Positions 1 to 54,413 of a DNA stretch of 54,413 nucleotides are shown here, piece after piece (positions within the stretch are counted from its first letter, which is position 1; each line of letters starts with the position of its first letter). Source of the stretch: a virus; IMG/VR virus record IMGVR_UViG_3300045454_000116, positions 1 to 54,413 of that record. The stretch is one strand, 5' to 3'. The notes below the pieces were generated by a model that made no database searches, was not told the DNA's origin, and worked only from the letters and a program-made list of their open reading frames with translations. The position numbers and the translations under genes are program-made.

Positions 1-2097
1 TCACCAGACCTTCGCCCGTGCGCGTTCTGGCCGGTACATAGGATCTCCTGGCTGCACACCGAAAGCTTCATAGAACTCGGGAATATTCATCACGACGCCG
101 TTTACTCGTTCCCGGGCGGGGGCATAGCCCCCTCCGCCTCTCAGCCGGGTGGCGAGCGACTCCGGTCTCTCGTGTCCCATGCGGGCGTACGCATACGCCA
201 GGAAGAACCTCTGCAGCGGCGTGAACCCACCAACGCGCTCGTTCTTCTTAAACTGATCTGTCTTCTTGAACGCGTCGAGGGCAATGCGCAGGCCTACCAG
301 GTCCGCCATGTTCTCTCGGAGGGTGCCCCTTCCGTCAATGTGCAAGCCCTCGATCGGCATCAAATCGTTGTACTGGTCCACCAATACCTGCGCGCGTCCT
401 TCGAACGCCTCCGTGTCCGCCGCCGTCCACCAATCGACCCTGTTGCCCTCTGCATCATAGTGCCTGCCTTCGCTGTCGAGGGCGTGAGCGATTTCATGGC
501 CAAGCCACGTAGCGCCATACACGATGGCGTCATCGAGTCGCTGGCCGCGCAGTCCCGGGGGAGTCGGGTTCGATACGCGCACCTCATTGCTGCTGTCGAG
601 ATATTCCGCATCACCGCCAATGCTCGGATGCAGGCCGGTCTCGCCCCTGTCGACGGCTGCGCTCAGGCTCCTGATTTCCCGGTCGTGGAACCATTCGGCT
701 GAGCGAATCATGTTCTGCACGTACGAATCCCGCCGCAACGGCATCGTGCTGAAATCTATCCATCGTTCGGGATACCCGATCGTGATCTTCAGCCGGTCCA
801 GCTTGAGCCTTGCTCTGTCCTTCGTGCTGTCGCTCATCCAGTCCAAGTGCTCGACCCGATCCCGGAACGCCTGTCGAATGGACTCGGCGACGGCTCGGTA
901 GCGGGACCTTGCGTTCGGAGGAAGGTCCGCATCAACGTAGAGCTTCGCCAGCGGCAGTCCCAGCCAGTTCTTCAACTGCCATACCAGACGCCTCCACCGG
1001 GGCTCTGGCTGTAGCTGCCCGGTGACCGTGCTCTTGTATGCAAAGAACTCGCTGTAGGTCCCGTCGTCGAGAAACGGCGCGTTCGTCTTGACCAGCCAGA
1101 ACTGGAGATAGTCCTTCCATGTCTCGAGGGGGACCGCGCGCAGCAGCGCATCCAGCGCTCGAAAGAATCCCGGCTGACGCAGATCGACCGAGTCAATTCC
1201 GGTCGCGCCAATCTGTCGAAAGTACCGGCTCCAGTCGATCCCCGGCGCCAACTCGCTCAGGTCGGCAGGTCGCATCCTGCGAGACTGATTGCCCTGCTCG
1301 AAGCCGGCTGCCAGTCCGGCCTCGAGGTCGAAGACCGCGCGGGCGCTGGCCCTGGCCTTGCCGCTGTCACCGTGAAGTCGAAGGAACGTTCGGAACAGAT
1401 ACTCGCGGAACGCATTCTGCACCTTCACCCGTGGAGGATCGGTCGCGGAGTAGGCCAGCCGGCCCATAGTGAGGCCACCTTGTGACAGGCTGTAGATCCG
1501 CAGATGACTATTGGCCTGGTCCCTCTCCACGCCGTCGTCGAACAGCACGCGTTGCCGCACGAAGAAGTTGTCCCAGAGCATGTTTCTCCTGTGCAGCATG
1601 GCGACGACATCGATCAGATCCCGAACCGAACGGATGGCGCCGATCCGATCTAGGTCGGGCTTCAAGGGAACGAGTCCCTGTTGGTTGATGGCCGCGGAAT
1701 CCATCCCGGTGGCCCACACGTCGCCGACCAACTGCTCTGCGGTCCCGCGGCCCGCTTTCTTCGCCGCAGCGTTCTCGCTAATGGTTCGCAGCCGTGCGTA
1801 GATCTCATCGCTCGCAACGTTCCAGCCCCCCCATCCTGCCTGGTCCTCGGGGATGGGATTGCGGTTGAGCCATCCTCCGCCCGCATACCGGAAGAAATCC
1901 TCCCGCGGCGAGACTGCCGGGTCGATGTTCTGAGACAGCAAGTCCTGTGCAGGCTGTGGTGCCGATGGCGGGGCGCCCATCGTGAGCGAGAAGAGGACGA
2001 TGAGGTACAGTGCGGTTGCTGGTCTGGCGAGATGCGGCCACCGAGGGGCTGGCGTGGGGCACCTGGAAGGCCGAACAAGTCGTGTGCCGAGAGTCAT
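1..2097 (-). CDS. M13 family (neprilysin/PepO-type) metallopeptidase
   Basis: Zinc endopeptidase of the M13 family, 698 residues, the usual size for bacterial PepO-like enzymes. Residues about 28-41 are hydrophobic and look like a signal peptide or anchor, so the enzyme probably acts outside the cytoplasmic membrane on peptides. The zinc motif HEIAH lies at residues 534-538, and the third ligand is probably Glu595 in ENMADLVGL, the M13 ENxxD block. The N-terminal YAGGGWLNRNPIP block is also typical of the family. The stop codon is the first three bases of the window. It is the only ordinary chromosomal-type gene here, is transcribed away from everything else, and probably marks host DNA flanking the mobile element. 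Start: ATG at 2097; later in-frame starts are possible because the N-terminus is long and basic. Confidence 0.93.
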   Translation of the reverse strand: MTLGTRLVRPSRCPTPAPRWPHLARPATALYLIVLFSLTMGAPPSAPQPAQDLLSQNIDPAVSPREDFFRYAGGGWLNRNPIPEDQAGWGGWNVASDEIYARLRTISENAAAKKAGRGTAEQLVGDVWATGMDSAAINQQGLVPLKPDLDRIGAIRSVRDLIDVVAMLHRRNMLWDNFFVRQRVLFDDGVERDQANSHLRIYSLSQGGLTMGRLAYSATDPPRVKVQNAFREYLFRTFLRLHGDSGKARASARAVFDLEAGLAAGFEQGNQSRRMRPADLSELAPGIDWSRYFRQIGATGIDSVDLRQPGFFRALDALLRAVPLETWKDYLQFWLVKTNAPFLDDGTYSEFFAYKSTVTGQLQPEPRWRRLVWQLKNWLGLPLAKLYVDADLPPNARSRYRAVAESIRQAFRDRVEHLDWMSDSTKDRARLKLDRLKITIGYPERWIDFSTMPLRRDSYVQNMIRSAEWFHDREIRSLSAAVDRGETGLHPSIGGDAEYLDSSNEVRVSNPTPPGLRGQRLDDAIVYGATWLGHEIAHALDSEGRHYDAEGNRVDWWTAADTEAFEGRAQVLVDQYNDLMPIEGLHIDGRGTLRENMADLVGLRIALDAFKKTDQFKKNERVGGFTPLQRFFLAYAYARMGHERPESLATRLRGGGGYAPARERVNGVVMNIPEFYEAFGVQPGDPMYRPERARAKVW

Positions 2098-2362
2098 GTG
2101 GGGATTCCGACAACGGTGGCGTTACACCAGCGCACGCATCCAACGCGACAGATGCCCAGCGGCCACATTAGAACCTGTATTTTGAAATCTTATCCCATTC
2201 TGGCAAGACTTGGGCTGCTGGGCCTCAAGCCGGACAAATCGTCCTCACGCGACGTACATAGTTAACGAACGCGGCACAAAGCCGCGTCGATCCCATCCAC
2301 CAGACGCCGGCTCGACCGCGCAGCGGAGATCGTCGTGGGTGGTCTTCCGAAGGAGACCGCTC

Positions 2363-2512
2363 ATGCGCGATCGCGACGCCGCGCTCGATCAAGCCATTCG
2401 CGAGGTCGCCGCCATTCTCGGCGACGCCCTCGTGCGCCTGATCTTCTCGAATCCGGCCATCCAGCAAGTTGACTTCCCGGAGACAGAGAGCCCTCATGGG
2501 ACTGCTGGTTAA
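2363..2512 (+). CDS. Small conserved-type protein preceding DUF2924
   Basis: A 49-residue acidic protein starting MRDRDAALDQAIREVA. The start is well supported by an AAGGAG Shine-Dalgarno seven to eight bases upstream of the ATG at 2363. No domain is recognisable. The C-terminus overlaps the start of the DUF2924 gene, so the two are probably translationally coupled, with the recombinase gene following. A short ORF upstream of DUF2924 and a serine recombinase is a recurring arrangement, but its function is not known to me. First gene of the rightward integration module. Confidence 0.6.
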   Translation: MRDRDAALDQAIREVAAILGDALVRLIFSNPAIQQVDFPETESPHGTAG

Positions 2513-3041
2513 CGTCATGAAGACTGAGAACGAGATCCGACAGGAGATCGAGGGCCTCCGCAACCTGACCACGGCGCAGCTCAAGGAGAAGTACCGCGAG
2601 GTCTTCGGCGAGGAGTCCCGATCCAATCACAAGCAGTTCCTGTTCCGCCGCATCGCCTGGCGCATCCAGGCGAATGCGTGGGGCGGCCTCTCCGAGCGCG
2701 CACGCCAGCGCGCGCTCGAGATTGCAGACGACGCCGATCTCCGCATCCGCGCGCCCAAGAACTTCCTTCGGGAACCACTCGACGACGGCCGGAACATGGA
2801 GGCGCGCCTGAAGCCGTCGCTCGACCCGCGGTTGCCGCTGCCCGGCACGCCGCTCATTCGCCGCTACCAGGGCAAGGACATCGTCGTCCACGTCCGGCCC
2901 GATGGCGGGTTCGAGTGCAACGGCAGAATCTACACGTCGCTGAGCCGCGCGGTGACGGAGGCGACGGGCACGCGCTGGAACGGCTTTGCCTTTTTCAACC
3001 TCGGCCACCGGCCCGGAGTGAAGCATGGCGAACGGGAATAA
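2496..3041 (+). CDS. DUF2924 family protein
   Basis: About 181 residues. The stretch VFGEESRSNHKQFLFRRIAW and the following R/A-rich helices are the DUF2924 signature, a family found almost always beside phage or transposon-type serine recombinases. The C-terminal half has a small beta-rich region (KDIVVHVRPDGGFECNGRIY, then SLSRAVTEATGTRWNG) that resembles a compact DNA-binding fold. Function is unknown; an accessory role in recombination is plausible from context only. Start is uncertain: ATG 2496 has an AG-rich Shine-Dalgarno, while ATG 2517 (MKTENEIRQ) matches the usual family N-terminus better. The 3' end overlaps the recombinase start by 17 bases. Confidence 0.85.
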   Translation: MGLLVNVMKTENEIRQEIEGLRNLTTAQLKEKYREVFGEESRSNHKQFLFRRIAWRIQANAWGGLSERARQRALEIADDADLRIRAPKNFLREPLDDGRNMEARLKPSLDPRLPLPGTPLIRRYQGKDIVVHVRPDGGFECNGRIYTSLSRAVTEATGTRWNGFAFFNLGHRPGVKHGERE

Positions 3042-4554
3042 CGGCAACGGCGCACCCAAGCCGGTCCGCTGCGCCATTTACACCCGGAAGTCCACCGACG
3101 AGGGGCTGAACCAGGATTTCAACTCCCTCGATGCGCAGAGGGACGCCGGCGAGGCCTACATCCGGAGCCAGGCCGGCGAGGGCTGGACGCTCCTGCCCGA
3201 CCAGTACGACGACGGCGGCTACACCGGCGCCAACATGGACCGCCCGGCGCTGCGCCGCCTGCTGGCGGACATCCAGGCCAGGAAGGTCGATTGCGTGGTG
3301 GTGTATAAGGTGGACCGGCTCAGCCGCTCCATCCGCGACTTCGCCAAGATCATGGAGATCCTGGAGAAGCACGGCGCGACGTTCGTGTCGGTCACGCAGC
3401 AGTTCAACACCACCACCTCCCTCGGTCGCCTCACACTCAACATCCTGCTCTCGTTCGCGCAATTCGAACGGGAGATCATCAGCGAGCGCACGCGCGACAA
3501 ACAGATTCTGGCGCGCAAGCGCGGCAAGTGGACAGGCGGTCATGTGCCGCTAGGTTACAACGTCGTGGACGGCTGCCTGGCCATCAACGAGGAAGAGGCT
3601 GCCCGCGTGCGCCAGGTGTTCGAGTGGTACCTGGAAGGCCACTCCGTCCATGGCATTGTGGCGAAATGCGAGGACCTCGGCTGGCGCAACAAGCAGTGGG
3701 CAACCAAAGAGGGCAAAACGTTCGGCGGCCATCCCCTGCGGAAGTGCCACATCTACACGATGCTGGCGAACCCGCTCTACGCCGCGCGCATCCGCGCCGC
3801 CGACGAGGTCGTGGCCGCCGCACACCCCCGGATCGTCGACGACAACACCTTCGACTTGGTCCAGCAGAAGCTGATGGAGAACACGCGGAATCCCGGCCGC
3901 GGGCACGGGCCCAAATTGGAGGCTCTGTTGCGCGGCCTCCTGTACTGCGCATGCTGCGGGTCGGCCATGTCACCGAGCTACTCGTCAAGTAGGAACCGGC
4001 GCTACCGATACTACGTCTGCCTCCGCACCATGCAGCGGAACGGTGACGGGTGCACAACGCGCGCCGTGTCCGCGCCGGTGGTCGAGGAGGCGGTCATTGA
4101 GAGCGTGCGGCGGTTCGCCACGCAGCCCGAGGTCGTCGAAGCGATCGCCCGGGCGGCGCGCCAGCGGTTGACCGAGGAATTGGGCCGGCATCGCGAGGAG
4201 TTGAAGGCCCTCAATGTCCGTATCCGGAACGCCAAGTCGCAACTCGTGCGGGCGAAGAACCTGGACCCCGACCGGGAGGCCGCGCTCCGCGACGTCGTTT
4301 CGTCGGGAGAAGCCAAAGCGGAGCAACTGCGCGGCCTGGTGGAGCGCGGCGAACGGCTAAGGTTCGATGACCAGATGTTGCGCCAGCGCATGGCGACGTT
4401 TGACGAGGTCTGGAAGACCATGACGATCCAGCAGCAGGCGGCGCTGCTGCGCCAGTTGATCGAACGGGTCGGCTACGACGCCCGCGGCGACAAGGTAAAG
4501 GTCACCTACAACTCGAACGGTATCCGGGAGTTCTGCAAAGGAGCGACAAAGTGA
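3025..4554 (+). CDS. Large serine recombinase / integrase
   Basis: Site-specific recombinase of the large serine (phiC31-like) class, 509 residues. The N-terminal resolvase domain has the catalytic Ser23 in YTRKS, the VVYKVDRLSRSIRDF block and the FEREIISERT helix. A Recombinase domain follows (VPLGYNV onward). The zinc ribbon has Cys308/Cys311 and Cys332/Cys343. A coiled coil then covers about residues 370-450. This domain order is complete, so the enzyme looks intact. It could integrate and excise the element. It lies at the left end of the phage-like region, where an integrase next to attL is expected, but I could not identify att core sequences. It overlaps the upstream DUF2924 gene and the downstream small gene (GTGA overlap), so the three are one operon. 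Confidence 0.95.
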   Translation: MANGNNGNGAPKPVRCAIYTRKSTDEGLNQDFNSLDAQRDAGEAYIRSQAGEGWTLLPDQYDDGGYTGANMDRPALRRLLADIQARKVDCVVVYKVDRLSRSIRDFAKIMEILEKHGATFVSVTQQFNTTTSLGRLTLNILLSFAQFEREIISERTRDKQILARKRGKWTGGHVPLGYNVVDGCLAINEEEAARVRQVFEWYLEGHSVHGIVAKCEDLGWRNKQWATKEGKTFGGHPLRKCHIYTMLANPLYAARIRAADEVVAAAHPRIVDDNTFDLVQQKLMENTRNPGRGHGPKLEALLRGLLYCACCGSAMSPSYSSSRNRRYRYYVCLRTMQRNGDGCTTRAVSAPVVEEAVIESVRRFATQPEVVEAIARAARQRLTEELGRHREELKALNVRIRNAKSQLVRAKNLDPDREAALRDVVSSGEAKAEQLRGLVERGERLRFDDQMLRQRMATFDEVWKTMTIQQQAALLRQLIERVGYDARGDKVKVTYNSNGIREFCKGATK

Positions 4555-4940
4555 AGGACCGCTGCGAAGACGAGATTGCGCTCAAGTGGCCGGCGCGCCA
4601 TGTGGCAGGCAAGCCGAAGAAGACTGCGGTTCCAGCGCCGCCGCGCATTCCCCGGATCACCCGCCTGATGGCGCTGGCCATCAAGTTCCAGGACATGATC
4701 GACCGTGGCGAGGTGAAGGACTACGCCGACCTGGCCCGCCTGGGTTTCGTGACAAGGGCGAGGATCACGCAGATCATGAACCTTTGCCTGCTCGCGCCGG
4801 ACATCCAGGAGGAGATCCTGGAAGGCACTGGGGCGATTGAGCGATCTCTTCGCCGTGTGGGTAGCTTGGCGCAATGGGATCAGCAAAGAGCGGAATGGGC
4901 CAGGACCGCGAGGCGTGGCACTCAGCGCCCGGCGGCCTGA
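4551..4940 (+). CDS. Small HTH-like protein coupled to the recombinase
   Basis: A 129-residue protein starting at a GTG that overlaps the recombinase stop (GTGA), which implies translational coupling. Residues about 38-85 (ITRLMALAIKFQDMIDRG, then VKDYADLARLGFVTRARITQ) look like a helix-turn-helix of the KorB/ParB type, with TRARITQIMNLCLLAPDIQ as the likely recognition region. The N-terminus is basic and proline-rich. Proteins of this layout often follow serine recombinases in mobile elements, and a directionality or regulatory role is possible, but that is inference. The last 19 bases overlap the 3' end of the convergent TIR-like gene, with no terminator visible between them. Confidence 0.75.
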   Translation: MKDRCEDEIALKWPARHVAGKPKKTAVPAPPRIPRITRLMALAIKFQDMIDRGEVKDYADLARLGFVTRARITQIMNLCLLAPDIQEEILEGTGAIERSLRRVGSLAQWDQQRAEWARTARRGTQRPAA

Positions 4941-5413
4941 GCAGCGGCCTCGACCCAACGGGCGAAGCCGTGGTATCCGTCATGCTGGACCCAATCATAG
5001 GTTGGATAGATCTGGGATAGGTAGGTGCGCCGGCCGTTGTCTTCCAGATACAGTTTGTCGAAGGGATTCGCACCGCGAACGTCGGGGCGCCCGTACTTAT
5101 CTTTGATCCCGTCGACATAGATCCCCAACAGGCCGTTACCTCGTTCGAGGCTCTTCTTGATCTCGTACACCACCCACTCTCGGCTGGCAGTTTCGGCACC
5201 GATCAACACTGCGGTCACCGAAGTGTTTTCCAGCCCTCGGTTGATCATCCGCTTGATCGCCTCATCGCCCTGTTTCTTGGCCTCTTCCCACAAGGACGCA
5301 TCCCAGAAGCCGGCGGCCTCCCGGTCAGGCTGTGTCACCCAGCTGTTCCGGACAACATTCGCCCGCCAGATGTCCCGCTCGTAGTGAAAGCTGAAGAAAA
5401 CGCGCCGTGCCAT
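4922..5413 (-). CDS. ThsB-like TIR-domain protein (DUF1863/MTH538 type)
   Basis: A 163-residue single-domain protein. It opens MARRVFFSFHYERDIWR, the first strand and loop of ThsB/MTH538-like TIR domains (TIR_2/DUF1863). REWVVYEIKKSL carries the conserved Glu84 that is the usual catalytic residue in NAD-consuming TIR enzymes. WDASLWEEAKKQGDEAIKRM is the second helix typical of this family. In Thoeris, ThsB senses infection and makes an NAD-derived signal that activates an effector. Here no ThsA is present. The partner is the membrane protein encoded 15 bases upstream, so a TIR sensor/signal maker acting on a membrane effector is the natural hypothesis. The start is supported by an AAAGGAGGG Shine-Dalgarno. 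The 3' end overlaps a convergent gene by 19 bases. Confidence 0.82.
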   Translation of the reverse strand: MARRVFFSFHYERDIWRANVVRNSWVTQPDREAAGFWDASLWEEAKKQGDEAIKRMINRGLENTSVTAVLIGAETASREWVVYEIKKSLERGNGLLGIYVDGIKDKYGRPDVRGANPFDKLYLEDNGRRTYLSQIYPTYDWVQHDGYHGFARWVEAAAQAAGR

Positions 5414-5428
5414 AAGAGAGGCCCTCCT

Positions 5429-5902
5429 TTATCTCGTCCAGAAGCGAATGATGATGGCTGCTGCTACAACCGCCAGGACCACCACTCCGTGGATGGCCAG
5501 GATCGAGTGCGCCCAAAGCGTCTGAAACCAGCTTGGAACCTTCTCCGCATACTCCTTCGTTGACATGGAGAACGGTTCCACCGTACGCAAGGTCTCGGCC
5601 GAGGCAAGCCGGAGCTCATCGTAGAGTTTCCGGAACAGCCGCTCCTGGCGGAGGTAGTAGGCGTCCAACCCCCAGAAGGAGAGCGCCGGCAGCAAGGCGA
5701 TTAAGGCGAACGTGGCGTTCGAATCCTTGGCGGCCAGTGCGAAGAGCGCGGCAGTCAAGGTAACGGTCCAGCCCTTGAGGAGAAAGGAATTGGCCGCCAT
5801 TCTGGTGACAACGCCTTGAATCAGCTCTAAGTGCTTTACAACGTCTTCCGTCATGGTCGGACTCCCGGCTTCTGGCTTGTCCCCGACCGCTACTTGACTC
5901 AT
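5429..5902 (-). CDS. Membrane protein, putative effector partner of the TIR protein
   Basis: About 157 residues with three likely membrane helices: two adjacent ones near the middle of the N-terminal half (GWTVTLTAALFALAA; FALIALLPALSFWGLDAYYL) and one at the C-terminus (ILAIHGVVVLAVVAAAIIIR). A charged helix RQERLFRKLYDELRLASAE follows the first pair. The hairpin plus long helix recalls the SLATT-type effectors of nucleotide-signal immune systems, but I cannot confirm that family. First gene of a leftward operon with the TIR gene. Start choice: ATG 5902 coincides with the predicted transcription start, giving a leaderless message. ATG 5854 has an upstream GGGAG and is the alternative. Membrane disruption on TIR activation is inference. 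Confidence 0.7.
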   Translation of the reverse strand: MSQVAVGDKPEAGSPTMTEDVVKHLELIQGVVTRMAANSFLLKGWTVTLTAALFALAAKDSNATFALIALLPALSFWGLDAYYLRQERLFRKLYDELRLASAETLRTVEPFSMSTKEYAEKVPSWFQTLWAHSILAIHGVVVLAVVAAAIIIRFWTR

Positions 5903-5922
5903 CACGTACTATGTCATATGAT
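5894..5922 (+). promoter_or_regulatory. Sigma70-type promoter of the type I R-M operon
   Basis: -35 TTGACT at 5894-5899 and -10 TATGAT at 5917-5922 are separated by exactly 17 bases. The next good initiating purine, seven bases after the -10, is the A of the HsdM start codon at 5930, so the mRNA is predicted to be leaderless. The promoter overlaps the opposed promoter of the TIR operon. Confidence 0.6.
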
Positions 5923-5936
5923 CCCCAGCATGTCAA
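5908..5936 (-). promoter_or_regulatory. Opposed promoter of the membrane protein/TIR operon
   Basis: Read on the minus strand: -35 TTGACA (5936-5931), a 17-base spacer, then -10 CATAGT (5913-5908). Transcription would begin near 5902, the A of the membrane-protein ATG. It occupies the same DNA as the rightward HsdM promoter, so the two should compete for polymerase. The Xre domain fused to HsdM is an obvious candidate regulator. Confidence 0.5.
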
Positions 5937-7849
5937 CAATTTCGCACCGCGATGCTGATTCCTTCGCGAGTATCATCCGAGAGATCAGGGGACGTCTCGG
6001 CATCTCCCAAGAGAAGCTCGCGGCCCGGCTGCGAGTCTCATTTCCCACCGTAAGCCGTTGGGAAAAAGGGAAAACCGAGCCGGACGGGGCGGTGCGGCAC
6101 GCGGTGACCGAATTTGTGAAGTCTCTCGGGCCGGATTTCGCCGATCTCTACGCCCGCCTGGCTGGGGATGATGTGGAGGCTGTCCGCGTGGCTCCTGCCC
6201 GGCCGGCTCGACGTGGACGGCGCAAGCAGGTGCCCGAGTCTGTCCCTCCCGCCAACAGCAACGGCCAGCTGATGGACAACCGGTCCATGGAAACGCTGCT
6301 GTGGAAGGCGGCCTGCTCCATTCGCGGCGAGAAAGATGCCCCGAAGTTCAAGGACTATATCCTGCCGCTCATCTTCATCAAGCGGCTGTCAGATGTGTTC
6401 GAGGACGAGATCGCCCGGCTCAGCGAGGAATTCGGCGATGAAAAAACGGCGCTCAGCGTCATCGAAGCCGACCCGTCGCTGGTCCGTTTCTACATTCCTC
6501 CCGAGGCGACCTGGCCGGTTGTCAGCGGCCGCAAGAAGTTCGACTGGCCCGCGGACCGCAACCCGCGAACCCTTGGCGAGCAGCTCACCACGACGATCCG
6601 CGCCATCGCGAAAGCGAACCCCAGTCTTCAAGGCGTCATCGACATCGTCGACTACAACGAAACCCGCAACGGCGAGCGGGAAATCAGCGACGAAGCGCTG
6701 TCGCGCCTGATCGAGACGCTCAGCGATCCCCGCTACCGCCTCGGCCTGAACGACGTAGAGCCGGATTTCTTGGGCCGCGCCTACGAATACCTCCTGCGAA
6801 AGTTCGCTGAAGGCCAGGGGCAAAGCGCCGGCGAGTTCTTCACGCCGAAGGAGGTCGGCTGGCTGATGGCGCGGCTGATGGACCCCAAGCAAGGCGAGGA
6901 GGTCTATGACCCCTGCTGCGGCTCCGGCGGACTGCTGGTCAAGTGCCAGTTGGTGCTCAAGGAGCGCGAACAGAGGATCGACCGCCCGCTCAAACTTTAC
7001 GGCCAGGAGCTGACCGGCTCCTCCTTCGCCATCGCGCGGATGAACATGGTGCTGCACGATATGGCCGGCGAGATCGTCCGCGGCAACACCATGACCAATC
7101 CGAAGTTCCTGGAAGAAGGTCGTCTCAAGCGGTTCGACATCGTGGTGACCAATCCGATGTGGAACCAGGACAATTTCGATCCGAAGAGCTACGAGAACGA
7201 CCCGTATGAACGGTTCGAGACTCGCGGCGGCTACGCGCCGGCCTCCAGCGCGGACTGGGCCTGGCTCCAGCACGTCGCGGCGTCCATGAAGGATCACGGC
7301 CGCGCTGCCGTGGTGATCGATACCGGCGCCGCCAGCCGCGGCAGCGGCAGCCAGGGCGAGAACAAGGAAAAGACCATCCGCCGCTGGTTTGTGGAGCAGG
7401 ACCTGGTGGAAGGCGTCATTCTCCTTCCCGACAATCTCTTTTACAACACCACCGCCGCGGGCCTGATCGTTGTCCTAAACGCGGCGAAGCCCAAGAACCG
7501 GCGCGGCCAGGTGCTGCTGGTGAACGCGAGCGCGGAGTTCCGGAAAGGGCGCCCGAAGAACGAACTCACCGAGGAGGGCATCCGCAAGATTGTCCAATGC
7601 TTCCGCGAGTGGAAGGATCAGGAGGGGCTGTGCCGGGTGGTCGACCGACAGCAGATCGCCGAGGCGGACTACAACTTGTCGCCTGCTCGATTTGTACGGT
7701 CGGTATCCACGACAGAAACCGGTGACGTTCAGGCGATATTGGACCAGCTCGCGGATCTGAAGACGGAGTCTTCAAGGTTGGATTCGCAACTGAGCGAAGT
7801 CTTCGAGCGGCTTGGTTATCAGTGGAAAGGAGGAGCCATTGTACCCTGA
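5930..7849 (+). CDS. hsdM: Type I R-M methyltransferase subunit HsdM with N-terminal Xre domain
   Basis: DNA adenine methyltransferase subunit of a type I restriction-modification enzyme, about 639 residues. Residues about 12-65 form an Xre-type HTH (IREIRGRLGISQEKLAARL, then VSFPTVSRWEKGKTEP). A basic linker leads to the HsdM N-terminal helical domain (LWKAACSIRGEKDAPKFKDY). The methyltransferase core has the AdoMet motif at D327 (DPCCGSGG) and the catalytic NPMW at 408-411, a variant of NPPF/Y. Start: ATG 5930 is chosen because it coincides with the predicted transcription start; ATG 5918 lies inside the -10 box. The HTH fusion may let the methylase control its own operon or the opposed TIR operon. 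The 3' end overlaps hsdS by 11 bases. Confidence 0.93.
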   Translation: MSTISHRDADSFASIIREIRGRLGISQEKLAARLRVSFPTVSRWEKGKTEPDGAVRHAVTEFVKSLGPDFADLYARLAGDDVEAVRVAPARPARRGRRKQVPESVPPANSNGQLMDNRSMETLLWKAACSIRGEKDAPKFKDYILPLIFIKRLSDVFEDEIARLSEEFGDEKTALSVIEADPSLVRFYIPPEATWPVVSGRKKFDWPADRNPRTLGEQLTTTIRAIAKANPSLQGVIDIVDYNETRNGEREISDEALSRLIETLSDPRYRLGLNDVEPDFLGRAYEYLLRKFAEGQGQSAGEFFTPKEVGWLMARLMDPKQGEEVYDPCCGSGGLLVKCQLVLKEREQRIDRPLKLYGQELTGSSFAIARMNMVLHDMAGEIVRGNTMTNPKFLEEGRLKRFDIVVTNPMWNQDNFDPKSYENDPYERFETRGGYAPASSADWAWLQHVAASMKDHGRAAVVIDTGAASRGSGSQGENKEKTIRRWFVEQDLVEGVILLPDNLFYNTTAAGLIVVLNAAKPKNRRGQVLLVNASAEFRKGRPKNELTEEGIRKIVQCFREWKDQEGLCRVVDRQQIAEADYNLSPARFVRSVSTTETGDVQAILDQLADLKTESSRLDSQLSEVFERLGYQWKGGAIVP

Positions 7850-9125
7850 CTTTCTCAACACCCTTCCTGGCGAATGGCAAGTGCTTCCGGTCAGTGAGGC
7901 ATGTACGTTCACCGCAAAACCACGCTCCCTTGACCTCGGAGAATACGAAGAGCTGGCCTTTGTACCAATGGATTTGATTCCGACAGGAAGATTGCATTTC
8001 TCGAGTTTCATCCTAAAGAGGCCGGCCGAAATTGCCAGCGGAACGTACTTCGAGGAAGGCGACCTCCTGGTGTCCAAGATCACGCCATGCTTTGAAAATG
8101 GGAAGCAGGGGATTGCCCAGGCGATCCCAAACGGATTCGGAATCGCGACAACTGAAGTGATCCCCCTGAAGCCGCGCGATGGCCTCACCCATCTGCCATT
8201 CATCGCATACTACCTGCTGCATCACGAAGTCCGACATCTAATCGCCGCAGCCATGGAGGGCGCAACGGGGCGGCAGCGACTGCCGAAAGATCTGCTGGCA
8301 CAATGGCCCGTTCCGATACCGCCGATTGACGAACAACGAGTAATTGCTCGTGTGCTCGAAACAATCCAGGCCGCAGCGCACGTCGAGGCGACGATCTCCG
8401 ACAAGCTGGCGGCGCTCAAGTCGGCGACGATGGCGAGGCTGTTCCGGGAGGGGCTGCGCGGCGAGCCGCTCAAGCAGACCGAGGTCGGCGAGATCCCGGA
8501 GAGTTGGGAGGTCAAGCCTGTGTCGGCAGTTTCCGATGCTGTGAGTGGCGGAACTCCCTCAAAGCAGCGGACGGACTGGTGGTGTGGTTCAATTCCGTGG
8601 GCCAGCCCTAAGGACATGAAGAAGCTTCGCCTGCGGGACACCGAGGACCACATTACCCCTGAGGCGGCTGAGGCTGGCTCGCGGATCGTACCAGCAAAGA
8701 CCGTCTTCATCGTAGTGCGCGGCATGGTGCTGGCGAAGGACGTGCCAGTCGCGATCACAGAGGTGCCAATGGCTTTCAACCAGGATATGAAGGCACTGCT
8801 ACCCTCTGAAAGAATCAATCCGGACTTCCTGCTGTACGCCCTTTGCGCCCGCAAATCGGCTCTGATCCAAGAGATCGGAACATCGGCGCATGGAACCCGC
8901 CGTATGTCCGGTTCGTCGATAGACGGACTTCTGATTCCCGTGCCCAAGTATCCCGAAGAGCAGCGGGACATCGCCGAGACACTGCACATGCTGGACCGGC
9001 GTGAAGAGATCTCGAAGGAGCGCGCGCGGTGTCTTCAGGCGCTCTTCTCTTCAACCTTGCACGCGCTCATGACCGGCGCGGTCCGGGTCAAGGACCTCGA
9101 CCTCGCGGAGGTCAGCCATGCCTAG
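7839..9125 (+). CDS. hsdS: Type I R-M specificity subunit HsdS
   Basis: Specificity subunit of about 428 residues with the usual two target-recognition domains separated and followed by conserved helical spacers. The repeats DEQRVIARVLETIQ and EEQRDIAETLHMLDRRE mark the two halves, and the second TRD starts near EIPESWEVKPVSAVSDAV. Each TRD reads half of a bipartite target, which cannot be deduced here. Start: TTG 7839 lies five bases after a strong AAAGGAGG Shine-Dalgarno and within the end of hsdM; the upstream TTG at 7812 lacks one. TRD sequences are less GC-biased than the spacers, consistent with the usual exchange of TRDs. Overlaps hsdR by 8 bases. Confidence 0.93.
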   Translation: MYPDFLNTLPGEWQVLPVSEACTFTAKPRSLDLGEYEELAFVPMDLIPTGRLHFSSFILKRPAEIASGTYFEEGDLLVSKITPCFENGKQGIAQAIPNGFGIATTEVIPLKPRDGLTHLPFIAYYLLHHEVRHLIAAAMEGATGRQRLPKDLLAQWPVPIPPIDEQRVIARVLETIQAAAHVEATISDKLAALKSATMARLFREGLRGEPLKQTEVGEIPESWEVKPVSAVSDAVSGGTPSKQRTDWWCGSIPWASPKDMKKLRLRDTEDHITPEAAEAGSRIVPAKTVFIVVRGMVLAKDVPVAITEVPMAFNQDMKALLPSERINPDFLLYALCARKSALIQEIGTSAHGTRRMSGSSIDGLLIPVPKYPEEQRDIAETLHMLDRREEISKERARCLQALFSSTLHALMTGAVRVKDLDLAEVSHA

Positions 9126-11994
9126 CCTTGCGAGCGAGCGGGCCACAGTCCAGAACCCGCTGGTCGAATACGTCCAGGAGATCGGCTGGGCCTACGTCTC
9201 CCCGGACCAGGCGCTCACGCTCCGGCGCGGCGAAAGCGGGACGCTGTTCTATCAGACACTGCGCGACAAGCTGCTCAGCCTGAACCCCGGCGTGGTGACC
9301 GTCTCCAACGTCGACGATGTCATCGCGCGCATCGAAAGCGTCCGCAACAACATTGAGGGCAATGCCGAGGTGCTGGCCTGGCTCCGCGGTGAACGGTCCG
9401 TGTACTTGGAATCGGAGAAGCGGCAGCGCAACGTCACTCTGATCGACTATGCCCACCCGGCGGAGAACGTCTTCCAGGTGACCGATGAGTGGCAGTACAC
9501 GAACGGCAAGTACCGGAACCGCGCCGACGTCGTGTTTGTGATCAACGGTATCCCGGTGGCGCTGGTGGAGACCAAGAGCGCCGTGAAGAAGGAAGGCATC
9601 GACCAGGGACTGGCGCAGATCCGCCGCTACCACCGCGAGACGCCCGAACTGGTGACCGCGACGCAAATCTTTGACCTGACCCACTTGGTCGACTTCTACT
9701 ATGGCGTGACCTGGAACCTGGACCGCAAGAGCCTGTTCAACTGGAAGGACGAGGAAAAGGGCAATTTCGAGCGCAAAGTGAAGCGATTCTTCGCGCGCGA
9801 GCGGTTCTTGCGTTTCATCGAATCGTGGATCGTCTTCTACAAGAAGGACGACGAACTGCGGAAGATCGTACTGCGGCAGCACCAGACCCGTGCGGTCGAG
9901 AAAGTGGTGGAGCGCGCGCTGGACCCCGAGAAACGGACGGGCCTGATCTGGCACACCCAGGGTTCAGGCAAGACGTTCACGATGATCAAGGCCGCCGACC
10001 TGATCCTGCGGCATCCTGCATTTGAAAAGCCGACGGTGATCCTGCTCGTCGACCGCAACGAGCTCGAAAGCCAGCTGTTTGCGAATCTGGCGGCCTACGG
10101 CCTGGCGCCGGAGATCGCGCGTTCGAAGCAGCACCTGCGGGAGTTGTTGAGGTCGGACTACCGGGGCCTGATCGTCTCGATGATCCACAAGTTCGACAAG
10201 GCCGACGCCGATCTCTGCACGCGGGAGAACGTGTTCGTCCTGGTGGACGAGGCGCACCGCACCACCAGCGGAGACCTGGGCAACTATCTGGTGGCGGCCG
10301 TGCCCAATGCGACCATGATCGGATTCACGGGCACGCCGATCGACCGGATTGCTTACGGCAAGGGCACCTTCAAGGTCTTCGGCAAGGACGACGAGAAGGG
10401 TTATCTGGACAAATACTCGATCGCGGAGTCGATTGAAGACGGGACCACGCTCCCGCTCAACTACACGCTCGCGCCGAACGACATCCGCGTGCCGCGGGAG
10501 CAGTTGGAGAAGGAGTTTCTGGACCTGGCCGAAGCGCAGGGGATCAGCGACATCGAGGAGCTGAACAAGATCCTGGACCGCGCGGTGAACCTGAAGACGT
10601 TCCTGAAGGCCGCGGACCGCGTCGGCAAGGTGGCGCGGTTCGTGGCGCAGCACTTCCGGGAGAACGTCGAGCCGCTGGGCTACAAGGCGTTTCTTGTGGC
10701 GGTGGACCGCGAAGCGTGCGCGCTTTACAAGAAGGCGCTGGACAAGCACCTGCCGCCGGAGTACTCGACGGTGGTGTACACGTCGGCGCACAATGACGAC
10801 GAGGTTCTGGCGGAATATAGGCTGAGCGAGGACGAGGAGAAGCGCGTCCGCCGTGCGTTCGTCAAGCGCGATTCACTACCCAAGATCCTGATCGTGACCG
10901 AGAAACTGCTCACGGGATTTGACGCGCCGGTGCTGTACTGCATGTACCTGGACAAGCCGATGCGCGACCACACGCTGCTTCAAGCCATCGCGCGCGTGAA
11001 CCGTCCCTACGAGGATGACGAGGGCATCAAGAAGCCCGCCGGCTACGTGCTCGACTTTGTCGGCATCTTCGAGAAGCTGGAAAGCGCCCTGGCGTTTGAC
11101 TCTGATGTGGTGGGCAGCGCGATCCAGAACATCGACGTCCTGAAATCTCGCTTCGCGGCGTTGATGGAACAGGCGAAGCCGTTCCTGGAGCTTTGCGCCG
11201 GCCCCATTGACGACAAGGCCGTGGAGCGGGCGATCGCGGTTTTCGAGGACAAGGAGCGCCGGGAGGTCTTCTACAAGCTGTTCCAGGAGTTGGAGACGCT
11301 GTACGAAATCATCTCGCCGGACGTGTTCCTGCGGCCCTACATCGAGGATTACGGCAAGCTGACCGCCTTGTACCAAATCGTCGTCAACGCGTTCTCGAAG
11401 AAGGTGGCGCTGATCCGGGACCTGATGAAGAAGACCGAGGAACTGGTGAAGCGGTCGGCGATCGGCACGGGACTGGAATCGGTGATGAAGCCGGTTCGCA
11501 TCGATGAGAACACGCTGAAGGCGCTGAAGTCGTCCGACAGCGGCGAGCCGCCGAAGGTGATCAACCTGGGCAGGAGCCTGCTGGCCACCATCAAGGACGA
11601 GGGAGAGCAGCAGCCGTTTCTGATTCCGATCAGCGAACGGACAGAGGCGATTCTGGAGGCCTACGACGACCGGCAGTTGAGCACCCAGTCGGCGCTGGAG
11701 CAGTTGGCTCGGCTGATGGAAGAGTATCTCGAGGCCAAGCGGGAGCGGGAGAAAACCGGGTTTGACATCAACACGTTCACGCTGTTCTGGGTGCTGAAAC
11801 AGGCTGGAGCTGCGGATCCTGGCGAACTAGCGCCCAAGGCGGAGGCCGTAATCCGAAAGTACCCCAATTACCGCGACAACGTGGCCGAGGAGCGGCAATT
11901 GAAGGCTGAACTGTACAAGCTGGTCCTGCCGGCCGTGAGCAGGGAATCGATGGTCGCGGTGGTGAAACGCATGCTGGAGTTGCCGCGATCGTGA
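9118..11994 (+). CDS. hsdR: Type I restriction endonuclease subunit HsdR
   Basis: Motor and nuclease subunit, 958 residues, a normal length. The N-terminal PD-(D/E)XK nuclease has Asp137 (RADVVFVING) and Glu151/Lys153 (ALVETKS). The SF2 translocase has Walker A TQGSGKT with Lys285 and a DEAH box at 377-380, followed by GFTGTPI and the later helicase motifs (KILIVTEKLLTGFDAPVLY; QAIARVNRPY). The C-terminal helical region would bind HsdM. All catalytic residues seen are intact, so the system appears functional. Fourth part of a tightly packed operon: it overlaps hsdS upstream and the metallopeptidase gene downstream (GTGA). Confidence 0.95.
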   Translation: MPSLASERATVQNPLVEYVQEIGWAYVSPDQALTLRRGESGTLFYQTLRDKLLSLNPGVVTVSNVDDVIARIESVRNNIEGNAEVLAWLRGERSVYLESEKRQRNVTLIDYAHPAENVFQVTDEWQYTNGKYRNRADVVFVINGIPVALVETKSAVKKEGIDQGLAQIRRYHRETPELVTATQIFDLTHLVDFYYGVTWNLDRKSLFNWKDEEKGNFERKVKRFFARERFLRFIESWIVFYKKDDELRKIVLRQHQTRAVEKVVERALDPEKRTGLIWHTQGSGKTFTMIKAADLILRHPAFEKPTVILLVDRNELESQLFANLAAYGLAPEIARSKQHLRELLRSDYRGLIVSMIHKFDKADADLCTRENVFVLVDEAHRTTSGDLGNYLVAAVPNATMIGFTGTPIDRIAYGKGTFKVFGKDDEKGYLDKYSIAESIEDGTTLPLNYTLAPNDIRVPREQLEKEFLDLAEAQGISDIEELNKILDRAVNLKTFLKAADRVGKVARFVAQHFRENVEPLGYKAFLVAVDREACALYKKALDKHLPPEYSTVVYTSAHNDDEVLAEYRLSEDEEKRVRRAFVKRDSLPKILIVTEKLLTGFDAPVLYCMYLDKPMRDHTLLQAIARVNRPYEDDEGIKKPAGYVLDFVGIFEKLESALAFDSDVVGSAIQNIDVLKSRFAALMEQAKPFLELCAGPIDDKAVERAIAVFEDKERREVFYKLFQELETLYEIISPDVFLRPYIEDYGKLTALYQIVVNAFSKKVALIRDLMKKTEELVKRSAIGTGLESVMKPVRIDENTLKALKSSDSGEPPKVINLGRSLLATIKDEGEQQPFLIPISERTEAILEAYDDRQLSTQSALEQLARLMEEYLEAKREREKTGFDINTFTLFWVLKQAGAADPGELAPKAEAVIRKYPNYRDNVAEERQLKAELYKLVLPAVSRESMVAVVKRMLELPRS

Positions 11995-12371
11995 GGAAAG
12001 CGAAGGAGGACGCCAAGGCGCGTATGCGGGAGGAAATCCGGCAATGGGCGGAGAAAATCGGGGTGAGGCCAAAGCGGGTCCAGATCCAGCGCATGACGCG
12101 GAAATGGGCTTCGTGCTCGGAGACGGGCCGGATCTGTTTCAGCACTGACTTGCTGGAAGAAGCGCCCGAGTTTCGGGAGGTCGTGATCGTCCACGAGCTC
12201 CTGCATCTCCAGGTGCCAAACCACGGCAAGCTGTTCAAGAGCCTGATGAACGCATACCTTCCAGGCTGGGAAGCCCGAGTTCAAGGACGGGCGCACATTC
12301 CATGTGGAAGTGCCCGGATCTCAAGCGACCGGCCTCCCCTGCCTGTGACAAATCAGAAAGAAAGGAGGTGA
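11991..12371 (+). CDS. DUF45/YgjP-like small zinc metallopeptidase
   Basis: A 126-residue protein with VIVHELLHLQVPNHG, the HExxH zinc motif plus downstream His of the YgjP/DUF45 (WLM-like) metallopeptidases. It is shorter than free-standing YgjP (about 230 residues) and lacks most of the N-terminal domain. This is the form commonly found as the last gene of type I R-M operons. The TRKWASCSETGRICFS block is also typical. Its substrate is unknown; a role in tuning or turning over the R-M enzyme is only a guess. It starts at a GTG overlapping the hsdR stop, so it is translated with the R-M genes. Confidence 0.85.
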   Translation: MRKAKEDAKARMREEIRQWAEKIGVRPKRVQIQRMTRKWASCSETGRICFSTDLLEEAPEFREVVIVHELLHLQVPNHGKLFKSLMNAYLPGWEARVQGRAHIPCGSARISSDRPPLPVTNQKERR

Positions 12372-12376
12372 TCCGC

Positions 12377-12511
12377 ATGGCGAAGAACGAACAGACGGGC
12401 AAGAAGGCCGGTTCGAACGCATCCAAGGTGCTGCGGAATCCGAAGTCGTCCGCGCCTGCGAAAAGCGCTGCGGGCTCTGCGCTCACACAACGGCCAGACC
12501 GGAAGAAGTAG
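12377..12511 (+). CDS. 44-residue basic protein at the end of the R-M operon
   Basis: A very small lysine-, serine- and alanine-rich protein beginning MAKNEQTGKKAGSNASKVL and ending SALTQRPDRKK. The start is fixed by a near-perfect Shine-Dalgarno, AAAGGAGGTGATC, six bases before ATG 12377; longer readings of the frame have no such site. Small proteins of this composition (KxxSKAxK...ASALTQR) recur near defence genes, but no function is established to my knowledge. It is followed at once by two hairpins, which close the operon. Confidence 0.6.
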   Translation: MAKNEQTGKKAGSNASKVLRNPKSSAPAKSAAGSALTQRPDRKK

Positions 12512-12513
12512 TA

Positions 12514-12589
12514 GGGGGGCGTGCCCCCTTGCGTAGGGTTAGTTCCTCTCGAGAAGAGGCGAATCAAGACCACTAGATTCGCCTCTTCT
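12514..12589 (+). terminator. Double hairpin closing the R-M operon
   Basis: Directly after the small gene there is a G-run/C-run hairpin (GGGGG...CCCCC, 12514-12528). It is followed by a perfect 14-bp inverted repeat with arms at 12552-12565 and 12576-12589 (left arm AGAAGAGGCGAATC) and a 10-base loop. The second has only a short T tract, so termination strength is uncertain, but two stacked hairpins between operons fit a terminator. Confidence 0.6.
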
Positions 12590-12643
12590 TCGCCTGATAA
12601 AATTTGGAGCGGTTGTGTTCCAGACCGCCAGCCTGACCTTGCT

Positions 12644-12671
12644 TTGACGAGGTTCGACCTGCAGCTACGAA
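12644..12671 (+). promoter_or_regulatory. Possible promoter of the two-gene unknown module
   Basis: TTGACG at 12644-12649 followed after 16 bases by TACGAA (12666-12671). It is placed 26 bases before the start codon at 12698 and just after the terminator hairpins. The -35 is good and the -10 weak, so this is tentative. Confidence 0.3.
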
Positions 12672-12697
12672 CCGTCCAAGTCTTGAGGTGATTGCAC

Positions 12698-13861
12698 ATG
12701 GCACTCAAGCTCAGGTACTTTTCTCATCCGGACATGCTGAGGCAGTTCGAGCCCAGCATCCTGATCCGGATCGTGCTGACCGCCGAGGGGTTCTTCGCCT
12801 CAAAGGACTTTCCCATCCCGGATCCGAACAACGGAGACGAGATCGACTACGAGGCCCTGGCCGACATCCTCGCCGATCCAGATGAGGAGATGCCCGGCGA
12901 CCTGGTCGATGGGCTGCACCTCATCAGCGAGTTGGGCAACGATGCATGCTTCGACGAACTGCTTCATATGGCGGGCGAGGCGGACATTGCGGTCGGAGAG
13001 GGGGTGACGCCGCAGGACCTGGCGGCGTTGATCTGGCTGACCAAGCCCCGCTTGCTCCAGCAGAAGGCACAGGAGAGCAATTTCGAACGCCGCAAAACCT
13101 TCGAGAGTTTTGCCCCGGCGGATCCGGCGATGGCGATCGACCCGGCGGTGTTGCCGGAGGACCTTGCGGACCTGGAGGCCGCGCTCCGGGAGTACTTCCG
13201 CGGGAAGAAGAAGGGCCGCCGCTGCCGGGTGTTCCGCAAGATCACGCCCGATGCGGTTCACTTCTACGTGCAGCACGGTCAGGCGTGCCGTCGGGAACCG
13301 AGCGTCAAAGGAGAGGAATCGACCTGCACGTTCTTCCGGCCTGAACGGACGGACATGGTCATCCTGGACACCGCCAACCCGGAGTTGCGGATCAACAGCG
13401 CCTCGGCGCCGGACATGCGCAAGTACCGGGAACTGTTCGGATTGCACTTGTTCGGGAGCGCGGAGACGTTCCGCTACGCCGACAAGTACAGTCTCGAGCC
13501 GCTGCGAAAACTGGGGCAGGCGTCACTTGAGTGCAGCGATTTCCCGGATCTCGAATCGGCCCGCCTGACGGAACTTGAGATGGACTGGGGCGGCGCACTG
13601 AACAACAAGAGCGTCGAGAAGGCCGATGATGTCTTCACGGCCCTGGAGATCCGCAACGCCGCAATTCCGGATGAGCCGGCGCTCAAGAAAGCCAAGATCA
13701 AGGTGAAGTTGAAGGGCGTCAAGAAGCCACGCGTGCTGTCGCTGGTGGCGGGGAACAAGTCGGGTTATCCGCGCGGCGAAGAGTCGGCGCTCTTGGAAGA
13801 TTGGCTGCGGGCCCGCGAGTTCATCGTCTACGGGAAGCGGGCCCATGAGGAAGTTGCCTAA
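12698..13861 (+). CDS. Unknown protein, first gene of a two-gene module
   Basis: A 387-residue acidic soluble protein that I do not recognise. No signal peptide or membrane helix is visible. Residues 1-110 are acidic (DYEALADILADPDEEMPGDL). The middle has a basic patch EYFRGKKKGRRCRVFRKI followed by strands (AVHFYVQHGQACRREP). The C-terminus holds another basic run KKAKIKVKLKGVKKPRVLSL. The layout suggests nucleic-acid or protein binding, but no catalytic motif is evident. Start: ATG 12698 with GAGGTG seven bases upstream, preferred over TTG 12692. The last 17 bases overlap the next gene, so the pair is almost certainly co-expressed. The position, directly after an R-M operon and before phage genes, makes a defence or superinfection role a fair hypothesis and no more. 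Confidence 0.75.
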   Translation: MALKLRYFSHPDMLRQFEPSILIRIVLTAEGFFASKDFPIPDPNNGDEIDYEALADILADPDEEMPGDLVDGLHLISELGNDACFDELLHMAGEADIAVGEGVTPQDLAALIWLTKPRLLQQKAQESNFERRKTFESFAPADPAMAIDPAVLPEDLADLEAALREYFRGKKKGRRCRVFRKITPDAVHFYVQHGQACRREPSVKGEESTCTFFRPERTDMVILDTANPELRINSASAPDMRKYRELFGLHLFGSAETFRYADKYSLEPLRKLGQASLECSDFPDLESARLTELEMDWGGALNNKSVEKADDVFTALEIRNAAIPDEPALKKAKIKVKLKGVKKPRVLSLVAGNKSGYPRGEESALLEDWLRAREFIVYGKRAHEEVA

Positions 13862-14759
13862 ACTCTGGCGCGCGCTGGAAGGCATTCCCGGGCTGCTGGC
13901 GGTTCTGGAGGTTTGGCGGCAGGAATGCGGCGAGGACTTCGAATACGCGAGGCCCTATCTCCAGCCAACCGACAAGATTGGAGGCCGGTATCCCTGCCCG
14001 AATTCTTTCAGCGGATGCCCGCGCCGGATCATCGACTACGACCTGGACGAGTTCGCCGCCATTTGCCAGGATGAGCACCAGCGATGCGAGCGGGTGCCTC
14101 TGACAAGGCGCGAGGCGCTGATTCACCGGCTCGACCTGGCGGGACTGCTTCGACCGGTGTGGCGGGCAGCGTCGATCCGGCCGCAGTCGATCGCCCAACA
14201 CTCGCCAGGCGTGTGGGCGGCAGGCCTCTCCGAACAGGCACACTCGCGGAATTTCCCCGTGTATTTTCTGCTCGCACACTCTGCAAGCACTCACCGAGCG
14301 GCCGTGAATCGTCTCCTGCTCGATATCTCGGATTCCTTCTTGCTCGTTCTACCGACGAACCAGTTCCGGACCGTGGAGTCGGAGGGCTGGCTGCGCGATC
14401 GCCGGGTTGAGTGTCTGTGCCTTGAAGACCAAGTGCTCGTGGATGAGCAAGGTGAGTTCCGATGGGCGCGCACGGTGGAGACCCGTCGCGCGGCGGGAGA
14501 ACCTGGGCCCGTGCCACGGTCCGTAGGCAGCTATGAGGCAGTCGCAGCGGTCAAGCACTACATCCAGGCTAGAGGGCTCTCGCAGACGGAGTTCAGCATC
14601 CAGGCCGGGGTTTCGGAGCGCACGCTGAGGAATTTCTTGGCGAAGGGGAAGATGCGCCGGTCTTCACTTGACGGTGTTGCAAGGGCCATGGGTGTGACCC
14701 TGGAACAGCTCCTGCGAGGCGAGTTGCCCGCATCCCTGAAGGTTCCGCGCCGCCGCTGA
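13845..14759 (+). CDS. Unknown protein with C-terminal Xre-like HTH
   Basis: 304 residues. The N-terminal two thirds match nothing I know. They include a Cys-Pro motif (YPCPNSFSGCPRRI) and a cluster of Cys and His residues (CQDEHQRCE) that could bind metal. Residues about 235-290 form a clear Xre/Cro-type HTH (YIQARGLSQTEFSIQAG, then VSERTLRNFL and MGVTLEQLLRGE). The protein may be a DNA-binding regulator with a ligand- or metal-sensing domain, or the sensor half of a two-gene system with the overlapping upstream gene. It precedes a repeat-rich, hairpin-containing gap and the early phage operon, so it could also repress that operon. Confidence 0.75.
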   Translation: MRKLPKLWRALEGIPGLLAVLEVWRQECGEDFEYARPYLQPTDKIGGRYPCPNSFSGCPRRIIDYDLDEFAAICQDEHQRCERVPLTRREALIHRLDLAGLLRPVWRAASIRPQSIAQHSPGVWAAGLSEQAHSRNFPVYFLLAHSASTHRAAVNRLLLDISDSFLLVLPTNQFRTVESEGWLRDRRVECLCLEDQVLVDEQGEFRWARTVETRRAAGEPGPVPRSVGSYEAVAAVKHYIQARGLSQTEFSIQAGVSERTLRNFLAKGKMRRSSLDGVARAMGVTLEQLLRGELPASLKVPRRR

Positions 14760-14762
14760 ATT

Positions 14763-14872
14763 TTCCGGATTTCTTCCGGATTTCTTCCGCTTCCGTGTAT
14801 TTCGGAAAAACGGCAAGTCGGGCAATCTCGATGCAGAGGTTGCGGGAAACAGCCCGCAGCAAGCATCGAGAT
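14763..14872. repeat. Repeat- and hairpin-rich control region before the early operon
   Basis: It contains a tandem 11-mer TTCCGGATTTC (14763-14773, 14774-14784, then TTCCG). It then has a perfect 10-bp inverted repeat ATCTCGATGC (14825-14834) / GCATCGAGAT (14863-14872) with an inner TGCGGG/CCCGCA stem (14841-14846/14853-14858). The outer right arm runs into the ATG of the excisionase-like gene at 14871, so an RNA hairpin would hide that start codon; as DNA it could be an operator dyad. Confidence 0.65.
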
Positions 14873-15086
14873 GAAACAAAGCACTCCCCAACGGCTCCTG
14901 AATGAACACCAGGTGGCGGATTCCTGCGCCATAAGCGTGCTGACGCTGCGCAAGTGGCGGGTCGAGGGGCGCGGTCCGCGCTACGTCAAGATCGGCACTC
15001 TGGTCCGGTATCGGCCGGAAGATGTTGATGCATGGATTGAAAGCCATGACACGCAACGCACCGCGCTCTTGGAGGTGGAGCGATGA
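14871..15086 (+). CDS. AlpA/excisionase-like HTH protein
   Basis: A 71-residue MerR-like winged-helix protein (HTH_17 type). LLNEHQVADSCAISVLTLRK is the HTH, followed by WRVEGRGPRYVKIGTLVRY and RPEDVDAWIESH, the wing and closing helix seen in AlpA/Xis-like proteins. Such proteins act as excisionases or as regulators of integrase genes in prophages and islands. First gene of the long rightward early operon. Its start codon lies in the right arm of a 10-bp inverted repeat, which suggests translational or transcriptional control. The stop overlaps the next gene (ATGA). Confidence 0.85.
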   Translation: MKQSTPQRLLNEHQVADSCAISVLTLRKWRVEGRGPRYVKIGTLVRYRPEDVDAWIESHDTQRTALLEVER

Positions 15087-15424
15087 CCCGCCCCACCTCG
15101 ACCCGCGGCCTCCGGCCATCCGAGCGCGCGTTCGCGGCGGCGATGTCGGCTCTCGGCTTTGGACGATTCGAGTATCTCCGCATTGAGCGCGGCGAACTGG
15201 TTCTTAACCCGTGGCCGGCCGTCGTGCGCGAGGTGAAGTTCGGCTCGCACGATCCGGGCGCTTCGAAAGTCCTGCCGGACCAGTTCGAACTGAAGCCTCA
15301 GGTCGCCGAGTTCTTCGAGTACGTGCGCTCGGTGGACGCCGGCGAGATCCGGACGCTCGAGGTCAAGCACGGGCTGCCCTTCTCGATGGAAATCGAGATG
15401 GCCGGAGGGCGGCGCCATGCATGA
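15083..15424 (+). CDS. Hypothetical early phage protein
   Basis: A 113-residue protein of unknown function, starting at an ATG that overlaps the previous stop (ATGA) and ending 8 bases inside the sigma-factor gene, so it is certainly part of the same transcription unit. The sequence (FGRFEYLRIERGELVLNPWP; FELKPQVAEFFEYVRSVDAG) suggests a compact alpha/beta fold with no membrane segment or cysteine motif. No family recognised. Confidence 0.65.
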   Translation: MTRPTSTRGLRPSERAFAAAMSALGFGRFEYLRIERGELVLNPWPAVVREVKFGSHDPGASKVLPDQFELKPQVAEFFEYVRSVDAGEIRTLEVKHGLPFSMEIEMAGGRRHA

Positions 15425-15932
15425 GACGGCGTTGGAACAGGCTCTGCCCTTCGCCTTGCGCGCGGTGCAGGTGCGTGCTGCCTCGGCAGTGGCCACTGGC
15501 CGGGTGACGGTGGCGGATCGCGAGGACCTCGAGCAGGAAGCACTCCTGGGGCTCTGGATGGCCCTGCGGCAGTATGACGCATCGCGCGCCAGCCTGCGGA
15601 CTTTCCTCGAGCGTGTGGCGGACAAGCGCTTCGCTTCTCTGCTGCGGCGACGCCGGAGTCCCCTCCTGATTGAACCTCTCGACGGTCATCGGTTCGCGAC
15701 CGCCGACGGAATTCCAGCGGTCCAGTTCCAGGTCGATTTCGAGCGCGTCCTCGCGCCGCTCGGCGATTCCGACCGCGCGCTGGCGCTCTTGCTCGTCGAC
15801 CACGGCCCTACCGAGATCAGCCGGATGCTTGGCATCGCCCGGTCCACCGTCTACGCCCGCATTGCACGGCTCCGCCGGGCGTTCGTCGATGCCGGCTACG
15901 GCGCCGAGGTTTCAACGGGAGGCTCGCGGTGA
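15417..15932 (+). CDS. Phage-encoded sigma-70 family (ECF-like) sigma factor
   Basis: 171 residues, the size of an ECF sigma factor. Region 2 is visible in DREDLEQEALLGLWMALRQY and SLRTFLERVADKRFASLLRR. Region 4 is visible in SDRALALLLVDHGPTEISRM and LGIARSTVYARIARLRRAF, a convincing HTH of the sigma-4 type. It should bind host RNA polymerase core and redirect it, perhaps to early or late phage promoters; the target promoters are not identifiable here. It sits between small early genes and a ParB-like gene with overlaps at both ends (GTGA at its 3' end). An alternative is a sigma-like DNA-binding regulator that does not replace sigma. Confidence 0.8.
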   Translation: MHETALEQALPFALRAVQVRAASAVATGRVTVADREDLEQEALLGLWMALRQYDASRASLRTFLERVADKRFASLLRRRRSPLLIEPLDGHRFATADGIPAVQFQVDFERVLAPLGDSDRALALLLVDHGPTEISRMLGIARSTVYARIARLRRAFVDAGYGAEVSTGGSR

Positions 15933-16876
15933 GGCATTCCCTGAAGATCGTGGACATCCCCTGCGACCAGATCCGCATCGGCGAACGCCACCGGAAGGAC
16001 ATGGGGGATCTGGAGGGTCTGGCCGCAAGCATCGCCCGCGAAGGGCTGTTGCAACCCGTCGGGATCACGGAAGACTTCCGGTTGGTCTTCGGCCATCGTC
16101 GGCTGCTGGCAGTCCAGGGCATCCTCAACTGGCCCACCATCCCGGCGCGAGTGGTCCGGGTTACCAGCCTGCTGGCCGCCGAACACGACGAGAACGAGTT
16201 TTCGAAGTCCTTTACAACGTCGGAACGTGTCGCGATCGGAAAAGCGCTGGAAGCGGAGATCGGCAACCGGCAGGGGCAGCGCATCGACCTCGAACTTCCG
16301 GAAGATTTTCCGGAAGTTCAACCCGGCACCGAGACCCGTGAACTGGTGGCCGAGAGGGCTGGATTCGGCAACCCGAGAACCTATCGGCAGGCCAAGAAGG
16401 TCACCGAGGAAGGAACGCCCGAACTGGTCGCGGCGATGGACGCGGGCGAGGTGTCGATCGACGCTGCCGCCATCATCGCCCAGGAGCCACCTGAAGCCCA
16501 GCGCGAGATCGTCCAGATGCCCGCCGCCGTGCGCCGCCAGATCGTACGCCAACTGCGCGAGGCCACCGAACTCCCTTCCACCACCGAGGCGCGGCGCATC
16601 GCGCGCGAGACGGGCATGCTCGTGGCCGACCGTACGGGCCGGTACCGCTCGGGCCTCTCGGACGAGGAACGTAAGGCGCTCAAGGAAGATCTTGACTCGA
16701 TCTGGGCAGTGACGCGCGCCGTCCTGGCTCTGGCCGATACACAACTCGATCCGGTCGAACTGGCATCGCGGCTCGAATACTGGCACTGCCCAGGCATCCG
16801 GGCCAAATCGCCGGCCGCCCTGGACTGGCTTCACCGCTTTGAGGAGGCAATTCGTGAAAAGACCCAGCTTTCATGA
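15929..16876 (+). CDS. ParB/Spo0J-like nuclease-fold protein
   Basis: 315 residues beginning with a ParB N-terminal domain: IPCDQIRIGERHRKDMGDLE, GLAASIAREGLLQPVGI and the GHRRLLA motif (FGHRRLLAVQGI) that binds nucleotide in ParB. The middle has an HTH-like region (TRELVAERAGFGNPRTYRQA), and the C-terminal half is helical and charged. Phage proteins like this may partition, regulate or nick DNA. Start is a GTG overlapping the sigma-factor stop. Oddity: residues 122-130 (ELPEDFPEV) are encoded by a perfect inverted repeat that also occurs between genes elsewhere, so a repeat has entered or arisen within this gene. Confidence 0.85.
   Translation: MRHSLKIVDIPCDQIRIGERHRKDMGDLEGLAASIAREGLLQPVGITEDFRLVFGHRRLLAVQGILNWPTIPARVVRVTSLLAAEHDENEFSKSFTTSERVAIGKALEAEIGNRQGQRIDLELPEDFPEVQPGTETRELVAERAGFGNPRTYRQAKKVTEEGTPELVAAMDAGEVSIDAAAIIAQEPPEAQREIVQMPAAVRRQIVRQLREATELPSTTEARRIARETGMLVADRTGRYRSGLSDEERKALKEDLDSIWAVTRAVLALADTQLDPVELASRLEYWHCPGIRAKSPAALDWLHRFEEAIREKTQLS
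16292..16319. repeat. TTCCGGAA-type inverted repeat inside the ParB-like gene
   Basis: Perfect 12-bp arms GAACTTCCGGAA and its complement around a GATT loop. The central 22 bases (16295-16316) recur exactly, in reverse complement, at 43509-43530. In frame it encodes LPEDFPE. Confidence 0.85.
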
Positions 16877-17366
16877 TTCGGAACTTTCGCGCCGGATCGA
16901 CGAGGTGATCCTGGCGCACCTGGAGACGGGCGAGCCCACGGCTGACGAGGTCAGCGCAGAGGTGCTTGCGCGGTACGGAGATCTGGTCGACGAGTACGGC
17001 CGCGAGCTGGCAGTGGCACAGGTCAGATCCATCGTCAGCGACCGCATGAAGAAGACGCTGGCGACCAAGAAGGGACATGCGCTGCAACTGCGGCTGGACA
17101 TGCGCTTCGGAGGTCTGGAGCCCGAGTCCGCGCTTACGTTCCGCGATGACAGCGGAGCCATCCGCTACGTGGCCACGGCGCGGGCGACCGAGGAACATCA
17201 CCGGCGCTACATGGCGCTGCTGCGGGAGCAGATTGAGGCCGACACGGCGCGGCTGAAGGTGGCCGAGTGGTTCTACGCCTGGCTCGAACCGGTCTTCGCC
17301 TCGCATCCGGGCATCACCACGGCCGAGGCGATCGCACGGCTCGCCCCGGAAGGCCAGGCGGTGTAG
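16854..17366 (+). CDS. Hypothetical early phage protein
   Basis: 170 residues, mostly helical and charged, with no recognisable family. The start is a GTG at 16854 six bases after GAGGAGG, inside the 3' end of the ParB-like gene; the TTG at 16839 further upstream would place the Shine-Dalgarno inside the protein. The N-terminal half (SRRIDEVILAHLETGEPTAD) looks like an HTH-type fold and the C-terminal half is helical (ERHRRYMALL-like). A DNA-related role in the early operon is plausible from context only. Confidence 0.65.
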   Translation: MKRPSFHDSELSRRIDEVILAHLETGEPTADEVSAEVLARYGDLVDEYGRELAVAQVRSIVSDRMKKTLATKKGHALQLRLDMRFGGLEPESALTFRDDSGAIRYVATARATEEHHRRYMALLREQIEADTARLKVAEWFYAWLEPVFASHPGITTAEAIARLAPEGQAV

Positions 17367-17461
17367 GGAGAGGCAGTCAGGGGCCTGCCGCAGGCCGGCC
17401 CGAATGGGATCGACACGATCAGAACAAAGCCATTGAAACAGAGGCAGGAGAAGCCAACCGT

Positions 17462-19612
17462 ATGACGCACGACGCATCCCCCATGGTGACCACCTACTCC
17501 ATGTGGAACCAGTTCCGGAACTGCCGGAAGGCGGCCGAACTTCGCTATCTCCAGCATCTGGTGCCGCTCGAACGGGACCGCAACCTGCACTTCGGCTCGC
17601 TGATTCACGAGTGCCTGGAACTCTGGCACGGCCAGCGCGACCTGGCGCGGATGCTTGATCTCATCGACCGCCGCTGCGCGGCCCGCGCGCAGGACGAGGA
17701 TCAGAAACGCGACTGGCACCTAGCCACCGCGATGATGCGGGCCTATGCGGAGCGTTACGCCGAAGAAGAGTTCGAAGTGGTTGCCCTGGAGCACGTCTTC
17801 GAAGGGCCGATTGTGAACCCGGCCACGGGCGCCTCCTCGCGCAGCTTCCGCCTGGCGGGCAAGGTCGATGGGATCGTTCGCATCGACGGCGAGCATTTCA
17901 TTCTCGAACATAAGTGCGTTGCAGGTGACAGCCGCATTTACGATTACGCATCGGCCGAGCTCCTAACGGTTCGCGACATGGCGCGGCGCCAAGTAGAGCC
18001 CGTAGTCCTCGGGATCGACGACCAGGGACGGCTCAGGCATGCGCAGGCAGGCGTTCCACAACCCGAAAAAGTGCGAGATGTCTTCCGAATCGTTCTCAAG
18101 TCCGGCCGAAGCCTCACCGTCTCGGATAACCACCCGGTCCTCACTCATAAGGGCTGGGTGGCCGCGGGGGCACTGAAGAAGGGCGACTGGGCAGCGGTTC
18201 CCCAGGCGTCACAGACTTCACACACGCAGAGCCCGTTTTCCGACGATGAGGTAAAGCTGGCCGGGTACATGTTGGCGGATGGCACTCTGTCGACTCTGGC
18301 GTTCACCAAATCAGACGGGCCTGTGCTCGCTGACTTCCTGGCGGCGGTAAGTCGTCTGGGCATTCGGTTCCACATACAGGGGCGAGAAGACCGCACTCCA
18401 CAGGTGAGATTGTCGCAGGCGCCCGAAAGCCCGGCGCGTCTCCTGATGGAGAGATTAGGCCTCTATGAGGAATGCGCCGAGGAGAAGCACCTTCCGGGTG
18501 TACTCCACTCGATTACGGACCACCAAGTCGGACTTCTGCTCGGCGCACTCTGGAGTACCGACGGTTGCGTGGACGTGTATGAGGAAAAGCGGCCGGATTG
18601 CGCCCGCTCTCAGGAGAAGATTCGGATTGCCTACGCTTCTCGTTCGCATGCCCTCTGTTCAGGAGTCCAGCAGCTTCTCTTGCGGCTCGGCATCAATTCA
18701 TCCGTCACCCGTTCCACGGTTGCGTACCGGCATGAACGGCGACCTACCTTCGTCACGAGAGTGATCGGCCGGCACTCAAAACGCCGATTCCTCGATCTCG
18801 CGATCGCTGGCGCGATTCCCATCCTGAAGTACCCCGAGGTGATCCGGCGGGCGCGGGCGTTGGTGAAGCCCGGAGAAGACCCTCGCATGGCGCCGTCTGA
18901 GCTGCCGGCATGGCTTCAACATGCAGAGGTGTTCTGGGACCCCGTTGAGGTCGTGATCGTCTCTGGGAGGCAGTTGATGTACAACCTGACCGTTCCAGAG
19001 ATCCACAGTTTTGTTGTGGACGACGTAATCACCCACAATACCGCGGCCCAGGTTGACGGCGATTACCTGGAGAAGCTCTGGACCGACTTTCAGATCACGC
19101 TCTACTCGCACTACGTCGAGCAGACGATGGGCATTCCCATCACTGGGATTCTCTACAACGTCCTCGTCAAGGCACGGCTCCAGCAGTCCAGAGGTGAGAC
19201 CGAGGAAGAGTTCGAAGCCCGCCGCGCGGAGCTGCTTGCCAAGTCGAAGACGGGCCGTACGGCCGCGCGACGGCGCGAGCCGGAGTCCGACGAAGATTTC
19301 CAGCGGCGGTTGGCCGAGAAGTACGCGGATCCGGCGATGTTCCACCGCGAGCGGCTGTATCTGTCGCGCGACCGCTTCGACGTGCTGCGCGCCGAGCTGT
19401 GGGAGCTCACGCAGGCCTTCCTCGACGCGCGCCGCCGCGGGGTCTTCTACCAGAACACTTCGTTCTGCTTCAACTACCAGCGGCCCTGTCCCTACTTCGC
19501 CCTGTGCCGGTCCAACGGCAATCCCAACGTGATCGAGAACTTCTACCAGCGCGCCGAGCCCAACGAGGAACTGCGCGTTCTCGCGGCCGGCTCGTCCGAA
19601 CCCGCTTTCTGA
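17462..19612 (+). CDS. PD-(D/E)XK exonuclease (Cas4/RecB-like) interrupted by an intein
   Basis: The precursor is 716 residues; after removal of a 375-residue intein the nuclease is 341 residues. The host protein opens with TTYSMWNQFRNCRKAAELRY, the N-terminal motif of PDDEXK_1/Cas4-like nucleases. The catalytic residues are Asp136 (KVDGIV) and Glu149/Lys151 (ILEHK). The C-terminus has CFNYQRPCPYFALC, probable iron-sulfur ligands together with Cys in the N-terminal RNCRK motif. The intein begins directly after Lys151, so the enzyme should be inactive until splicing. The nuclease probably resects DNA ends for the Sak4-like recombinase encoded next. Start ATG 17462, with AGGAG eleven bases upstream; ATG 17483 is also possible. 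Confidence 0.92.
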   Translation: MTHDASPMVTTYSMWNQFRNCRKAAELRYLQHLVPLERDRNLHFGSLIHECLELWHGQRDLARMLDLIDRRCAARAQDEDQKRDWHLATAMMRAYAERYAEEEFEVVALEHVFEGPIVNPATGASSRSFRLAGKVDGIVRIDGEHFILEHKCVAGDSRIYDYASAELLTVRDMARRQVEPVVLGIDDQGRLRHAQAGVPQPEKVRDVFRIVLKSGRSLTVSDNHPVLTHKGWVAAGALKKGDWAAVPQASQTSHTQSPFSDDEVKLAGYMLADGTLSTLAFTKSDGPVLADFLAAVSRLGIRFHIQGREDRTPQVRLSQAPESPARLLMERLGLYEECAEEKHLPGVLHSITDHQVGLLLGALWSTDGCVDVYEEKRPDCARSQEKIRIAYASRSHALCSGVQQLLLRLGINSSVTRSTVAYRHERRPTFVTRVIGRHSKRRFLDLAIAGAIPILKYPEVIRRARALVKPGEDPRMAPSELPAWLQHAEVFWDPVEVVIVSGRQLMYNLTVPEIHSFVVDDVITHNTAAQVDGDYLEKLWTDFQITLYSHYVEQTMGIPITGILYNVLVKARLQQSRGETEEEFEARRAELLAKSKTGRTAARRREPESDEDFQRRLAEKYADPAMFHRERLYLSRDRFDVLRAELWELTQAFLDARRRGVFYQNTSFCFNYQRPCPYFALCRSNGNPNVIENFYQRAEPNEELRVLAAGSSEPAF
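17915..19039 (+). other. Intein 1 with LAGLIDADG endonuclease (in the Cas4-like nuclease)
   Basis: 375 residues from Cys1 (CVAGDSRIYDY) to the terminal His-Asn, with Thr as +1 residue: a class 1 intein. Block B is LTVSDNHPVLTHKGW and the C-terminal blocks are MYNLTVPEIHSFVVDDVITHN with the penultimate His present. Two LAGLIDADG helices are seen: LAGYMLADGTLS and LLGALWSTDGCVD. Both acidic residues are present, so the homing endonuclease may be active. It is inserted immediately after the active-site Lys of EHK. Third-codon GC is visibly lower than in the host gene, suggesting later acquisition. Confidence 0.93.
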
Positions 19613-19629
19613 AACCCAAGGAGACTCTG

Positions 19630-21432
19630 ATGCCCATTCTTCCCACGACGAAAACCCCACCCAAGCCGAGCCTGTCGGATCTGACCGTGCTGTGTTACGG
19701 GCAAACCAAGATCGGCAAGTGTCTCGGCGGCAACTCTCTGCTGGCCAACCCGCTCAATGGCCGCCTGATGAGGATGGAATCGCTCGTCCGGAATCAATCC
19801 GGGCCGGTGCTGAGCATGAGGGAGGCGGGCCAGTTGAGACCGCTCACGCCCTCGGCCTTTGTCGAAAACGAGCCCGCTCAACTGTACTTGTTGAAAACCC
19901 AAACCGGCCGTTGGATCGAGGCCACCGCGAACCACCCCTTCTTGACCCGGGAAGGTTGGAAGCCGCTGTCGGAGTTGAACCTGAGCGACCGGGTGGCCGT
20001 CGTAGCCGAATATCCGCCGCTGGCGTGTCATGGCGATACCGACGATGAACTGGTCAAGATCATGGCGTATCTGATCGCCGACGGCAGTCTCGCCGGCAAG
20101 GGCGCCATCTTCACCAAGAACGATCCAGCCGTGCGGATGGACTTCGAGGCGGCTGTCGAAGCCAAGGGCGATGAGTGCGTGGAATTCGTCAACCAGAAGG
20201 GGGTTGTCCAGGTACGCGTCCGCGGCAAGCGCGGCCACCGCAACAACGTCATCGGTCACTTGCGGCAGACGGGGCTGCAAGGGCTGCGGTCCCGGGAAAA
20301 GTCCATTCCCGACTTCGTCTTCGGCCTGAAGCGAAGCAAGCAGAAGTTGTTCCTGAACCGGCTGTTCACCTGCGACGGCTCGGTGGAGGCGTCGGGCCGC
20401 ATCAGCTTCAGTTCGACCTCGGTGCGCATGGTTGAACAGGTCCAGCACCTGCTGGCCCGCTACGGGATCGTCTCCCTGATCCGGGACCGGTTTTTGAACG
20501 GCAGCCTCTACGGCGCCGAGCTTTGCATCGCCGCCAAGGACGACGTGCTCCGTTTCATCGACCAGATCGGTTTTTACGGAGAGAAAGCCGTCAAGGCGGA
20601 GGCAGTGCGGCAGAACCTTTACCAAGTGAGGTCCGCCGAAACGCAGCTCGACAGGATCGGTTCCATCCTGTTCGACCGCGTGACCTCGGTCCGCCCCTCG
20701 CGGGTAGCGCCCGTGTTCGACCTCACGGTTGAGGAGACGCACAATTTCGTGGCCAACGACTTTGTCGTCCACAACTCGACCTTCTGCTCTCAAGCCGACG
20801 GCGCCGTCTTTCTCGCCACCGAGCCGGGCCTGAACGCCCTCGAGGTCTTCCAGGTGCCCATCCTCTCCTGGGAGGATCTGCTGGCCGCCTGCGCCGAAAT
20901 CAGCGAGGGCAAGCACCCGTTCAAGACCATCATCGTCGACACCGTCGACAACGCCCATAAGTTCTGCACCGAGTACATCCTGCGGAAGTACAAGGTCGAG
21001 CACGAATCCGACCTGGCCTACGGCAAGGGCTACTCGATCGTCAACAACGAGTTCCAGCGCGTGCTGACGAAACTCGCTTTCCTGCCCTACGGGCTCTACC
21101 TGATCTCGCACGCCAAGGAGATCGAGGTCGAAACGCGCACCGGCAAGTACACGCGCATCGTGCCGACGCTGCCCGAGAAGGCGCGCAAGATCGTGCTCGG
21201 TATGGTCGACATGGTCCTTTACTGCGACCTCGATGTGTCGGCCGGCGCGGAAGGCGAGCAGATCATCCGGCGCGTGATCCGTACCAAGCCGAGCCTCTAC
21301 TACGAAGCCGGCGACCGCACCGGTCGGCTGCCCGAGACGATCGACCTCGACTACCGCAAGTTCCTCGAAGCCTTCCAGGCGGCGGCGGGTGCGCCGCCGA
21401 AACCGCAGGCGGGCCCCAAGCAGGCCAAGTAA
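19630..21432 (+). CDS. Sak4-like RecA-fold ATPase interrupted by an intein
   Basis: The precursor is 600 residues and the mature protein 248 after loss of a 352-residue intein. The joined exteins give YGQTKIGKSTFCSQ, a Walker A motif, preceded by LSDLTVLC and followed by ATEPGLNALEV and TIIVDTVDNAHKFC (Walker B). This matches phage AAA_24/Sak4-like single-strand annealing ATPases, which work with an SSB-like partner in phage recombination. The intein lies between the Lys and Ser of GKS, so unspliced protein cannot bind ATP. Start: ATG 19630 with AAGGAG six bases upstream. It follows the nuclease gene and precedes a DUF669 gene, a typical phage recombination cassette. Confidence 0.9.
   Translation: MPILPTTKTPPKPSLSDLTVLCYGQTKIGKCLGGNSLLANPLNGRLMRMESLVRNQSGPVLSMREAGQLRPLTPSAFVENEPAQLYLLKTQTGRWIEATANHPFLTREGWKPLSELNLSDRVAVVAEYPPLACHGDTDDELVKIMAYLIADGSLAGKGAIFTKNDPAVRMDFEAAVEAKGDECVEFVNQKGVVQVRVRGKRGHRNNVIGHLRQTGLQGLRSREKSIPDFVFGLKRSKQKLFLNRLFTCDGSVEASGRISFSSTSVRMVEQVQHLLARYGIVSLIRDRFLNGSLYGAELCIAAKDDVLRFIDQIGFYGEKAVKAEAVRQNLYQVRSAETQLDRIGSILFDRVTSVRPSRVAPVFDLTVEETHNFVANDFVVHNSTFCSQADGAVFLATEPGLNALEVFQVPILSWEDLLAACAEISEGKHPFKTIIVDTVDNAHKFCTEYILRKYKVEHESDLAYGKGYSIVNNEFQRVLTKLAFLPYGLYLISHAKEIEVETRTGKYTRIVPTLPEKARKIVLGMVDMVLYCDLDVSAGAEGEQIIRRVIRTKPSLYYEAGDRTGRLPETIDLDYRKFLEAFQAAAGAPPKPQAGPKQAK
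19720..20775 (+). other. Intein 2 with LAGLIDADG endonuclease (in the Sak4-like ATPase)
   Basis: 352 residues from Cys1 (CLGGNSLL) to terminal His-Asn, with Ser as +1. Block B is GRWIEATANHPFLTREGW; the C-terminal blocks are VFDLTVEETHNFVANDFVVHN. LAGLIDADG-type helices: IMAYLIADGSLA and FLNRLFTCDGSVE. Class 1. Unlike inteins 1 and 3, its codon use is close to that of its host gene, which suggests a longer residence. Confidence 0.93.
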
Positions 21433-21454
21433 CCAATCAACAGGAGACAACAGC

Positions 21455-21913
21455 ATGAGCAGACATTCGATTGATCTTTCGCAGTTCGATGACGATTTCC
21501 GGGCCGAACAGCCCGAAGAGCGCGGCGATTTCGAGAGCGTGCCCGACGGCAAATATCAGGTCACGGTCGACAAGGTCGAGCTGACCGAGGCCCAGTCCTC
21601 GGGCAACCCGATGATCAAGTGGACGCTGCGGATTCTGGCGCCGAAGTTCACGAACCGCCTGATGTGGCGCAACAGCGTCATCACGCAGAACACGCTCAAG
21701 TACGTGAAGACCGACCTGCACCTGTGCGGGCTCGATCTCGAGCGGCTGTCGGACCTGCCGAAGCACCTTGACCGGCTGCTCGACGTGAAGCTCGAAGTGA
21801 CCAAGCGCACCAAGGGCGACAGCGAGAACATCTACTTCAACCGCCGCATCGAGACGAGCCAGAGCGCAGCCAAGTTCCGGCGGGAGGCCGACGACGCCCT
21901 TGTGCCGTTCTAA
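21455..21913 (+). CDS. DUF669-type phage recombination-associated protein
   Basis: 152 residues. DFESVPDGKYQVTVDKVELT, GNPMIKWTLRILAPKFTNRL and LKYVKTDLHLCGLDL are the hallmarks of DUF669, a phage family that usually sits beside Sak4/AAA_24 ATPases and may act as an ssDNA-binding or annealing accessory protein. Start: ATG 21455 with AGGAG eight bases upstream. Beginning earlier would add an unsupported arginine-rich leader. The 3' end overlaps the ERCC4 nuclease gene. Confidence 0.85.
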   Translation: MSRHSIDLSQFDDDFRAEQPEERGDFESVPDGKYQVTVDKVELTEAQSSGNPMIKWTLRILAPKFTNRLMWRNSVITQNTLKYVKTDLHLCGLDLERLSDLPKHLDRLLDVKLEVTKRTKGDSENIYFNRRIETSQSAAKFRREADDALVPF

Positions 21914-22349
21914 CGCGGCGCGGGCCACCATCGTCATCGACTCACGGGAACAGGAGGCGTACGCGTTCGATCCCCGTCTGACTGGCGCTGTGCGGCGGGC
22001 GCTCAAGGCCGGGGACTACTCCATCGCCGGGCTCGAGGACCAGGTGGCCGTGGAGCGCAAGACGCTCGATGACTTCGTCTCGACGGTGATCCACCGGCGG
22101 CGGCGTTTCCGGGAGGAGCTGCGCAAACTGAGCCAGTACCGCGCCGCCTGCGTCGTGGTCGAGGCCGAGCTTCTCGACGTGCTCGCCAAGCGTTATCGCG
22201 GCGAAGCCCGGCCGGCGGCGGTCGTGGGCTCGACGCTCTCGATCCTGCTCGACTACGGCGTGCCGGTCGTGTTCTGCGGCAACCGCCAGGCGGCGTGTCA
22301 TTTCACGCAGGCCTTTCTGCTGGCGGCGTGGAAGAGGTGGGGACGATGA
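21900..22349 (+). CDS. ERCC4-domain (XPF-like) nuclease
   Basis: 149 residues forming a stand-alone ERCC4 nuclease domain. TIVIDSREQEAYAF is the first strand and loop. GDYSIAGLEDQVAVERKTLDDF contains the GD...ERKxxxD catalytic signature (described here in two parts: GDYSIAG and ERKTLDD). FREELRKLSQYRAACVVVEA follows as in the family. It should cut branched or forked DNA during phage replication or recombination. The only in-frame start near the domain is a TTG at 21900, overlapping the DUF669 stop. Start of the next gene overlaps its stop (ATGA). Confidence 0.88.
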   Translation: MCRSNAARATIVIDSREQEAYAFDPRLTGAVRRALKAGDYSIAGLEDQVAVERKTLDDFVSTVIHRRRRFREELRKLSQYRAACVVVEAELLDVLAKRYRGEARPAAVVGSTLSILLDYGVPVVFCGNRQAACHFTQAFLLAAWKRWGR

Positions 22350-24523
22350 AGGATCAGCGCGAGTCGATCCGCGGCATCGTCGACGCGGTCTTTTACTCGG
22401 GCCCCACCTTCAGCGCGGGCCGCCTGGTGACGCCCGATGGTGGCGAGGTGAAGTTCGCGGGCAAAGTCTATGTCCGTGAGAACGACGCCGCGCGGCTCGA
22501 AGGCCGCTGGGTAACGCATCCCAAATACGGGCGCCAGTTCGAGGCCGAGTTCCTGGGCCACGACCTGGAACTCGATCCCGAGGGGCTTGCCCGCTTCCTC
22601 GCCAATCATCCAGACATCAAGGGCATCGGCCCGGCCAAGGCGAGGTTGATCGCGGATCGTTTCGGCAGTCATTTCGAGCAAGCCCTTTGCAGCGAGCCGG
22701 AATCGGTGGCGGCTGTGGCCAAGGCGCCGGTCGAGACCATCGGCGAACTGCGCCGGATCTGGATCGCGAATCGCGATTTCAACCATGCCATGTCGCACCT
22801 GGCCGCCTACGGCCTGACCCATCACCAGGTCACCACGCTCGTCGGGAGGTTCGGCAGCCAGGTGGTGGCGATTCTTGAGCACGATCCCTATGTGCTGATG
22901 CGGGAGATTCCGGGCTTCGGCTTCAAGCGCGTGGACAAGATCGCCCGCAAGATGGGCACGCCCAAGGATCTGCCCTCGCGCATTCGCGCAGGGATTCACT
23001 ACTCGGTGCTCAGTGCGCTCGATGACGGCGACTGCTGGGTCGAGTACGAGGATCTGCTCGATCGCGCCAACACGCTGCTGGTGATGGACACGCTCGACAG
23101 CCGGGAGGTAATCGAGCGGCATCTGGAAGCGCTGGTCGCTGAGGGCGTGCTGGTCTTGCAGACATTCGAGCGCCTCATCGTGGCCGATCCCGAGATCCAC
23201 CGCATGGAAACGGAGCTGGCGGCGGTCTTCAAAGAAGCATGCCGGCCAAGCCCTCATGCAGTGAGCGATCTCGACGGGCTGCTCAACGCCGAAGGCGGCG
23301 AGCTGAATCCCGACCAACGGAAAGCAGTCGAGAACGCGCTCACATTTTCCATTTCGCTGATGACCGGCGGCGCGGGCAGCGGCAAGACCTACGCCGTGTC
23401 GACGATCGTGAGCATCGCCGAACGGCTGGAACGGAAAGTCTTGCTGGCGGCGCCTACGGGCAAGGCGGCCAAGCGGCTCGAAGAGGTCGTGGGCCATGAG
23501 GCGAGCACCATCCACCGGCTGCTCGGCTTCAACGGTCACAGCTACGCGAGGGATGCCATGAATCCGATCGAGGCCGACATTCTGGCGATCGACGAGGTCA
23601 GCATGGTGGACGTACCGCTCGCTTGGCGGCTGTTTCAGGCGGTCGACCTGACCAAGACCGCCGTGGTCCTGGTCGGCGACCACAATCAGTTGCCGCCGGT
23701 GGGGCCGGGGAATCTGCTCCGGGACCTCGTGAAGTCGCGAGCGATTCCGACCACCGTTCTCACGCGGATCATCCGCCAGGCGGGTGTGCTCAAGGAGAAC
23801 TCGACCGCCATCCTCGCGGGCGAGGTGCGGCCCACCACGGACGTGCAGACCGGTGGCCGCCGGCCCTGGTACGTCATCGACCGCTTCAGCGACCGCGAGG
23901 ACGTGCGGCGGATGTTGCTCTTGCTCTTCGAGGAAGTTCTGGCCGAGCGTCTCGGCTACGATCTGCTGCGCGATGTACAGGTGCTGACACCTACGCACAA
24001 GGGCCCGCTTGGCACGGCCGAGTTGAACCTTGCGCTCCAGCATCTCTTGCAGAAGAAGCTGCGCGGCTTCGACGTGCCGGATGTCCTTTCCGGACACCGG
24101 CCCATCTTCTACGCCGGCGACAAGGTCATCCAGACGCGCAACGATTACGAACTGGGCGTCATGAACGGCGCCGTGGGCTACGTCGTCGAAGCCACCGCGA
24201 AGGGCGCGCTTACGGTCGAGTTCGACGGCGCTGTTGTCGAACTCGAGCCTGGATCAGACGCTGCCAGCCGCCTTCAGCTTGCCTATGCCTGCTCGGTCCA
24301 CAAGGTTCAGGGCTCGGAATTTCCGTGCGCCGTCGTCATCGCTCACAAGTCGCACTCCTTCATGCACCACCGCAATCTTCTCTACACCGCGGTGACGCGC
24401 GCCCGGGAGTCCGTGATTCTGCTCGGCGATCGCTGGGGCATTGAGAACTGCGCGGCCAAGCGGCAGGTGGACCGTCGCAACACGTTTCTCTCCTTCCTGC
24501 TCGAACCGGAGGCGCGCGCATGA
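22346..24523 (+). CDS. RecD2-type ATP-dependent DNA helicase
   Basis: Superfamily 1B 5'-3' helicase of about 725 residues, the usual size of RecD2. The N-terminal OB-like region (GRLVTPDGGEVKFAGKVYV) is followed by helix-hairpin-helix repeats (IKGIGPAKARLIADRF; IPGFGFKRVDKIARKMG). The motor has Walker A TGGAGSGKT (Lys347), Walker B LAIDEVSMVD, GDHNQLPPVGPGN, and C-terminal motifs YACSVHKVQGSEF and LYTAVTRARESV. RecD2 genes are common in phage replication modules and would unwind DNA alongside the primase encoded next. Start ATG 22346 overlaps the ERCC4 gene stop. Confidence 0.94.
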   Translation: MKDQRESIRGIVDAVFYSGPTFSAGRLVTPDGGEVKFAGKVYVRENDAARLEGRWVTHPKYGRQFEAEFLGHDLELDPEGLARFLANHPDIKGIGPAKARLIADRFGSHFEQALCSEPESVAAVAKAPVETIGELRRIWIANRDFNHAMSHLAAYGLTHHQVTTLVGRFGSQVVAILEHDPYVLMREIPGFGFKRVDKIARKMGTPKDLPSRIRAGIHYSVLSALDDGDCWVEYEDLLDRANTLLVMDTLDSREVIERHLEALVAEGVLVLQTFERLIVADPEIHRMETELAAVFKEACRPSPHAVSDLDGLLNAEGGELNPDQRKAVENALTFSISLMTGGAGSGKTYAVSTIVSIAERLERKVLLAAPTGKAAKRLEEVVGHEASTIHRLLGFNGHSYARDAMNPIEADILAIDEVSMVDVPLAWRLFQAVDLTKTAVVLVGDHNQLPPVGPGNLLRDLVKSRAIPTTVLTRIIRQAGVLKENSTAILAGEVRPTTDVQTGGRRPWYVIDRFSDREDVRRMLLLLFEEVLAERLGYDLLRDVQVLTPTHKGPLGTAELNLALQHLLQKKLRGFDVPDVLSGHRPIFYAGDKVIQTRNDYELGVMNGAVGYVVEATAKGALTVEFDGAVVELEPGSDAASRLQLAYACSVHKVQGSEFPCAVVIAHKSHSFMHHRNLLYTAVTRARESVILLGDRWGIENCAAKRQVDRRNTFLSFLLEPEARA

Positions 24524-27255
24524 GCACCTCGATCGATGTCCATGCCTACTACCGCCAAATCACCGAGTTGGACATTGGCGGGATCGCCCGCGAGCTGCTC
24601 GGCCGCCGCATCGTCGAAGAGTCGCCGCGCACGCTCTTTTGCGATTGCCCGAATCACAAGAGCCAGTCGCACCGCTCGCTCCACGTCATGCTCGACAAGC
24701 AGGGCTGGTACTGCTTTGGCTGCGGCGTGGGCGGGGACGTGCTGCAACTGGTCGAATTCGTGCGCTTCGGCGTGGTGACGCGCGGCCAGTCAGGGCCGAT
24801 GCCAGAGTCGCACCGCCTGGCACGCGACTTCCTGGCCGCCCGCTCGGGCTTGCCGCCGCTGGCTCAGCTTGCCTCGGGTTCGCCGGAAGAAGCCGAAGCC
24901 GAGCACCGCCTCACGCTGCGCGTGCGCGAAGCGCTGACCGCGTTGGCCGAAATCTACCACCAGCGGCTCGTGAGCAATGCGGAAGTCTACTCGTGGTTCC
25001 GCGCCCAGTACGGCATCCGCGAGGAGACGATCGAGCGGCTGAAGATCGGCTACGCCGAGGACGGCTCGCCCACTGCCGCGCGCTTGCTCATGGAAGGGCC
25101 CGCCGGGTTCACGCCGCGCGAGTTGACCGCGACTTCCGCCTTCCGGCCGACGGCTCAGGACGGCATCGTGCCATTCTTCGACCGACGCATTGTGTTCCCG
25201 TACTGGAGCCGCGGCCACGTCGTCTTCCTGATCGGCCGCCGCACGCCGTGGACGCCCGACCACGAATGGGAGAAGTCGAAATACAAGAAGCTGGCCGTTC
25301 GCAACGACCGCAACCACAGCCATGTCGCGGCCTGTATTCGCAACGACGTGCTCTACAACGAGGACGTCCTGCTTACGGGCCCCGAGCGCATCGTCATCAC
25401 CGAAGGCGTGACCGATTGCATTTCGCTTATCGAGCATGGCTTTGCGGCCGTCTCGCCCGTCACCGTCCAGATCCGCGAGGCGGATTGGGACCGGCTGATC
25501 TCGAAACTGGCGGGCGTGAAGACCGTCTACATCTGCCAGGACAACGAAGTTTCCGAAGCCGGGCTCCACGGCGCGATGAAGACGGCCCGACGGCTGGCCG
25601 CGCACGGGATTACCACGCGCGTGGCGGTCCTGCCGCTCGGCGAGAAGCAGATCGCCGCGCGCGCCAGGCTCGCCGAGTTGCCAGAAGAGAGCCCGGAGGC
25701 TGACACCCTCCGCGCCGATGCCAAGATCGACGTCAACGAATACTTCGCCTCGGGCAAGACCGCCGCCGACTTCGAAGCGATCCTCGCGGCCGCGCAAACG
25801 CCGCTCGAGATGGCGATCGCGAAGTTGCAGCCAGACGCTCAGGACCTGGCGAAGATTCTCGATCCAATCTTGGCAGAGATCCATCAACTCGATCCCATCG
25901 AGCAGCCGCGCTACCTGAAGCTCATTCAGGACAAATGCGGCAAAGCCCGGCTGCCCATCTCGGCGTTGCGCCAACAGATGAAGGTCGTCCGGATCGACGG
26001 AGCACGTGGTGGCAAGGGAAGGCGTGGCGGCGCGCAAGCCTTGCGGGCCGTCAATGCCGGCGCGGAGTCGTGGCGCAACCATCTTTTGCTGAACCTCAAC
26101 GGCACGGTCAAGCCCGTGCTGGCCAACGCCATCACCGCGTTGCGTGGCGCACAGGAATGGTCGGGCGCGCTGGCCTACAACGAGTTCTCGAACTGCACCG
26201 TGCTGCGCAAGCCCGCTCCGTGGATGAAGTCCGGCGCGGATGTGCATGAGGAATGGACCCCGAACCACGACGTGCTGGCGACCGAGTGGCTCCATCATCA
26301 GGGCATCTTCGTCCCGGTCGACGTGACGGGCCAGGCGATCGAAGCCGTCGCCCGGGAGCGCGCGTTCCATCCCGTGCGGACCTACCTCAAGGAACTCACC
26401 TGGGACGGCACGCACAGAATCGAATCGTGGCTTGTCGACTACCTCGGCGTCGATCCCTCGCCCTATGCGGCGGCGGTCGGCTCGCGCTGGCTGATCTCGG
26501 CCGTGGCGCGCGTATTCGAGCCGGGATCGAAAGCCGACTGCTGCCTGATCCTCGAAGGCGAGCAGGGTATCCGCAAATCGACCGCCCTGCGCATCCTGGC
26601 CGAGCCGTGGTTCACCGATGAGATCGCCGACCTGGGTTCCAAAGACGCCGCACTGCAGACCCGGGGCGTGTGGGTGATCGAGATCGCCGAACTGGATTCG
26701 ATGTCGCGCTCCGAGATCGGCCGGATCAAAGCGTTCATGAGCCGGGCCATCGACCGCTTCCGGCCGCCGTACGGCAAGCGCCTCATTACCTCTCCGCGCC
26801 AATGCGTCTTCGCCGGCAGCGTGAATCATGGCACATACCTGCGGGATGAAACCGGCGGGCGCCGCTTCTGGCCGGTCGAGTGCAAGGCCGCGGTGATCGA
26901 CACGGACGGTCTGGCCATCATCCGGGACCAACTGTGGGCCGAGGCGACCTATCTTTACTTCGAAGGCAAGCCGTGGTGGCTCGACTCGGTGGAGCTCAAC
27001 CGCGAGGCGGCCGAGGAACAGGCCGAACGCTACGAGGGCGATCCATGGGATGACCTGATTCTCAAGTGGGTCGAGGGCCGGGAGTCGGTGTCGATCCCGG
27101 AGATCCTCGCGCAGTGCATCGAGAAGAAGACCGACATGTGGACGCAGATGGACCGCAACCGGGTGGCGAGGTGCCTGAAGGCGAACGGGTGGAAGCAGTA
27201 CAAGGCCCGAGAAGGCAACCGCCGCGAATGGCGGTTTCGGCGCTTAGGTCCATGA
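24520..27255 (+). CDS. Phage primase-helicase: CHC2/Toprim primase fused to a VirE/VapE-type ATPase
   Basis: 911 residues. A CHC2 zinc finger lies at residues 41-68 (Cys41, Cys43, His46, Cys65, Cys68; WYCFGCGVGGDVLQLV). The Toprim domain has RIVITEGVTDCISLIE with its acidic cluster. The C-terminal VirE/VapE-type ATPase has a modified Walker A GEQGIRKST (Lys686), Walker B-like GVWVIEIAELDSMSR and CVFAGSVNHGTYLRDETGGR. This is the arrangement of combined primase-helicases of temperate phages, which prime and open DNA at the phage origin. Start ATG overlaps the recD2-like stop. The 3' end runs into the GGTCCA iteron array that I propose as an origin. Confidence 0.93.
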   Translation: MSTSIDVHAYYRQITELDIGGIARELLGRRIVEESPRTLFCDCPNHKSQSHRSLHVMLDKQGWYCFGCGVGGDVLQLVEFVRFGVVTRGQSGPMPESHRLARDFLAARSGLPPLAQLASGSPEEAEAEHRLTLRVREALTALAEIYHQRLVSNAEVYSWFRAQYGIREETIERLKIGYAEDGSPTAARLLMEGPAGFTPRELTATSAFRPTAQDGIVPFFDRRIVFPYWSRGHVVFLIGRRTPWTPDHEWEKSKYKKLAVRNDRNHSHVAACIRNDVLYNEDVLLTGPERIVITEGVTDCISLIEHGFAAVSPVTVQIREADWDRLISKLAGVKTVYICQDNEVSEAGLHGAMKTARRLAAHGITTRVAVLPLGEKQIAARARLAELPEESPEADTLRADAKIDVNEYFASGKTAADFEAILAAAQTPLEMAIAKLQPDAQDLAKILDPILAEIHQLDPIEQPRYLKLIQDKCGKARLPISALRQQMKVVRIDGARGGKGRRGGAQALRAVNAGAESWRNHLLLNLNGTVKPVLANAITALRGAQEWSGALAYNEFSNCTVLRKPAPWMKSGADVHEEWTPNHDVLATEWLHHQGIFVPVDVTGQAIEAVARERAFHPVRTYLKELTWDGTHRIESWLVDYLGVDPSPYAAAVGSRWLISAVARVFEPGSKADCCLILEGEQGIRKSTALRILAEPWFTDEIADLGSKDAALQTRGVWVIEIAELDSMSRSEIGRIKAFMSRAIDRFRPPYGKRLITSPRQCVFAGSVNHGTYLRDETGGRRFWPVECKAAVIDTDGLAIIRDQLWAEATYLYFEGKPWWLDSVELNREAAEEQAERYEGDPWDDLILKWVEGRESVSIPEILAQCIEKKTDMWTQMDRNRVARCLKANGWKQYKAREGNRREWRFRRLGP

Positions 27256-27590
27256 GGTCCACGTGGTCCATGTGTAGGTCCACGTCTGTGCGAGGCCGTA
27301 ATCAACTGATTCAAAACGGCTTTCTCAGTCAGGTCCACGTGGTCCACGTCTGTTGCTGTTAATTACTTGAGAAAAATGCGCACACAATGCCAGGGGACAG
27401 AAATGTGAATGCATTTTGCGTATGGAAAAGAGAGAAACCCCATGGACCCGGTGGACCCCGTGGACCTAAACCGCCAAGTCCTGCGAGTTCAATGACTTCT
27501 GGCGGCCATGTTTCCGGCCGAGACGTGGACCTGGTCCACGTCTTGCCGTGGACCTCCCTGCTCGTCTCGACCGCGCTGGACACTTGGACC
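27247..27590. repeat. GGTCCA iteron array; candidate phage replication origin
   Basis: Thirteen GGTCCA/TGGACC hexamers in 344 bases. Left arm in direct orientation: 27247, 27256, 27265, 27277, 27332, 27341. Right arm mainly inverted: TGGACC at 27443, 27452, 27461, 27526, 27549, 27585, plus one GGTCCA at 27533. Spacing is often exactly 9 bases (CACGT or CATG between boxes). The interval 27300-27435 between the arms is markedly AT-richer than its surroundings. Placement right after the primase-helicase gene fits a replication origin with initiator boxes; a transcriptional control region is the main alternative. Confidence 0.6.
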
Positions 27591-28163
27591 ACCGGACAGC
27601 CGGAAATCTTCGCCCGCGACGTCCAGATCAACGATACGGCCTACCGGCGGCTGGATCCGGAATACTACGCCTGGCTCCGCTCGCGGATGAACCTGGCGAA
27701 GCTCGCCGCCGGCGCGGGGCGGCTCAGCCCGGACGCGTTCGACGAGCTGCGCGAGAAGTTCAATGCCGTGCACGAGTGGGCCGTCGCCCATTTCGGCGAG
27801 GAAAGACTGCGCGAGGCCGTTCGCAATCTCGACGCCCGCAACTACACCCCTCCCGTCGCGGAACCGGACAAGCCGGTTCGCCCCGCGCCTGCCGCCGAAC
27901 ATATCGCGTTTGACCCCGTGGCCATGGTGGATGCGATCCGCGATCAGGCTCTCTCGCTTGGCTGGACCGAGCAGAGCCTTTACGGGACCGGCGGCACAAC
28001 GCGTGCGCTGTTTGGAAAAGCGTGTGGGCTCGCGAACCTGCTCAAGGCCACCGACCAGATCGGCGAAGTCACGCGGCAATCCATCGAGATCATTCTTGCC
28101 AGCGGCGTGCGCCAGCACTTCTACAATCCGGACGTCGAACAGCCCTGGATCCGGCGTGTCTGA
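27492..28163 (+). CDS. Hypothetical phage protein after the iteron array
   Basis: 223 residues with this start; an ATG at 27387 would add 35 residues encoded by repeat sequence and has no Shine-Dalgarno. The coherent part begins about IFARDVQINDTAYRRLDPEY, continues as helices (RSRMNLAKLAAGAGRLSPDA; FNAVHEWAVAHFGEERLREA) and ends in an alpha-helical domain (TRALFGKACGLANLLKATDQ). No known family or catalytic motif. The N-terminal 35 residues are again repeat-encoded and probably unstructured. Located between the candidate origin and small genes. Confidence 0.6.
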   Translation: MTSGGHVSGRDVDLVHVLPWTSLLVSTALDTWTTGQPEIFARDVQINDTAYRRLDPEYYAWLRSRMNLAKLAAGAGRLSPDAFDELREKFNAVHEWAVAHFGEERLREAVRNLDARNYTPPVAEPDKPVRPAPAAEHIAFDPVAMVDAIRDQALSLGWTEQSLYGTGGTTRALFGKACGLANLLKATDQIGEVTRQSIEIILASGVRQHFYNPDVEQPWIRRV

Positions 28164-28348
28164 AAAAAGTTCGCCGCGGCAGGACAACCCGGACTGGCGG
28201 CGGGTATATAGTACACGGAAGCCCAGCACGCCAGGCAGACCACGGGGCGGACGTCGCGTGGGGCAGTCCAGAGATCAGTTCGATCGAGCGCCGGGACGCT
28301 CGCCAATCTCCTTCCCGCAGATTCCACACGAGAGGTCTGTCCGCGACG

Positions 28349-28690
28349 ATGACCGCCGCGATTCCCGTTTACCGTGCCGATGGCCGGCTTTATGATCACG
28401 TCACCGAGCGCGCGCTCGAGCGGCTCCAAGCGGCGGGACTCATCGCGCGCGTCGTGCGGCATCGCAAGGGCCACATCAACCGCGCCATTCTCGTCATGCG
28501 CCCGGGCGAAGAGCCGCTCCGGCGCACGGCGTACATGGGCACGCGGTACAGCTTTAAGGACCACCTCGAGCACGGCCTCTGTTGGGACTTGAAGCGGCTG
28601 GGAGGCGAGCGTTGGGGCGCGAACTACGCGCCCGACGACGTGCGGCCGATCTTCTTGCAGGTGGTGGCCGATTGCCTGGTCGTGCGATGA
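28349..28690 (+). CDS. Small hypothetical phage protein
   Basis: 113 residues, MTAAIPVYRADGRLYDHVTE onward. The N-terminal half reads like a short winged-helix (ERALERLQAAGLIARVVRHR) and the C-terminal half includes YSFKDHLEHGLCWDLKRLGG. No family recognised. A 185-base gap upstream contains a TATATAGTA run (28205-28213) that could be a -10 element, so this may begin a new transcription unit. Stop overlaps the next small gene (ATGA). Confidence 0.6.
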   Translation: MTAAIPVYRADGRLYDHVTERALERLQAAGLIARVVRHRKGHINRAILVMRPGEEPLRRTAYMGTRYSFKDHLEHGLCWDLKRLGGERWGANYAPDDVRPIFLQVVADCLVVR

Positions 28691-28815
28691 AGCAGCGCAA
28701 GAAGCAGGTCAGCGCGCGCTGGATCGCCAAGGCGCGCGGCGTGATCGGCCAGGCAAAGCGGGCCAAGAGATCGCGGCCGGCGTTCCGAGCCGCGGCCGCG
28801 TCGAAGGAGTGCTGA
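28687..28815 (+). CDS. 42-residue very basic protein
   Basis: Starts with an ATG overlapping the previous stop (ATGA) and encodes a lysine/arginine-rich peptide (MKQRKKQVSARWIAKARGVI, then KRAKRSRPAFRAAAASKEC). It could bind nucleic acid, but charge alone is the evidence. Coupled to the gene before it. Could also be a chance reading, although the ATGA overlap argues for a real gene. Confidence 0.45.
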   Translation: MKQRKKQVSARWIAKARGVIGQAKRAKRSRPAFRAAAASKEC

Positions 28816-28868
28816 GGGAGGCAAGGAAAAGCGGGCAGGCAGAATGGACACGGTCAAGATGAACGAGC

Positions 28869-28891
28869 CATCTTCGGAAATTCCGAAGATG
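28869..28891. repeat. Palindrome CATCTTCGGAA-A-TTCCGAAGATG
   Basis: Perfect 11-bp arms around one base, in the 210-base gap between 28815 and 29025. It resembles the TTCCGGAA repeats but with TTCGGAA cores. It may be an operator or a diverged member of the same repeat family. Apart from this I see only a doubtful 62-residue frame in the gap. Confidence 0.6.
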
Positions 28892-29024
28892 CCAGGCAAT
28901 CGTGGGTCCCTCCTGGCGCCCATCGGCGGCGGTGGTCGGGTGGCACGATTTCGCTTGCGTCACGACGGAAAAAAGGTGGTCGGTTGTCGGTTGTCACTGC
29001 CTCCGTTGAGGCCTTCAGCAAACC

Positions 29025-29384
29025 ATGGCTGATTCTCCCTCCCTCCAGCCGCGATCGCTTGGAAGGATCGCGGTCTCCACGCCAGGAACACCCGTCCGGG
29101 TGACCTCCGACACCTCGATCCGGGCCCACCGGATCCGCTTCGCCGCCGTCATCGGCGAGACGGGGCGGGTGTTCCTCGGCCTGCAAGGGATGAACAAAGC
29201 CACGGGCGCCGGCGTGGTGAAGGAGTTCTGGCCCACGGGCGCGGGCGGCGGCGTGGCCGACGAGTTGGTGCTCGAGTCCGCTGCTGGCGACCTGCGGCCG
29301 TCGGACTACTACCTCGACGCCAACACGGCGGGCGAGGGGTTGATCGTCGCCTACTGGACCTGGGTGCCGAGCTATGCCAGTTGA
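29025..29384 (+). CDS. Hypothetical phage protein
   Basis: 119 residues. After a polar N-terminus it looks beta-rich (GRIAVSTPGTPVRVTSDTSI; RIRFAAVIGETGRVFLGLQG; GAGGGVADELVLESAAGDLR; GLIVAYWTWVPSY), as expected for a small structural or decoration-type protein. No family recognised. The last 11 bases overlap the start of the ParB-methyltransferase gene, so the two are expressed together. Confidence 0.55.
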   Translation: MADSPSLQPRSLGRIAVSTPGTPVRVTSDTSIRAHRIRFAAVIGETGRVFLGLQGMNKATGAGVVKEFWPTGAGGGVADELVLESAAGDLRPSDYYLDANTAGEGLIVAYWTWVPSYAS

Positions 29385-30834
29385 CCGCGTGACGCCGGCG
29401 ATGGCGAAGCGCATCGAGTTGTGGCCCCTCGCGCGGCTTGCGCCCTACCAGCGCAACCCCAGGACGCATTCCGAGGAGCAGGTGACGCAGATCGCGGCTT
29501 CGATTGCGGAGTTCGGCTTCTGTAACCCGATTCTGGTCGACTCGCGCGACGGCATCGTGGCCGGGCACGGGCGGTTGCTGGCGGCGAAGAAACTGGGGCT
29601 CGCTCAAGTGCCGGTCATCGTCCTGGATCATTTGGACGAAAACCAGCGGCGGGCCTACCTCCTCGCCGACAACCGGCTGTCGGAGCTGGCGGGATGGGAC
29701 CCCGAACTGCTGGCGCTCGAACTGAAGCAACTCGCGGATGCCGGATTCGACGCGACGCTGGCCGGGTTCGATCAGAAAGAGATCGACGACTTCCTGGCGT
29801 CGCTCGAACGGGACGCGGAGCCCGAGTCCAACGACGCCGAGGACTCCGTGCCGGAAGTGCCTGCGGAGGCGGTCACCCGGCCCGGCGACCTGTGGCTGAT
29901 CGGGCCGCATCGCCTCATCTGCGGCGACTGCCGCGATCGCAGCGTCATCGCCGAGCTGTTCGAGGGCCGGAAGGCGAACGTGGTCATCACCTCGCCGCCT
30001 TACGCCACGCAGCGGCAGTACGATCCTTCGAGCGGCTTCGAACCCGTGCCGCCCGAGAAGTATGTCGCCTGGTTCCGGGACGTGGCCGCAGCGATCGAAT
30101 CGGTGCTCGCGCCTGACGGCTCCTACTTCCTCAACATCAAAGCCCACGCCGACGAAGGCGAGCGGCACACCTACGTGATGGACCTGGTGCTCGCGCACAA
30201 GCGGCAGTGGGGCTGGCGCTTTGTGGACGAATTCTGCTGGCGCAAGACCGACGACGGCGTGCCGGGCGGCTGGTCGAACCGCTTCAAGAACGCCTGGGAG
30301 CCGATTTATCACTTCTCGCGCGAGCGCAAGATCAAGTTCCGGCCGCGCGAGGTAGCGCACTGGTCCGATGACTGCTTCGATTACTCGCCCGACAATCCGA
30401 AGTCCGCGTCGGGCAGCGGGCTGCTCGGCACGGGGCCGCGCGGCGCGGCGGCCGACAAGGGCAAGAACCAGGCCGCCTGGCAGACCACGCGACGCAACGC
30501 CAACGACCTCGAGGGCCGGCACGGAGGCCTCGCGCGGCCCTCAAACGTGATCGAAGCCAAGACCGAGTCCTCGCAGGGGAACCACTCGGCGCCGTTTCCG
30601 CGCGCGATCCCGGAGTTCTTCATCAAAGCCTTCTCCGATGCCGGCGATGTGATCTTCGATCCGTTCGCGGGCAGCGGCACCACACTCGTCGCCGCCGGGC
30701 TGCTCGAGCGATCAGGCTTCGGCGTCGAGATCAGCCCGGCTTACTGCGACGTGATCCTGCGCCGCATGCAGGAAACCTTGAAGCTCACGCCCGTCCATGC
30801 GGTGACGGGCGAACCATTTCCATCCCACACGTGA
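29374..30834 (+). CDS. ParB-domain/DNA methyltransferase fusion, copy 1
   Basis: 486 residues. Residues about 10-150 are a ParB N-terminal domain (RNPRTHSEEQVTQIAASIAE, GFCNPILV and GHGRLLAAKKLG). The rest is a beta-class N4-cytosine/N6-adenine methyltransferase with catalytic TSPPYATQRQY and AdoMet motif DPFAGSGTT near the C-terminus (order catalytic-then-AdoMet marks the beta group). Phage enzymes of this type modify phage DNA to avoid restriction, and the ParB part may aid DNA binding. A second gene of the same layout lies 0.9 kb downstream; their N-terminal domains are close relatives but the catalytic motifs differ (TSPPY versus TDPPY). Confidence 0.93.
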   Translation: MPVDRVTPAMAKRIELWPLARLAPYQRNPRTHSEEQVTQIAASIAEFGFCNPILVDSRDGIVAGHGRLLAAKKLGLAQVPVIVLDHLDENQRRAYLLADNRLSELAGWDPELLALELKQLADAGFDATLAGFDQKEIDDFLASLERDAEPESNDAEDSVPEVPAEAVTRPGDLWLIGPHRLICGDCRDRSVIAELFEGRKANVVITSPPYATQRQYDPSSGFEPVPPEKYVAWFRDVAAAIESVLAPDGSYFLNIKAHADEGERHTYVMDLVLAHKRQWGWRFVDEFCWRKTDDGVPGGWSNRFKNAWEPIYHFSRERKIKFRPREVAHWSDDCFDYSPDNPKSASGSGLLGTGPRGAAADKGKNQAAWQTTRRNANDLEGRHGGLARPSNVIEAKTESSQGNHSAPFPRAIPEFFIKAFSDAGDVIFDPFAGSGTTLVAAGLLERSGFGVEISPAYCDVILRRMQETLKLTPVHAVTGEPFPSHT

Positions 30835-30848
30835 AGGAGTGAATCACC

Positions 30849-31286
30849 ATGCCGGAAGTAGCCACGTCGAACCAGGCCGAACGCGAGTTCGAGACCGGGA
30901 CGGACGAATCGTTCAAGAACACGAGCGCTGCCGCCGGGGCCGCGCACAGCGAGAACCAGCGCGTGACGTTCGCCAACATCAAGCGCACCTACGACGTCTA
31001 CCAGGACCTGGACATCCAGGCCGCGCGGCAGGCTCTCACCGAGCAGACGCGGCTGAACCAGATCGCCTCGCAGGCGCTCCAGAACGCCGTCGAGACGGCC
31101 AACCTGGTATCGAAGCAGGCCGTGCGCCATGGCGACATCGCCATCGACGGCCAGTGGAATCCCATCCAGGCCGGTGCGGGCGACACGCTGACGGCGCGGG
31201 CGGTAGCGATCGACGACGTCTCGCTCAAGGCCATCGGCGCGGTGGTCGCGGCCGCCGTGGCCGACGCGCTGGCCAAGGGCAAGTAG
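30849..31286 (+). CDS. Hypothetical phage protein
   Basis: 145 residues with a strong Shine-Dalgarno (GAAGGAGTG) before ATG 30849. Acidic N-terminus, then a long helical region (TFANIKRTYDVYQDLDIQAA; TEQTRLNQIASQALQNAVET) and an alanine-rich C-terminus (AIGAVVAAAVADALAKGK). Likely a helical oligomer; role unknown. Followed by a good intrinsic terminator, so it ends a transcription unit that began upstream of the first methyltransferase. Confidence 0.65.
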   Translation: MPEVATSNQAEREFETGTDESFKNTSAAAGAAHSENQRVTFANIKRTYDVYQDLDIQAARQALTEQTRLNQIASQALQNAVETANLVSKQAVRHGDIAIDGQWNPIQAGAGDTLTARAVAIDDVSLKAIGAVVAAAVADALAKGK

Positions 31287-31311
31287 TCTTTCTCCTGAAG
31301 GGCGCAAGGAA

Positions 31312-31352
31312 GGGGCGGCTCGGCATCCCCGTGTCGGGCCGCCCCGCTTTTT
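31312..31352 (+). terminator. Rho-independent terminator
   Basis: Eight-bp GC stem GGGGCGGC (31312-31319) / GCCGCCCC (31338-31345) followed by GC and five T residues. It closes the operon ending at 31286 and directly precedes the tRNA gene. Confidence 0.75.
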
Positions 31353-31369
31353 CACGGCTCGAATTCCGA

Positions 31370-31444
31370 TGCGGAGTGGCGCAGTGGCAGCGCGGCGGAC
31401 TCATAATCCGCAGGCCGCGGGTTCGATTCCCGCCTCCGCGACCA
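31370..31444 (+). tRNA. tRNA with CAU anticodon (tRNA-Met, or tRNA-Ile2)
   Basis: A 75-base cloverleaf ending in an encoded CCA. The acceptor stem TGCGGAG pairs with CTCCGCG (first pair is a U-G wobble), the anticodon stem is GCGGA/TCCGC with loop CTCATAA (anticodon at 31402-31404), and the T arm is GCGGG-TTCGATT-CCCGC. The 1-72 pair argues against an initiator tRNA. Elongator Met is the default reading; a lysidine-modified tRNA-Ile reading AUA is the alternative. Within the prophage between a terminator and a small membrane-protein gene, so it is phage-borne. Confidence 0.92.
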
Positions 31445-31454
31445 GGCATTGCCC

Positions 31455-31724
31455 ATGATCCGCGAACTGCGGCTGTGGTGGCGGCTGCGGCTGCTCGTCA
31501 AACAATTCCAGGAGCTGACGAAAATGAAGTTCTCTTTGAATGTCGCCATTCAGATGCTGGCGCTGGTGGCGCAGGGCTTGAATGCTTCAATCGACCTGCT
31601 GCCCGGGCGCGGCAAGTTCTGGGCCATGGTCTCGTTGTCGGCGGTGCAGGGTCTCACGGCCGTGATCGCCCATTTCGCCAACCCCGACGGCACGCCGGCC
31701 GAGGCCCCCTATACCAAGAAGTGA
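31455..31724 (+). CDS. Small membrane protein, possibly holin-like
   Basis: 89 residues. A basic N-terminus (MIRELRLWWRLRLLVKQF) is followed by two hydrophobic stretches, NVAIQMLALVAQGLNASIDL and FWAMVSLSAVQGLTAVIAHF, and a short polar tail. Two short membrane helices and a small size are compatible with a holin or other phage membrane protein, but no holin family is recognised. It starts 10 bases after the tRNA and overlaps the next gene start (GTGA). Confidence 0.6.
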   Translation: MIRELRLWWRLRLLVKQFQELTKMKFSLNVAIQMLALVAQGLNASIDLLPGRGKFWAMVSLSAVQGLTAVIAHFANPDGTPAEAPYTKK

Positions 31725-32980
31725 AGCCGGACCTCCACATCGAGCGCTGGCCGCTGGAGCGGCTGATTCCCTACGCGAGGAATCCGCGCACGCACACCGA
31801 GGAGCAGGTAGCGCAGATCGCAGCGTCGATCGCCGAGTTCGGCTTCGTCAACCCCGTTCTCGTCGGAGCCGATGGCGTCATCATCGCCGGCCACGCGCGC
31901 GTGATGGCCGCGCGGAAGCTCGGGATGACTGAAGCACCGGTGATCGTGCTCGATCACCTGAGCCAGGCGCAGCGCCGCGCGCTGGTCATTGCCGACAACA
32001 GGCTTGCCCAAGACGCCAGGTGGGATGAGGAGATGCTGCGAGTGGAACTCGAGGCGCTCCGCGAGGATGAATTCAACCTCGACTTGCTGGGCTTCGCCGA
32101 TGACGAGATCGAGGCTTTGCTTGCGGAGCCGGACGACTCTATCGCCGGCAACACCGAGGACGATGCGGTCCCGGAGACGCCCGAGACGGCGGTTACGGTC
32201 CCTGGCGATGTTTGGCTGCTTGGCGATCATCGGCTGCTGTGCGGCGACTCGACGCAGATGGAAGCCATCCAGAAGGTGCTGGCGGGCGGGCTGGCCGACA
32301 TGACCTGGACAGACCCTCCCTACGGGGTTAACTACGGCGCCACGATGAAGGACAAGCTCCGAAAAAAGCATCGCCGGATCGCCAACGATAACCTCGGCCC
32401 CGCGTTTGAACCCTTCCTGCGCGACGCCTGCACGAACATCCTCGCCGTCACCAAGGGCGCGGTCTACATCTGCATGTCCTCGTCGGAGCTGCACACGCTG
32501 CACAAGGCGTTCACTGAAGCGGGCGGCCACTGGTCCACGTTCCTCATCTGGGCCAAGAACACATTCACCATGGGCCGATCCGACTACCAGCGGCAGTACG
32601 AGCCGATCCTCTACGGATGGAAGGAGGGCACGGACCACTACTGGTGCGGCGCCCGCGACCAGGGCGACGTGTGGTTCGTGAAGAAGCCCGTCGCCAACGA
32701 CCTGCACCCGACAATGAAACCGGTCGAGCTGGTCGAGCGCGCCATCCGCAATTCGAGCAAGAGCCGGGACACGGTGCTCGATCCGTTCGCTGGGGCGGGC
32801 TCGACACTGATCGCTTGCGAAAAGACCGGCCGCCAGGCGCGGCTGATGGAGATCGATCCACCGTATTGTGATGTCGTGATTTCTCGCTGGGAATCTCATA
32901 CCGGGAAGAAGGCGGTGCTCGAGTCGTCTGGGGAGCCCTTCGAAGTAGTCCGGGCGAATCGCAGTTCTGTGACTCAGTAA
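31721..32980 (+). CDS. ParB-domain/DNA methyltransferase fusion, copy 2
   Basis: 419 residues from a GTG overlapping the previous stop. N-terminal ParB domain (RNPRTHTEEQVAQIAASIAE, GFVNPVLV and GHARVMAARKLG) nearly parallels copy 1. The catalytic domain has TDPPYGVNYG, the central RSDYQRQYEPILYGW and HPTMKPVELVERAIRNSS, then AdoMet motif DPFAGAGST, so it is a beta-class adenine or N4-cytosine methyltransferase. Catalytic regions of the two copies differ enough to suggest different targets. Probably protects phage DNA; it could also protect against the element's own restriction enzyme, though HsdM already does that. Confidence 0.93.
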   Translation: MKPDLHIERWPLERLIPYARNPRTHTEEQVAQIAASIAEFGFVNPVLVGADGVIIAGHARVMAARKLGMTEAPVIVLDHLSQAQRRALVIADNRLAQDARWDEEMLRVELEALREDEFNLDLLGFADDEIEALLAEPDDSIAGNTEDDAVPETPETAVTVPGDVWLLGDHRLLCGDSTQMEAIQKVLAGGLADMTWTDPPYGVNYGATMKDKLRKKHRRIANDNLGPAFEPFLRDACTNILAVTKGAVYICMSSSELHTLHKAFTEAGGHWSTFLIWAKNTFTMGRSDYQRQYEPILYGWKEGTDHYWCGARDQGDVWFVKKPVANDLHPTMKPVELVERAIRNSSKSRDTVLDPFAGAGSTLIACEKTGRQARLMEIDPPYCDVVISRWESHTGKKAVLESSGEPFEVVRANRSSVTQ

Positions 32981-33015
32981 CGCTCCGAACGTTCCCCGCT
33001 TCGCATTTGACACCT

Positions 33016-33657
33016 ATGCTTGCTCTAAGTCCGCAAGTTCTTGGGCTGGTCTGCGCCGGCCCGGTTACAAAGACGTGCAAGCGATGCCGGCGAGAATTGC
33101 CGATCGAGCAGTTCTATCGGGTCCGCTCGAACACTCTGTCGTCCCGCTGCCGTTCTTGCCACGGTGTGGAGGTGCGTCAGTGCGTCATATGCGGGGCAGA
33201 CTTTGAAGGAAGAGCCAGTCGAAAACTCTGTTCGGATCGGTGCAGGAAAGCTTACCGGCCGCAAACCTTCTTGACTTGCCGTTATTGCGGGCGGACGTTT
33301 GGTCCGGTTGATCATCTTGCCCGTGTGTACTGCTCGTATGCCTGCAAAGCCCTGGCGCAGGTCGTTGGCCGTCGGCCGCCCATGCAGTGCAACCGAAAGG
33401 CAAAGACTGCCCAGCGCATTGTTCGCTACCACGTCCAGACCGGCCGACTTCAGCGCCCTGAGCGCTGCTCGTGGTGTGGACGGCAGGGACGCATCGAAGC
33501 CGCGCACGAGAATTACGATCGGCCGCTTGAGGTTCATTGGCTCTGCACCTCGTGCCACCGTAAGTGGGATTGGGCCGATCCGAAGGGAGGCGTGACTGCA
33601 TCGAGCGGACGAGACCTGGAACAGTCGCAGAATGGCGACGCTGAGTATCGAGCGTGA
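33016..33657 (+). CDS. Zinc-finger-rich, HNH-like phage protein
   Basis: 213 residues with at least four CxxC pairs: CKRCRRELP...CRSC; CVICGADF...CSDRCRK; CRYCGRTF...CSYACKA; CSWCGRQG...CTSCHRK. The last block, IEAAHENYDRPLEVHWLCTS followed by CH, resembles the zinc/HNH core of small phage endonuclease-like proteins, although one expected His is replaced (EAAH rather than EAHH). Nuclease activity is therefore uncertain. Its lower GC and isolated position suggest a recently gained gene. Start ATG 33016; a TTG at 33007 would add three residues. Confidence 0.7.
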   Translation: MLALSPQVLGLVCAGPVTKTCKRCRRELPIEQFYRVRSNTLSSRCRSCHGVEVRQCVICGADFEGRASRKLCSDRCRKAYRPQTFLTCRYCGRTFGPVDHLARVYCSYACKALAQVVGRRPPMQCNRKAKTAQRIVRYHVQTGRLQRPERCSWCGRQGRIEAAHENYDRPLEVHWLCTSCHRKWDWADPKGGVTASSGRDLEQSQNGDAEYRA

Positions 33658-33811
33658 GATCGCCCGCTGCGAACGGGAGATGGCCGAAGCAGAAGCGCTG
33701 CTGCGCGCCGGCCATCCGGATGTCGCGGGGCTGTGCCTGGCGCTGCACGACTGGGCGCAAGAACTTCGGATCTTGCAGCGGGAGCGGGAGCAATGGATGA
33801 AAGGATCCTGA
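33632..33811 (+). CDS. Small coiled-coil protein
   Basis: 59 residues, beginning MATLSIEREIARCEREMAEA and ending QREREQWMKGS, almost entirely charged helix. It starts inside the end of the zinc-finger gene and ends inside the start of the next membrane-protein gene (26- and 19-base overlaps), the packing expected of a phage lysis or packaging cassette. No recognised family; a spanin- or chaperone-like role is possible but unsupported. Confidence 0.5.
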   Translation: MATLSIEREIARCEREMAEAEALLRAGHPDVAGLCLALHDWAQELRILQREREQWMKGS

Positions 33812-34047
33812 CGGCCATCGTGCCAGCGATCGGATTGGTTTCAGGTCTGATCGCCGCCTACGTGAGCCTTCAGAACCGGGCGCTGCTGGCCGAGGTGCGC
33901 AAGGAACTGGCCGAGCTCGAGAGCCGCATCATTTTGCGCCTGAACGGTCTGTACCTCCGGAGGGCCGAGGCCGACCTGCGGGAGGCTTTGCTGGAGGAAC
34001 GGATTGAAAGGATCGTACGGCAGAAGAGAGAAACCGCCAACGACTGA
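33793..34047 (+). CDS. Small membrane-anchored coiled-coil protein
   Basis: 84 residues. One N-terminal membrane helix (ILTAIVPAIGLVSGLIAAYV) is followed by a long charged coiled coil (LLAEVRKELAELESRIILRL to the C-terminus). This looks like a phage membrane protein such as a holin- or spanin-type lysis factor, or a tail-length/host-interaction helper. Overlaps the upstream coiled-coil gene by 19 bases and converges on the DUF3489 gene 30 bases downstream. Confidence 0.6.
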   Translation: MDERILTAIVPAIGLVSGLIAAYVSLQNRALLAEVRKELAELESRIILRLNGLYLRRAEADLREALLEERIERIVRQKRETAND

Positions 34048-34077
34048 GGCTGGCGGTGGAAGGTGAAGCGGATGTTG

Positions 34078-34641
34078 CTACTTGGCCGCGATCCGGTACG
34101 CCCGCGCGCCCTCGGGTGTCTTGAGGGACTCGACCGCGAGGCCCATCTTCTTGCCGAGTGCGCCGGACAGGAAGCCGCGGACGCTGTGGGCCTGCCAGTC
34201 GGTGGCGGCCATGATCTGCTTGAGAGTCGCGCCGCCCGGCTGGCGGACCAGCTCAAGGACCTTGGCCTTCTTGCTGCCTTCGCGCGCCCCTTTGGGCCCC
34301 TTGGCGTCGCCTTTCGGCTTGGTCTCCTCGGCAGCCTTGGCCTTCTTCGGCGCGGCAGGGGCTGCCTGTGGCGCGGCGGTGGGCGTCAGGGCTTGGACCG
34401 CCTTCCAGATGCGGACCACTGCCGTTTTGCGGTCGGTGAACTTCTTGACCGGCTTGAGATCACCAAACGGCGGTACGCCGGCGAAGCTGTTCCAAATCTC
34501 GACCAGGCGGTCGATGGGCCAGTTGGCGGCGAGCTTAACAAGCTCTTTCTCGCTGGTGAACCGCGCATGCTCCGCAGGGATTGCGTCCCCGGCGGTGTAG
34601 GCGGTGATGGTGTTGTCGGTGTCGATCGCAAACGTCGTCAT
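34078..34641 (-). CDS. DUF3489 domain protein
   Basis: 187 residues. The C-terminal 70 (KKAKVLELVRQPGGATLKQI, MAATDWQAHSVRGFLSGALG, then KKMGLAVESLKTPEGARAYR) are the DUF3489 domain, a winged-helix-like fold. A lysine/alanine/proline linker (about residues 90-125) joins it to an N-terminal domain (MTTFAIDTDNTITAYTAGDA). DUF3489 genes usually accompany DUF2924 and serine recombinases; here the DUF2924 gene is 31 kb away at the left end. It lies in a short leftward cluster opposed to the flow of late genes, so it could be expressed in the lysogen. Confidence 0.85.
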   Translation of the reverse strand: MTTFAIDTDNTITAYTAGDAIPAEHARFTSEKELVKLAANWPIDRLVEIWNSFAGVPPFGDLKPVKKFTDRKTAVVRIWKAVQALTPTAAPQAAPAAPKKAKAAEETKPKGDAKGPKGAREGSKKAKVLELVRQPGGATLKQIMAATDWQAHSVRGFLSGALGKKMGLAVESLKTPEGARAYRIAAK

Positions 34642-34656
34642 GGTAGTGTTCCTTTC

Positions 34657-34890
34657 CTATCGGTTCATGCCGGCTAGCTTGTCGTCGGCGGTTAGGTGCA
34701 AGTTCTTGTAGTAGCCGCTCGCGACTCTCGCCCACCCGAATGGGGTCGCGAGCTCATGCCGGGCGGCAATCCTGCTGAGTTTCAAGCGGTGGGTGCCGTT
34801 GGGAAACTCCTTCTTGAGGTGGCCCCAGCGGTCGAGCTTCCAGCCGTTGCGCGTGGCCCAGGCGATCAGTTCTTCGCGCGTGATGGCCAT
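34657..34890 (-). CDS. Small hypothetical protein of the leftward cluster
   Basis: 77 residues from ATG 34890 (MAITREELIAWATRNGWKLD) with an AGGAGG Shine-Dalgarno upstream. The body (RWGHLKKEFPNGTHRLKLSR; WARVASGYYKNLHLTADDKL) looks like a small DNA- or RNA-binding alpha/beta domain. It lies 15 bases upstream of the DUF3489 gene and 5 bases downstream of a Cys-rich gene, all leftward. Function unknown. Confidence 0.6.
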   Translation of the reverse strand: MAITREELIAWATRNGWKLDRWGHLKKEFPNGTHRLKLSRIAARHELATPFGWARVASGYYKNLHLTADDKLAGMNR

Positions 34891-34895
34891 CGTGG

Positions 34896-35084
34896 TCAGT
34901 CCTCCTGGCGGCGGTCGACGAGGCCGCTGGCGTCCTCGACCGACTGCCGGATGTCGTTCCAGCAGCCGCGGCAAAACTGGACCTTGTCGAGGAGCAGTCC
35001 CTCGCGGTTGGTCAGCACAAGCTCGCGGTGGATCGGCTTGGCCTCGTCACACAGCGAGCATTCGATGTAGGGTGTCGCGTTCAT
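34896..35084 (-). CDS. Small zinc-finger-like protein of the leftward cluster
   Basis: 62 residues with CSLCDEAKPI and, 26 residues on, CRGCWNDI, a CxxC...CxxC arrangement likely to bind zinc. No known family. Part of the leftward cluster of four small genes. The Shine-Dalgarno AAGGAG lies just upstream of the ATG at 35084. Confidence 0.6.
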   Translation of the reverse strand: MNATPYIECSLCDEAKPIHRELVLTNREGLLLDKVQFCRGCWNDIRQSVEDASGLVDRRQED

Positions 35085-35102
35085 GGTTTGTCTCCTTGCG
35101 GG

Positions 35103-35369
35103 TCAGTACGCGAGGCCCCTGGCGCCGGCCACGCTCCGATCGCCCAAGCCGGCCAGTACGCAGGCCAGTTGCTCGGTGATGCGGCCGAGGTCGCCCGAGT
35201 AGCCCCAGTCGGCGGGCACGGCGGCCTGGCGAGCCTTGTGCTCTTCGAGCCGCATGGCGATGCGGGCGAGCAGATCCTGGGCTTCGGCGTACCGCTCGGC
35301 GTACAGGCGGGCGGCGGTCTGTTGCGTGGTCGATTGCGTTTGGGTGTTCCTCATCGCGACTCCATTCAT
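35103..35369 (-). CDS. Small hypothetical helical protein, first gene of the leftward cluster
   Basis: 88 residues from ATG 35369, or 83 from ATG 35354; both have a purine-rich upstream site. A mainly helical sequence (ARLYAERYAEAQDLLARIAM; RLEEHKARQAAVPADWGYSG). Its start is 57 bases from the terminase small-subunit start on the opposite strand, so both promoters must lie within or near that gap or inside flanking genes. Function unknown. Confidence 0.5.
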   Translation of the reverse strand: MNGVAMRNTQTQSTTQQTAARLYAERYAEAQDLLARIAMRLEEHKARQAAVPADWGYSGDLGRITEQLACVLAGLGDRSVAGARGLAY

Positions 35370-35426
35370 CGCTTCCCTTCCACGGAGAAGCAAGCGAATT
35401 CCGCCATCGAATCGCGAGAAAGTTCC

Positions 35427-35924
35427 ATGCCGCTCATGAGCCTGCGCGCCTACGCCAAGCATCGCGGCGTGAGCCTGGCGGCTGTGCAAAAGGCGATCCA
35501 TTCCGGGCGCATTAGCCCCAACTCCGACGGCCTGATCGATAGCGAACGCGCCGACGCCGAATGGACGGCGAAGACGCGGCCCGGGCAGCGGCGGGCGAAA
35601 ATCGTTCCGCCCACGCAGCCGCCGCCGGCCGAGGCGCCCGGCGGGAGCCTGGATTACTTCCGCGCGCGGGCGATCCGGGAAAGCTACCTGGCGCGGCTCG
35701 CCAAGATCGAGTTCGAGGAGCGCACGGCGAAGCTCGTAAGCCGCGACGAGGTGCAGGTGGCGGCCTTCACCAACGGGCGCACGGTCCGGGACAACCTGCT
35801 GAACATCCCCGACCGCCTGGCGGCGACGCTCGCCGCGGAGACGGACGCCGACCGGGTCCATCACCTGTTGAGCGCCGAGATCCGCAAGGCGCTGGAGGAA
35901 CTGGCGGATGCCCACAGCGGCTGA
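35427..35924 (+). CDS. Terminase small subunit-like DNA-packaging protein
   Basis: 165 residues from ATG 35427 (MPLMSLRAYAKHRGVSLAAV). The N-terminal winged-helix/HTH (YAKHRGVSLAAVQKAIHSGR) and the central helical region (YLARLAKIEFEERTAKLVSR; NLLNIPDRLAATLAAETDAD) match the Nu1/DUF1441-like small terminase subunits that recognise phage DNA and recruit the large subunit. The 3' end overlaps the large-subunit gene by 17 bases, the standard arrangement. First gene of the late operon. Confidence 0.75.
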   Translation: MPLMSLRAYAKHRGVSLAAVQKAIHSGRISPNSDGLIDSERADAEWTAKTRPGQRRAKIVPPTQPPPAEAPGGSLDYFRARAIRESYLARLAKIEFEERTAKLVSRDEVQVAAFTNGRTVRDNLLNIPDRLAATLAAETDADRVHHLLSAEIRKALEELADAHSG

Positions 35925-38901
35925 TGTTTACAGCGACGCCTTCCGCGCCGGGCTCCGGCCGGACCCCGTGCTGACGGTCTCCGAGTGGGCCGACCGTTAC
36001 CGGAAGCTGTCCGGCAAAGCCGCGGCCGAGCCGGGCCCGTGGCGCACGGACCGCACGCCGTATTTGCGCGAGATCATGGACGCGCTGTCGCCGTCGTCTC
36101 CGGTCGAACGCGTCGTGTTCATGAAGGGCAGTCAGATCGGAGGCCCGCTCAGTCTCGACACTCCAGTACCCACTGTGCAGGGTTGGACGACCATGGGCAC
36201 GATCCAGCCCGGGGACCAGGTGTTCGACGAGAACGGCTTCCCGTGTCGAGTGCTCAACGTCTCACCGGTGCTCGTGAACCAGGAGTGTTACCAGATCACG
36301 TTTTCCGATGGCTCGACGATCATCGCTGACGGCAACCATCCCTGGGTCGTCTGGGACGATCTCGGCCGCCGGAAGCGGAGGCTGATCCGAACCACGACCG
36401 CAGTGATGTTCCTGCGGCACAAAGCACGCGGGGGAAAGGCGAACCGATATGCCATCGATGTGGCTGGCCCGCTCATGCTTCCGCAGGTGGACTTGCCAGT
36501 TGATCCGTACCTGCTGGGCTACTGGTTGGGCAACGGGAGTGCAGGCATGAACCACATCACGGTTCATGAGGACGATTACGAGGTCGCGGGGTTGCTCAGC
36601 ACGTGTGGCGTGAAGGTTGAATTCCGGCTGCCCTGGTGGCGCAAAGGCAAAGCTGCGAACATCCTGATCGACGGCGGCCGCAGGCGGCTGCGCGAGGAGG
36701 ACGGATCTTTCGGCCCCGTGGCGGTCGCGGATGGCGAGACCTACTTCATGGGCGCCCTCCGGGATCTTGGGGTCGTACGGAACAAACATATCCCGCCGTG
36801 CTATTTGCGGGCCAGTTTCCCGCAACGATTGGCACTGCTACAGGGGTTGATGGACTCAGACGGTCACATCACCAAGGCCGGGCGCTGTGAGTTTACGACT
36901 CATAGCCCTAAACTCCGGGACGGCGTTTATGAACTTCTGATGACCCTCGGGATCAAGGCGACCATCTACAACCGGGAGGGGCATGAGCGCCTTATCCTCG
37001 GCCGGCCCTGTAGGGTGCGGGACGGTTGGCGGATCTCCTTCATGGTCTACGATGACCTGCCCGTCTTCCGCTTACGCCGCAAATTGGCGCGCCTGACTTC
37101 GCGTGATGGCCGACGCTGTACGGAAACCGAACGCCGCCGCGTGGTGGACATTAGACCGATTCCGTCTGTTCCGGTTCGCTGTATTGCGGTCGATTCGCCG
37201 AGCCATCTGTTTTTGGCTGGTCGGTCCATGATCCCGACTCACAACACAGAAGCCGGCAACAACTGGGTCGGCTACGTGATCCACAAGTCGCCCGGGCCGA
37301 TGATGGTGGTGCAGCCCACGGTCGAGTTGGCCAAGCGGAACTCGAAGCAGCGCATCGATCCGCTAATCGAAGAGAGTGACGTCCTCCGCGAGTTGGTGAA
37401 GAGCCCGCGCTCGCGCGACTCGGGCAATACGGTTCTCTCGAAGGAGTTTCCTGGCGGCGTGCTCGTCATGACCGGCGCCAACAGCGCCGTGGGGCTGCGC
37501 TCGATGGCGGTGCGGTATCTGTTCCTCGACGAGATCGACGCCTATCCGGGCGACGTCGACGGCGAGGGCGATCCGATCAACCTGGCCTTCGCGCGGACGC
37601 GGACATTCTCGCGCCGCAAGGTCTTCATGTGCTCGACGCCGCTCATTACGGGCCTGAGCCGAATCGAGGCGGCGTTCGCCGAAAGCGACCAGCGGCACTA
37701 CTGGGTGCCCTGCCCGCATTGCGGCGAGTTCCAGACGCTCAAATTCGAGCGGCTCCGCTGGCCCAAGGGCGAGCCGCGTAAGGCGGCCTATCACTGCATC
37801 GCGTGTGAGCAGCCGATCTTCAACCATCAGAAGAACACGATGCTCGCGCGCGGCGAGTGGCGGCCCGAGGCCGCCGGCGACGGCCGCACGCGCGGCTATC
37901 ACCTGTCGAGCCTGTACAGCCCGGTCGGCTGGTACTCGTGGGAGCGCGCCGCCGAGGACTGGGAGAAGGCGCAGGGCGACGTCGAGCGGCTGAAGTCGTT
38001 CGTGAATCTCGTGCTCGGGGAATCCTGGCAGGAACGCGGCGATGCGCCCGACTGGCAGCCGCTGTATGACCGGCGCGAGGATTATCCGATCGGCACGGTT
38101 CCGCGGGGCGGGCTGTTTCTCACCGCCGGGGCCGACGTGCAACGGGACCGGATCGAGGTCGAAGTGGTGGCCTGGGGCCGCGGCAAGGAGTCCTGGTCGG
38201 TCGACTACCGGGTGCTCATGGGCGACACGGCGCGGGCCGATGTCTGGCGGCAGCTCGACGCGCTGCTCGACGAGGAGTTTCCTCACGCGAGCGGCGTCCG
38301 GCTGCCGATTCGCGTGCTCTGCGTCGACTCGGGCTTCAACCCGCGCATCACCTATGACTGGGTGCGCCAGCATCCACAGGCCTCCTGGGGACCGGCCGGC
38401 GCGCGCGCGGCGCATCCGAGAACGGCCGTGGCGGTGAAGGGCACGGCGCGGACGGACCGGCTGATTTTGGGCGCCTCGCCAGTGGACTCGAGCAGGCGGC
38501 GCGGCACACGGCTGTGGACGCTCGGAACGCCGGTGGCGAAGTCGGAACTCTACAGCCGACTGCGCCTCGCGCCTCCGACCGAAGAAAGCGGGGAGCCGTT
38601 TCCGGCGGGCTACTGCCACTTCCCGCGCTACGAGGAAGACTACTTCCGGCAGTTGACCGCGGAGAGCCTGGTCAAAGGCCACTGGGTCGTCGCCCCCAAC
38701 CGGCGCAATGAGGCGCTGGACTGCCGGGTCTATGCGCGTGCGGCGGCGTCGATCTACGGCATCGACCGTTTCACCGAGAAGCACTGGCGGGAACTCGAAA
38801 CCCTTTTGCCCGCGCCTGTCACACAACCGGAGCTGGCGGCGCCGCATCAGCCACGCCCGGTGCGCCGCCGGACAGTGACCTCGAACTGGATGAAGCGATG
38901 A
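35908..38901 (+). CDS. Terminase large subunit (GpA family) interrupted by a class 3 intein
   Basis: Precursor of 997 residues; 630 after removal of a 367-residue intein. The GpA-like ATPase has LSPSSPVERVVFMKGSQIGG joined to TEAGNNWVGYVI, i.e. the Walker A region, split by the intein. Walker B is YLFLDEIDAYPGDVDGEG with Asp541/Glu542 (precursor numbering). A zinc-binding pair (CPHCGEFQTL; CIACEQ) follows, and the nuclease Asp807 is in CVDSGFNPR. The enzyme cuts and pumps phage DNA into the procapsid. Unspliced protein should not bind ATP. Starts inside the small-subunit gene and is followed by the gpW-like gene. Confidence 0.95.
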   Translation: MPTAADVYSDAFRAGLRPDPVLTVSEWADRYRKLSGKAAAEPGPWRTDRTPYLREIMDALSPSSPVERVVFMKGSQIGGPLSLDTPVPTVQGWTTMGTIQPGDQVFDENGFPCRVLNVSPVLVNQECYQITFSDGSTIIADGNHPWVVWDDLGRRKRRLIRTTTAVMFLRHKARGGKANRYAIDVAGPLMLPQVDLPVDPYLLGYWLGNGSAGMNHITVHEDDYEVAGLLSTCGVKVEFRLPWWRKGKAANILIDGGRRRLREEDGSFGPVAVADGETYFMGALRDLGVVRNKHIPPCYLRASFPQRLALLQGLMDSDGHITKAGRCEFTTHSPKLRDGVYELLMTLGIKATIYNREGHERLILGRPCRVRDGWRISFMVYDDLPVFRLRRKLARLTSRDGRRCTETERRRVVDIRPIPSVPVRCIAVDSPSHLFLAGRSMIPTHNTEAGNNWVGYVIHKSPGPMMVVQPTVELAKRNSKQRIDPLIEESDVLRELVKSPRSRDSGNTVLSKEFPGGVLVMTGANSAVGLRSMAVRYLFLDEIDAYPGDVDGEGDPINLAFARTRTFSRRKVFMCSTPLITGLSRIEAAFAESDQRHYWVPCPHCGEFQTLKFERLRWPKGEPRKAAYHCIACEQPIFNHQKNTMLARGEWRPEAAGDGRTRGYHLSSLYSPVGWYSWERAAEDWEKAQGDVERLKSFVNLVLGESWQERGDAPDWQPLYDRREDYPIGTVPRGGLFLTAGADVQRDRIEVEVVAWGRGKESWSVDYRVLMGDTARADVWRQLDALLDEEFPHASGVRLPIRVLCVDSGFNPRITYDWVRQHPQASWGPAGARAAHPRTAVAVKGTARTDRLILGASPVDSSRRRGTRLWTLGTPVAKSELYSRLRLAPPTEESGEPFPAGYCHFPRYEEDYFRQLTAESLVKGHWVVAPNRRNEALDCRVYARAAASIYGIDRFTEKHWRELETLLPAPVTQPELAAPHQPRPVRRRTVTSNWMKR
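36145..37245 (+). other. Intein 3, class 3, with LAGLIDADG endonuclease (in the terminase)
   Basis: 367 residues from Pro1 (PLSLDTPVPTVQGW) to terminal His-Asn, with Thr as +1. Residue 1 is not a nucleophile. Instead the class 3 Trp-Cys-Thr set is visible: Trp two residues after the block B His (ADGNHPWVVW), Cys in block F (VRCIAVDSPSHLFLAG) and Thr in PTHN. Endonuclease helices: LLGYWLGNGSAG (its usual first acidic residue replaced by Asn) and LLQGLMDSDGHIT. The altered first helix may impair cutting. GC is lower than in the host gene. Confidence 0.92.
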
Positions 38902-38912
38902 CGCGTTGATCC

Positions 38913-39122
38913 ATGGCCTACTCGCAAGCTCAACTCGAAGCGCTCGAGGCGGCTCTGGCCAGCGGCACGCTGCGTGTGACGTTTGAAGGCCGCAGCCTCG
39001 AGTACCGCAGCGTAGACGAACTGAAGAAAGCGATCGCCGAAGTGAAAGCCGCCATGGCGGCGGCGGATCCGGTTCGGCCGCGCTCGCGCGTGATCCGGAC
39101 CTACACGAGCAAGGGTTTCTGA
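38913..39122 (+). CDS. gpW-like head-tail joining protein
   Basis: 69 residues: AYSQAQLEALEAALASGTLR, then VTFEGRSLEYRSVDELKKAI. This is the gpW fold signature (two helices and a hairpin) found between terminase and portal genes in lambda-like phages. gpW closes the head after packaging and provides the tail-binding surface. It ends on the base where the portal gene starts. Confidence 0.88.
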   Translation: MAYSQAQLEALEAALASGTLRVTFEGRSLEYRSVDELKKAIAEVKAAMAAADPVRPRSRVIRTYTSKGF

Positions 39123-40612
39123 TGGGCTACTGGCGGAATCTCGTGCGGGCGGCGTTCGGGGCGCCGCTTCGGGCGCTTTCAGGTTACGAGGCCGCCGCGA
39201 ACACGCGCCGCACGCAGGGGTGGAATCCTTCAAATGAAGGGATCAACGCGTTGGTGGCCGGCGGTGGCGACGCCCTGCGCGCGCGCTCGCGCGACATGGT
39301 CCGGCGCAACTCGTGGGCCAGCAACGCGGTGGAGAGTTTCGTCGGCAACGCCGTCGGCACAGGCATCAAGCCGCAATCGAAACATCCGGACCCGGCCGTG
39401 AAGCGGCGGCTTCAGGAACTCTGGCTCCGCTGGACCGACGAGGCCGACGTAGCTGGACTGACCGACTTCTACGGGCTCCAGGCGCTGGTGTGCCGCTCGA
39501 CGATCGAAGGCGGCGAGTGCCTGGTACGGTTGCGTGACCGCCGGCCCGAGGACGGGTTGACGGTGCCGCTTCAGCTTCAACTGCTCGAAGCCGAGCACCT
39601 GCCCGCGGCGAAGAACGAGAACCTGCCCAACGGAAACGCGATCCGCGCCGGAATCGAGTTCGACAAGCTTGGCCGCCGCGTGGCCTACCACCTCTACCGC
39701 GAACACCCGGGCGAGAAGCTCACGTTCTTCAACGCCGGAGAGACGACGCGTGTGCCGGCGGAGTCGGTGCTGCACATCTACAAACCTCTCCGTCCCGGTC
39801 AGCATCGCGGGCAGCCGTGGCTCACGCAGGTGCTCGTGAAGCTCCACGAGCTCGACCAGTACGACGACGCCGAGCTGGTCCGCAAGAAGCTGGCGGCAAT
39901 GTTTGCGGCGTTCATCACCGAGAACAACCCCGAGGACCCGGTGATCGGCGCGAAGCCCGGCGAGGGCGAGACGGACGCAAGCGGCGCGCCGCTGGCCGGC
40001 ATCGAGCCGGGCTCGATGGTGAAGCTGCTGCCCGGCGAGGATGTGAAGTTCACCGAGCCGGGCGACGTCGGCGGCATGTACACGGAGTTCATGCGCGTGC
40101 AATTGCGAGCGATCGCCGCGGGCCTAGGCATCACCTACGAGCAGCTCACAGGGGACCTCGAGCGCGTGAACTACTCCTCGATCCGCGCCGGATTGCTCGA
40201 GTTCCGCCGCCGCTGCGAGCAGTTCCAGCACCAGGTGATGGTGTTTCAGTTCTGCCGCCCGGTGTGGCGGGCCTGGATCGAGGCGGCGGCTCTCAGCGGC
40301 GCGATCGATGCCCGCGACTACGCCCGCCGCCCGGAGGCCTACCTCGATGTCGAATGGCGGCCGCCGTCGTGGGCCTGGGTCGATCCGCTCAAGGACATGA
40401 ACGCCGAGGTCACAGCCGTGCGGGCGGGCTTCAAGCCGCGCAGCGCCGTCATCAACGAGATGGGTTACGACGAGGAGGACGTCGACCGGCAGGCCGCCGC
40501 CGACAACGCGCGGGCCGACTCATACGGCAACGTCTACGACTCCGATCCCCGCAAGACCACAAGCAACGGGCAGCGCGTGATCGAAAAGGAACCGGCAACG
40601 GAAATCCCATGA
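39122..40612 (+). CDS. Lambda-family portal protein
   Basis: 496 residues, a usual size for gpB-type portals. RTQGWNPSNEGINALVAGGG, RARSRDMVRRNSWASNAVES, FYGLQALVCRSTIEGGECLV and the AAGLGITYEQLTGDLERVNY stretch are typical of phage_portal_2. It forms the dodecameric ring through which DNA enters the head. The acidic C-terminus lies inside the capsid as in other portals. The stop overlaps the protease gene (ATGA). Confidence 0.95.
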   Translation: MGYWRNLVRAAFGAPLRALSGYEAAANTRRTQGWNPSNEGINALVAGGGDALRARSRDMVRRNSWASNAVESFVGNAVGTGIKPQSKHPDPAVKRRLQELWLRWTDEADVAGLTDFYGLQALVCRSTIEGGECLVRLRDRRPEDGLTVPLQLQLLEAEHLPAAKNENLPNGNAIRAGIEFDKLGRRVAYHLYREHPGEKLTFFNAGETTRVPAESVLHIYKPLRPGQHRGQPWLTQVLVKLHELDQYDDAELVRKKLAAMFAAFITENNPEDPVIGAKPGEGETDASGAPLAGIEPGSMVKLLPGEDVKFTEPGDVGGMYTEFMRVQLRAIAAGLGITYEQLTGDLERVNYSSIRAGLLEFRRRCEQFQHQVMVFQFCRPVWRAWIEAAALSGAIDARDYARRPEAYLDVEWRPPSWAWVDPLKDMNAEVTAVRAGFKPRSAVINEMGYDEEDVDRQAAADNARADSYGNVYDSDPRKTTSNGQRVIEKEPATEIP

Positions 40613-41808
40613 CGCATCTCCCGCACATCGCTTCGCGCGTGTTCAACACTCCGCTGATGATCGATTCGAAGAAACTCGCGGCGATCCTGGCCGTGCTGGC
40701 ACCGCGCCTCGGCCTGAAGCCGCCCGCCGTGGAGGCGGCCTTGCTCACCGAGCAGCGGTCGCGGAAGCCTTACGCCGTCACCGATGCCGGAGTCGCCGTT
40801 ATCGAAGTCTCGGGCAGCCTCGTGAACCGCGCCTCGGGCATGGACGCGCAGTCGGGACTGACCTCGTATGAGCAGTTGGGCAACGAGATTCTCGACGCCG
40901 CCACCGATCCGCAGGTGCGAGGGATCCTCTTGCGCCTGGACAGCTACGGCGGAGAGGCCAATGGCGCGTGGGACGTGGCGAGCCTCATTGAGGAAGCTGC
41001 GCGGCTGAAACCCGTCTGGGCATCGGTCGACGACTGGGCGCTGAGCGCCGGCTACCTGCTCGCCTCGGCCACGGACCGCATCTGGGTCACGCGCACGGGC
41101 GGCGTCGGCTCGGTAGGCATCATCGCCATGCATCTCGATCAGAGCGGCTGGGATGCCGCCAACGGTCTCCGCTACACGACGATCTTCGCCGGGGCCCGCA
41201 AGAACGATTTCAACCCGCACGAGCCGCTCTCCGATGGCGCCCGCTCGGTGCTCGTGGCCGAGGTCGACCGGCTCTACGGCATGTTTGTCGATACCGTAGC
41301 GCGCCGCCGTGGCCTGAGCGCCGCGGCCGTACGCTCGACCGAAGCCGGCATCTATTACGGCGAGGATAGCGTCGCCCAGGGTTTCGCCGACCGCGTGGGC
41401 GCGTTCCGCGACGCCCTGGCCGCGATGACCGAGTCGTTGTCAAAACCAAAGTTCACAAAAGGAGGCACAACTGTGTCTGAAGCAACCCAGGCGGCCGCGA
41501 GTCCGCCCGTTCTTGATCTCGCCGCCATTGAGGCGCAGGCCCGCGAGCAGGGCTACGCCGAGGCCGCCGAGATCGTCGTGCTGTGCTCGATCGCCGGCCG
41601 GCCCTCGTTGGCCGGTGATTTCATCAGCCGGCATCTGTCGGCGGCCGAGGTCCGCAAAGAACTGCTCGAGCTGCGGGCCGAGGCTGACAGGGATGAGATC
41701 CGGTCCCATGTGCTGCCGGAAGCCAGCACCAGGCCCGTGCAGAACCTCGATGAGAATCCGGTCGTCAAGGCCTGCCTGGCCTTGGCCGGAGGGAAAGGAG
41801 CGAAGTAA
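40609..41808 (+). CDS. S49-family head maturation protease (protein C type) with fused scaffold
   Basis: 399 residues. An SppA/S49 serine protease domain covers about residues 55-265: AVIEVSGSLVNRASGMDAQS, ILLRLDSYGGEANGAWDVAS, Ser146 in WALSAGYLLASATD and the probable general base Lys198 in GARKNDF, about 50 residues apart as in the family. The C-terminal 110 residues are helical and alanine-rich, like a scaffold. As in lambda C/Nu3, the protease processes the scaffold and portal during head assembly. A separate start inside this gene would give the scaffold alone (next entry). Confidence 0.93.
   Translation: MTHLPHIASRVFNTPLMIDSKKLAAILAVLAPRLGLKPPAVEAALLTEQRSRKPYAVTDAGVAVIEVSGSLVNRASGMDAQSGLTSYEQLGNEILDAATDPQVRGILLRLDSYGGEANGAWDVASLIEEAARLKPVWASVDDWALSAGYLLASATDRIWVTRTGGVGSVGIIAMHLDQSGWDAANGLRYTTIFAGARKNDFNPHEPLSDGARSVLVAEVDRLYGMFVDTVARRRGLSAAAVRSTEAGIYYGEDSVAQGFADRVGAFRDALAAMTESLSKPKFTKGGTTVSEATQAAASPPVLDLAAIEAQAREQGYAEAAEIVVLCSIAGRPSLAGDFISRHLSAAEVRKELLELRAEADRDEIRSHVLPEASTRPVQNLDENPVVKACLALAGGKGAK
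41473..41808 (+). CDS. Nested in-frame scaffold protein (Nu3-like)
   Basis: An internal GTG at 41473, in frame with the protease gene, lies seven bases after AAAAGGAGG, one of the best Shine-Dalgarno sites in the window and otherwise unexplained inside a coding region. The 111-residue product (VSEATQAAASPPVLDLAAIE onward) is the helical C-terminal domain, matching the lambda C/Nu3 organisation, where the scaffold is made from an internal start. Direct evidence is the site and frame; the role is by analogy. Confidence 0.7.
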   Translation: MSEATQAAASPPVLDLAAIEAQAREQGYAEAAEIVVLCSIAGRPSLAGDFISRHLSAAEVRKELLELRAEADRDEIRSHVLPEASTRPVQNLDENPVVKACLALAGGKGAK

Positions 41809-41811
41809 CCC

Positions 41812-42186
41812 ATGCCCGTTCAATCCGAATCGAACTACCTCGGCGACTGGCTCAAATTCGAAGAGGACAACCTCTACAGCCGCGACGAGGTCACCGTCGC
41901 GAGCGGCCAGAACCTGGCGACCGGCACGGTGGTGGGCATTATCACCGCAAGCGGCAAGGTGACGCAGCTTGCGCCGGGCGCGACAGACGGCTCTGAAACG
42001 GCCGCCGGCGTGCTCCTGAACGCCGTTGACGCAAGCGCTGCCGACAAGCCGGGCGTCATCGTCGCGCGCCACGCCATCTGCTCGGACAAAGGTCTCGTCT
42101 GGCCCGGCTCGATCACCGGCCCGCAAAAGACCGCCGCCATCAGTCAACTCGAAGCCCTGGGCATTCTCGTCCGGGAAGGAGCGTAA
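41812..42186 (+). CDS. Head decoration protein D-like
   Basis: 124 residues: YSRDEVTVASGQNLATGTVV, GIITASGKVTQLAPGATDGS, AAGVLLNAVDASAADKPGVI, then VARHAICSDKGLVWP. This beta-rich sequence matches the HDPD family (gpD-like) that stabilises the expanded capsid as trimers. Position between protease and major capsid genes is the expected one. Confidence 0.9.
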   Translation: MPVQSESNYLGDWLKFEEDNLYSRDEVTVASGQNLATGTVVGIITASGKVTQLAPGATDGSETAAGVLLNAVDASAADKPGVIVARHAICSDKGLVWPGSITGPQKTAAISQLEALGILVREGA

Positions 42187-42189
42187 CCC

Positions 42190-43200
42190 ATGCCGATGCT
42201 CAATCCATTCGCCACCGATGCGTTCAACATGGTCGCCCTGACGGCGGCCATCAACAAGATCCCCAACACCTACGGGCGCCTGGAGCAGTTGAACCTGATG
42301 CCCGCCACCGGTGTCCGCACCCGCACTATCATCATCGAGGAGATGAGCGGCGTGCTGAACCTGCTGCCCACGCAGCCCGTCGGCGCGCCCGGCACCGTGG
42401 GCACCCAGGGCAAACGGAAGGTGCGCTCGTTCGTCATCCCGCACATCCCGCACGACGACGCCGTGCTGCCCGAAGAGGTCCAGGGCATCCGCGCCTTCGG
42501 CTCGGAGTCCGAAACCGAGGCGCTCGCCGACTTGCTCGCCCTGAAGCTTCAGAACATGCGCAACAAGCACTCGATCACGCTCGAGCACCTGCGCATGGGC
42601 GCGCTCAAGGGCGTGATCCTCGACGCCGACGGCTCGGTGCTCTACAACCTTTACACCGAGTTCGACATCACGCCGAAGACCGTGAACTTCGCCCTCGGCA
42701 CGGCTTCGACCGAAGTGCTGCTCAAGGTGCTCGAAGTGAAGCGCCACATCGAGGACAACCTCAAGGGCGAGTTCATGACGGGCATCCTGTGCCTGTGCTC
42801 GCAGGGCTTCTACGACGCCTTCACGACGCATGCGAAGGTGAAAGAGGCCTTTCAGTATTACCAGCGCAACCAGCAGCTCGGCAACGACTACCGCTCGGGG
42901 TTCACCTTCGGCGGCGTGACGTTCGAGGAGTACCGCGGTCAGGCGACCGACGCCTCGGGAGCCGTGCGGAAGTTCATCGCCGACGACGAGGCGCACTTTT
43001 TCCCGCTCGGCACCGCGAACACCTTCCGGACGTTCTTCGCGCCGGCCGACTTCAACGAGACGGCGAACACCCTCGGCCTGCCGCTCTACGCCAAGCAGGA
43101 ACCGCGGAAGTTCGGGCGGGGCACGGACCTGCACACGCAGCAGAATCCGCTGCCCATCTGCCTGCGGCCCGAGGTGCTGGTCAAGGGAACGAAGTCCTGA
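42190..43200 (+). CDS. Major capsid protein E
   Basis: 336 residues of the phage capsid E (gpE) family: FNMVALTAAINKIPNTYGRL, TIIIEEMSGVLNLLPTQPVG, SFVIPHIPHDDAVLPEEVQG and ITLEHLRMGALKGVILDADG are characteristic. The C-terminal domain ends PICLRPEVLVKGTKS. It builds the HK97-fold icosahedral head. Preceded by a GGAAGGAG Shine-Dalgarno. Confidence 0.95.
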   Translation: MPMLNPFATDAFNMVALTAAINKIPNTYGRLEQLNLMPATGVRTRTIIIEEMSGVLNLLPTQPVGAPGTVGTQGKRKVRSFVIPHIPHDDAVLPEEVQGIRAFGSESETEALADLLALKLQNMRNKHSITLEHLRMGALKGVILDADGSVLYNLYTEFDITPKTVNFALGTASTEVLLKVLEVKRHIEDNLKGEFMTGILCLCSQGFYDAFTTHAKVKEAFQYYQRNQQLGNDYRSGFTFGGVTFEEYRGQATDASGAVRKFIADDEAHFFPLGTANTFRTFFAPADFNETANTLGLPLYAKQEPRKFGRGTDLHTQQNPLPICLRPEVLVKGTKS

Positions 43201-43202
43201 CC

Positions 43203-43508
43203 ATGAGCGTGTGGGAACAGGCGGTGAGCGACCTGAACGCGGCCGTCGTCCAAACGTTCGGCCGCGAGGTCGTCTACTTGCCCGAGGCGGGCGGCGCGGC
43301 GACGGTCCGTGCAGTGTTTCAGCCGGCGCGGGAAGCCGAAGACGCCTCGCCCGGAGTCTATGCGGTGCTGTTCGTGCGGCTCGCGGACCTGCCTGCGGCG
43401 CCCGTGCGCGGGGACGAGGTCGAGATCGAAGGCGTCCGCTACAAGGTCTTCGATATCGAGGCCGACGCCGAGGGCGCCGCCGTGCTTCGGCTACGCAAAG
43501 CCAACTGA
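43203..43508 (+). CDS. Head-tail connector protein (gpFII-like)
   Basis: 101 residues from ATG 43203, two bases after the capsid stop. VWEQAVSDLNAAVVQTFGRE, RAVFQPAREAEDASPGVYAV and EVEIEGVRYKVFDIEADAEG form the small beta-barrel pattern of FII-type attachment proteins that join the head to the tail. Its sequence is weakly conserved in general, so the assignment rests on size, order and the strand pattern. Confidence 0.7.
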   Translation: MSVWEQAVSDLNAAVVQTFGREVVYLPEAGGAATVRAVFQPAREAEDASPGVYAVLFVRLADLPAAPVRGDEVEIEGVRYKVFDIEADAEGAAVLRLRKAN

Positions 43509-43555
43509 CTTCCGGAAAATCTTCCGGAAGTCGGACTTCCGCCAGATCTGGCGGA
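43507..43555. repeat. Cluster of three nested palindromes between tail genes
   Basis: (1) 43507-43532, arms GACTTCCGGAA with loop AATC; (2) 43526-43540, arms GGAAGTC with one-base loop; (3) 43538-43555, a perfect palindrome TCCGCCAGATCTGGCGGA. The first contains the 22-mer found in reverse complement inside the ParB-like gene. It fills part of the 94-base gap before the next gene. Confidence 0.85.
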
Positions 43556-43602
43556 TGTTGGCGACTTATGGGCAATTGCGCACAAGTTCTCTGAGGCGAT
43601 TC

Positions 43603-44058
43603 ATGCCGAGCGTCCGCGTCTACCAGAAGAAGCAACTGCGGCTCGATCTGCTCAACTTCCGCCAGCGCCAAATGTATGAGCTCGGCGCGGCGGGCGTCGC
43701 GGCGGTGAAGGCGCGGCTCGCCGCGGCGCAAGGCCCGGAGGACTCGGCAGCCAAGCCGCTCACCAAGCGCTACGCGATCTTCAAGACCCGGAAGGGCAAG
43801 GGCAACAGCCGCAACCTGACCTTCTCGGGCGATCTGCTGCGCAACTTCCAGGTCCGCACGGTGAGCGAGAACCGCGCTAAGGCGAACGTTTCGACCCGCA
43901 AGGACCGGATCAAGGCCTGGGCCAACCAGAAGCGCGAGGCGTGGATGGTGTTCTCGCCGAAGAATAAGGCGGCGGTAGTTGAGGCCGCGCGGAAGATGTT
44001 GGACGCCATGAAGCCCCGTCTGATCGTCGAGCGAGTCCTGGGAGGAAAGCAGCGATGA
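43603..44058 (+). CDS. Minor tail/head-tail joining protein (virion morphogenesis type)
   Basis: 151 residues from ATG 43603. It is basic and helical (MYELGAAGVAAVKARLAAAQ; LTKRYAIFKTRKGKGNSRNL; TFSGDLLRNFQVRTVSENRA; ARKMLDAMKPRLIVERVLGG). This fits the HK97 gp10/gpZ-like neck or tail-completion proteins that follow the connector gene. The exact family is not certain. The stop overlaps the next gene start (ATGA). Confidence 0.65.
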   Translation: MPSVRVYQKKQLRLDLLNFRQRQMYELGAAGVAAVKARLAAAQGPEDSAAKPLTKRYAIFKTRKGKGNSRNLTFSGDLLRNFQVRTVSENRAKANVSTRKDRIKAWANQKREAWMVFSPKNKAAVVEAARKMLDAMKPRLIVERVLGGKQR

Positions 44059-44528
44059 TCGACCCGGCGGAACTCGTTAACAACCTCGTCACGCTGCTAC
44101 GCGACATCCCCGAACTGGTTGCGGAGATGAGCGGCGATGAGCAGCGGATCTTCGCTTACCACGACCAGTACCCAAAACGAGCGAGCCTCGCGGCCGCGAT
44201 TCACGACATGCCCGCGCCGGGGATCATGGTGGCCTGGCAGGGGACGACGCCGGGCAGTTTCGGCAGCGTCGACGTCTGGAAGCACCAGGTCACGCTTTAC
44301 CTGCGGGCGCGCGAGGCCTTTGACGGCGACCCGCCCACCGCCTACTACCGGCTGTTCTGGCTCATCACGAAGGGCGTTCCGACGTCGGCGGGTGTGCCGA
44401 TGCTCAACGCTACGGTCCATCCATCGTGCCACCCGATGGACCTGCCGCTCATTCAGCGACAGACCGACGCCGAAGGGCTCGACTACTTTGAAATGCCGCT
44501 CAGCTTTGTGGAGATGGGTGATGACTGA
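44055..44528 (+). CDS. Tail terminator-like protein
   Basis: 157 residues: MIDPAELVNNLVTLLRDIPE, RIFAYHDQYPKRASLAAAIH, GIMVAWQGTTPGSFGSVDVW, KHQVTLYLRAREAF and LPLIQRQTDAEGLDYFEMPL. The size, alpha/beta pattern and position before the tail-tube gene fit a tail terminator (gpU-like) that caps the tail and docks it to the head. Starts with an ATGA overlap and overlaps the next gene by 8 bases. Confidence 0.65.
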   Translation: MIDPAELVNNLVTLLRDIPELVAEMSGDEQRIFAYHDQYPKRASLAAAIHDMPAPGIMVAWQGTTPGSFGSVDVWKHQVTLYLRAREAFDGDPPTAYYRLFWLITKGVPTSAGVPMLNATVHPSCHPMDLPLIQRQTDAEGLDYFEMPLSFVEMGDD

Positions 44529-44691
44529 AACCGTGTTGATGCGCTCGCCCGACGGCGAGGTGCAGGAAGTGGAAGCCACGCCGGCAAAGATCGTGCCGCT
44601 CATGGTGGCTGGCTGGCGGCAAGTCACGGAAGAGGAGGTAACGCCTGATGTCCGTCGCTCGGATGCAGGAAATCCAGATCTGCTTCGGTAA
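44521..44691 (+). CDS. Small phage protein between tail terminator and tail tube
   Basis: 56 residues beginning MTETVLMRSPDGEVQEVEAT, with the motif KIVPLMVAGWRQVTEEE common in short phage proteins located in the neck/tail region. It overlaps the genes on both sides (8 and 44 bases). Function unknown. Confidence 0.55.
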   Translation: MTETVLMRSPDGEVQEVEATPAKIVPLMVAGWRQVTEEEVTPDVRRSDAGNPDLLR

Positions 44692-45688
44692 GCAGAAGCA
44701 GGCCGACATCGCTACGCCTAACACCGGCGTGCAGATGTGGCAGTTGCGGAAGCTGAACGCCGCGCTCGCCAACCCGAAACTCAACACCGAAAACGACGCC
44801 GAGGAGTTCGGCAAGGGCCACGAGTTTCCGACGCAGTCCTTCCAGACGTCCTGGGACGTCAACGGGACGCTCGAGAAATATCTCGGCGCGGAGATCGGCG
44901 CCTGGGCAATGGCGTTCGGCCTGGGGAAGGTCGTGAAGTCGGGCACGACGCCGAACTTCACCTACACCTGCACGCCGCTATTCCCGGCCTCGGGCGATGC
45001 TGCTGAGTTACCCTACTTCTCTTTCGTCGAGCAGATCCGCCCGGGCGCGGGCGTCGTCGTCGACCGGATGGCGGTGGGCTGCGTGGTCGAAGGCTGGACC
45101 ATCTCGATCGGCTCGGGGCCGGGCCGGGCGAACTCGAAGATCACGGTCGAGTTCGTGGGCTCGGGCAAGACCACTGAGCCCTCGGGCATTACCATGCCGG
45201 CGGCGACGATTGAAAAGCTCCTGCCGTCGGCGTCCCTTGCGCTCTCGATTAACGGCGTCAACTACGTCTCGAACAAGAACATCGTCTCGCTCGAGACCTC
45301 CTGGAAGAACAACGTCCGGCTCGATGGCGGTTTCTATCCCGGCTCGGGCTTCCAGACGCCTGGCGATGGCGCAAGTGGGGCGATCCGCGGCCGCCTCGAG
45401 TTCGGCAACCGCCAAGGAACGCTGCGATTCGTCGCCCGCTTCGAGAATGGCTCGACGGAACTCACGAAGCTCAAGAGCCAGTCCACGGGCACGGCGGTGC
45501 TGGCGCTCACCTACGACGCGAACAACTCGCTCGAAATCACCTGGCACAGGGTCTCTTTCGCCTCGGCCGAGGTCGGTGAGACGGACGGCATCGTCACCGT
45601 GTCGGTCGAATGCCTGCCGATGTGGGACGAAACCAACGGCATCGTCTCGGCGGTGGCCAAATGCAATGTGGACGGAATCGCTCAGTAG
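44648..45688 (+). CDS. Tail tube protein
   Basis: 346 residues, beta-rich, with ADIATPNTGVQMWQLRKLNA, SWDVNGTLEKYLGAEIGAWA, GWTISIGSGPGRANSKITVE and ALSINGVNYVSNKNIVSLET, features of siphovirus major tail (gpV-type) proteins. It is followed by the tail-chaperone gene, as expected. An ATG with AAGAGGAGG upstream sets the start. Confidence 0.85.
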   Translation: MSVARMQEIQICFGKQKQADIATPNTGVQMWQLRKLNAALANPKLNTENDAEEFGKGHEFPTQSFQTSWDVNGTLEKYLGAEIGAWAMAFGLGKVVKSGTTPNFTYTCTPLFPASGDAAELPYFSFVEQIRPGAGVVVDRMAVGCVVEGWTISIGSGPGRANSKITVEFVGSGKTTEPSGITMPAATIEKLLPSASLALSINGVNYVSNKNIVSLETSWKNNVRLDGGFYPGSGFQTPGDGASGAIRGRLEFGNRQGTLRFVARFENGSTELTKLKSQSTGTAVLALTYDANNSLEITWHRVSFASAEVGETDGIVTVSVECLPMWDETNGIVSAVAKCNVDGIAQ

Positions 45689-45699
45689 AGAGAACTCTC

Positions 45700-46302
45700 A
45701 TGTTTGACGCAAAGCAACCCATCACCATCCACCTGCGCACGCCCGAGGGCGTGAAGACGGTCCGCGTGCGCTTCCCGACTGATGAGGAATGGATCGACCG
45801 CCAGAAGAAGCGCAAGGTCATCGTGAAGCAACTGGGGCGCGGCGTGTCGGAAACGACGATCCCCGACTCGGCAGAAGCCGACGCCGCCCTGCTCGCGAAG
45901 ATCCGGGTGCCTGAGGAGAATGCGCCGGAAGTCGATGCCTTCGAGGCCAGCCGCATTATCGAGCAGTTGAGCCAGGCGGATGTGGATGATGTGGCCCAAG
46001 TCGGCGACGCCTTCCGGGTGACCCTCCGTGTCCTGGGCGGTACAGTGACGCACCTGCTCAAGATGCCTTCGGCCAAGGACGTCTTCGAATACCGCCGTGG
46101 CTTCGCGCGGGTACTCGATCTGCCCTACAACCGCCAGGAACTGATTATCAACCTCGCCCCTGCGGCCACGCTCTTCAAGAAGCTGCTCGAATCCTCCGAG
46201 GGCTACGCGGGCGACGTGCCGATCATTCACCAGGCCGTCGCGGTGAAAGCCGCCATTGACGCTCTGGACGGCGCGTTCCAGGAGTCCAGCGACCCAAACT
46301 GA
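45700..46302 (+). CDS. Tail assembly chaperone, short (G-type) form
   Basis: 200 residues from ATG 45700 (MFDAKQPITIHLRTPEGVKT). Helical middle and C-terminal parts (FEASRIIEQLSQADVDDVAQ; DVFEYRRGFARVLDLPYNRQ). Position between the tail-tube and tape-measure genes, and the frameshift signal at its end, identify it as the gpG equivalent that coats the tape measure during tail assembly. Ends in PN-stop inside the slippery sequence. Confidence 0.85.
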   Translation: MFDAKQPITIHLRTPEGVKTVRVRFPTDEEWIDRQKKRKVIVKQLGRGVSETTIPDSAEADAALLAKIRVPEENAPEVDAFEASRIIEQLSQADVDDVAQVGDAFRVTLRVLGGTVTHLLKMPSAKDVFEYRRGFARVLDLPYNRQELIINLAPAATLFKKLLESSEGYAGDVPIIHQAVAVKAAIDALDGAFQESSDPN

Positions 46303-46631
46303 CGCCCGGGGAGTGGCCTGAAAAACCCTCCCTCCGATTCCTGATTCACTGGGCGCTCCGCCGGGAGGAACTCTGCGACCCCGGCCTCTGCCCAGACGCT
46401 CCCGACGATGGCGGCCGCTGTGATCACTGCCCACTCGACAAACTCGATGCGGCGCAATCCTCCGAGGCGGGACTGTTGCTCCGGCGCGCGATCGACCTAC
46501 GTGCAGCGCTGAAGTTGGGTATCCGCATCAGCCTCGATGAGATTCGTGCAGATGAGTTCCATGCGTTGGTGGTGCTCGAAGAGGAACGCGACGCATTAGA
46601 TCGCGAGCAGATGAACGCACATGGCCGATAA
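45700..46631 (+). CDS. Tail assembly chaperone, long (GT-type) frameshift product
   Basis: If ribosomes slip at 46293-46299, the 200-residue short form is extended by 110 residues read from CTG at 46299 to TAA at 46629-46631. The extension (LTPGEWPEKPSLRFLIHWAL onward) has a Cys cluster (CDPGLC then CDHC), a helical C-terminus (LRRAIDLRAALKLGIRISLD) and ends 11 bases inside the tape-measure gene. This is the gpGT architecture of long-tailed phages: the G part binds the tape measure and the T part recruits tail-tube subunits. The extension has no good start of its own, so frameshifting explains the otherwise empty 46303-46620 interval. Confidence 0.8.
46293..46299 (+). promoter_or_regulatory. 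Programmed -1 frameshift slippery site CCCAAAC
   Basis: The heptamer is in the required register (C CCA AAC in the zero frame) and is followed immediately by the zero-frame TGA. Both tRNAs can re-pair one base back (CCC, AAA). The -1 frame is open from here to 46631. Confidence 0.85.
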
Positions 46632-49600
46632 CAGGCTCGAGCTTGTCGTCGAAGTCGACACCAACAGGGCCAATGCGTCCATCAAGAGCGTCAACGCGAG
46701 TCTGTCGAGCATGGAAGCGTCGGCGGTGAAGACCGCCCGAGGCGCGGCGCAGGGAATCGATGGCATGACCGCATCCATGGTGAAGGGCGCCACGGCGGGT
46801 AACCTGCTCGCCGACGCGATCAAGAGCGCGCTCACCTGGGCCAAGGAGTTCACGGTCGGCTCCGTCATGATGGCAGCCGAGAATGCCAAAGCCGAGGCTT
46901 CGCTCAAGGCGCTGGCCAACGCGCACGGCGTGGGGGCGGCAGCTGCGGCCAGGCAAGTCGCCGCGATCGAAGAGATCGGCTTCGAGTACACCGAAGCGGC
47001 GCACGCCGTGCAGCGGCTGATCGTGGCCGATCTGGAATTGTCGAAGGCGCAGGGTCTGGCGAAACTCGCCAAAGACGCAGCGGCGGTCCAGAACATCGCC
47101 GCCGGCGAGGCTCTGGAATCCATCGTGATGGCCATCGAGTCCGGCGCCTCGCGGGGCTTGCGCACCTTGGGCTTGTTCGTCGACTTCCAGAAGGAAGCTC
47201 AGATCGCCCAGCTTCAGCTCGGCCGCACCCTAACTGAGACCGAGGAGAAGCAGCTCCGCTACAACGCGGTGATCCGCGAAGGCGCCAAGATCCAGGGAGC
47301 ACACGCGGCCGCCTCGCAGACGGTCGAAGGACAACTGGGTGCGCTGCGGCGTGAGTTCAACAACCTCCGCGAAGACATCGGATCTCAGTTCCAGGACGAC
47401 TTCAAGGCGCTGATTGGCAACCTGCGAGGTCTGGTCGGCTGGCTGCGGGAGAATACCGAGATGCTCCAGAAGTTCGGTGAGGTCGCGCTGTGGGTGTCGG
47501 GCATCCTGGCGGCTTATGCCCTGGTCGACAAGATCATGGCGCTCGCGAAGTCCATCGCCGCGCTTCAACTGGCCAGCATCAACCCCTATGCTCTGCTCGC
47601 AGTGGGCGTCGTCGCTGCGGGATTCGCCATCTACTCGCAGTGGAAGGACACCCAGGATCGGCTTCAGGCCCGCTTCGACGAGATGCAGCGGAAGGCCCTG
47701 CGCGAGGATCTCTTCAGCGGGCGGACGAGCGTCGATGCCCTGCGCAAGCAGGGGATGACCGACGAAAAGATCCGCGAACTCATCAGCGGCAGAAGGTGGC
47801 TGCCTGGCGAGCAGCCATTCGAATATGAAGGGCCCAAGCTGACCATCAAAACGTCGCCGGAGCCGGACCTCGAAGCGCTGAAACGAGCAGCCGAGATCCG
47901 GAAGCGCCAGTTGGAAGTGGAGCGGGAGAGCGCACGGGCCCTGGAGGAATCGCGGCGGCGCAGTCTGACGGGTTTCGCTCGGGACGTGGCCGAGGTCCAG
48001 GAGCAGATTCGCAAGTGGACGACCTTCGTCGACGAGCGCGGCAACGAGCAGCGGATCGCGCTGACGCGCGCGGCGTGGGAGAACGTCATCGGCGAACTGC
48101 GCGAGCGCCTGGCCAACTGGCAAAAGGAAGTCCAGGAGACCAACCGCAAGAACCTCAATGAGTATCTGGCCGCGGAGGAAGAAGCCGCGCGCCGGCGGCT
48201 GGAGATCGAGTCCCACCTGTTTAGCCAGCGGCTGACCTACAACGAGGAGATTGCGAAGCGAAACCTCGATCACCTGGAGCAGATCCTTGGCATTGACGAG
48301 ACGCAGGCCGGGATTGCACGCGAGGCCCAACTGCGTGCGCTCGACGCCACGAACGCGCAGACTTTGGAACAGAAGGTCGCTGTCGAGCAGCGCAAGGCGG
48401 CGATCGAGGTTGAGTACCTCACGCGGGTCCACGAGATCCGCATGCGACTGTTTGACCTCGAAACCTCTCGAATGGCCATCGAGGAAGAGGCGCAACTCAA
48501 GCGGCTCGGCTATCGGGCCGACGAGATCCAGGCGCGGATCGCCGAACTCACTGCGCAACGGGATGAGATCCGGCGGTTCCAGCAGGAGGCCACCGACGCC
48601 GCGATCCAGGGCGCGCGAGAGACTGCTGCAATCCGCCAGACGCAGTTGGTGCGCGACCACAACCAGCGGATCTTTGACTCCTTCAAACGCCAGGCCGAAG
48701 GAGTCTTCGACGCGCTGCTCACCAAGTCGCAGTCTATCTGGTCGGCCATCGGCAACTCGCTCAAAACAGCGCTGCTCACCGCCATCAAGGACGTGGTCAG
48801 CTCGCGCGTGGCCGCGATGCTGATGCAGTTATTCACCGGCACCCGAGTGTCGTTGACTGGTGGAGGTTCTTCCGGAAGCGGCGCGCTCGGCAGGCTTGGC
48901 GGACTGCTCGGCATCGGTGCGGCGCCGGTCTTCGGACAGGGCGGCGGTGGCCCCATTCCCGGCGGCGCGGCTGGAGGGTGGGGCACGCCTCCATTCATCC
49001 CATCGAACAGCGGCGGCTTGAGCGGCCTGCTCGGCGGCTGGAAGGATTTTCTCGGCTTCGGCGGCGGCGTCCAGTACGCCCCTGGCAAGGCCGTGACCTG
49101 GGAAGCGGCGACCATGGGCCAGAAGCTCTCGGCTCTGGGCCGGTCCAATGCCGCGCTGCTTGGTGGCGCGACGCTCGCCCTGATGGGCCTCCAGCGCGGC
49201 GGCGTTTCCGGTCTCGCCATGACCACCGCCGGCGGCGCGATGATCGGCTTCAAGTATGGCGGGCATCTCGGCGCGGCGATCGGGGCCGGAATCGGCTCGG
49301 TCGCCGGACTGGTGCGGCTGTTCGTCAAAGGCGCGCAAGAGAAGGCCCGCGAGAAGATCAAGGCCACCTACGGCGTCGACATCCGCGACAACAGCGTCCT
49401 GAAGCAGATCGTCGACATCGCCAAACAAGGTTTTGGCGGCAATCTGGAGGCGGCCATCCGCAGCCAGCAGATCCGCGACCTAGTCGAGTTGTACGCGCTG
49501 TCGACCGGCCAGAGTACTTCCGGACTCCCGGCCACCGTACGCCCGGTGTCTCTCCTTCAGCAAGGCGGCGGGCTGTTTCAGACGAACTCGGGTGGGCTGT

Positions 49601-49824
49601 CGCTCGACCGGATTGGCGGCGGCGCGCCGTCGTCCGCGGCGGGGCCAACAGTGATCAACATCACCGTGCCCGGCGCGAAGGAGTTCTTTGAGAAGGAAAC
49701 GGTCCGCGTGGTGGTCGAGAATCCGCGAGCGGTGCAATCAGCTGCAATGACCGCGACCAAGGCTAGCGCTGGCCGCCGCGAGATGACCGGGCTGCAACTG
49801 AGTCCTGGGTTGATCCTGTCATGA
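46621..49824 (+). CDS. Tape measure protein
   Basis: 1067 residues, setting a tail length of very roughly 150 nm at about 1.5 angstrom per residue. A helical N-terminus (MADNRLELVVEVDTNRANAS; SIKSVNASLSSMEASAVKTA) leads to hydrophobic segments near residue 300 (ALWVSGILAAYALVDKIMAL; NPYALLAVGVVAAGFAIYSQ), long coiled coils (about 415-700) and a Gly-rich C-terminal third with more hydrophobic stretches. This profile is typical of lambda-type tape measures, which also help DNA cross the membrane. It starts within the long chaperone frame and ends overlapping the muramidase-like gene. Confidence 0.93.
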   Translation: MADNRLELVVEVDTNRANASIKSVNASLSSMEASAVKTARGAAQGIDGMTASMVKGATAGNLLADAIKSALTWAKEFTVGSVMMAAENAKAEASLKALANAHGVGAAAAARQVAAIEEIGFEYTEAAHAVQRLIVADLELSKAQGLAKLAKDAAAVQNIAAGEALESIVMAIESGASRGLRTLGLFVDFQKEAQIAQLQLGRTLTETEEKQLRYNAVIREGAKIQGAHAAASQTVEGQLGALRREFNNLREDIGSQFQDDFKALIGNLRGLVGWLRENTEMLQKFGEVALWVSGILAAYALVDKIMALAKSIAALQLASINPYALLAVGVVAAGFAIYSQWKDTQDRLQARFDEMQRKALREDLFSGRTSVDALRKQGMTDEKIRELISGRRWLPGEQPFEYEGPKLTIKTSPEPDLEALKRAAEIRKRQLEVERESARALEESRRRSLTGFARDVAEVQEQIRKWTTFVDERGNEQRIALTRAAWENVIGELRERLANWQKEVQETNRKNLNEYLAAEEEAARRRLEIESHLFSQRLTYNEEIAKRNLDHLEQILGIDETQAGIAREAQLRALDATNAQTLEQKVAVEQRKAAIEVEYLTRVHEIRMRLFDLETSRMAIEEEAQLKRLGYRADEIQARIAELTAQRDEIRRFQQEATDAAIQGARETAAIRQTQLVRDHNQRIFDSFKRQAEGVFDALLTKSQSIWSAIGNSLKTALLTAIKDVVSSRVAAMLMQLFTGTRVSLTGGGSSGSGALGRLGGLLGIGAAPVFGQGGGGPIPGGAAGGWGTPPFIPSNSGGLSGLLGGWKDFLGFGGGVQYAPGKAVTWEAATMGQKLSALGRSNAALLGGATLALMGLQRGGVSGLAMTTAGGAMIGFKYGGHLGAAIGAGIGSVAGLVRLFVKGAQEKAREKIKATYGVDIRDNSVLKQIVDIAKQGFGGNLEAAIRSQQIRDLVELYALSTGQSTSGLPATVRPVSLLQQGGGLFQTNSGGLSLDRIGGGAPSSAAGPTVINITVPGAKEFFEKETVRVVVENPRAVQSAAMTATKASAGRREMTGLQLSPGLILS

Positions 49825-50267
49825 CGCGAGCAGAACTCATCGAAAAGATCGCGAGGGCCATCGCAGAGATGGAGGGCTTCTACGTCACTTCCGCGAAGCC
49901 AACGCTTGCCCAGAGGAACGCGAACCCCGGCAACATCCGTCAGTGGCGCGACGCACGCGGCCGACCGTATCCCACCCATCGCGGTTACGTGGACTTCGTC
50001 GCGTGGGCGTCTGAGCGCTTCCCGGGACTCTCGCGGGAAGAAATGAGCCGCCGTGCCCTTGAGGAGGGCTGGCGCATCCTGCGCGTGCTGGTCGGGCAGT
50101 ACCTCGATGGGAAGTACACGCAGGGCAAGCCGCCGACCGCGGAGGAGATGTTCCGGGTGTACGCGCCCTCGGCGGATGGCAACGACCCGGCGGGTTACGC
50201 GCGCTTTGTGGCCGGCAGGCTCGGCGCGCGGCCTGACCAGAGACTGATCGACCTGGTGACCGCCTGA
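49821..50267 (+). CDS. Muramidase-like tail-associated protein
   Basis: 148 residues. IARAIAEMEGFYVTSAKPTL, AQRNANPGNIRQWRD and YPTHRGYVDFVAWASER carry the E-(x)n-QRNxNPGNIR pattern of phage lysozyme-like or virion muramidase domains. It probably cuts peptidoglycan, either locally during infection (tail-associated) or at lysis. Its place between tape measure and tail-tip genes favours the former. No separate endolysin is obvious in the window. Confidence 0.7.
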   Translation: MTRAELIEKIARAIAEMEGFYVTSAKPTLAQRNANPGNIRQWRDARGRPYPTHRGYVDFVAWASERFPGLSREEMSRRALEEGWRILRVLVGQYLDGKYTQGKPPTAEEMFRVYAPSADGNDPAGYARFVAGRLGARPDQRLIDLVTA

Positions 50268-50668
50268 TGCCAGGCTCGGTTCAGAACGCCGCGCCCCTCA
50301 CCGTGCTGCCGGCGAGCCTCTCGCGCGCCTTCGTCCATGAGCGTGAGTACCCGGCTCTGGACAACGAGTACCGCAACGGCGAATCACAGCGGTCCGTCCA
50401 GGCGACGAATAGCCGGAAGCGCTGGCGGCTCGCCAAGCGGCTGACTCCGGCGCAGCTTGTCGCACTGCGCAGCTTCTATGACGCCCGCAAGGGCCCCACC
50501 GAGCCCTTCTACTTCTACGACCCCTATGAAACCAGCCCGAAGTTCTCGGACGACCCGACCGGCCAAGCTGTCGCAGGCCGGTACATCGTGCGCTTCTCCG
50601 GTCCGTGGGAACAGATCACTTCGCTCGCGCGCGCTGATCTGACGCTGGAGCTGATCGAACTTGCCTGA
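50267..50668 (+). CDS. Minor tail protein (gpM-like module)
   Basis: 133 residues: REYPALDNEYRNGESQRSVQ, RWRLAKRLTPAQLVALRSFY and GPTEPFYFYDPYETS. The same pattern (a basic arm, LxALRxFY/FW, then a Phe/Tyr-rich strand) recurs at the N-terminus of the next gene, so the two may be related tail-tip modules of the gpM/phage_min_tail kind. It starts on the last base of the previous gene and overlaps the next by 8 bases. Confidence 0.65.
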   Translation: MPGSVQNAAPLTVLPASLSRAFVHEREYPALDNEYRNGESQRSVQATNSRKRWRLAKRLTPAQLVALRSFYDARKGPTEPFYFYDPYETSPKFSDDPTGQAVAGRYIVRFSGPWEQITSLARADLTLELIELA

Positions 50669-53600
50669 CTACATCGGCAACATCGCCGTCCCGGAGATCA
50701 CGCCGTCAGGCGTGTTTCCGCTCGTGCCGGACTGGCCGCTCGAGGTGCGCCGTGACCATGAAGTCGTGGTGCACCAGTTCGGCGGCGGCAATGCAAAGGT
50801 GGAGCAGCGCTTCCTCCTCGGCACCGGCGCACGGCACTTCACCATCCGCAAGCATTGGCTGCGCGACGCAGATCGCATCGCCCTGCGCAATTTCTGGGAG
50901 TCGAAGTACGGGCCGTACGGTGCTTTCACTTACAACGCACCCAACGAAAACGGGATCGGGACCACGCCCGTCATCTGCCGCTTCGCTAATGAGCCGCTCT
51001 CCTGGGAGATGGTCGCCGACTGGGCGTGCTCGCTGGGCGTCACGCTCATCGAGATCCCCCAGACCAGCCCGTCGTATCCGCTGAACCAGATAGTCAACCG
51101 CTTCCCGCCCGCCGCGCTCCAGACCGCGCTGCTTTCGCAGGTCCAGGAGATCATCCCGCTCGTTCGCATCCAGCCTCTCCAACCCGGCTACCCGGCGATT
51201 CATATCTCTGACCAACGCTGCACGATCGGCGGCCAACTCTACCAGGCACGCCTGGTCGAGTTCGATGGCATCTCGCAATCGATCGGCAACGAGTCCGACG
51301 AGGCCCAGTTCACCTTCGGCAACGCAGATCGTGTGATGCGCGATCTCGCCAACGACGTCGATCTCTTCCGCGCCGAGATCGCCTTCAGCCTGTTCCACGT
51401 TGGCGCAGGCATCAAGCTCGACCTCTGGAAGGGCAACATCGTCAACTGGACCTGCGACTCGGGCCCCGAGTTCCGCGTCACCGCCGCCGACGGCCTCTAC
51501 GAGCTCAACCTGCCCTACCCGACGCGCAAAATCTCCCGCACCTGCTGGAAGCCGTTCAACTCGACGGCGTGCCCCTTCGCCTCGCAAGGCGCGCTCGATC
51601 TGTTCAACTTTCCCGAGGCTGATCCCGCCCGCTGCGACAAAGGTTTCGACACGCCGAACGGCTGCCGCGCCCACGGCATGAATGACTACTACGGCGGCAT
51701 CATGGCCAAGCCGCAGGGCGTGCGCATCAAGGACAACTCGACCGGCGTCTGGGGCTTCGGCCGCTCGACCCTCACCTCCGTCTCGCTCGTCGCCGACTCG
51801 ATCTACGATCAGGTCCTGCCCGAGATCTACACCGATTCGCCAATCCCCGTGAATGCCAAGATCGCCTCGGGCCGCGACGAGAGCGACTTCTACGCCGCCG
51901 TGGGCATCGTCGGCGAAGGGCCACTGGGCGCCTACGGCACGGGCCACAAGCTCGACGGGCAGTATCATCACGGCTACCCTGGTTCGCTCGGACTGATGAC
52001 CAGCCTGGGGCCCGATCCCAATCCAACAACCTTCGGTATGGACACTGACGCTGGCCCAGAGCGCGCGGCCGGCACGGCGTTCCTCATGATCCGGCGCTCG
52101 GACGCAAAGGGATTGCAACTATCGCGCTTAAGTGAGCACGCTATGGAAGCCGTCGTCGCCCAAGGGCTGAGCGGCTGGGTGTGGACCTCGCCCGGCGTGC
52201 GCGTCTTCGGACCGCCGCTGACCAACCCAATCTGGATCGCGATCAACATGCTCCTGCGCTCCAGAGGTCTTCGCCTGGGCGCGGGCGCCGCCACCGAGCA
52301 ACTCGATCTCGCCGAGACTCTGTTCGATGTCGACGCGGCCATTGCGGCGGCGGCAATCTGCGACGAGCAAGTGTCGAAGCTGGTGGGCACAGGCACGGAG
52401 ATGCAGTTCAAGTTCCGCGGTGTGCTCCAGGAAGAGAAGCCGCTCCGCGACTGGCTCCAGGAAGTCCTCATCAATTGCCTGGGCTACTACACCTTCTCGA
52501 ACGGCAAGCTGAAACTCGGCGTCCGCGTGAATTCGTCAGCCGTCGAGGCCTTCACCGAGGGCAACATCCTGTTCCGCAGTCTGCAACTGGCTCCACTGAA
52601 GCCCTCGTTCAACCACCTGACGGCCAACTTTGCCGACGAGGACTTCGAGTTCGTCGCCAACTCAATCTCGCTCTATGACATCGACTACGCCACGCTCATC
52701 GGCGGCGGCGCGGGTCCGCTATTTCTGAAGTCGACGGTGAATCTCTCCGGCACGGCGTCGAAGTCCCAAGCCGCACGGATCATCACCGTCCGCCTGCGCG
52801 AGGAACTGGGCGGCATTACGCCGGAGGAGTGGAAGAAGGCGCGCCAGATCAGTTTCCGCACAACGGTCCTTGCACTCAACACCGAACCTGGCATGGTGTG
52901 CTCAATGACCCATCCGGACATGCCCGGCGGCACGGGCGAGTTCCGCGTCACCGGCTGGCGGTTGAACAGCGACTACTCGATCGGCATTCAAGGCCGCACG
53001 ACGACGGACTCGATGTACGACCTCGTTGCCGGTCCGAAGCCCGCCGATGTTGTGCCCGAGCCTCCCGCCGAGGAAGTGCTCATCGACACGGGCGTCCCCG
53101 GCGTGCTGAACGGCATTCCTCGCCTGGGTGACTACGGAACCTTCGCCATCGACGACATGACGGTAGAGCCGGACGCCTCCGGCAACGCCAATATCGTCGG
53201 CGCGCACGAGATCACCCTGGCGCTCTACTACGTGGACGAACTCGCCACCGATCTCTGGGCGTCCCTCGACACCGCCATTGATGCCACAACCGACCCAGTC
53301 ACGGTCGTCTGCACCGTCAATCCCGATACGCAACGGGTCTTCCGGGTTGGCGACTTCGTCGTGTTCAATGACGAGTCCGCCGACCCCGGCAATCCTGGCC
53401 GGCGGTCGTATGAGTGCGCCCAGATCATCGGTCCCGGGGCGGGCGGCGACGTTGTGCCAAGTGGTGAGTTCCACCTGCAACGGGCGTATGCAGGCGTGCC
53501 TGAGGGCCAAGCGACCTTCGGCACCCTGCGCTGCGCGCACCTCGCCGGCATCCGCTTCTACAAGCTCGACCAGAAGACGTTCACCTTCAGCGTCCGCAAG

Positions 53601-54413
53601 GGCTTCTTCCGCACGCCGGGCTTGCCTGCCAGAATCGAGGCGAAGCTGCCGAGCGCCTGCATCGTGGCGGCGCTGGCCGGCGTGGCGAATCACTTCGGCT
53701 ACGGGCCATTCACCGTCTTCCCACTCTCGCGGCACAACGAGCCCTACATGCCGGGCCTGCGCACCTGCAACGGCGGCTCCTACACCTTCCAAGTGCCGGG
53801 CCCGTTGACGGTGCAAGAAAACGTCGTCATCCCGATGAAGGTGCAGGATGCCGCCTCGATTCGCTGCGTCTACGCCTATCTGCAGCGCGGTACGACGGAC
53901 GGCCAATCGGCATTCCTGGTGAAGATCAGCCGGTATGGCGGCGCAACGTGGGAACCGCTCGAGTACATGGGCATCGCGCAGGCCCTGCCGGACGCTTACA
54001 AGACTACCTACGACTTCCTGGTGAACAACGAGGGCTACGGACTGCCCGCGACGCGCCGCCTGCCGTATGCCGACTACGGCCTCGTGCTGATCTCGGCAGT
54101 AACCGCCGCGCCCGATCCGCAGACCTTGCAGACGGGCTCCTACGGCGCGAACCGGCTGGGCCTTGTGACCGGCGGCTTCGTCTTCCTCGATCCCGGTGGC
54201 GCAAACGAGGAGTACGTCCGCATGATCAGCGTCGATCCCGAGAACCAGTCGTTCCAGGCGATCGTGACCAAGGATCACGCCGCGGGCGAGCGCATCCGGC
54301 CAACCATCTGGCCGGCACCGGTACTCAACGAGGGCGACGACCTGGCGTTTGATATCCTTGCAGTCGCCACGCCGGATCCGGGTTCGGATCTAACAGTGGT
54401 GATCCAGACGTGA
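50661..54413 (+). CDS. Tail-tip hub protein with gpM-like, gpL-like and hub domains
   Basis: 1250 residues from a TTG start overlapping the previous stop; the stop codon is the last three bases of the window, so it is complete. Residues about 1-130 form a gpM-like module (HFTIRKHWLRDADRIALRNF). Residues about 160-340 resemble gpL (VRIQPLQPGYPAIHISDQRC; ISQSIGNESDEAQFTFGNAD), with four Cys at 295, 304, 325 and 335, as in the iron-sulfur domain of lambda gpL. A central hub region follows (LQEVLINCLGYYTFSNGKLK; TEEWKKARQISFRTTVLAL-like), and the C-terminal 400 residues are beta-rich, probably receptor-facing. The fusion replaces several separate lambda genes (M, L and part of J). Confidence 0.82.
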   Translation: MPDYIGNIAVPEITPSGVFPLVPDWPLEVRRDHEVVVHQFGGGNAKVEQRFLLGTGARHFTIRKHWLRDADRIALRNFWESKYGPYGAFTYNAPNENGIGTTPVICRFANEPLSWEMVADWACSLGVTLIEIPQTSPSYPLNQIVNRFPPAALQTALLSQVQEIIPLVRIQPLQPGYPAIHISDQRCTIGGQLYQARLVEFDGISQSIGNESDEAQFTFGNADRVMRDLANDVDLFRAEIAFSLFHVGAGIKLDLWKGNIVNWTCDSGPEFRVTAADGLYELNLPYPTRKISRTCWKPFNSTACPFASQGALDLFNFPEADPARCDKGFDTPNGCRAHGMNDYYGGIMAKPQGVRIKDNSTGVWGFGRSTLTSVSLVADSIYDQVLPEIYTDSPIPVNAKIASGRDESDFYAAVGIVGEGPLGAYGTGHKLDGQYHHGYPGSLGLMTSLGPDPNPTTFGMDTDAGPERAAGTAFLMIRRSDAKGLQLSRLSEHAMEAVVAQGLSGWVWTSPGVRVFGPPLTNPIWIAINMLLRSRGLRLGAGAATEQLDLAETLFDVDAAIAAAAICDEQVSKLVGTGTEMQFKFRGVLQEEKPLRDWLQEVLINCLGYYTFSNGKLKLGVRVNSSAVEAFTEGNILFRSLQLAPLKPSFNHLTANFADEDFEFVANSISLYDIDYATLIGGGAGPLFLKSTVNLSGTASKSQAARIITVRLREELGGITPEEWKKARQISFRTTVLALNTEPGMVCSMTHPDMPGGTGEFRVTGWRLNSDYSIGIQGRTTTDSMYDLVAGPKPADVVPEPPAEEVLIDTGVPGVLNGIPRLGDYGTFAIDDMTVEPDASGNANIVGAHEITLALYYVDELATDLWASLDTAIDATTDPVTVVCTVNPDTQRVFRVGDFVVFNDESADPGNPGRRSYECAQIIGPGAGGDVVPSGEFHLQRAYAGVPEGQATFGTLRCAHLAGIRFYKLDQKTFTFSVRKGFFRTPGLPARIEAKLPSACIVAALAGVANHFGYGPFTVFPLSRHNEPYMPGLRTCNGGSYTFQVPGPLTVQENVVIPMKVQDAASIRCVYAYLQRGTTDGQSAFLVKISRYGGATWEPLEYMGIAQALPDAYKTTYDFLVNNEGYGLPATRRLPYADYGLVLISAVTAAPDPQTLQTGSYGANRLGLVTGGFVFLDPGGANEEYVRMISVDPENQSFQAIVTKDHAAGERIRPTIWPAPVLNEGDDLAFDILAVATPDPGSDLTVVIQT

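Follow-up and report, generated by a model that had tools for sequence, protein, structure and literature searches.

Organization of the locus

The window, by which we mean the whole 54,413-nucleotide stretch of viral DNA analyzed here, carries two small leftward-reading genes on a prophage, with a serine recombinase to one side and type I restriction genes to the other (Table 1). The upstream gene encodes a small membrane protein, which we refer to as MEM, and the downstream gene a TIR protein of the ThsB type. The two are probably co-transcribed, because they lie on the same strand with a gap of 15 bp, an AGGAGG motif precedes the TIR start, and a promoter-like site is located upstream of MEM. 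A consensus scan of positions 4800–6100 finds two promoter-like sites compared with a mean of 0.3 in shuffled sequence; the second reads divergently into hsdM and overlaps the first. The MEM frame is open as far as a GTG at 5905, and we favor the ATG at 5854 as the start because homologues begin near there and a GGGAG lies at 5866–5862; the match to the PADLOC model PDC-M50A (9.6e-46) begins at residue 18 of the longer frame.

Table 1. Genes and putative signals at and around the MEM–TIR pair.
Feature	Position	Strand	Evidence or remark
Large serine recombinase bounding the cargo slot	3025..4554	+	Pfam Resolvase 5.4e-38, Zn_ribbon_recom, Recombinase
Small protein behind the recombinase	4551..4940	+	tblastn, 54–80% identity, 7/7 sister elements
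ThsB-type TIR gene, 163 aa	4922..5413	−	Catalytic Glu84 is the E in VVYEIKKS
AGGAGG, ribosome-binding-like, ahead of the TIR start	5423..5428	−	Sequence reading
MEM, small three-span membrane protein (PDC-M50A)	5429..5854	−	141 aa from the likelier ATG
MEM open reading frame at full extent	5429..5905	−	GTG start at 5905
GGGAG, ribosome-binding-like, 7 nt ahead of the MEM ATG	5862..5866	−	Sequence reading
Promoter-like site into hsdM, divergent	5894..5922	+	TTGACT-17-TATGAT; overlaps the site at 5908..5936; consensus scan
Promoter-like site into MEM–TIR	5908..5936	−	TTGACA-17-CATAGT, TG preceding the second hexamer; consensus scan
HsdM with N-terminal XRE-type HTH	5930..7849	+	ATG at 5930 likelier, frame open from 5831; divergent neighbor of MEM–TIR
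HsdS, type I restriction	7812–9125	+	Pfam Methylase_S 6.2e-26
HsdR, type I restriction	9118–11994	+	Pfam SWI2_SNF2 9.4e-61, HSDR_N 2.7e-29

The small protein behind the recombinase, for which there is no Pfam family above cut-off, converges on the TIR gene with an overlap of 19 bp, and on the other side HsdM matches N6_Mtase (4.1e-94), HsdM_N (6.5e-23) and HTH_3 (7.2e-12). Seven relatives of the recombinase are 77–93% identical to it, and neither MEM nor the TIR is present in any of the seven sister elements within the stretches compared, which for one of them extend only about 1 kb beyond the recombinase module. One sister element (L195) carries a different HsdM with 28% identity, and another (L197) appears by eye to hold Vsr and methylase cargo. 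The pair thus occupies a variable slot beside a conserved integrase, as expected of prophage-borne defense cargo.

The TIR protein and the absence of ThsA

The assignment of the TIR protein to the ThsB type, made in the earlier note from sequence, is confirmed by matches to Pfam ThsB_TIR (E 5.6e-25), to the PADLOC models for ThsB (3.4e-66) and PDC-M50B (1.4e-64), and to the profile of solved ThsB1 (9b7d/6lhy; E 3.5e-53). The catalytic Glu84, pointed out in that note, is kept in 64/64 aligned ThsB-type sequences, a set that includes the window TIR and in which not every member adjoins MEM. The further claim that no ThsA-type effector is at hand also stands: there is no match to the SIR2-ThsA profile in six frames of the window, and Pfam assigns none of the window proteins scanned (short or uncertain reading frames aside) to a SIR2, macro or caspase family. 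The ten proteins scanned between 3025 and 14759 likewise include neither the TM-macro effector of type II Thoeris nor the caspase-like one of type IV. The window pair therefore resembles type I Thoeris in its TIR, and differs from it in that a 141-residue membrane protein, and not a SIR2-SLOG ThsA, adjoins the TIR; having no ThsA, it is not Thoeris by definition.

Structure and relatives of MEM

The AlphaFold2 (AF2) model of a 157-residue MEM (pLDDT 91.2, pTM 0.80) has three helices, a long one at 17–60 and two others at 70–99 and 132–155, and the hydropathy profile is compatible with three spans of which the first two are weak. A three-helix membrane partner had been predicted for the TIR and is what we find, and the segment quoted for it, RQERLFRKLYDELR, is present in the window MEM. 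PDC-M50A matches all 72 aligned MEM proteins, in all of which R34, W45, D80 and E87 are identical (157-residue numbering; subtract 16 for positions in the 141-residue form). These four residues sit in the first two helices near the expected cytosolic face, and likely form a trigger or gate. There is no recognizable ligand-binding domain of the SLOG or macro kind; Pfam gives no macro match and the AF2 model contains no other soluble domain.

No solved relative of MEM was found, and no fold match is significant, the best having E-values of 0.81 in the PDB and 0.42 in BFVD; VIA rows reaching Z 9.8 were set aside as the kind of match expected of long helices. One candidate is the Pfam family 8xMP (PF24838), annotated as an octameric membrane protein family, to which a distant kinship is likely as judged from profile comparison: hhalign gives E 6.3e-5 and a probability of 64.5, with similarity in an R..ANSF stretch, while 20 shuffles reach at most 1.1 and reversed MEM 0.9. 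However, MEM remains below the curated Pfam cut-off; among the matches listed, the window MEM has none to 8xMP at E up to 1, and only 2/72 MEM proteins have weak ones (best E 0.059). One of the four 8xMP loci inspected (L134) adjoins a TIR_2 gene. Membership in the SLATT group, whose two-span (2TM) effectors are likewise small membrane proteins, was rejected, the window MEM having no SLATT match at E up to 1 among those listed and hhalign probabilities of 0.3 and 0.1 against two SLATT proteins. Kinship with DUF2270 by sequence was also rejected (hhalign probability 0.9); a DUF2270 protein in BFVD does give a Foldseek probability of 0.99, but with E 0.5. DUF3278 matches 15/72 MEM proteins, at best with 5.1e-4, among the matches listed (25 of 34 families).

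Association of MEM with TIR genes

Co-occurrence of the two families in other genomes had been set beforehand as the test of whether the pairing is meaningful, and it was found in bacteria and archaea alike, from Altiarchaeales to Bacteroidota. A TIR-superfamily gene lies within 500 bp of MEM at 69 of 80 genome loci, compared with 11 of 558 control positions, 65 of the 69 being recognized by our own TIR profiles and four more by Pfam. The total falls to 67/80 without the nucleoside-deoxyribosyltransferase-like partners at L019 and L094, a family that we take to belong to the TIR superfamily. The second of our profiles (t2) was trained partly on the counted loci, and Pfam support beneath it falls below cut-off for L012, L020, L081, L110, L134 and L069; the partners at L039, L041 and L050 are identified by our profiles and phmmer alone. 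The counts retain L020, in which MEM is interrupted by a stop, and L127, in which the TIR is a fragment. Of the 11 loci lacking such a gene (L024, L029, L046, L054, L061, L063, L064, L068, L069, L075 and L078), four (L061, L063, L064 and L068) have a contig end 132–436 bp away, at L069 a single gene separates MEM from a TIR_2 gene, and L075 has a TIR at 1.2 kb.

Samples of three phyla, comprising 994 genomes, provide 19 further MEM genes, of which 15 have a TIR-superfamily gene within 500 bp and four (L109, L111, L125 and L126) do not; this count omits L117 and L118 (E 3.6e-5 and 1e-4), L124 (the other half of L123), and the centre genome of each sample, which was picked for carrying MEM. MEM is present in 23 of the 994 if the three centre genomes are counted along with two marginal matches. 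Related pairs are found in 23 of 5,426 complete Escherichia coli genomes, where the match to the query of both genes covers 80% or more of its length in every case. The settings are often mobile, and include a prophage cargo slot, plasmids and a Vibrio phage element; of two plasmid regions retrieved through the TIR, one (L017) has MEM 181 bp off on the opposite strand and the other (L018) has none. From the side of the broad Pfam family PF08937, MEM adjoins 2/30 fetched loci, both genes already being among the MEM samples.

The arrangement is also conserved. In 56 of 58 ThsB-type pairs MEM is followed by the TIR on one strand, and the divergence of the two proteins is correlated (Mantel r 0.25, 0/2000 permutations as high, species relatedness being ignored). 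That the two are chance neighbors without a common function has a negligible likelihood given this order and this correlation, and is rejected by the excess of TIR genes over control positions.

MEM and ThsA as alternative neighbors, and exchange of the TIR

MEM and ThsA are alternative neighbors of the same TIR family. Among 36 ThsB-type loci in IMG/VR, 25 have MEM, eight a SIR2-SLOG ThsA, three neither and none both; one call of neither is half seen, as L226 starts 26 bp ahead of its TIR, and two of the ThsA loci are near-copies (L222 and L223). The query for this reciprocal search consisted of the window TIR and nine TIRs adjoining MEM, so that nine of the 25 contigs with MEM had themselves contributed to the query, and subtracting them leaves MEM at 16/27 and ThsA at 8/27. 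In seven IMG/VR relatives scanned, a ThsA of SIR2_2 and STALD composition is beside the TIR. In five of its eight loci ThsA lies upstream of the TIR, and in the other three downstream.

The TIR itself is exchangeable. Partners of MEM other than ThsB include the TIR_2/SEFIR, CAP12 and DUF4062 types, and at L057/L047 and L044 the TIR family has been exchanged with MEM retained. L094 differs in that its sister locus L088 holds the nucleoside-deoxyribosyltransferase-like gene, MEM and ThsB together, so that the change at L094 is a loss of ThsB and not an exchange. On the MEM tree the partner labels require 16 changes versus 19.8 in shuffles, and are thus more clustered, in a tree of few columns and many open forks from which L020, L026, L033, L078 and L098 are omitted. 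Some partners bring sensor-type modules, such as an LRR-Roc-COR-TIR protein (L096) and a DUF4062 protein with TPR repeats (L030), and it is therefore more likely that the sensor lies in the TIR protein than in MEM. Effectors of other types are present in other TIR operons, SLOG-patatin at L165 and SLATT at L167.

A proposed role for the pair

We propose that the pair is a prophage-borne, Thoeris-like abortive-infection module in which MEM takes the place of ThsA as an effector acting on the membrane, and assign this a probability of about 0.57. The TIR would sense infection and convert NAD+ to an ADPR-type signal, or alternatively the assembled TIR may bind MEM; MEM, probably oligomeric, would then open or damage the inner membrane, and the cell would stop or die before the phage is completed. 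The membrane effector idea gains from the alternation of MEM and ThsA beside the same TIR family. Against the proposal, MEM has no soluble SLOG or macro domain with which to bind a messenger, so that messenger sensing is suggested by analogy. Our estimate was lowered from 0.60 because ThsA has no one fixed slot, whereas MEM is almost invariably upstream of the TIR, and because the query was drawn in part from nine of the 25 contigs with MEM. Other observations also count against the proposal: MEM is a minority partner in PF08937 and lacks a solved relative or significant fold match, and there are MEM loci without a TIR-superfamily gene within 500 bp in both samples.

Conservation beside varied TIRs would also be expected of a common sensor or anchor in the membrane, and the roles could be reversed, with MEM holding the TIR at the inner membrane, feeling phage or membrane damage, and letting TIRs assemble into an NAD+-depleting enzyme. 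We regard this as a minority possibility, though one to be taken seriously: the 58 MEM proteins adjoining ThsB-type TIRs are well conserved, with a median pairwise identity of 45%, while the TIR families beside MEM vary; MEM has no ligand domain; and at L044 and L084 its partner is of the CAP12 type, a family known for depleting NAD+ rather than for signaling. Yet it is ThsA, a known effector, that alternates with MEM, and some of the TIR partners have sensor-type modules of their own. Strict adjacency with MEM first might instead indicate an antitoxin-like partner that restrains a toxic TIR until infection removes MEM, antitoxins often being the first gene of their operons; this seems improbable, however, since relatives of the TIR adjoin ThsA with no MEM, and L094 retains MEM with its ThsB gone and nothing left to inhibit. 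Just as doubtful is a host stress or membrane-signaling module with no anti-phage role, which fits the statement, in the available text of PMC12988326, that most PADLOC candidates of this kind await validation, but not the patchy spread of MEM in the phylum samples or its location next to restriction genes and on prophage, plasmids and a Vibrio phage element.

A broader proposal can be made, and we offer it only tentatively: that enzymes of the TIR superfamily have in MEM a general effector at the membrane, channel-like, of about 140 residues and with no sensor domain apart from the channel. Its invariant R, W, D and E, near the cytosolic face, would respond to one signal shared by TIRs of the ThsB, TIR_2/SEFIR, CAP12 and DUF4062 types, the TIR sensor being exchangeable and the effector constant.

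Relationship to known systems and implications

The pair, put forward in the earlier note as a candidate for a lightly described immune module, is not new to the catalogues. It is already listed as the PADLOC candidate PDC-M50, with MEM fitting PDC-M50A and the TIR PDC-M50B and no difference found. The PADLOC entry carries no description, the name was not found in the main texts of the literature searched, and neither was any TIR and membrane protein pair of this kind. Type II Thoeris, which combines a TIR with a TM-macro ThsA responding to His-ADPR, shares a membrane-located effector according to the available text of PMC12847820, and differs in its macro domain. Type III Thoeris is named as the target of a phage inhibitor in the available text of PMC12390725, and should it consist of a TIR and this membrane protein, type III would be the existing name for the pair.

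If our reading is correct, the commonest neighbor of this TIR family, within the IMG/VR contigs that a search with the family recovers, is a tiny membrane protein and not ThsA, and a protein without a known nucleotide-binding domain is able to read a TIR signal. A membrane arm would be added to Thoeris-type immunity, one small enough for mutagenesis and, through the E. coli relatives, represented in a well-studied species, and it would become testable whether different TIR families send one signal to one receptor.

Gene content and surroundings of the TIR module

The TIR protein encoded in the window is homologous to ThsB, matching Pfam ThsB_TIR at 5.6e-25 and the PADLOC profiles ThsB and PDC-M50B at 3.4e-66 and 1.4e-64, while a profile built from ten TIRs of this kind hits solved ThsB1 structures (chains 9b7d and 6lhy) at 3.5e-53. 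The catalytic glutamate is kept in 64/64 aligned ThsB-type sequences, and the earlier note's description of a ThsB-like TIR with a conserved Glu therefore holds. The neighboring gene encodes a small predicted three-span membrane protein, referred to here as MEM, for which scans find no Pfam family above cut-off and no NCBIfam family. It matches PADLOC PDC-M50A at 9.6e-46, as do all 72 proteins (72/72, the window MEM among them) of alignment A5. The ATG at 5854 is a likelier start than the longer frame, since the PADLOC match starts at residue 18 of that frame, homologue starts fall near the same point, and GGGAG lies 7 nt upstream of the ATG.

Features of the MEM-TIR module and its flanks (window coordinates)
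Feature	Position	Strand	Context
MEM	5429-5854, open to 5905	minus	upstream of TIR gene, gap 15 bp
ThsB-type TIR gene	4922-5413	minus	15 bp after MEM
Serine recombinase	3025-4554		flanks MEM-TIR pair on one side
Type I restriction system	5930-11994		flanks MEM-TIR pair on other side

The window is a virus record of IMG/VR; its phage genes include those for terminase gpA, a tail tube protein and a VapE-type primase, and the left-end frame (1-2097), read by eye, resembles a host M13-type peptidase. A head-to-head pair of overlapping promoter-like sites lies between MEM and hsdM (5894-5936), so that the MEM-TIR and restriction operons may be expressed in turn; HsdM, whose N-terminal part is an XRE-type HTH, may be the controller of both. 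The same recombinase (77-93% identity) is present in seven IMG/VR elements; each of them has kept the small gene that follows it, and neither MEM nor TIR is seen (0/7) in the stretches compared, one of these extending only ~1 kb past the module; the MEM-TIR cassette thus looks like exchangeable cargo. Other genes occupy the slot behind the DUF2924-like gene, recombinase and small gene in the sister loci L195-L201, with a different HsdM (28% identity) in L195; within this group of prophages the slot is probably a hotspot for cargo. Elsewhere in the window, LAGLIDADG signatures are seen at 17267-19612 (PD-(D/E)XK nuclease), 19399-21432 (AAA_24 ATPase) and 35908-38901 (terminase large subunit); the nuclease and ATPase genes also have intein splicing domains. 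Two adjoining genes (29374-32980) each combine ParB_N with a DNA methylase domain of the N6/N4 type.

Conserved pairing of MEM with TIR genes

A TIR gene adjoins MEM in 9/9 IMG/VR relatives and in 5/5 plasmid regions opened through MEM (L012-L016, of which L012 and L013 are near-copies); MEM relatives are present in 135 of 72,556 plasmid records. For the genome collection we analyzed the best 80 of 503 stretches encoding a MEM relative, with a neighbor limit of 500 bp. Our own profiles identify a ThsB-type TIR only at 41 of the 80 loci, a second TIR type only at 13, and both at 11, some through weak matches; Pfam adds four (ThsB_TIR at L036, DUF4062 at L030, and deoxyribosyltransferase-like at L019 and L094). 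The total is 69/80, compared with 11/558 at control positions taken from these loci at distances above 3.5 kb, and the co-occurrence elsewhere that the earlier note had proposed as a check is thus found. In 56/58 pairs MEM precedes ThsB on the same strand, and the divergence of the two is correlated (Mantel r 0.25, 0/2000 permutations as high, uncorrected for species relatedness). Samples from three phyla contain MEM in 11/297, 6/398 and 6/299 genomes, each count including the MEM-bearing centre genome, and a TIR gene or remnant lies within 500 bp of 15 of the 19 distinct further MEM genes.

Relatives are also found in E. coli and on Vibrio phage elements, partly in mobile contexts. Among 5,426 complete E. 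coli genomes, 23 have a relative of the pair that covers 80% or more of the query made of both genes, with 17 locations on plasmids and 6 on chromosomes. Three of 50,697 phage records have a MEM relative, all Vibrio elements of 14 kb; in the one opened (PQ189363, L193:1347-2635) a gene annotated as ThsB precedes MEM with a 4-bp overlap, and an integrase-annotated gene adjoins the two.

MEM and ThsA as alternative partners

Scanning viral contigs with a TIR alignment yields 36 ThsB-type loci, 25 with MEM nearby. Eight of the 11 MEM-free loci have instead a SIR2-SLOG ThsA, upstream of the TIR in five and downstream in three; seven were scanned and contain SIR2_2 and STALD, and the eighth (L223, a near-copy of L222) was found by our own profile. 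Three loci have neither. Besides the window TIR, the query comprised nine TIRs paired with MEM, and the contigs of these nine come back among the 36 loci, so the MEM share does not stand for ThsB in general; with these contigs removed, MEM is at 16/27 and ThsA at 8/27, and within the wide family PF08937 MEM is at 2/30 fetched loci. MEM and ThsA occur together in no fetched locus (MEM in 163 and SIR2-ThsA in 9 of 237 locus ids, the MEM ids including duplicates). That the two exclude each other is the main reason for thinking that MEM performs the job of ThsA, and agrees with the earlier proposal of a membrane protein in its place.

Range and exchange of TIR partners

The TIR families beside MEM are ThsB_TIR, TIR_2 (one also SEFIR), TIR, CAP12/Pycsar TIR and DUF4062, the last described as a TIR-like NADase (PMC13174449). 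Two partners contain modules resembling sensors: an LRR-Roc-COR-TIR protein (L096), and a DUF4062 protein that has TPR repeats and matches AAA weakly (L030). In a tree built from 92 MEM proteins there are at least 16 partner-label changes compared with 19.8 in shuffles, and since this is below the shuffled value, partners appear to stay with a MEM lineage for some time before being exchanged. A TIR_2-associated MEM (L057) is sister to a ThsB-associated one (L047; SH-aLRT 98), and a CAP12-associated one (L044) lies inside a ThsB group (support 95); in all three the partner is directly downstream.

Several individual arrangements were also seen. L088:5393-6858 and L094:5448-6444 represent the same locus, a deoxyribosyltransferase-like gene, MEM and ThsB, of which L094 has lost ThsB and kept the other two. 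In L069:5920-9423 two opposite-strand genes, for an nSTAND1-LRR protein and a TIR_2 protein, face MEM, and in L167:3-1872 a SLATT_3/SLATT_1 membrane protein is flanked by two TIR-type genes. L165:170-3296 has three TIR genes followed by a SLOG-patatin phospholipase, likely another TIR-driven membrane-damaging effector.

Predicted structure and possible function of MEM

The AF2 model of MEM (67 sequences; pLDDT 91.2, pTM 0.80) predicts a long helix at 17-60 and helices at 70-99 and 132-155 (157-aa frame), and charge and hydropathy fit an N-in topology with three spans and the charged stretch 84-130 inside. Residues R34, W45, D80 and E87 are identical in 72/72 sequences. Sequence searches out to E 1 find no solved relative, and fold searches with the model give no significant match. 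Distant kinship with Pfam 8xMP is suggested by profile comparison (E 6.3e-5, probability 64.5; controls at most 1.1 for 20 column shuffles and 0.9 for reversed MEM), and one of four 8xMP loci examined has a TIR_2 gene alongside (L134:1498-3027). As a lead only, the octamer suggested by the 8xMP name would suit a pore.

PADLOC catalogs the pair as a candidate, PDC-M50, and such candidates are described as unpublished and mostly unvalidated (PMC12988326) or as unpublished (PMC11811056). The name PDC-M50 was not found in the main texts of the literature searched, nor was a description of the pair in the portions available, where a type III Thoeris is named to which the pair may correspond. Known Thoeris types, according to PMC12847820, couple 3'cADPR to a SIR2 effector, His-ADPR to a TM-macro effector, and N7-cADPR to a caspase-like protease. 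Membrane action therefore has a precedent in the TM-macro effector, but MEM lacks a macro or SLOG domain. We propose that the TIR would sense infection and signal to MEM, through either an ADPR-type molecule or direct contact, and that MEM would then act on the inner membrane, with arrest of the cell as the presumed outcome.

Follow-up and report, generated by a model that had tools for sequence, protein, structure and literature searches.

Introduction

The origins of staphylococcal pathogenicity islands (SaPIs), reportedly the subject of work by Ubeda in 2007, contain two sets of iterons flanking an AT-rich stretch. In SaPI Rep and in Cch2 of SCCmec, the C-terminal domains bind iterons located directly downstream of the respective genes, as described in the Cch2 report (PMC7581432), from which the SaPI result is taken as cited there. 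In the PLE satellites, the RepA_N DNA-binding domain and the origin iterons covary and have been swapped several times, cognate RepA/origin pairs being required for replication (PMC8263062, PMC7145576), and an origin-directed phage nuclease provides a selective reason for the swapping (PMC8263062).

Here we examine a locus of comparable organization in a virus record of 54.4 kb, described as a soil phage and taken as a whole as the window of analysis. Most of its relatives were found in genomes of Bryobacterales/Acidobacteria or among metagenomic viral contigs; a search of bacterial genomes was of little further help, with 9 matches among 396 genomes from the phylum and a single one among 47 from another order. 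The initial annotation had noticed an array of GGTCCA boxes after a primase-helicase gene and had read it as an origin or a large operator. Comparison with the relatives makes it highly likely that the array is the replication origin of the phage, loaded by its own self-loading primase-helicase via a C-terminal winged helix.

Results

Layout of the array

The 344-bp stretch after the helicase gene contains 13 boxes where about 0.17 would be expected (Poisson ~2e-20), and the next richest stretch of this length in the window has 3, in line with the claim that the clustering is far beyond chance. The reported counts were recovered, with six direct boxes to the left of the core and, to its right, six inverted boxes and one further direct one (Table 1), except that the box at 27585 lies outside the array, which leaves 12 of the 13 boxes in the array proper. 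The TGGACC at 27585 encodes part of the downstream protein and is kept in the related loci L126, L129 and L190 while all other boxes have changed, and we therefore consider it a coding coincidence. Likewise, the direct box at 27533, said to break the pattern, is present, but together with the box at 27526 it forms a perfect palindrome, so that it represents one arm of a dyad rather than an irregularity; in L126, this palindrome is altered symmetrically to AGACGTGAACC-T-GGTTCACGTCT.

The array starts at the helicase stop codon, which the first box overlaps, and 49 bp separate the four boxes of the left outer arm from the left inner pair. The spacing of 9 bases, described as frequent, occurs five times. 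The core is indeed AT-richer, with 57% AT compared to 36% for the window, and only 0.03% of 96-bp windows are equally AT-rich; at its end, adjoining the right arm, there is a TATGG-A/G purine run. The boxes at 27256–27466 are outside the helicase gene and upstream of the start codon at 27492, but from 27526 onward the boxes probably overlap the 5′ coding part of the downstream gene, given the in-frame ATG at 27492. There was no Rfam match in 27000–28000 and no switch in GC skew at the array. In the cores of the window and its relatives, a TATAGGAA/TTCCTATA-like motif is found beside the right arm in about 30% of cases, and alternating purine-pyrimidine runs (ACACGCGCG) are present in many.

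Table 1. Features of the helicase–array locus (window coordinates)
Feature	Position	Strand	Remark
Primase-helicase, 911 aa, proposed initiator	24520–27255	+	Pfam/PHROG; fold match to PriRep1 (7pds)
C-terminal winged-helix domain, residues 838–911	27031–27252	+	AlphaFold2 models
Codons of residues 893–895 (Gln-Tyr-Lys)	27196–27204	+	wing strand b2; proposed specificity residues
GGTCCA boxes	27247, 27256, 27265, 27277, 27332, 27341, 27533	+	
TGGACC boxes	27443, 27452, 27461, 27526, 27549, 27585		
Left outer arm	27247–27282	+	four direct GGTCCA (27247, 27256, 27265, 27277)
Left inner pair	27332–27346	+	direct boxes 9 bp apart
AT-rich core, 96 bp	27347–27442		proposed unwinding region
Right inner arm	27443–27466	-	three inverted boxes 9 bp apart
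Perfect two-box palindrome	27521–27543		AGACGTGGACC-T-GGTCCACGTCT (boxes 27526 and 27533)
Outer right inverted box	27549–27554	-	
TGGACC outside the array	27585–27590	-	coding coincidence
Downstream gene, no known family	27492–28163	+	start codon 27387 or 27492

The primase-helicase and its winged helix

The protein encoded upstream of the array combines a CHC2 zinc ribbon, DnaG-N and TOPRIM domains, a VapE-like AAA+ helicase and a C-terminal winged helix. For the helicase part, the best match is PriRep1 with dsDNA (7pds), with E values of 3e-55 in hmmsearch and 2.8e-23 in Foldseek. AlphaFold2 models of the C-terminal domain (mean pLDDT 83 and 86) have the a1-b1-a2-a3-b2-wing-b3 topology of a winged helix, with a1 at residues 842–851, a2 at 859–866, a3 at 876–888, b2 at 891–898 and b3, after the wing, at 901–908. 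A sequence search with the isolated winged helix found no homologous chain, and its fold matches in the PDB are weak (none with E < 0.001), namely to winged-helix proteins, with BlaI/MecI at the top, and to 7pds. Positions 893 and 895 are alternate residues of the first wing strand and therefore face the same side.

The same plan with different boxes in relatives

The initial annotation had proposed comparison with the DNA that follows primase-helicase genes in related prophages. We called an array when a 7-mer occurred in at least 5 copies, above all shuffles, no more than 550 bp from the helicase stop codon. By this definition, 102 of 154 distinct loci have an array right after the stop codon; control windows inside the helicase gene contained 2–6 copies, mostly 3. 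A plus/core/minus arrangement is seen in 88 of the 102 arrays, with a median gap of 85 bp, and in 87 of these 88 the AT content of the core exceeds that of the locus. Boxes are most often spaced 9 or 8 bp apart. Relatives that match only residues 1 to ~580 lack the VapE C-terminus and are uninformative with respect to the array. A scan of viral contigs for three copies of GGTCCANNN, which gave at least 120 stretches, was dropped unsorted because the pattern also encodes Gly-Pro-X repeats, and the search was made from the helicase instead.

On the same two-armed plan, the sequence of the box differs from phage to phage. The classes include GGTCCAC, GGT[GT]CAC, [GT]GTTCCAGT (KGTTCCA), TGTCCCA, TGTCC[AT]ACC, TGTCACCA and GGTCCGGG, as well as TGTCCCAGT, TGTTCCCAGT, TGTACCCAGT, TGTCCCAC and TGTCCCAACC. 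In far relatives, the array is reduced to a minimal form of three direct plus three inverted boxes, e.g. CCGGACG in L431, and the plan is present with GGGGTGA boxes in the Marinobacter PS3 phage. It also extends to a Gram-positive host: Staphylococcus phage phiSP15-1 (L447) has a two-armed TGTTGCA array of 10 copies at ~3870–4225, right after the DNA primase. Repeats in the Pseudomonas U5, Streptococcus Javan100 and Coprococcus phages are either weaker or in a displaced position.

In about one-third of the relatives, the helicase gene is not directly followed by an array; many of these have one further downstream, and in some none was found within the sequence stretch examined. The displaced arrays, located 0.5–2.6 kb downstream behind other genes, mostly carry the box predicted from the helicase residues described below (L261, L264, L265, L272, L275, L276, L279, L318, L371, L375 and L390). 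The recognition rule does not hold for L274 (Q895) and L283 (R895), where the only arrays consist of GTTTCCA and are laid out differently; L300 and L314 deviate as well. The GTTTCCA repeats, 8–9 copies of which two abut, lie ~2.2 kb (L274) and ~2.5 kb (L283) after the helicase stop codon and may be a different element. In L230, a Bryobacteraceae genome, the array is cut off behind its first GGTCCA box, with unrelated DNA from position 1166 on; an insertion probably broke this origin.

Covariation of the box with residues 893 and 895

Box class sorts with the residues at 893 and 895: GTCACC occurs with R,Q (12/12), GTTCCA with R,N (11/11), GTCCWA with K,R (8/8), GTCCAC with Q/M,K (6/6), GTKCAC with R,Y (3/3) and TCCCA with R,R/K (49/50). 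On a tree of the helicase that omits the C-terminal 74 residues, the 94 rows require a minimum of 24 changes of box class, and thus the sorting does not reflect a single split. An independent-pairs sign test did not reach significance, there being too few supported pairs; because that test is underpowered, we used distance-matched pairs and permutation within clusters. When 345 columns were ranked in 493 close pairs matched for body distance, with gaps, such as those at residues 558–564, excluded, the top 14 columns linked to different-box pairs all fell within residues 876–911, led by 893 (+0.89), 887 and 895, followed by 892, 907 and 886. Permuting the tails within clusters of near relatives gave a mean concordance of 23.2 and a maximum of 36 in 20,000 shuffles, compared with the 47 of 48 observed.

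The closest group, in which the primases are ~90% identical or more, allows GGTCCA and GGTKCA phages to be compared over 911 residues; the only separating positions are I273L, 893–895, 899, 900 and the last two residues. Relatives fetched later, which are only partly independent because they are kin of the first set, again have GTCACC with Q895 (9/9) and CCCA-type boxes with R895. The strong covariation suggests that the C-terminal domain sets the specificity for the iterons, which favors the primase-helicase, one of the two initiators that had been put forward.

Linkage or recognition

Since the end of the helicase gene adjoins the array, joint inheritance has to be weighed. The array could be an origin as proposed and its association with residues 893/895 nevertheless be due to hitchhiking, the gene end and the array being exchanged together by recombination. 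Synonymous sites do bear such a trace: in codons 876–911, the excess difference in different-box pairs is 0.08–0.13, with none upstream, which attributes part of the association to inheritance of a cassette instead of selection at individual sites; judging from these differences, a cassette of a3, wing and origin gets exchanged. As an account of the association, however, hitchhiking is unlikely. The amino-acid excess at residues 890–902 is 0.30 compared with 0.09 for synonymous changes, i.e. about threefold; the strongest columns are 893, 887 and 895 rather than those closest to the array; and displaced arrays mostly follow the rule. Furthermore, the spacers of the window are 72–75% identical to those of L126/L129, whose boxes differ from its own at box position 4, but only 49–54% identical to those of L127, L128, L131 and L132, which have the same box.

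Other readings of the array

A large operator, the second function considered in the initial annotation, would serve a transcription regulator of the downstream genes, and replication would start elsewhere. Winged helices are common in repressors, BlaI/MecI being the top fold matches noted above, and the boxes overlap the start of the next gene; yet a scan of 26900–28200 for promoter- or terminator-like sites came back empty, it is the C-terminal domain of the helicase itself, not a separate regulator, with which the box covaries, and the plan of the array is kept when it is displaced behind other genes, which together make an operator improbable. Still less credible is a parS-like partition or incompatibility site bound by the ParB-like protein (15929–16876), the other initiator suggested: the window has such a gene and the boxes are repeated, but parS sites usually lie close to parB, which is paired with parA, the gene is ~10 kb away and the covarying partner is the adjacent helicase, leaving the ParB-like protein without support. 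Expansion of a coding or neutral 9-nt minisatellite can be dismissed, because even though a unit of 9 bp corresponds to three codons and one frame of the right arm reads Gly-Pro-X, the second arm is inverted, ~100 phages share a fixed layout despite their different boxes, and the boxes all change in concert against persisting spacers; as to the conserved coding repeat that had been named as a possible refutation, the arms moreover are outside coding sequence or span different frames, and the boxes change together without a matching change in the protein context.

Other features of the window

Inteins or homing-endonuclease inserts (LAGLIDADG_3) are present in three phage genes (17267–19612, 19399–21432 and 35908–38901), which encode an exonuclease, a Sak4-like annealing protein and the terminase large subunit; the inserts in 17267–19612 and 19399–21432 have an Intein_splicing domain. 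A type I restriction-modification set at 5831–12371, within the phage or at its edge, includes HsdM with an N-terminal HTH, HsdR and, as read from the translations, a specificity-like subunit and a small metalloprotease-like protein; a serine recombinase (3025–4554) is encoded nearby. The neighboring frames 29374–30834 and 30839–32980 each appear to encode a ParB-like N-terminal domain fused to a DNA methyltransferase, the former by Pfam and the latter by reading of the translation only. A tRNA-Met (CAT) gene at 31370–31444 lies inside the frame 30839–32980, which suggests that the true gene start is downstream of the tRNA.

Discussion

Judged by sequence comparison, a two-armed array at the 3′ end of the helicase gene is kept in layout and its box follows residues 893/895, and this conservation of position and plan, combined with the dependence on winged-helix residues, strongly supports the origin reading over that of an operator. 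At the proposed origin, the winged helix of each helicase subunit would bind one box, as the covariation suggests. The variable wing strand, which the covariation favors over the helix, would read the variable bases, and the conserved helix a3 would contribute to recognition of the conserved GT part of the box. By analogy with SaPI and Cch2, a helicase ring may be loaded onto each arm, the two facing head-to-head; melting of the intervening AT-rich core would follow, the rings would move apart, and the fused TOPRIM primase domain would prime both forks.

In evolution, the box and the wing residues would switch together, partly by exchange of a cassette comprising the last ~35 codons and the origin, and partly with retention of much of the spacer DNA, as in the window compared with L126. 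Tentatively, and with somewhat less than even confidence, we propose that a near one-to-one wing-strand code, in which R/K, N, Q and Y at residues 893/895 would correspond to C, T, A and K in the box, lets the initiator and about a dozen iterons switch specificity repeatedly and quickly, so that VapE-type phages would have private origins. The base-by-base reading of this code is ambiguous for GGTCCAC and GGTKCAC. Each phage would thereby possess an origin that the initiators of relatives or satellites could not use. If origins are private in this sense, the pressure probably comes from relatives or satellites; with a box of its own, a phage would escape having its origin used, titrated, cut or otherwise attacked by such elements, although to name a driver is speculation.

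If the proposal is true, sequence alone is enough to locate the origin and the initiator in a widespread phage group, and two amino acids suffice to predict the origin box. The phages would then offer a large natural set of matched protein–DNA specificity switches in a replication initiator, which would open to test how one protein and its dozen or so dispersed sites change specificity jointly, and what drives the change.

The type of origin is already known, namely a SaPI-like iteron origin with a self-loading helicase; the surprising part is the scale of the box switching and the apparently simple wing-strand code. In the open-licence literature, a limited search found no description of these phage origins, nor of the breadth of box switching or of a wing-strand code. 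As in the SaPI Rep/PriRep systems (7pds PriRep1, 7ola SaPI5), the iterons are directly 3′ of the gene for a homologous AAA+ helicase whose C-terminal domain is the proposed reader. SCCmec Cch2 is likewise an initiator helicase that binds direct repeats downstream of its operon via the C-terminal domain, but it has only three 5-nt repeats (AAGTG), is of the D5 type and works with a separate primase (PMC7581432). The PLE satellites share the covariation of DNA-binding domain and origin, whereas their protein belongs to the RepA_N family and is not a helicase, the alleles are few, and the origin is elsewhere in the element. In geminiviruses (PMC12548392), the iterons of close relatives often differ while the layout is kept, as here, and the Rep iteron-related domain belongs to an unrelated protein, a rolling-circle Rep of plant viruses. 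Compared to SaPI, the present system is found in phages with relatives mostly in Acidobacteria, has a DnaG/TOPRIM-type primase fused to the helicase in one protein, and switches its box many times among near relatives.
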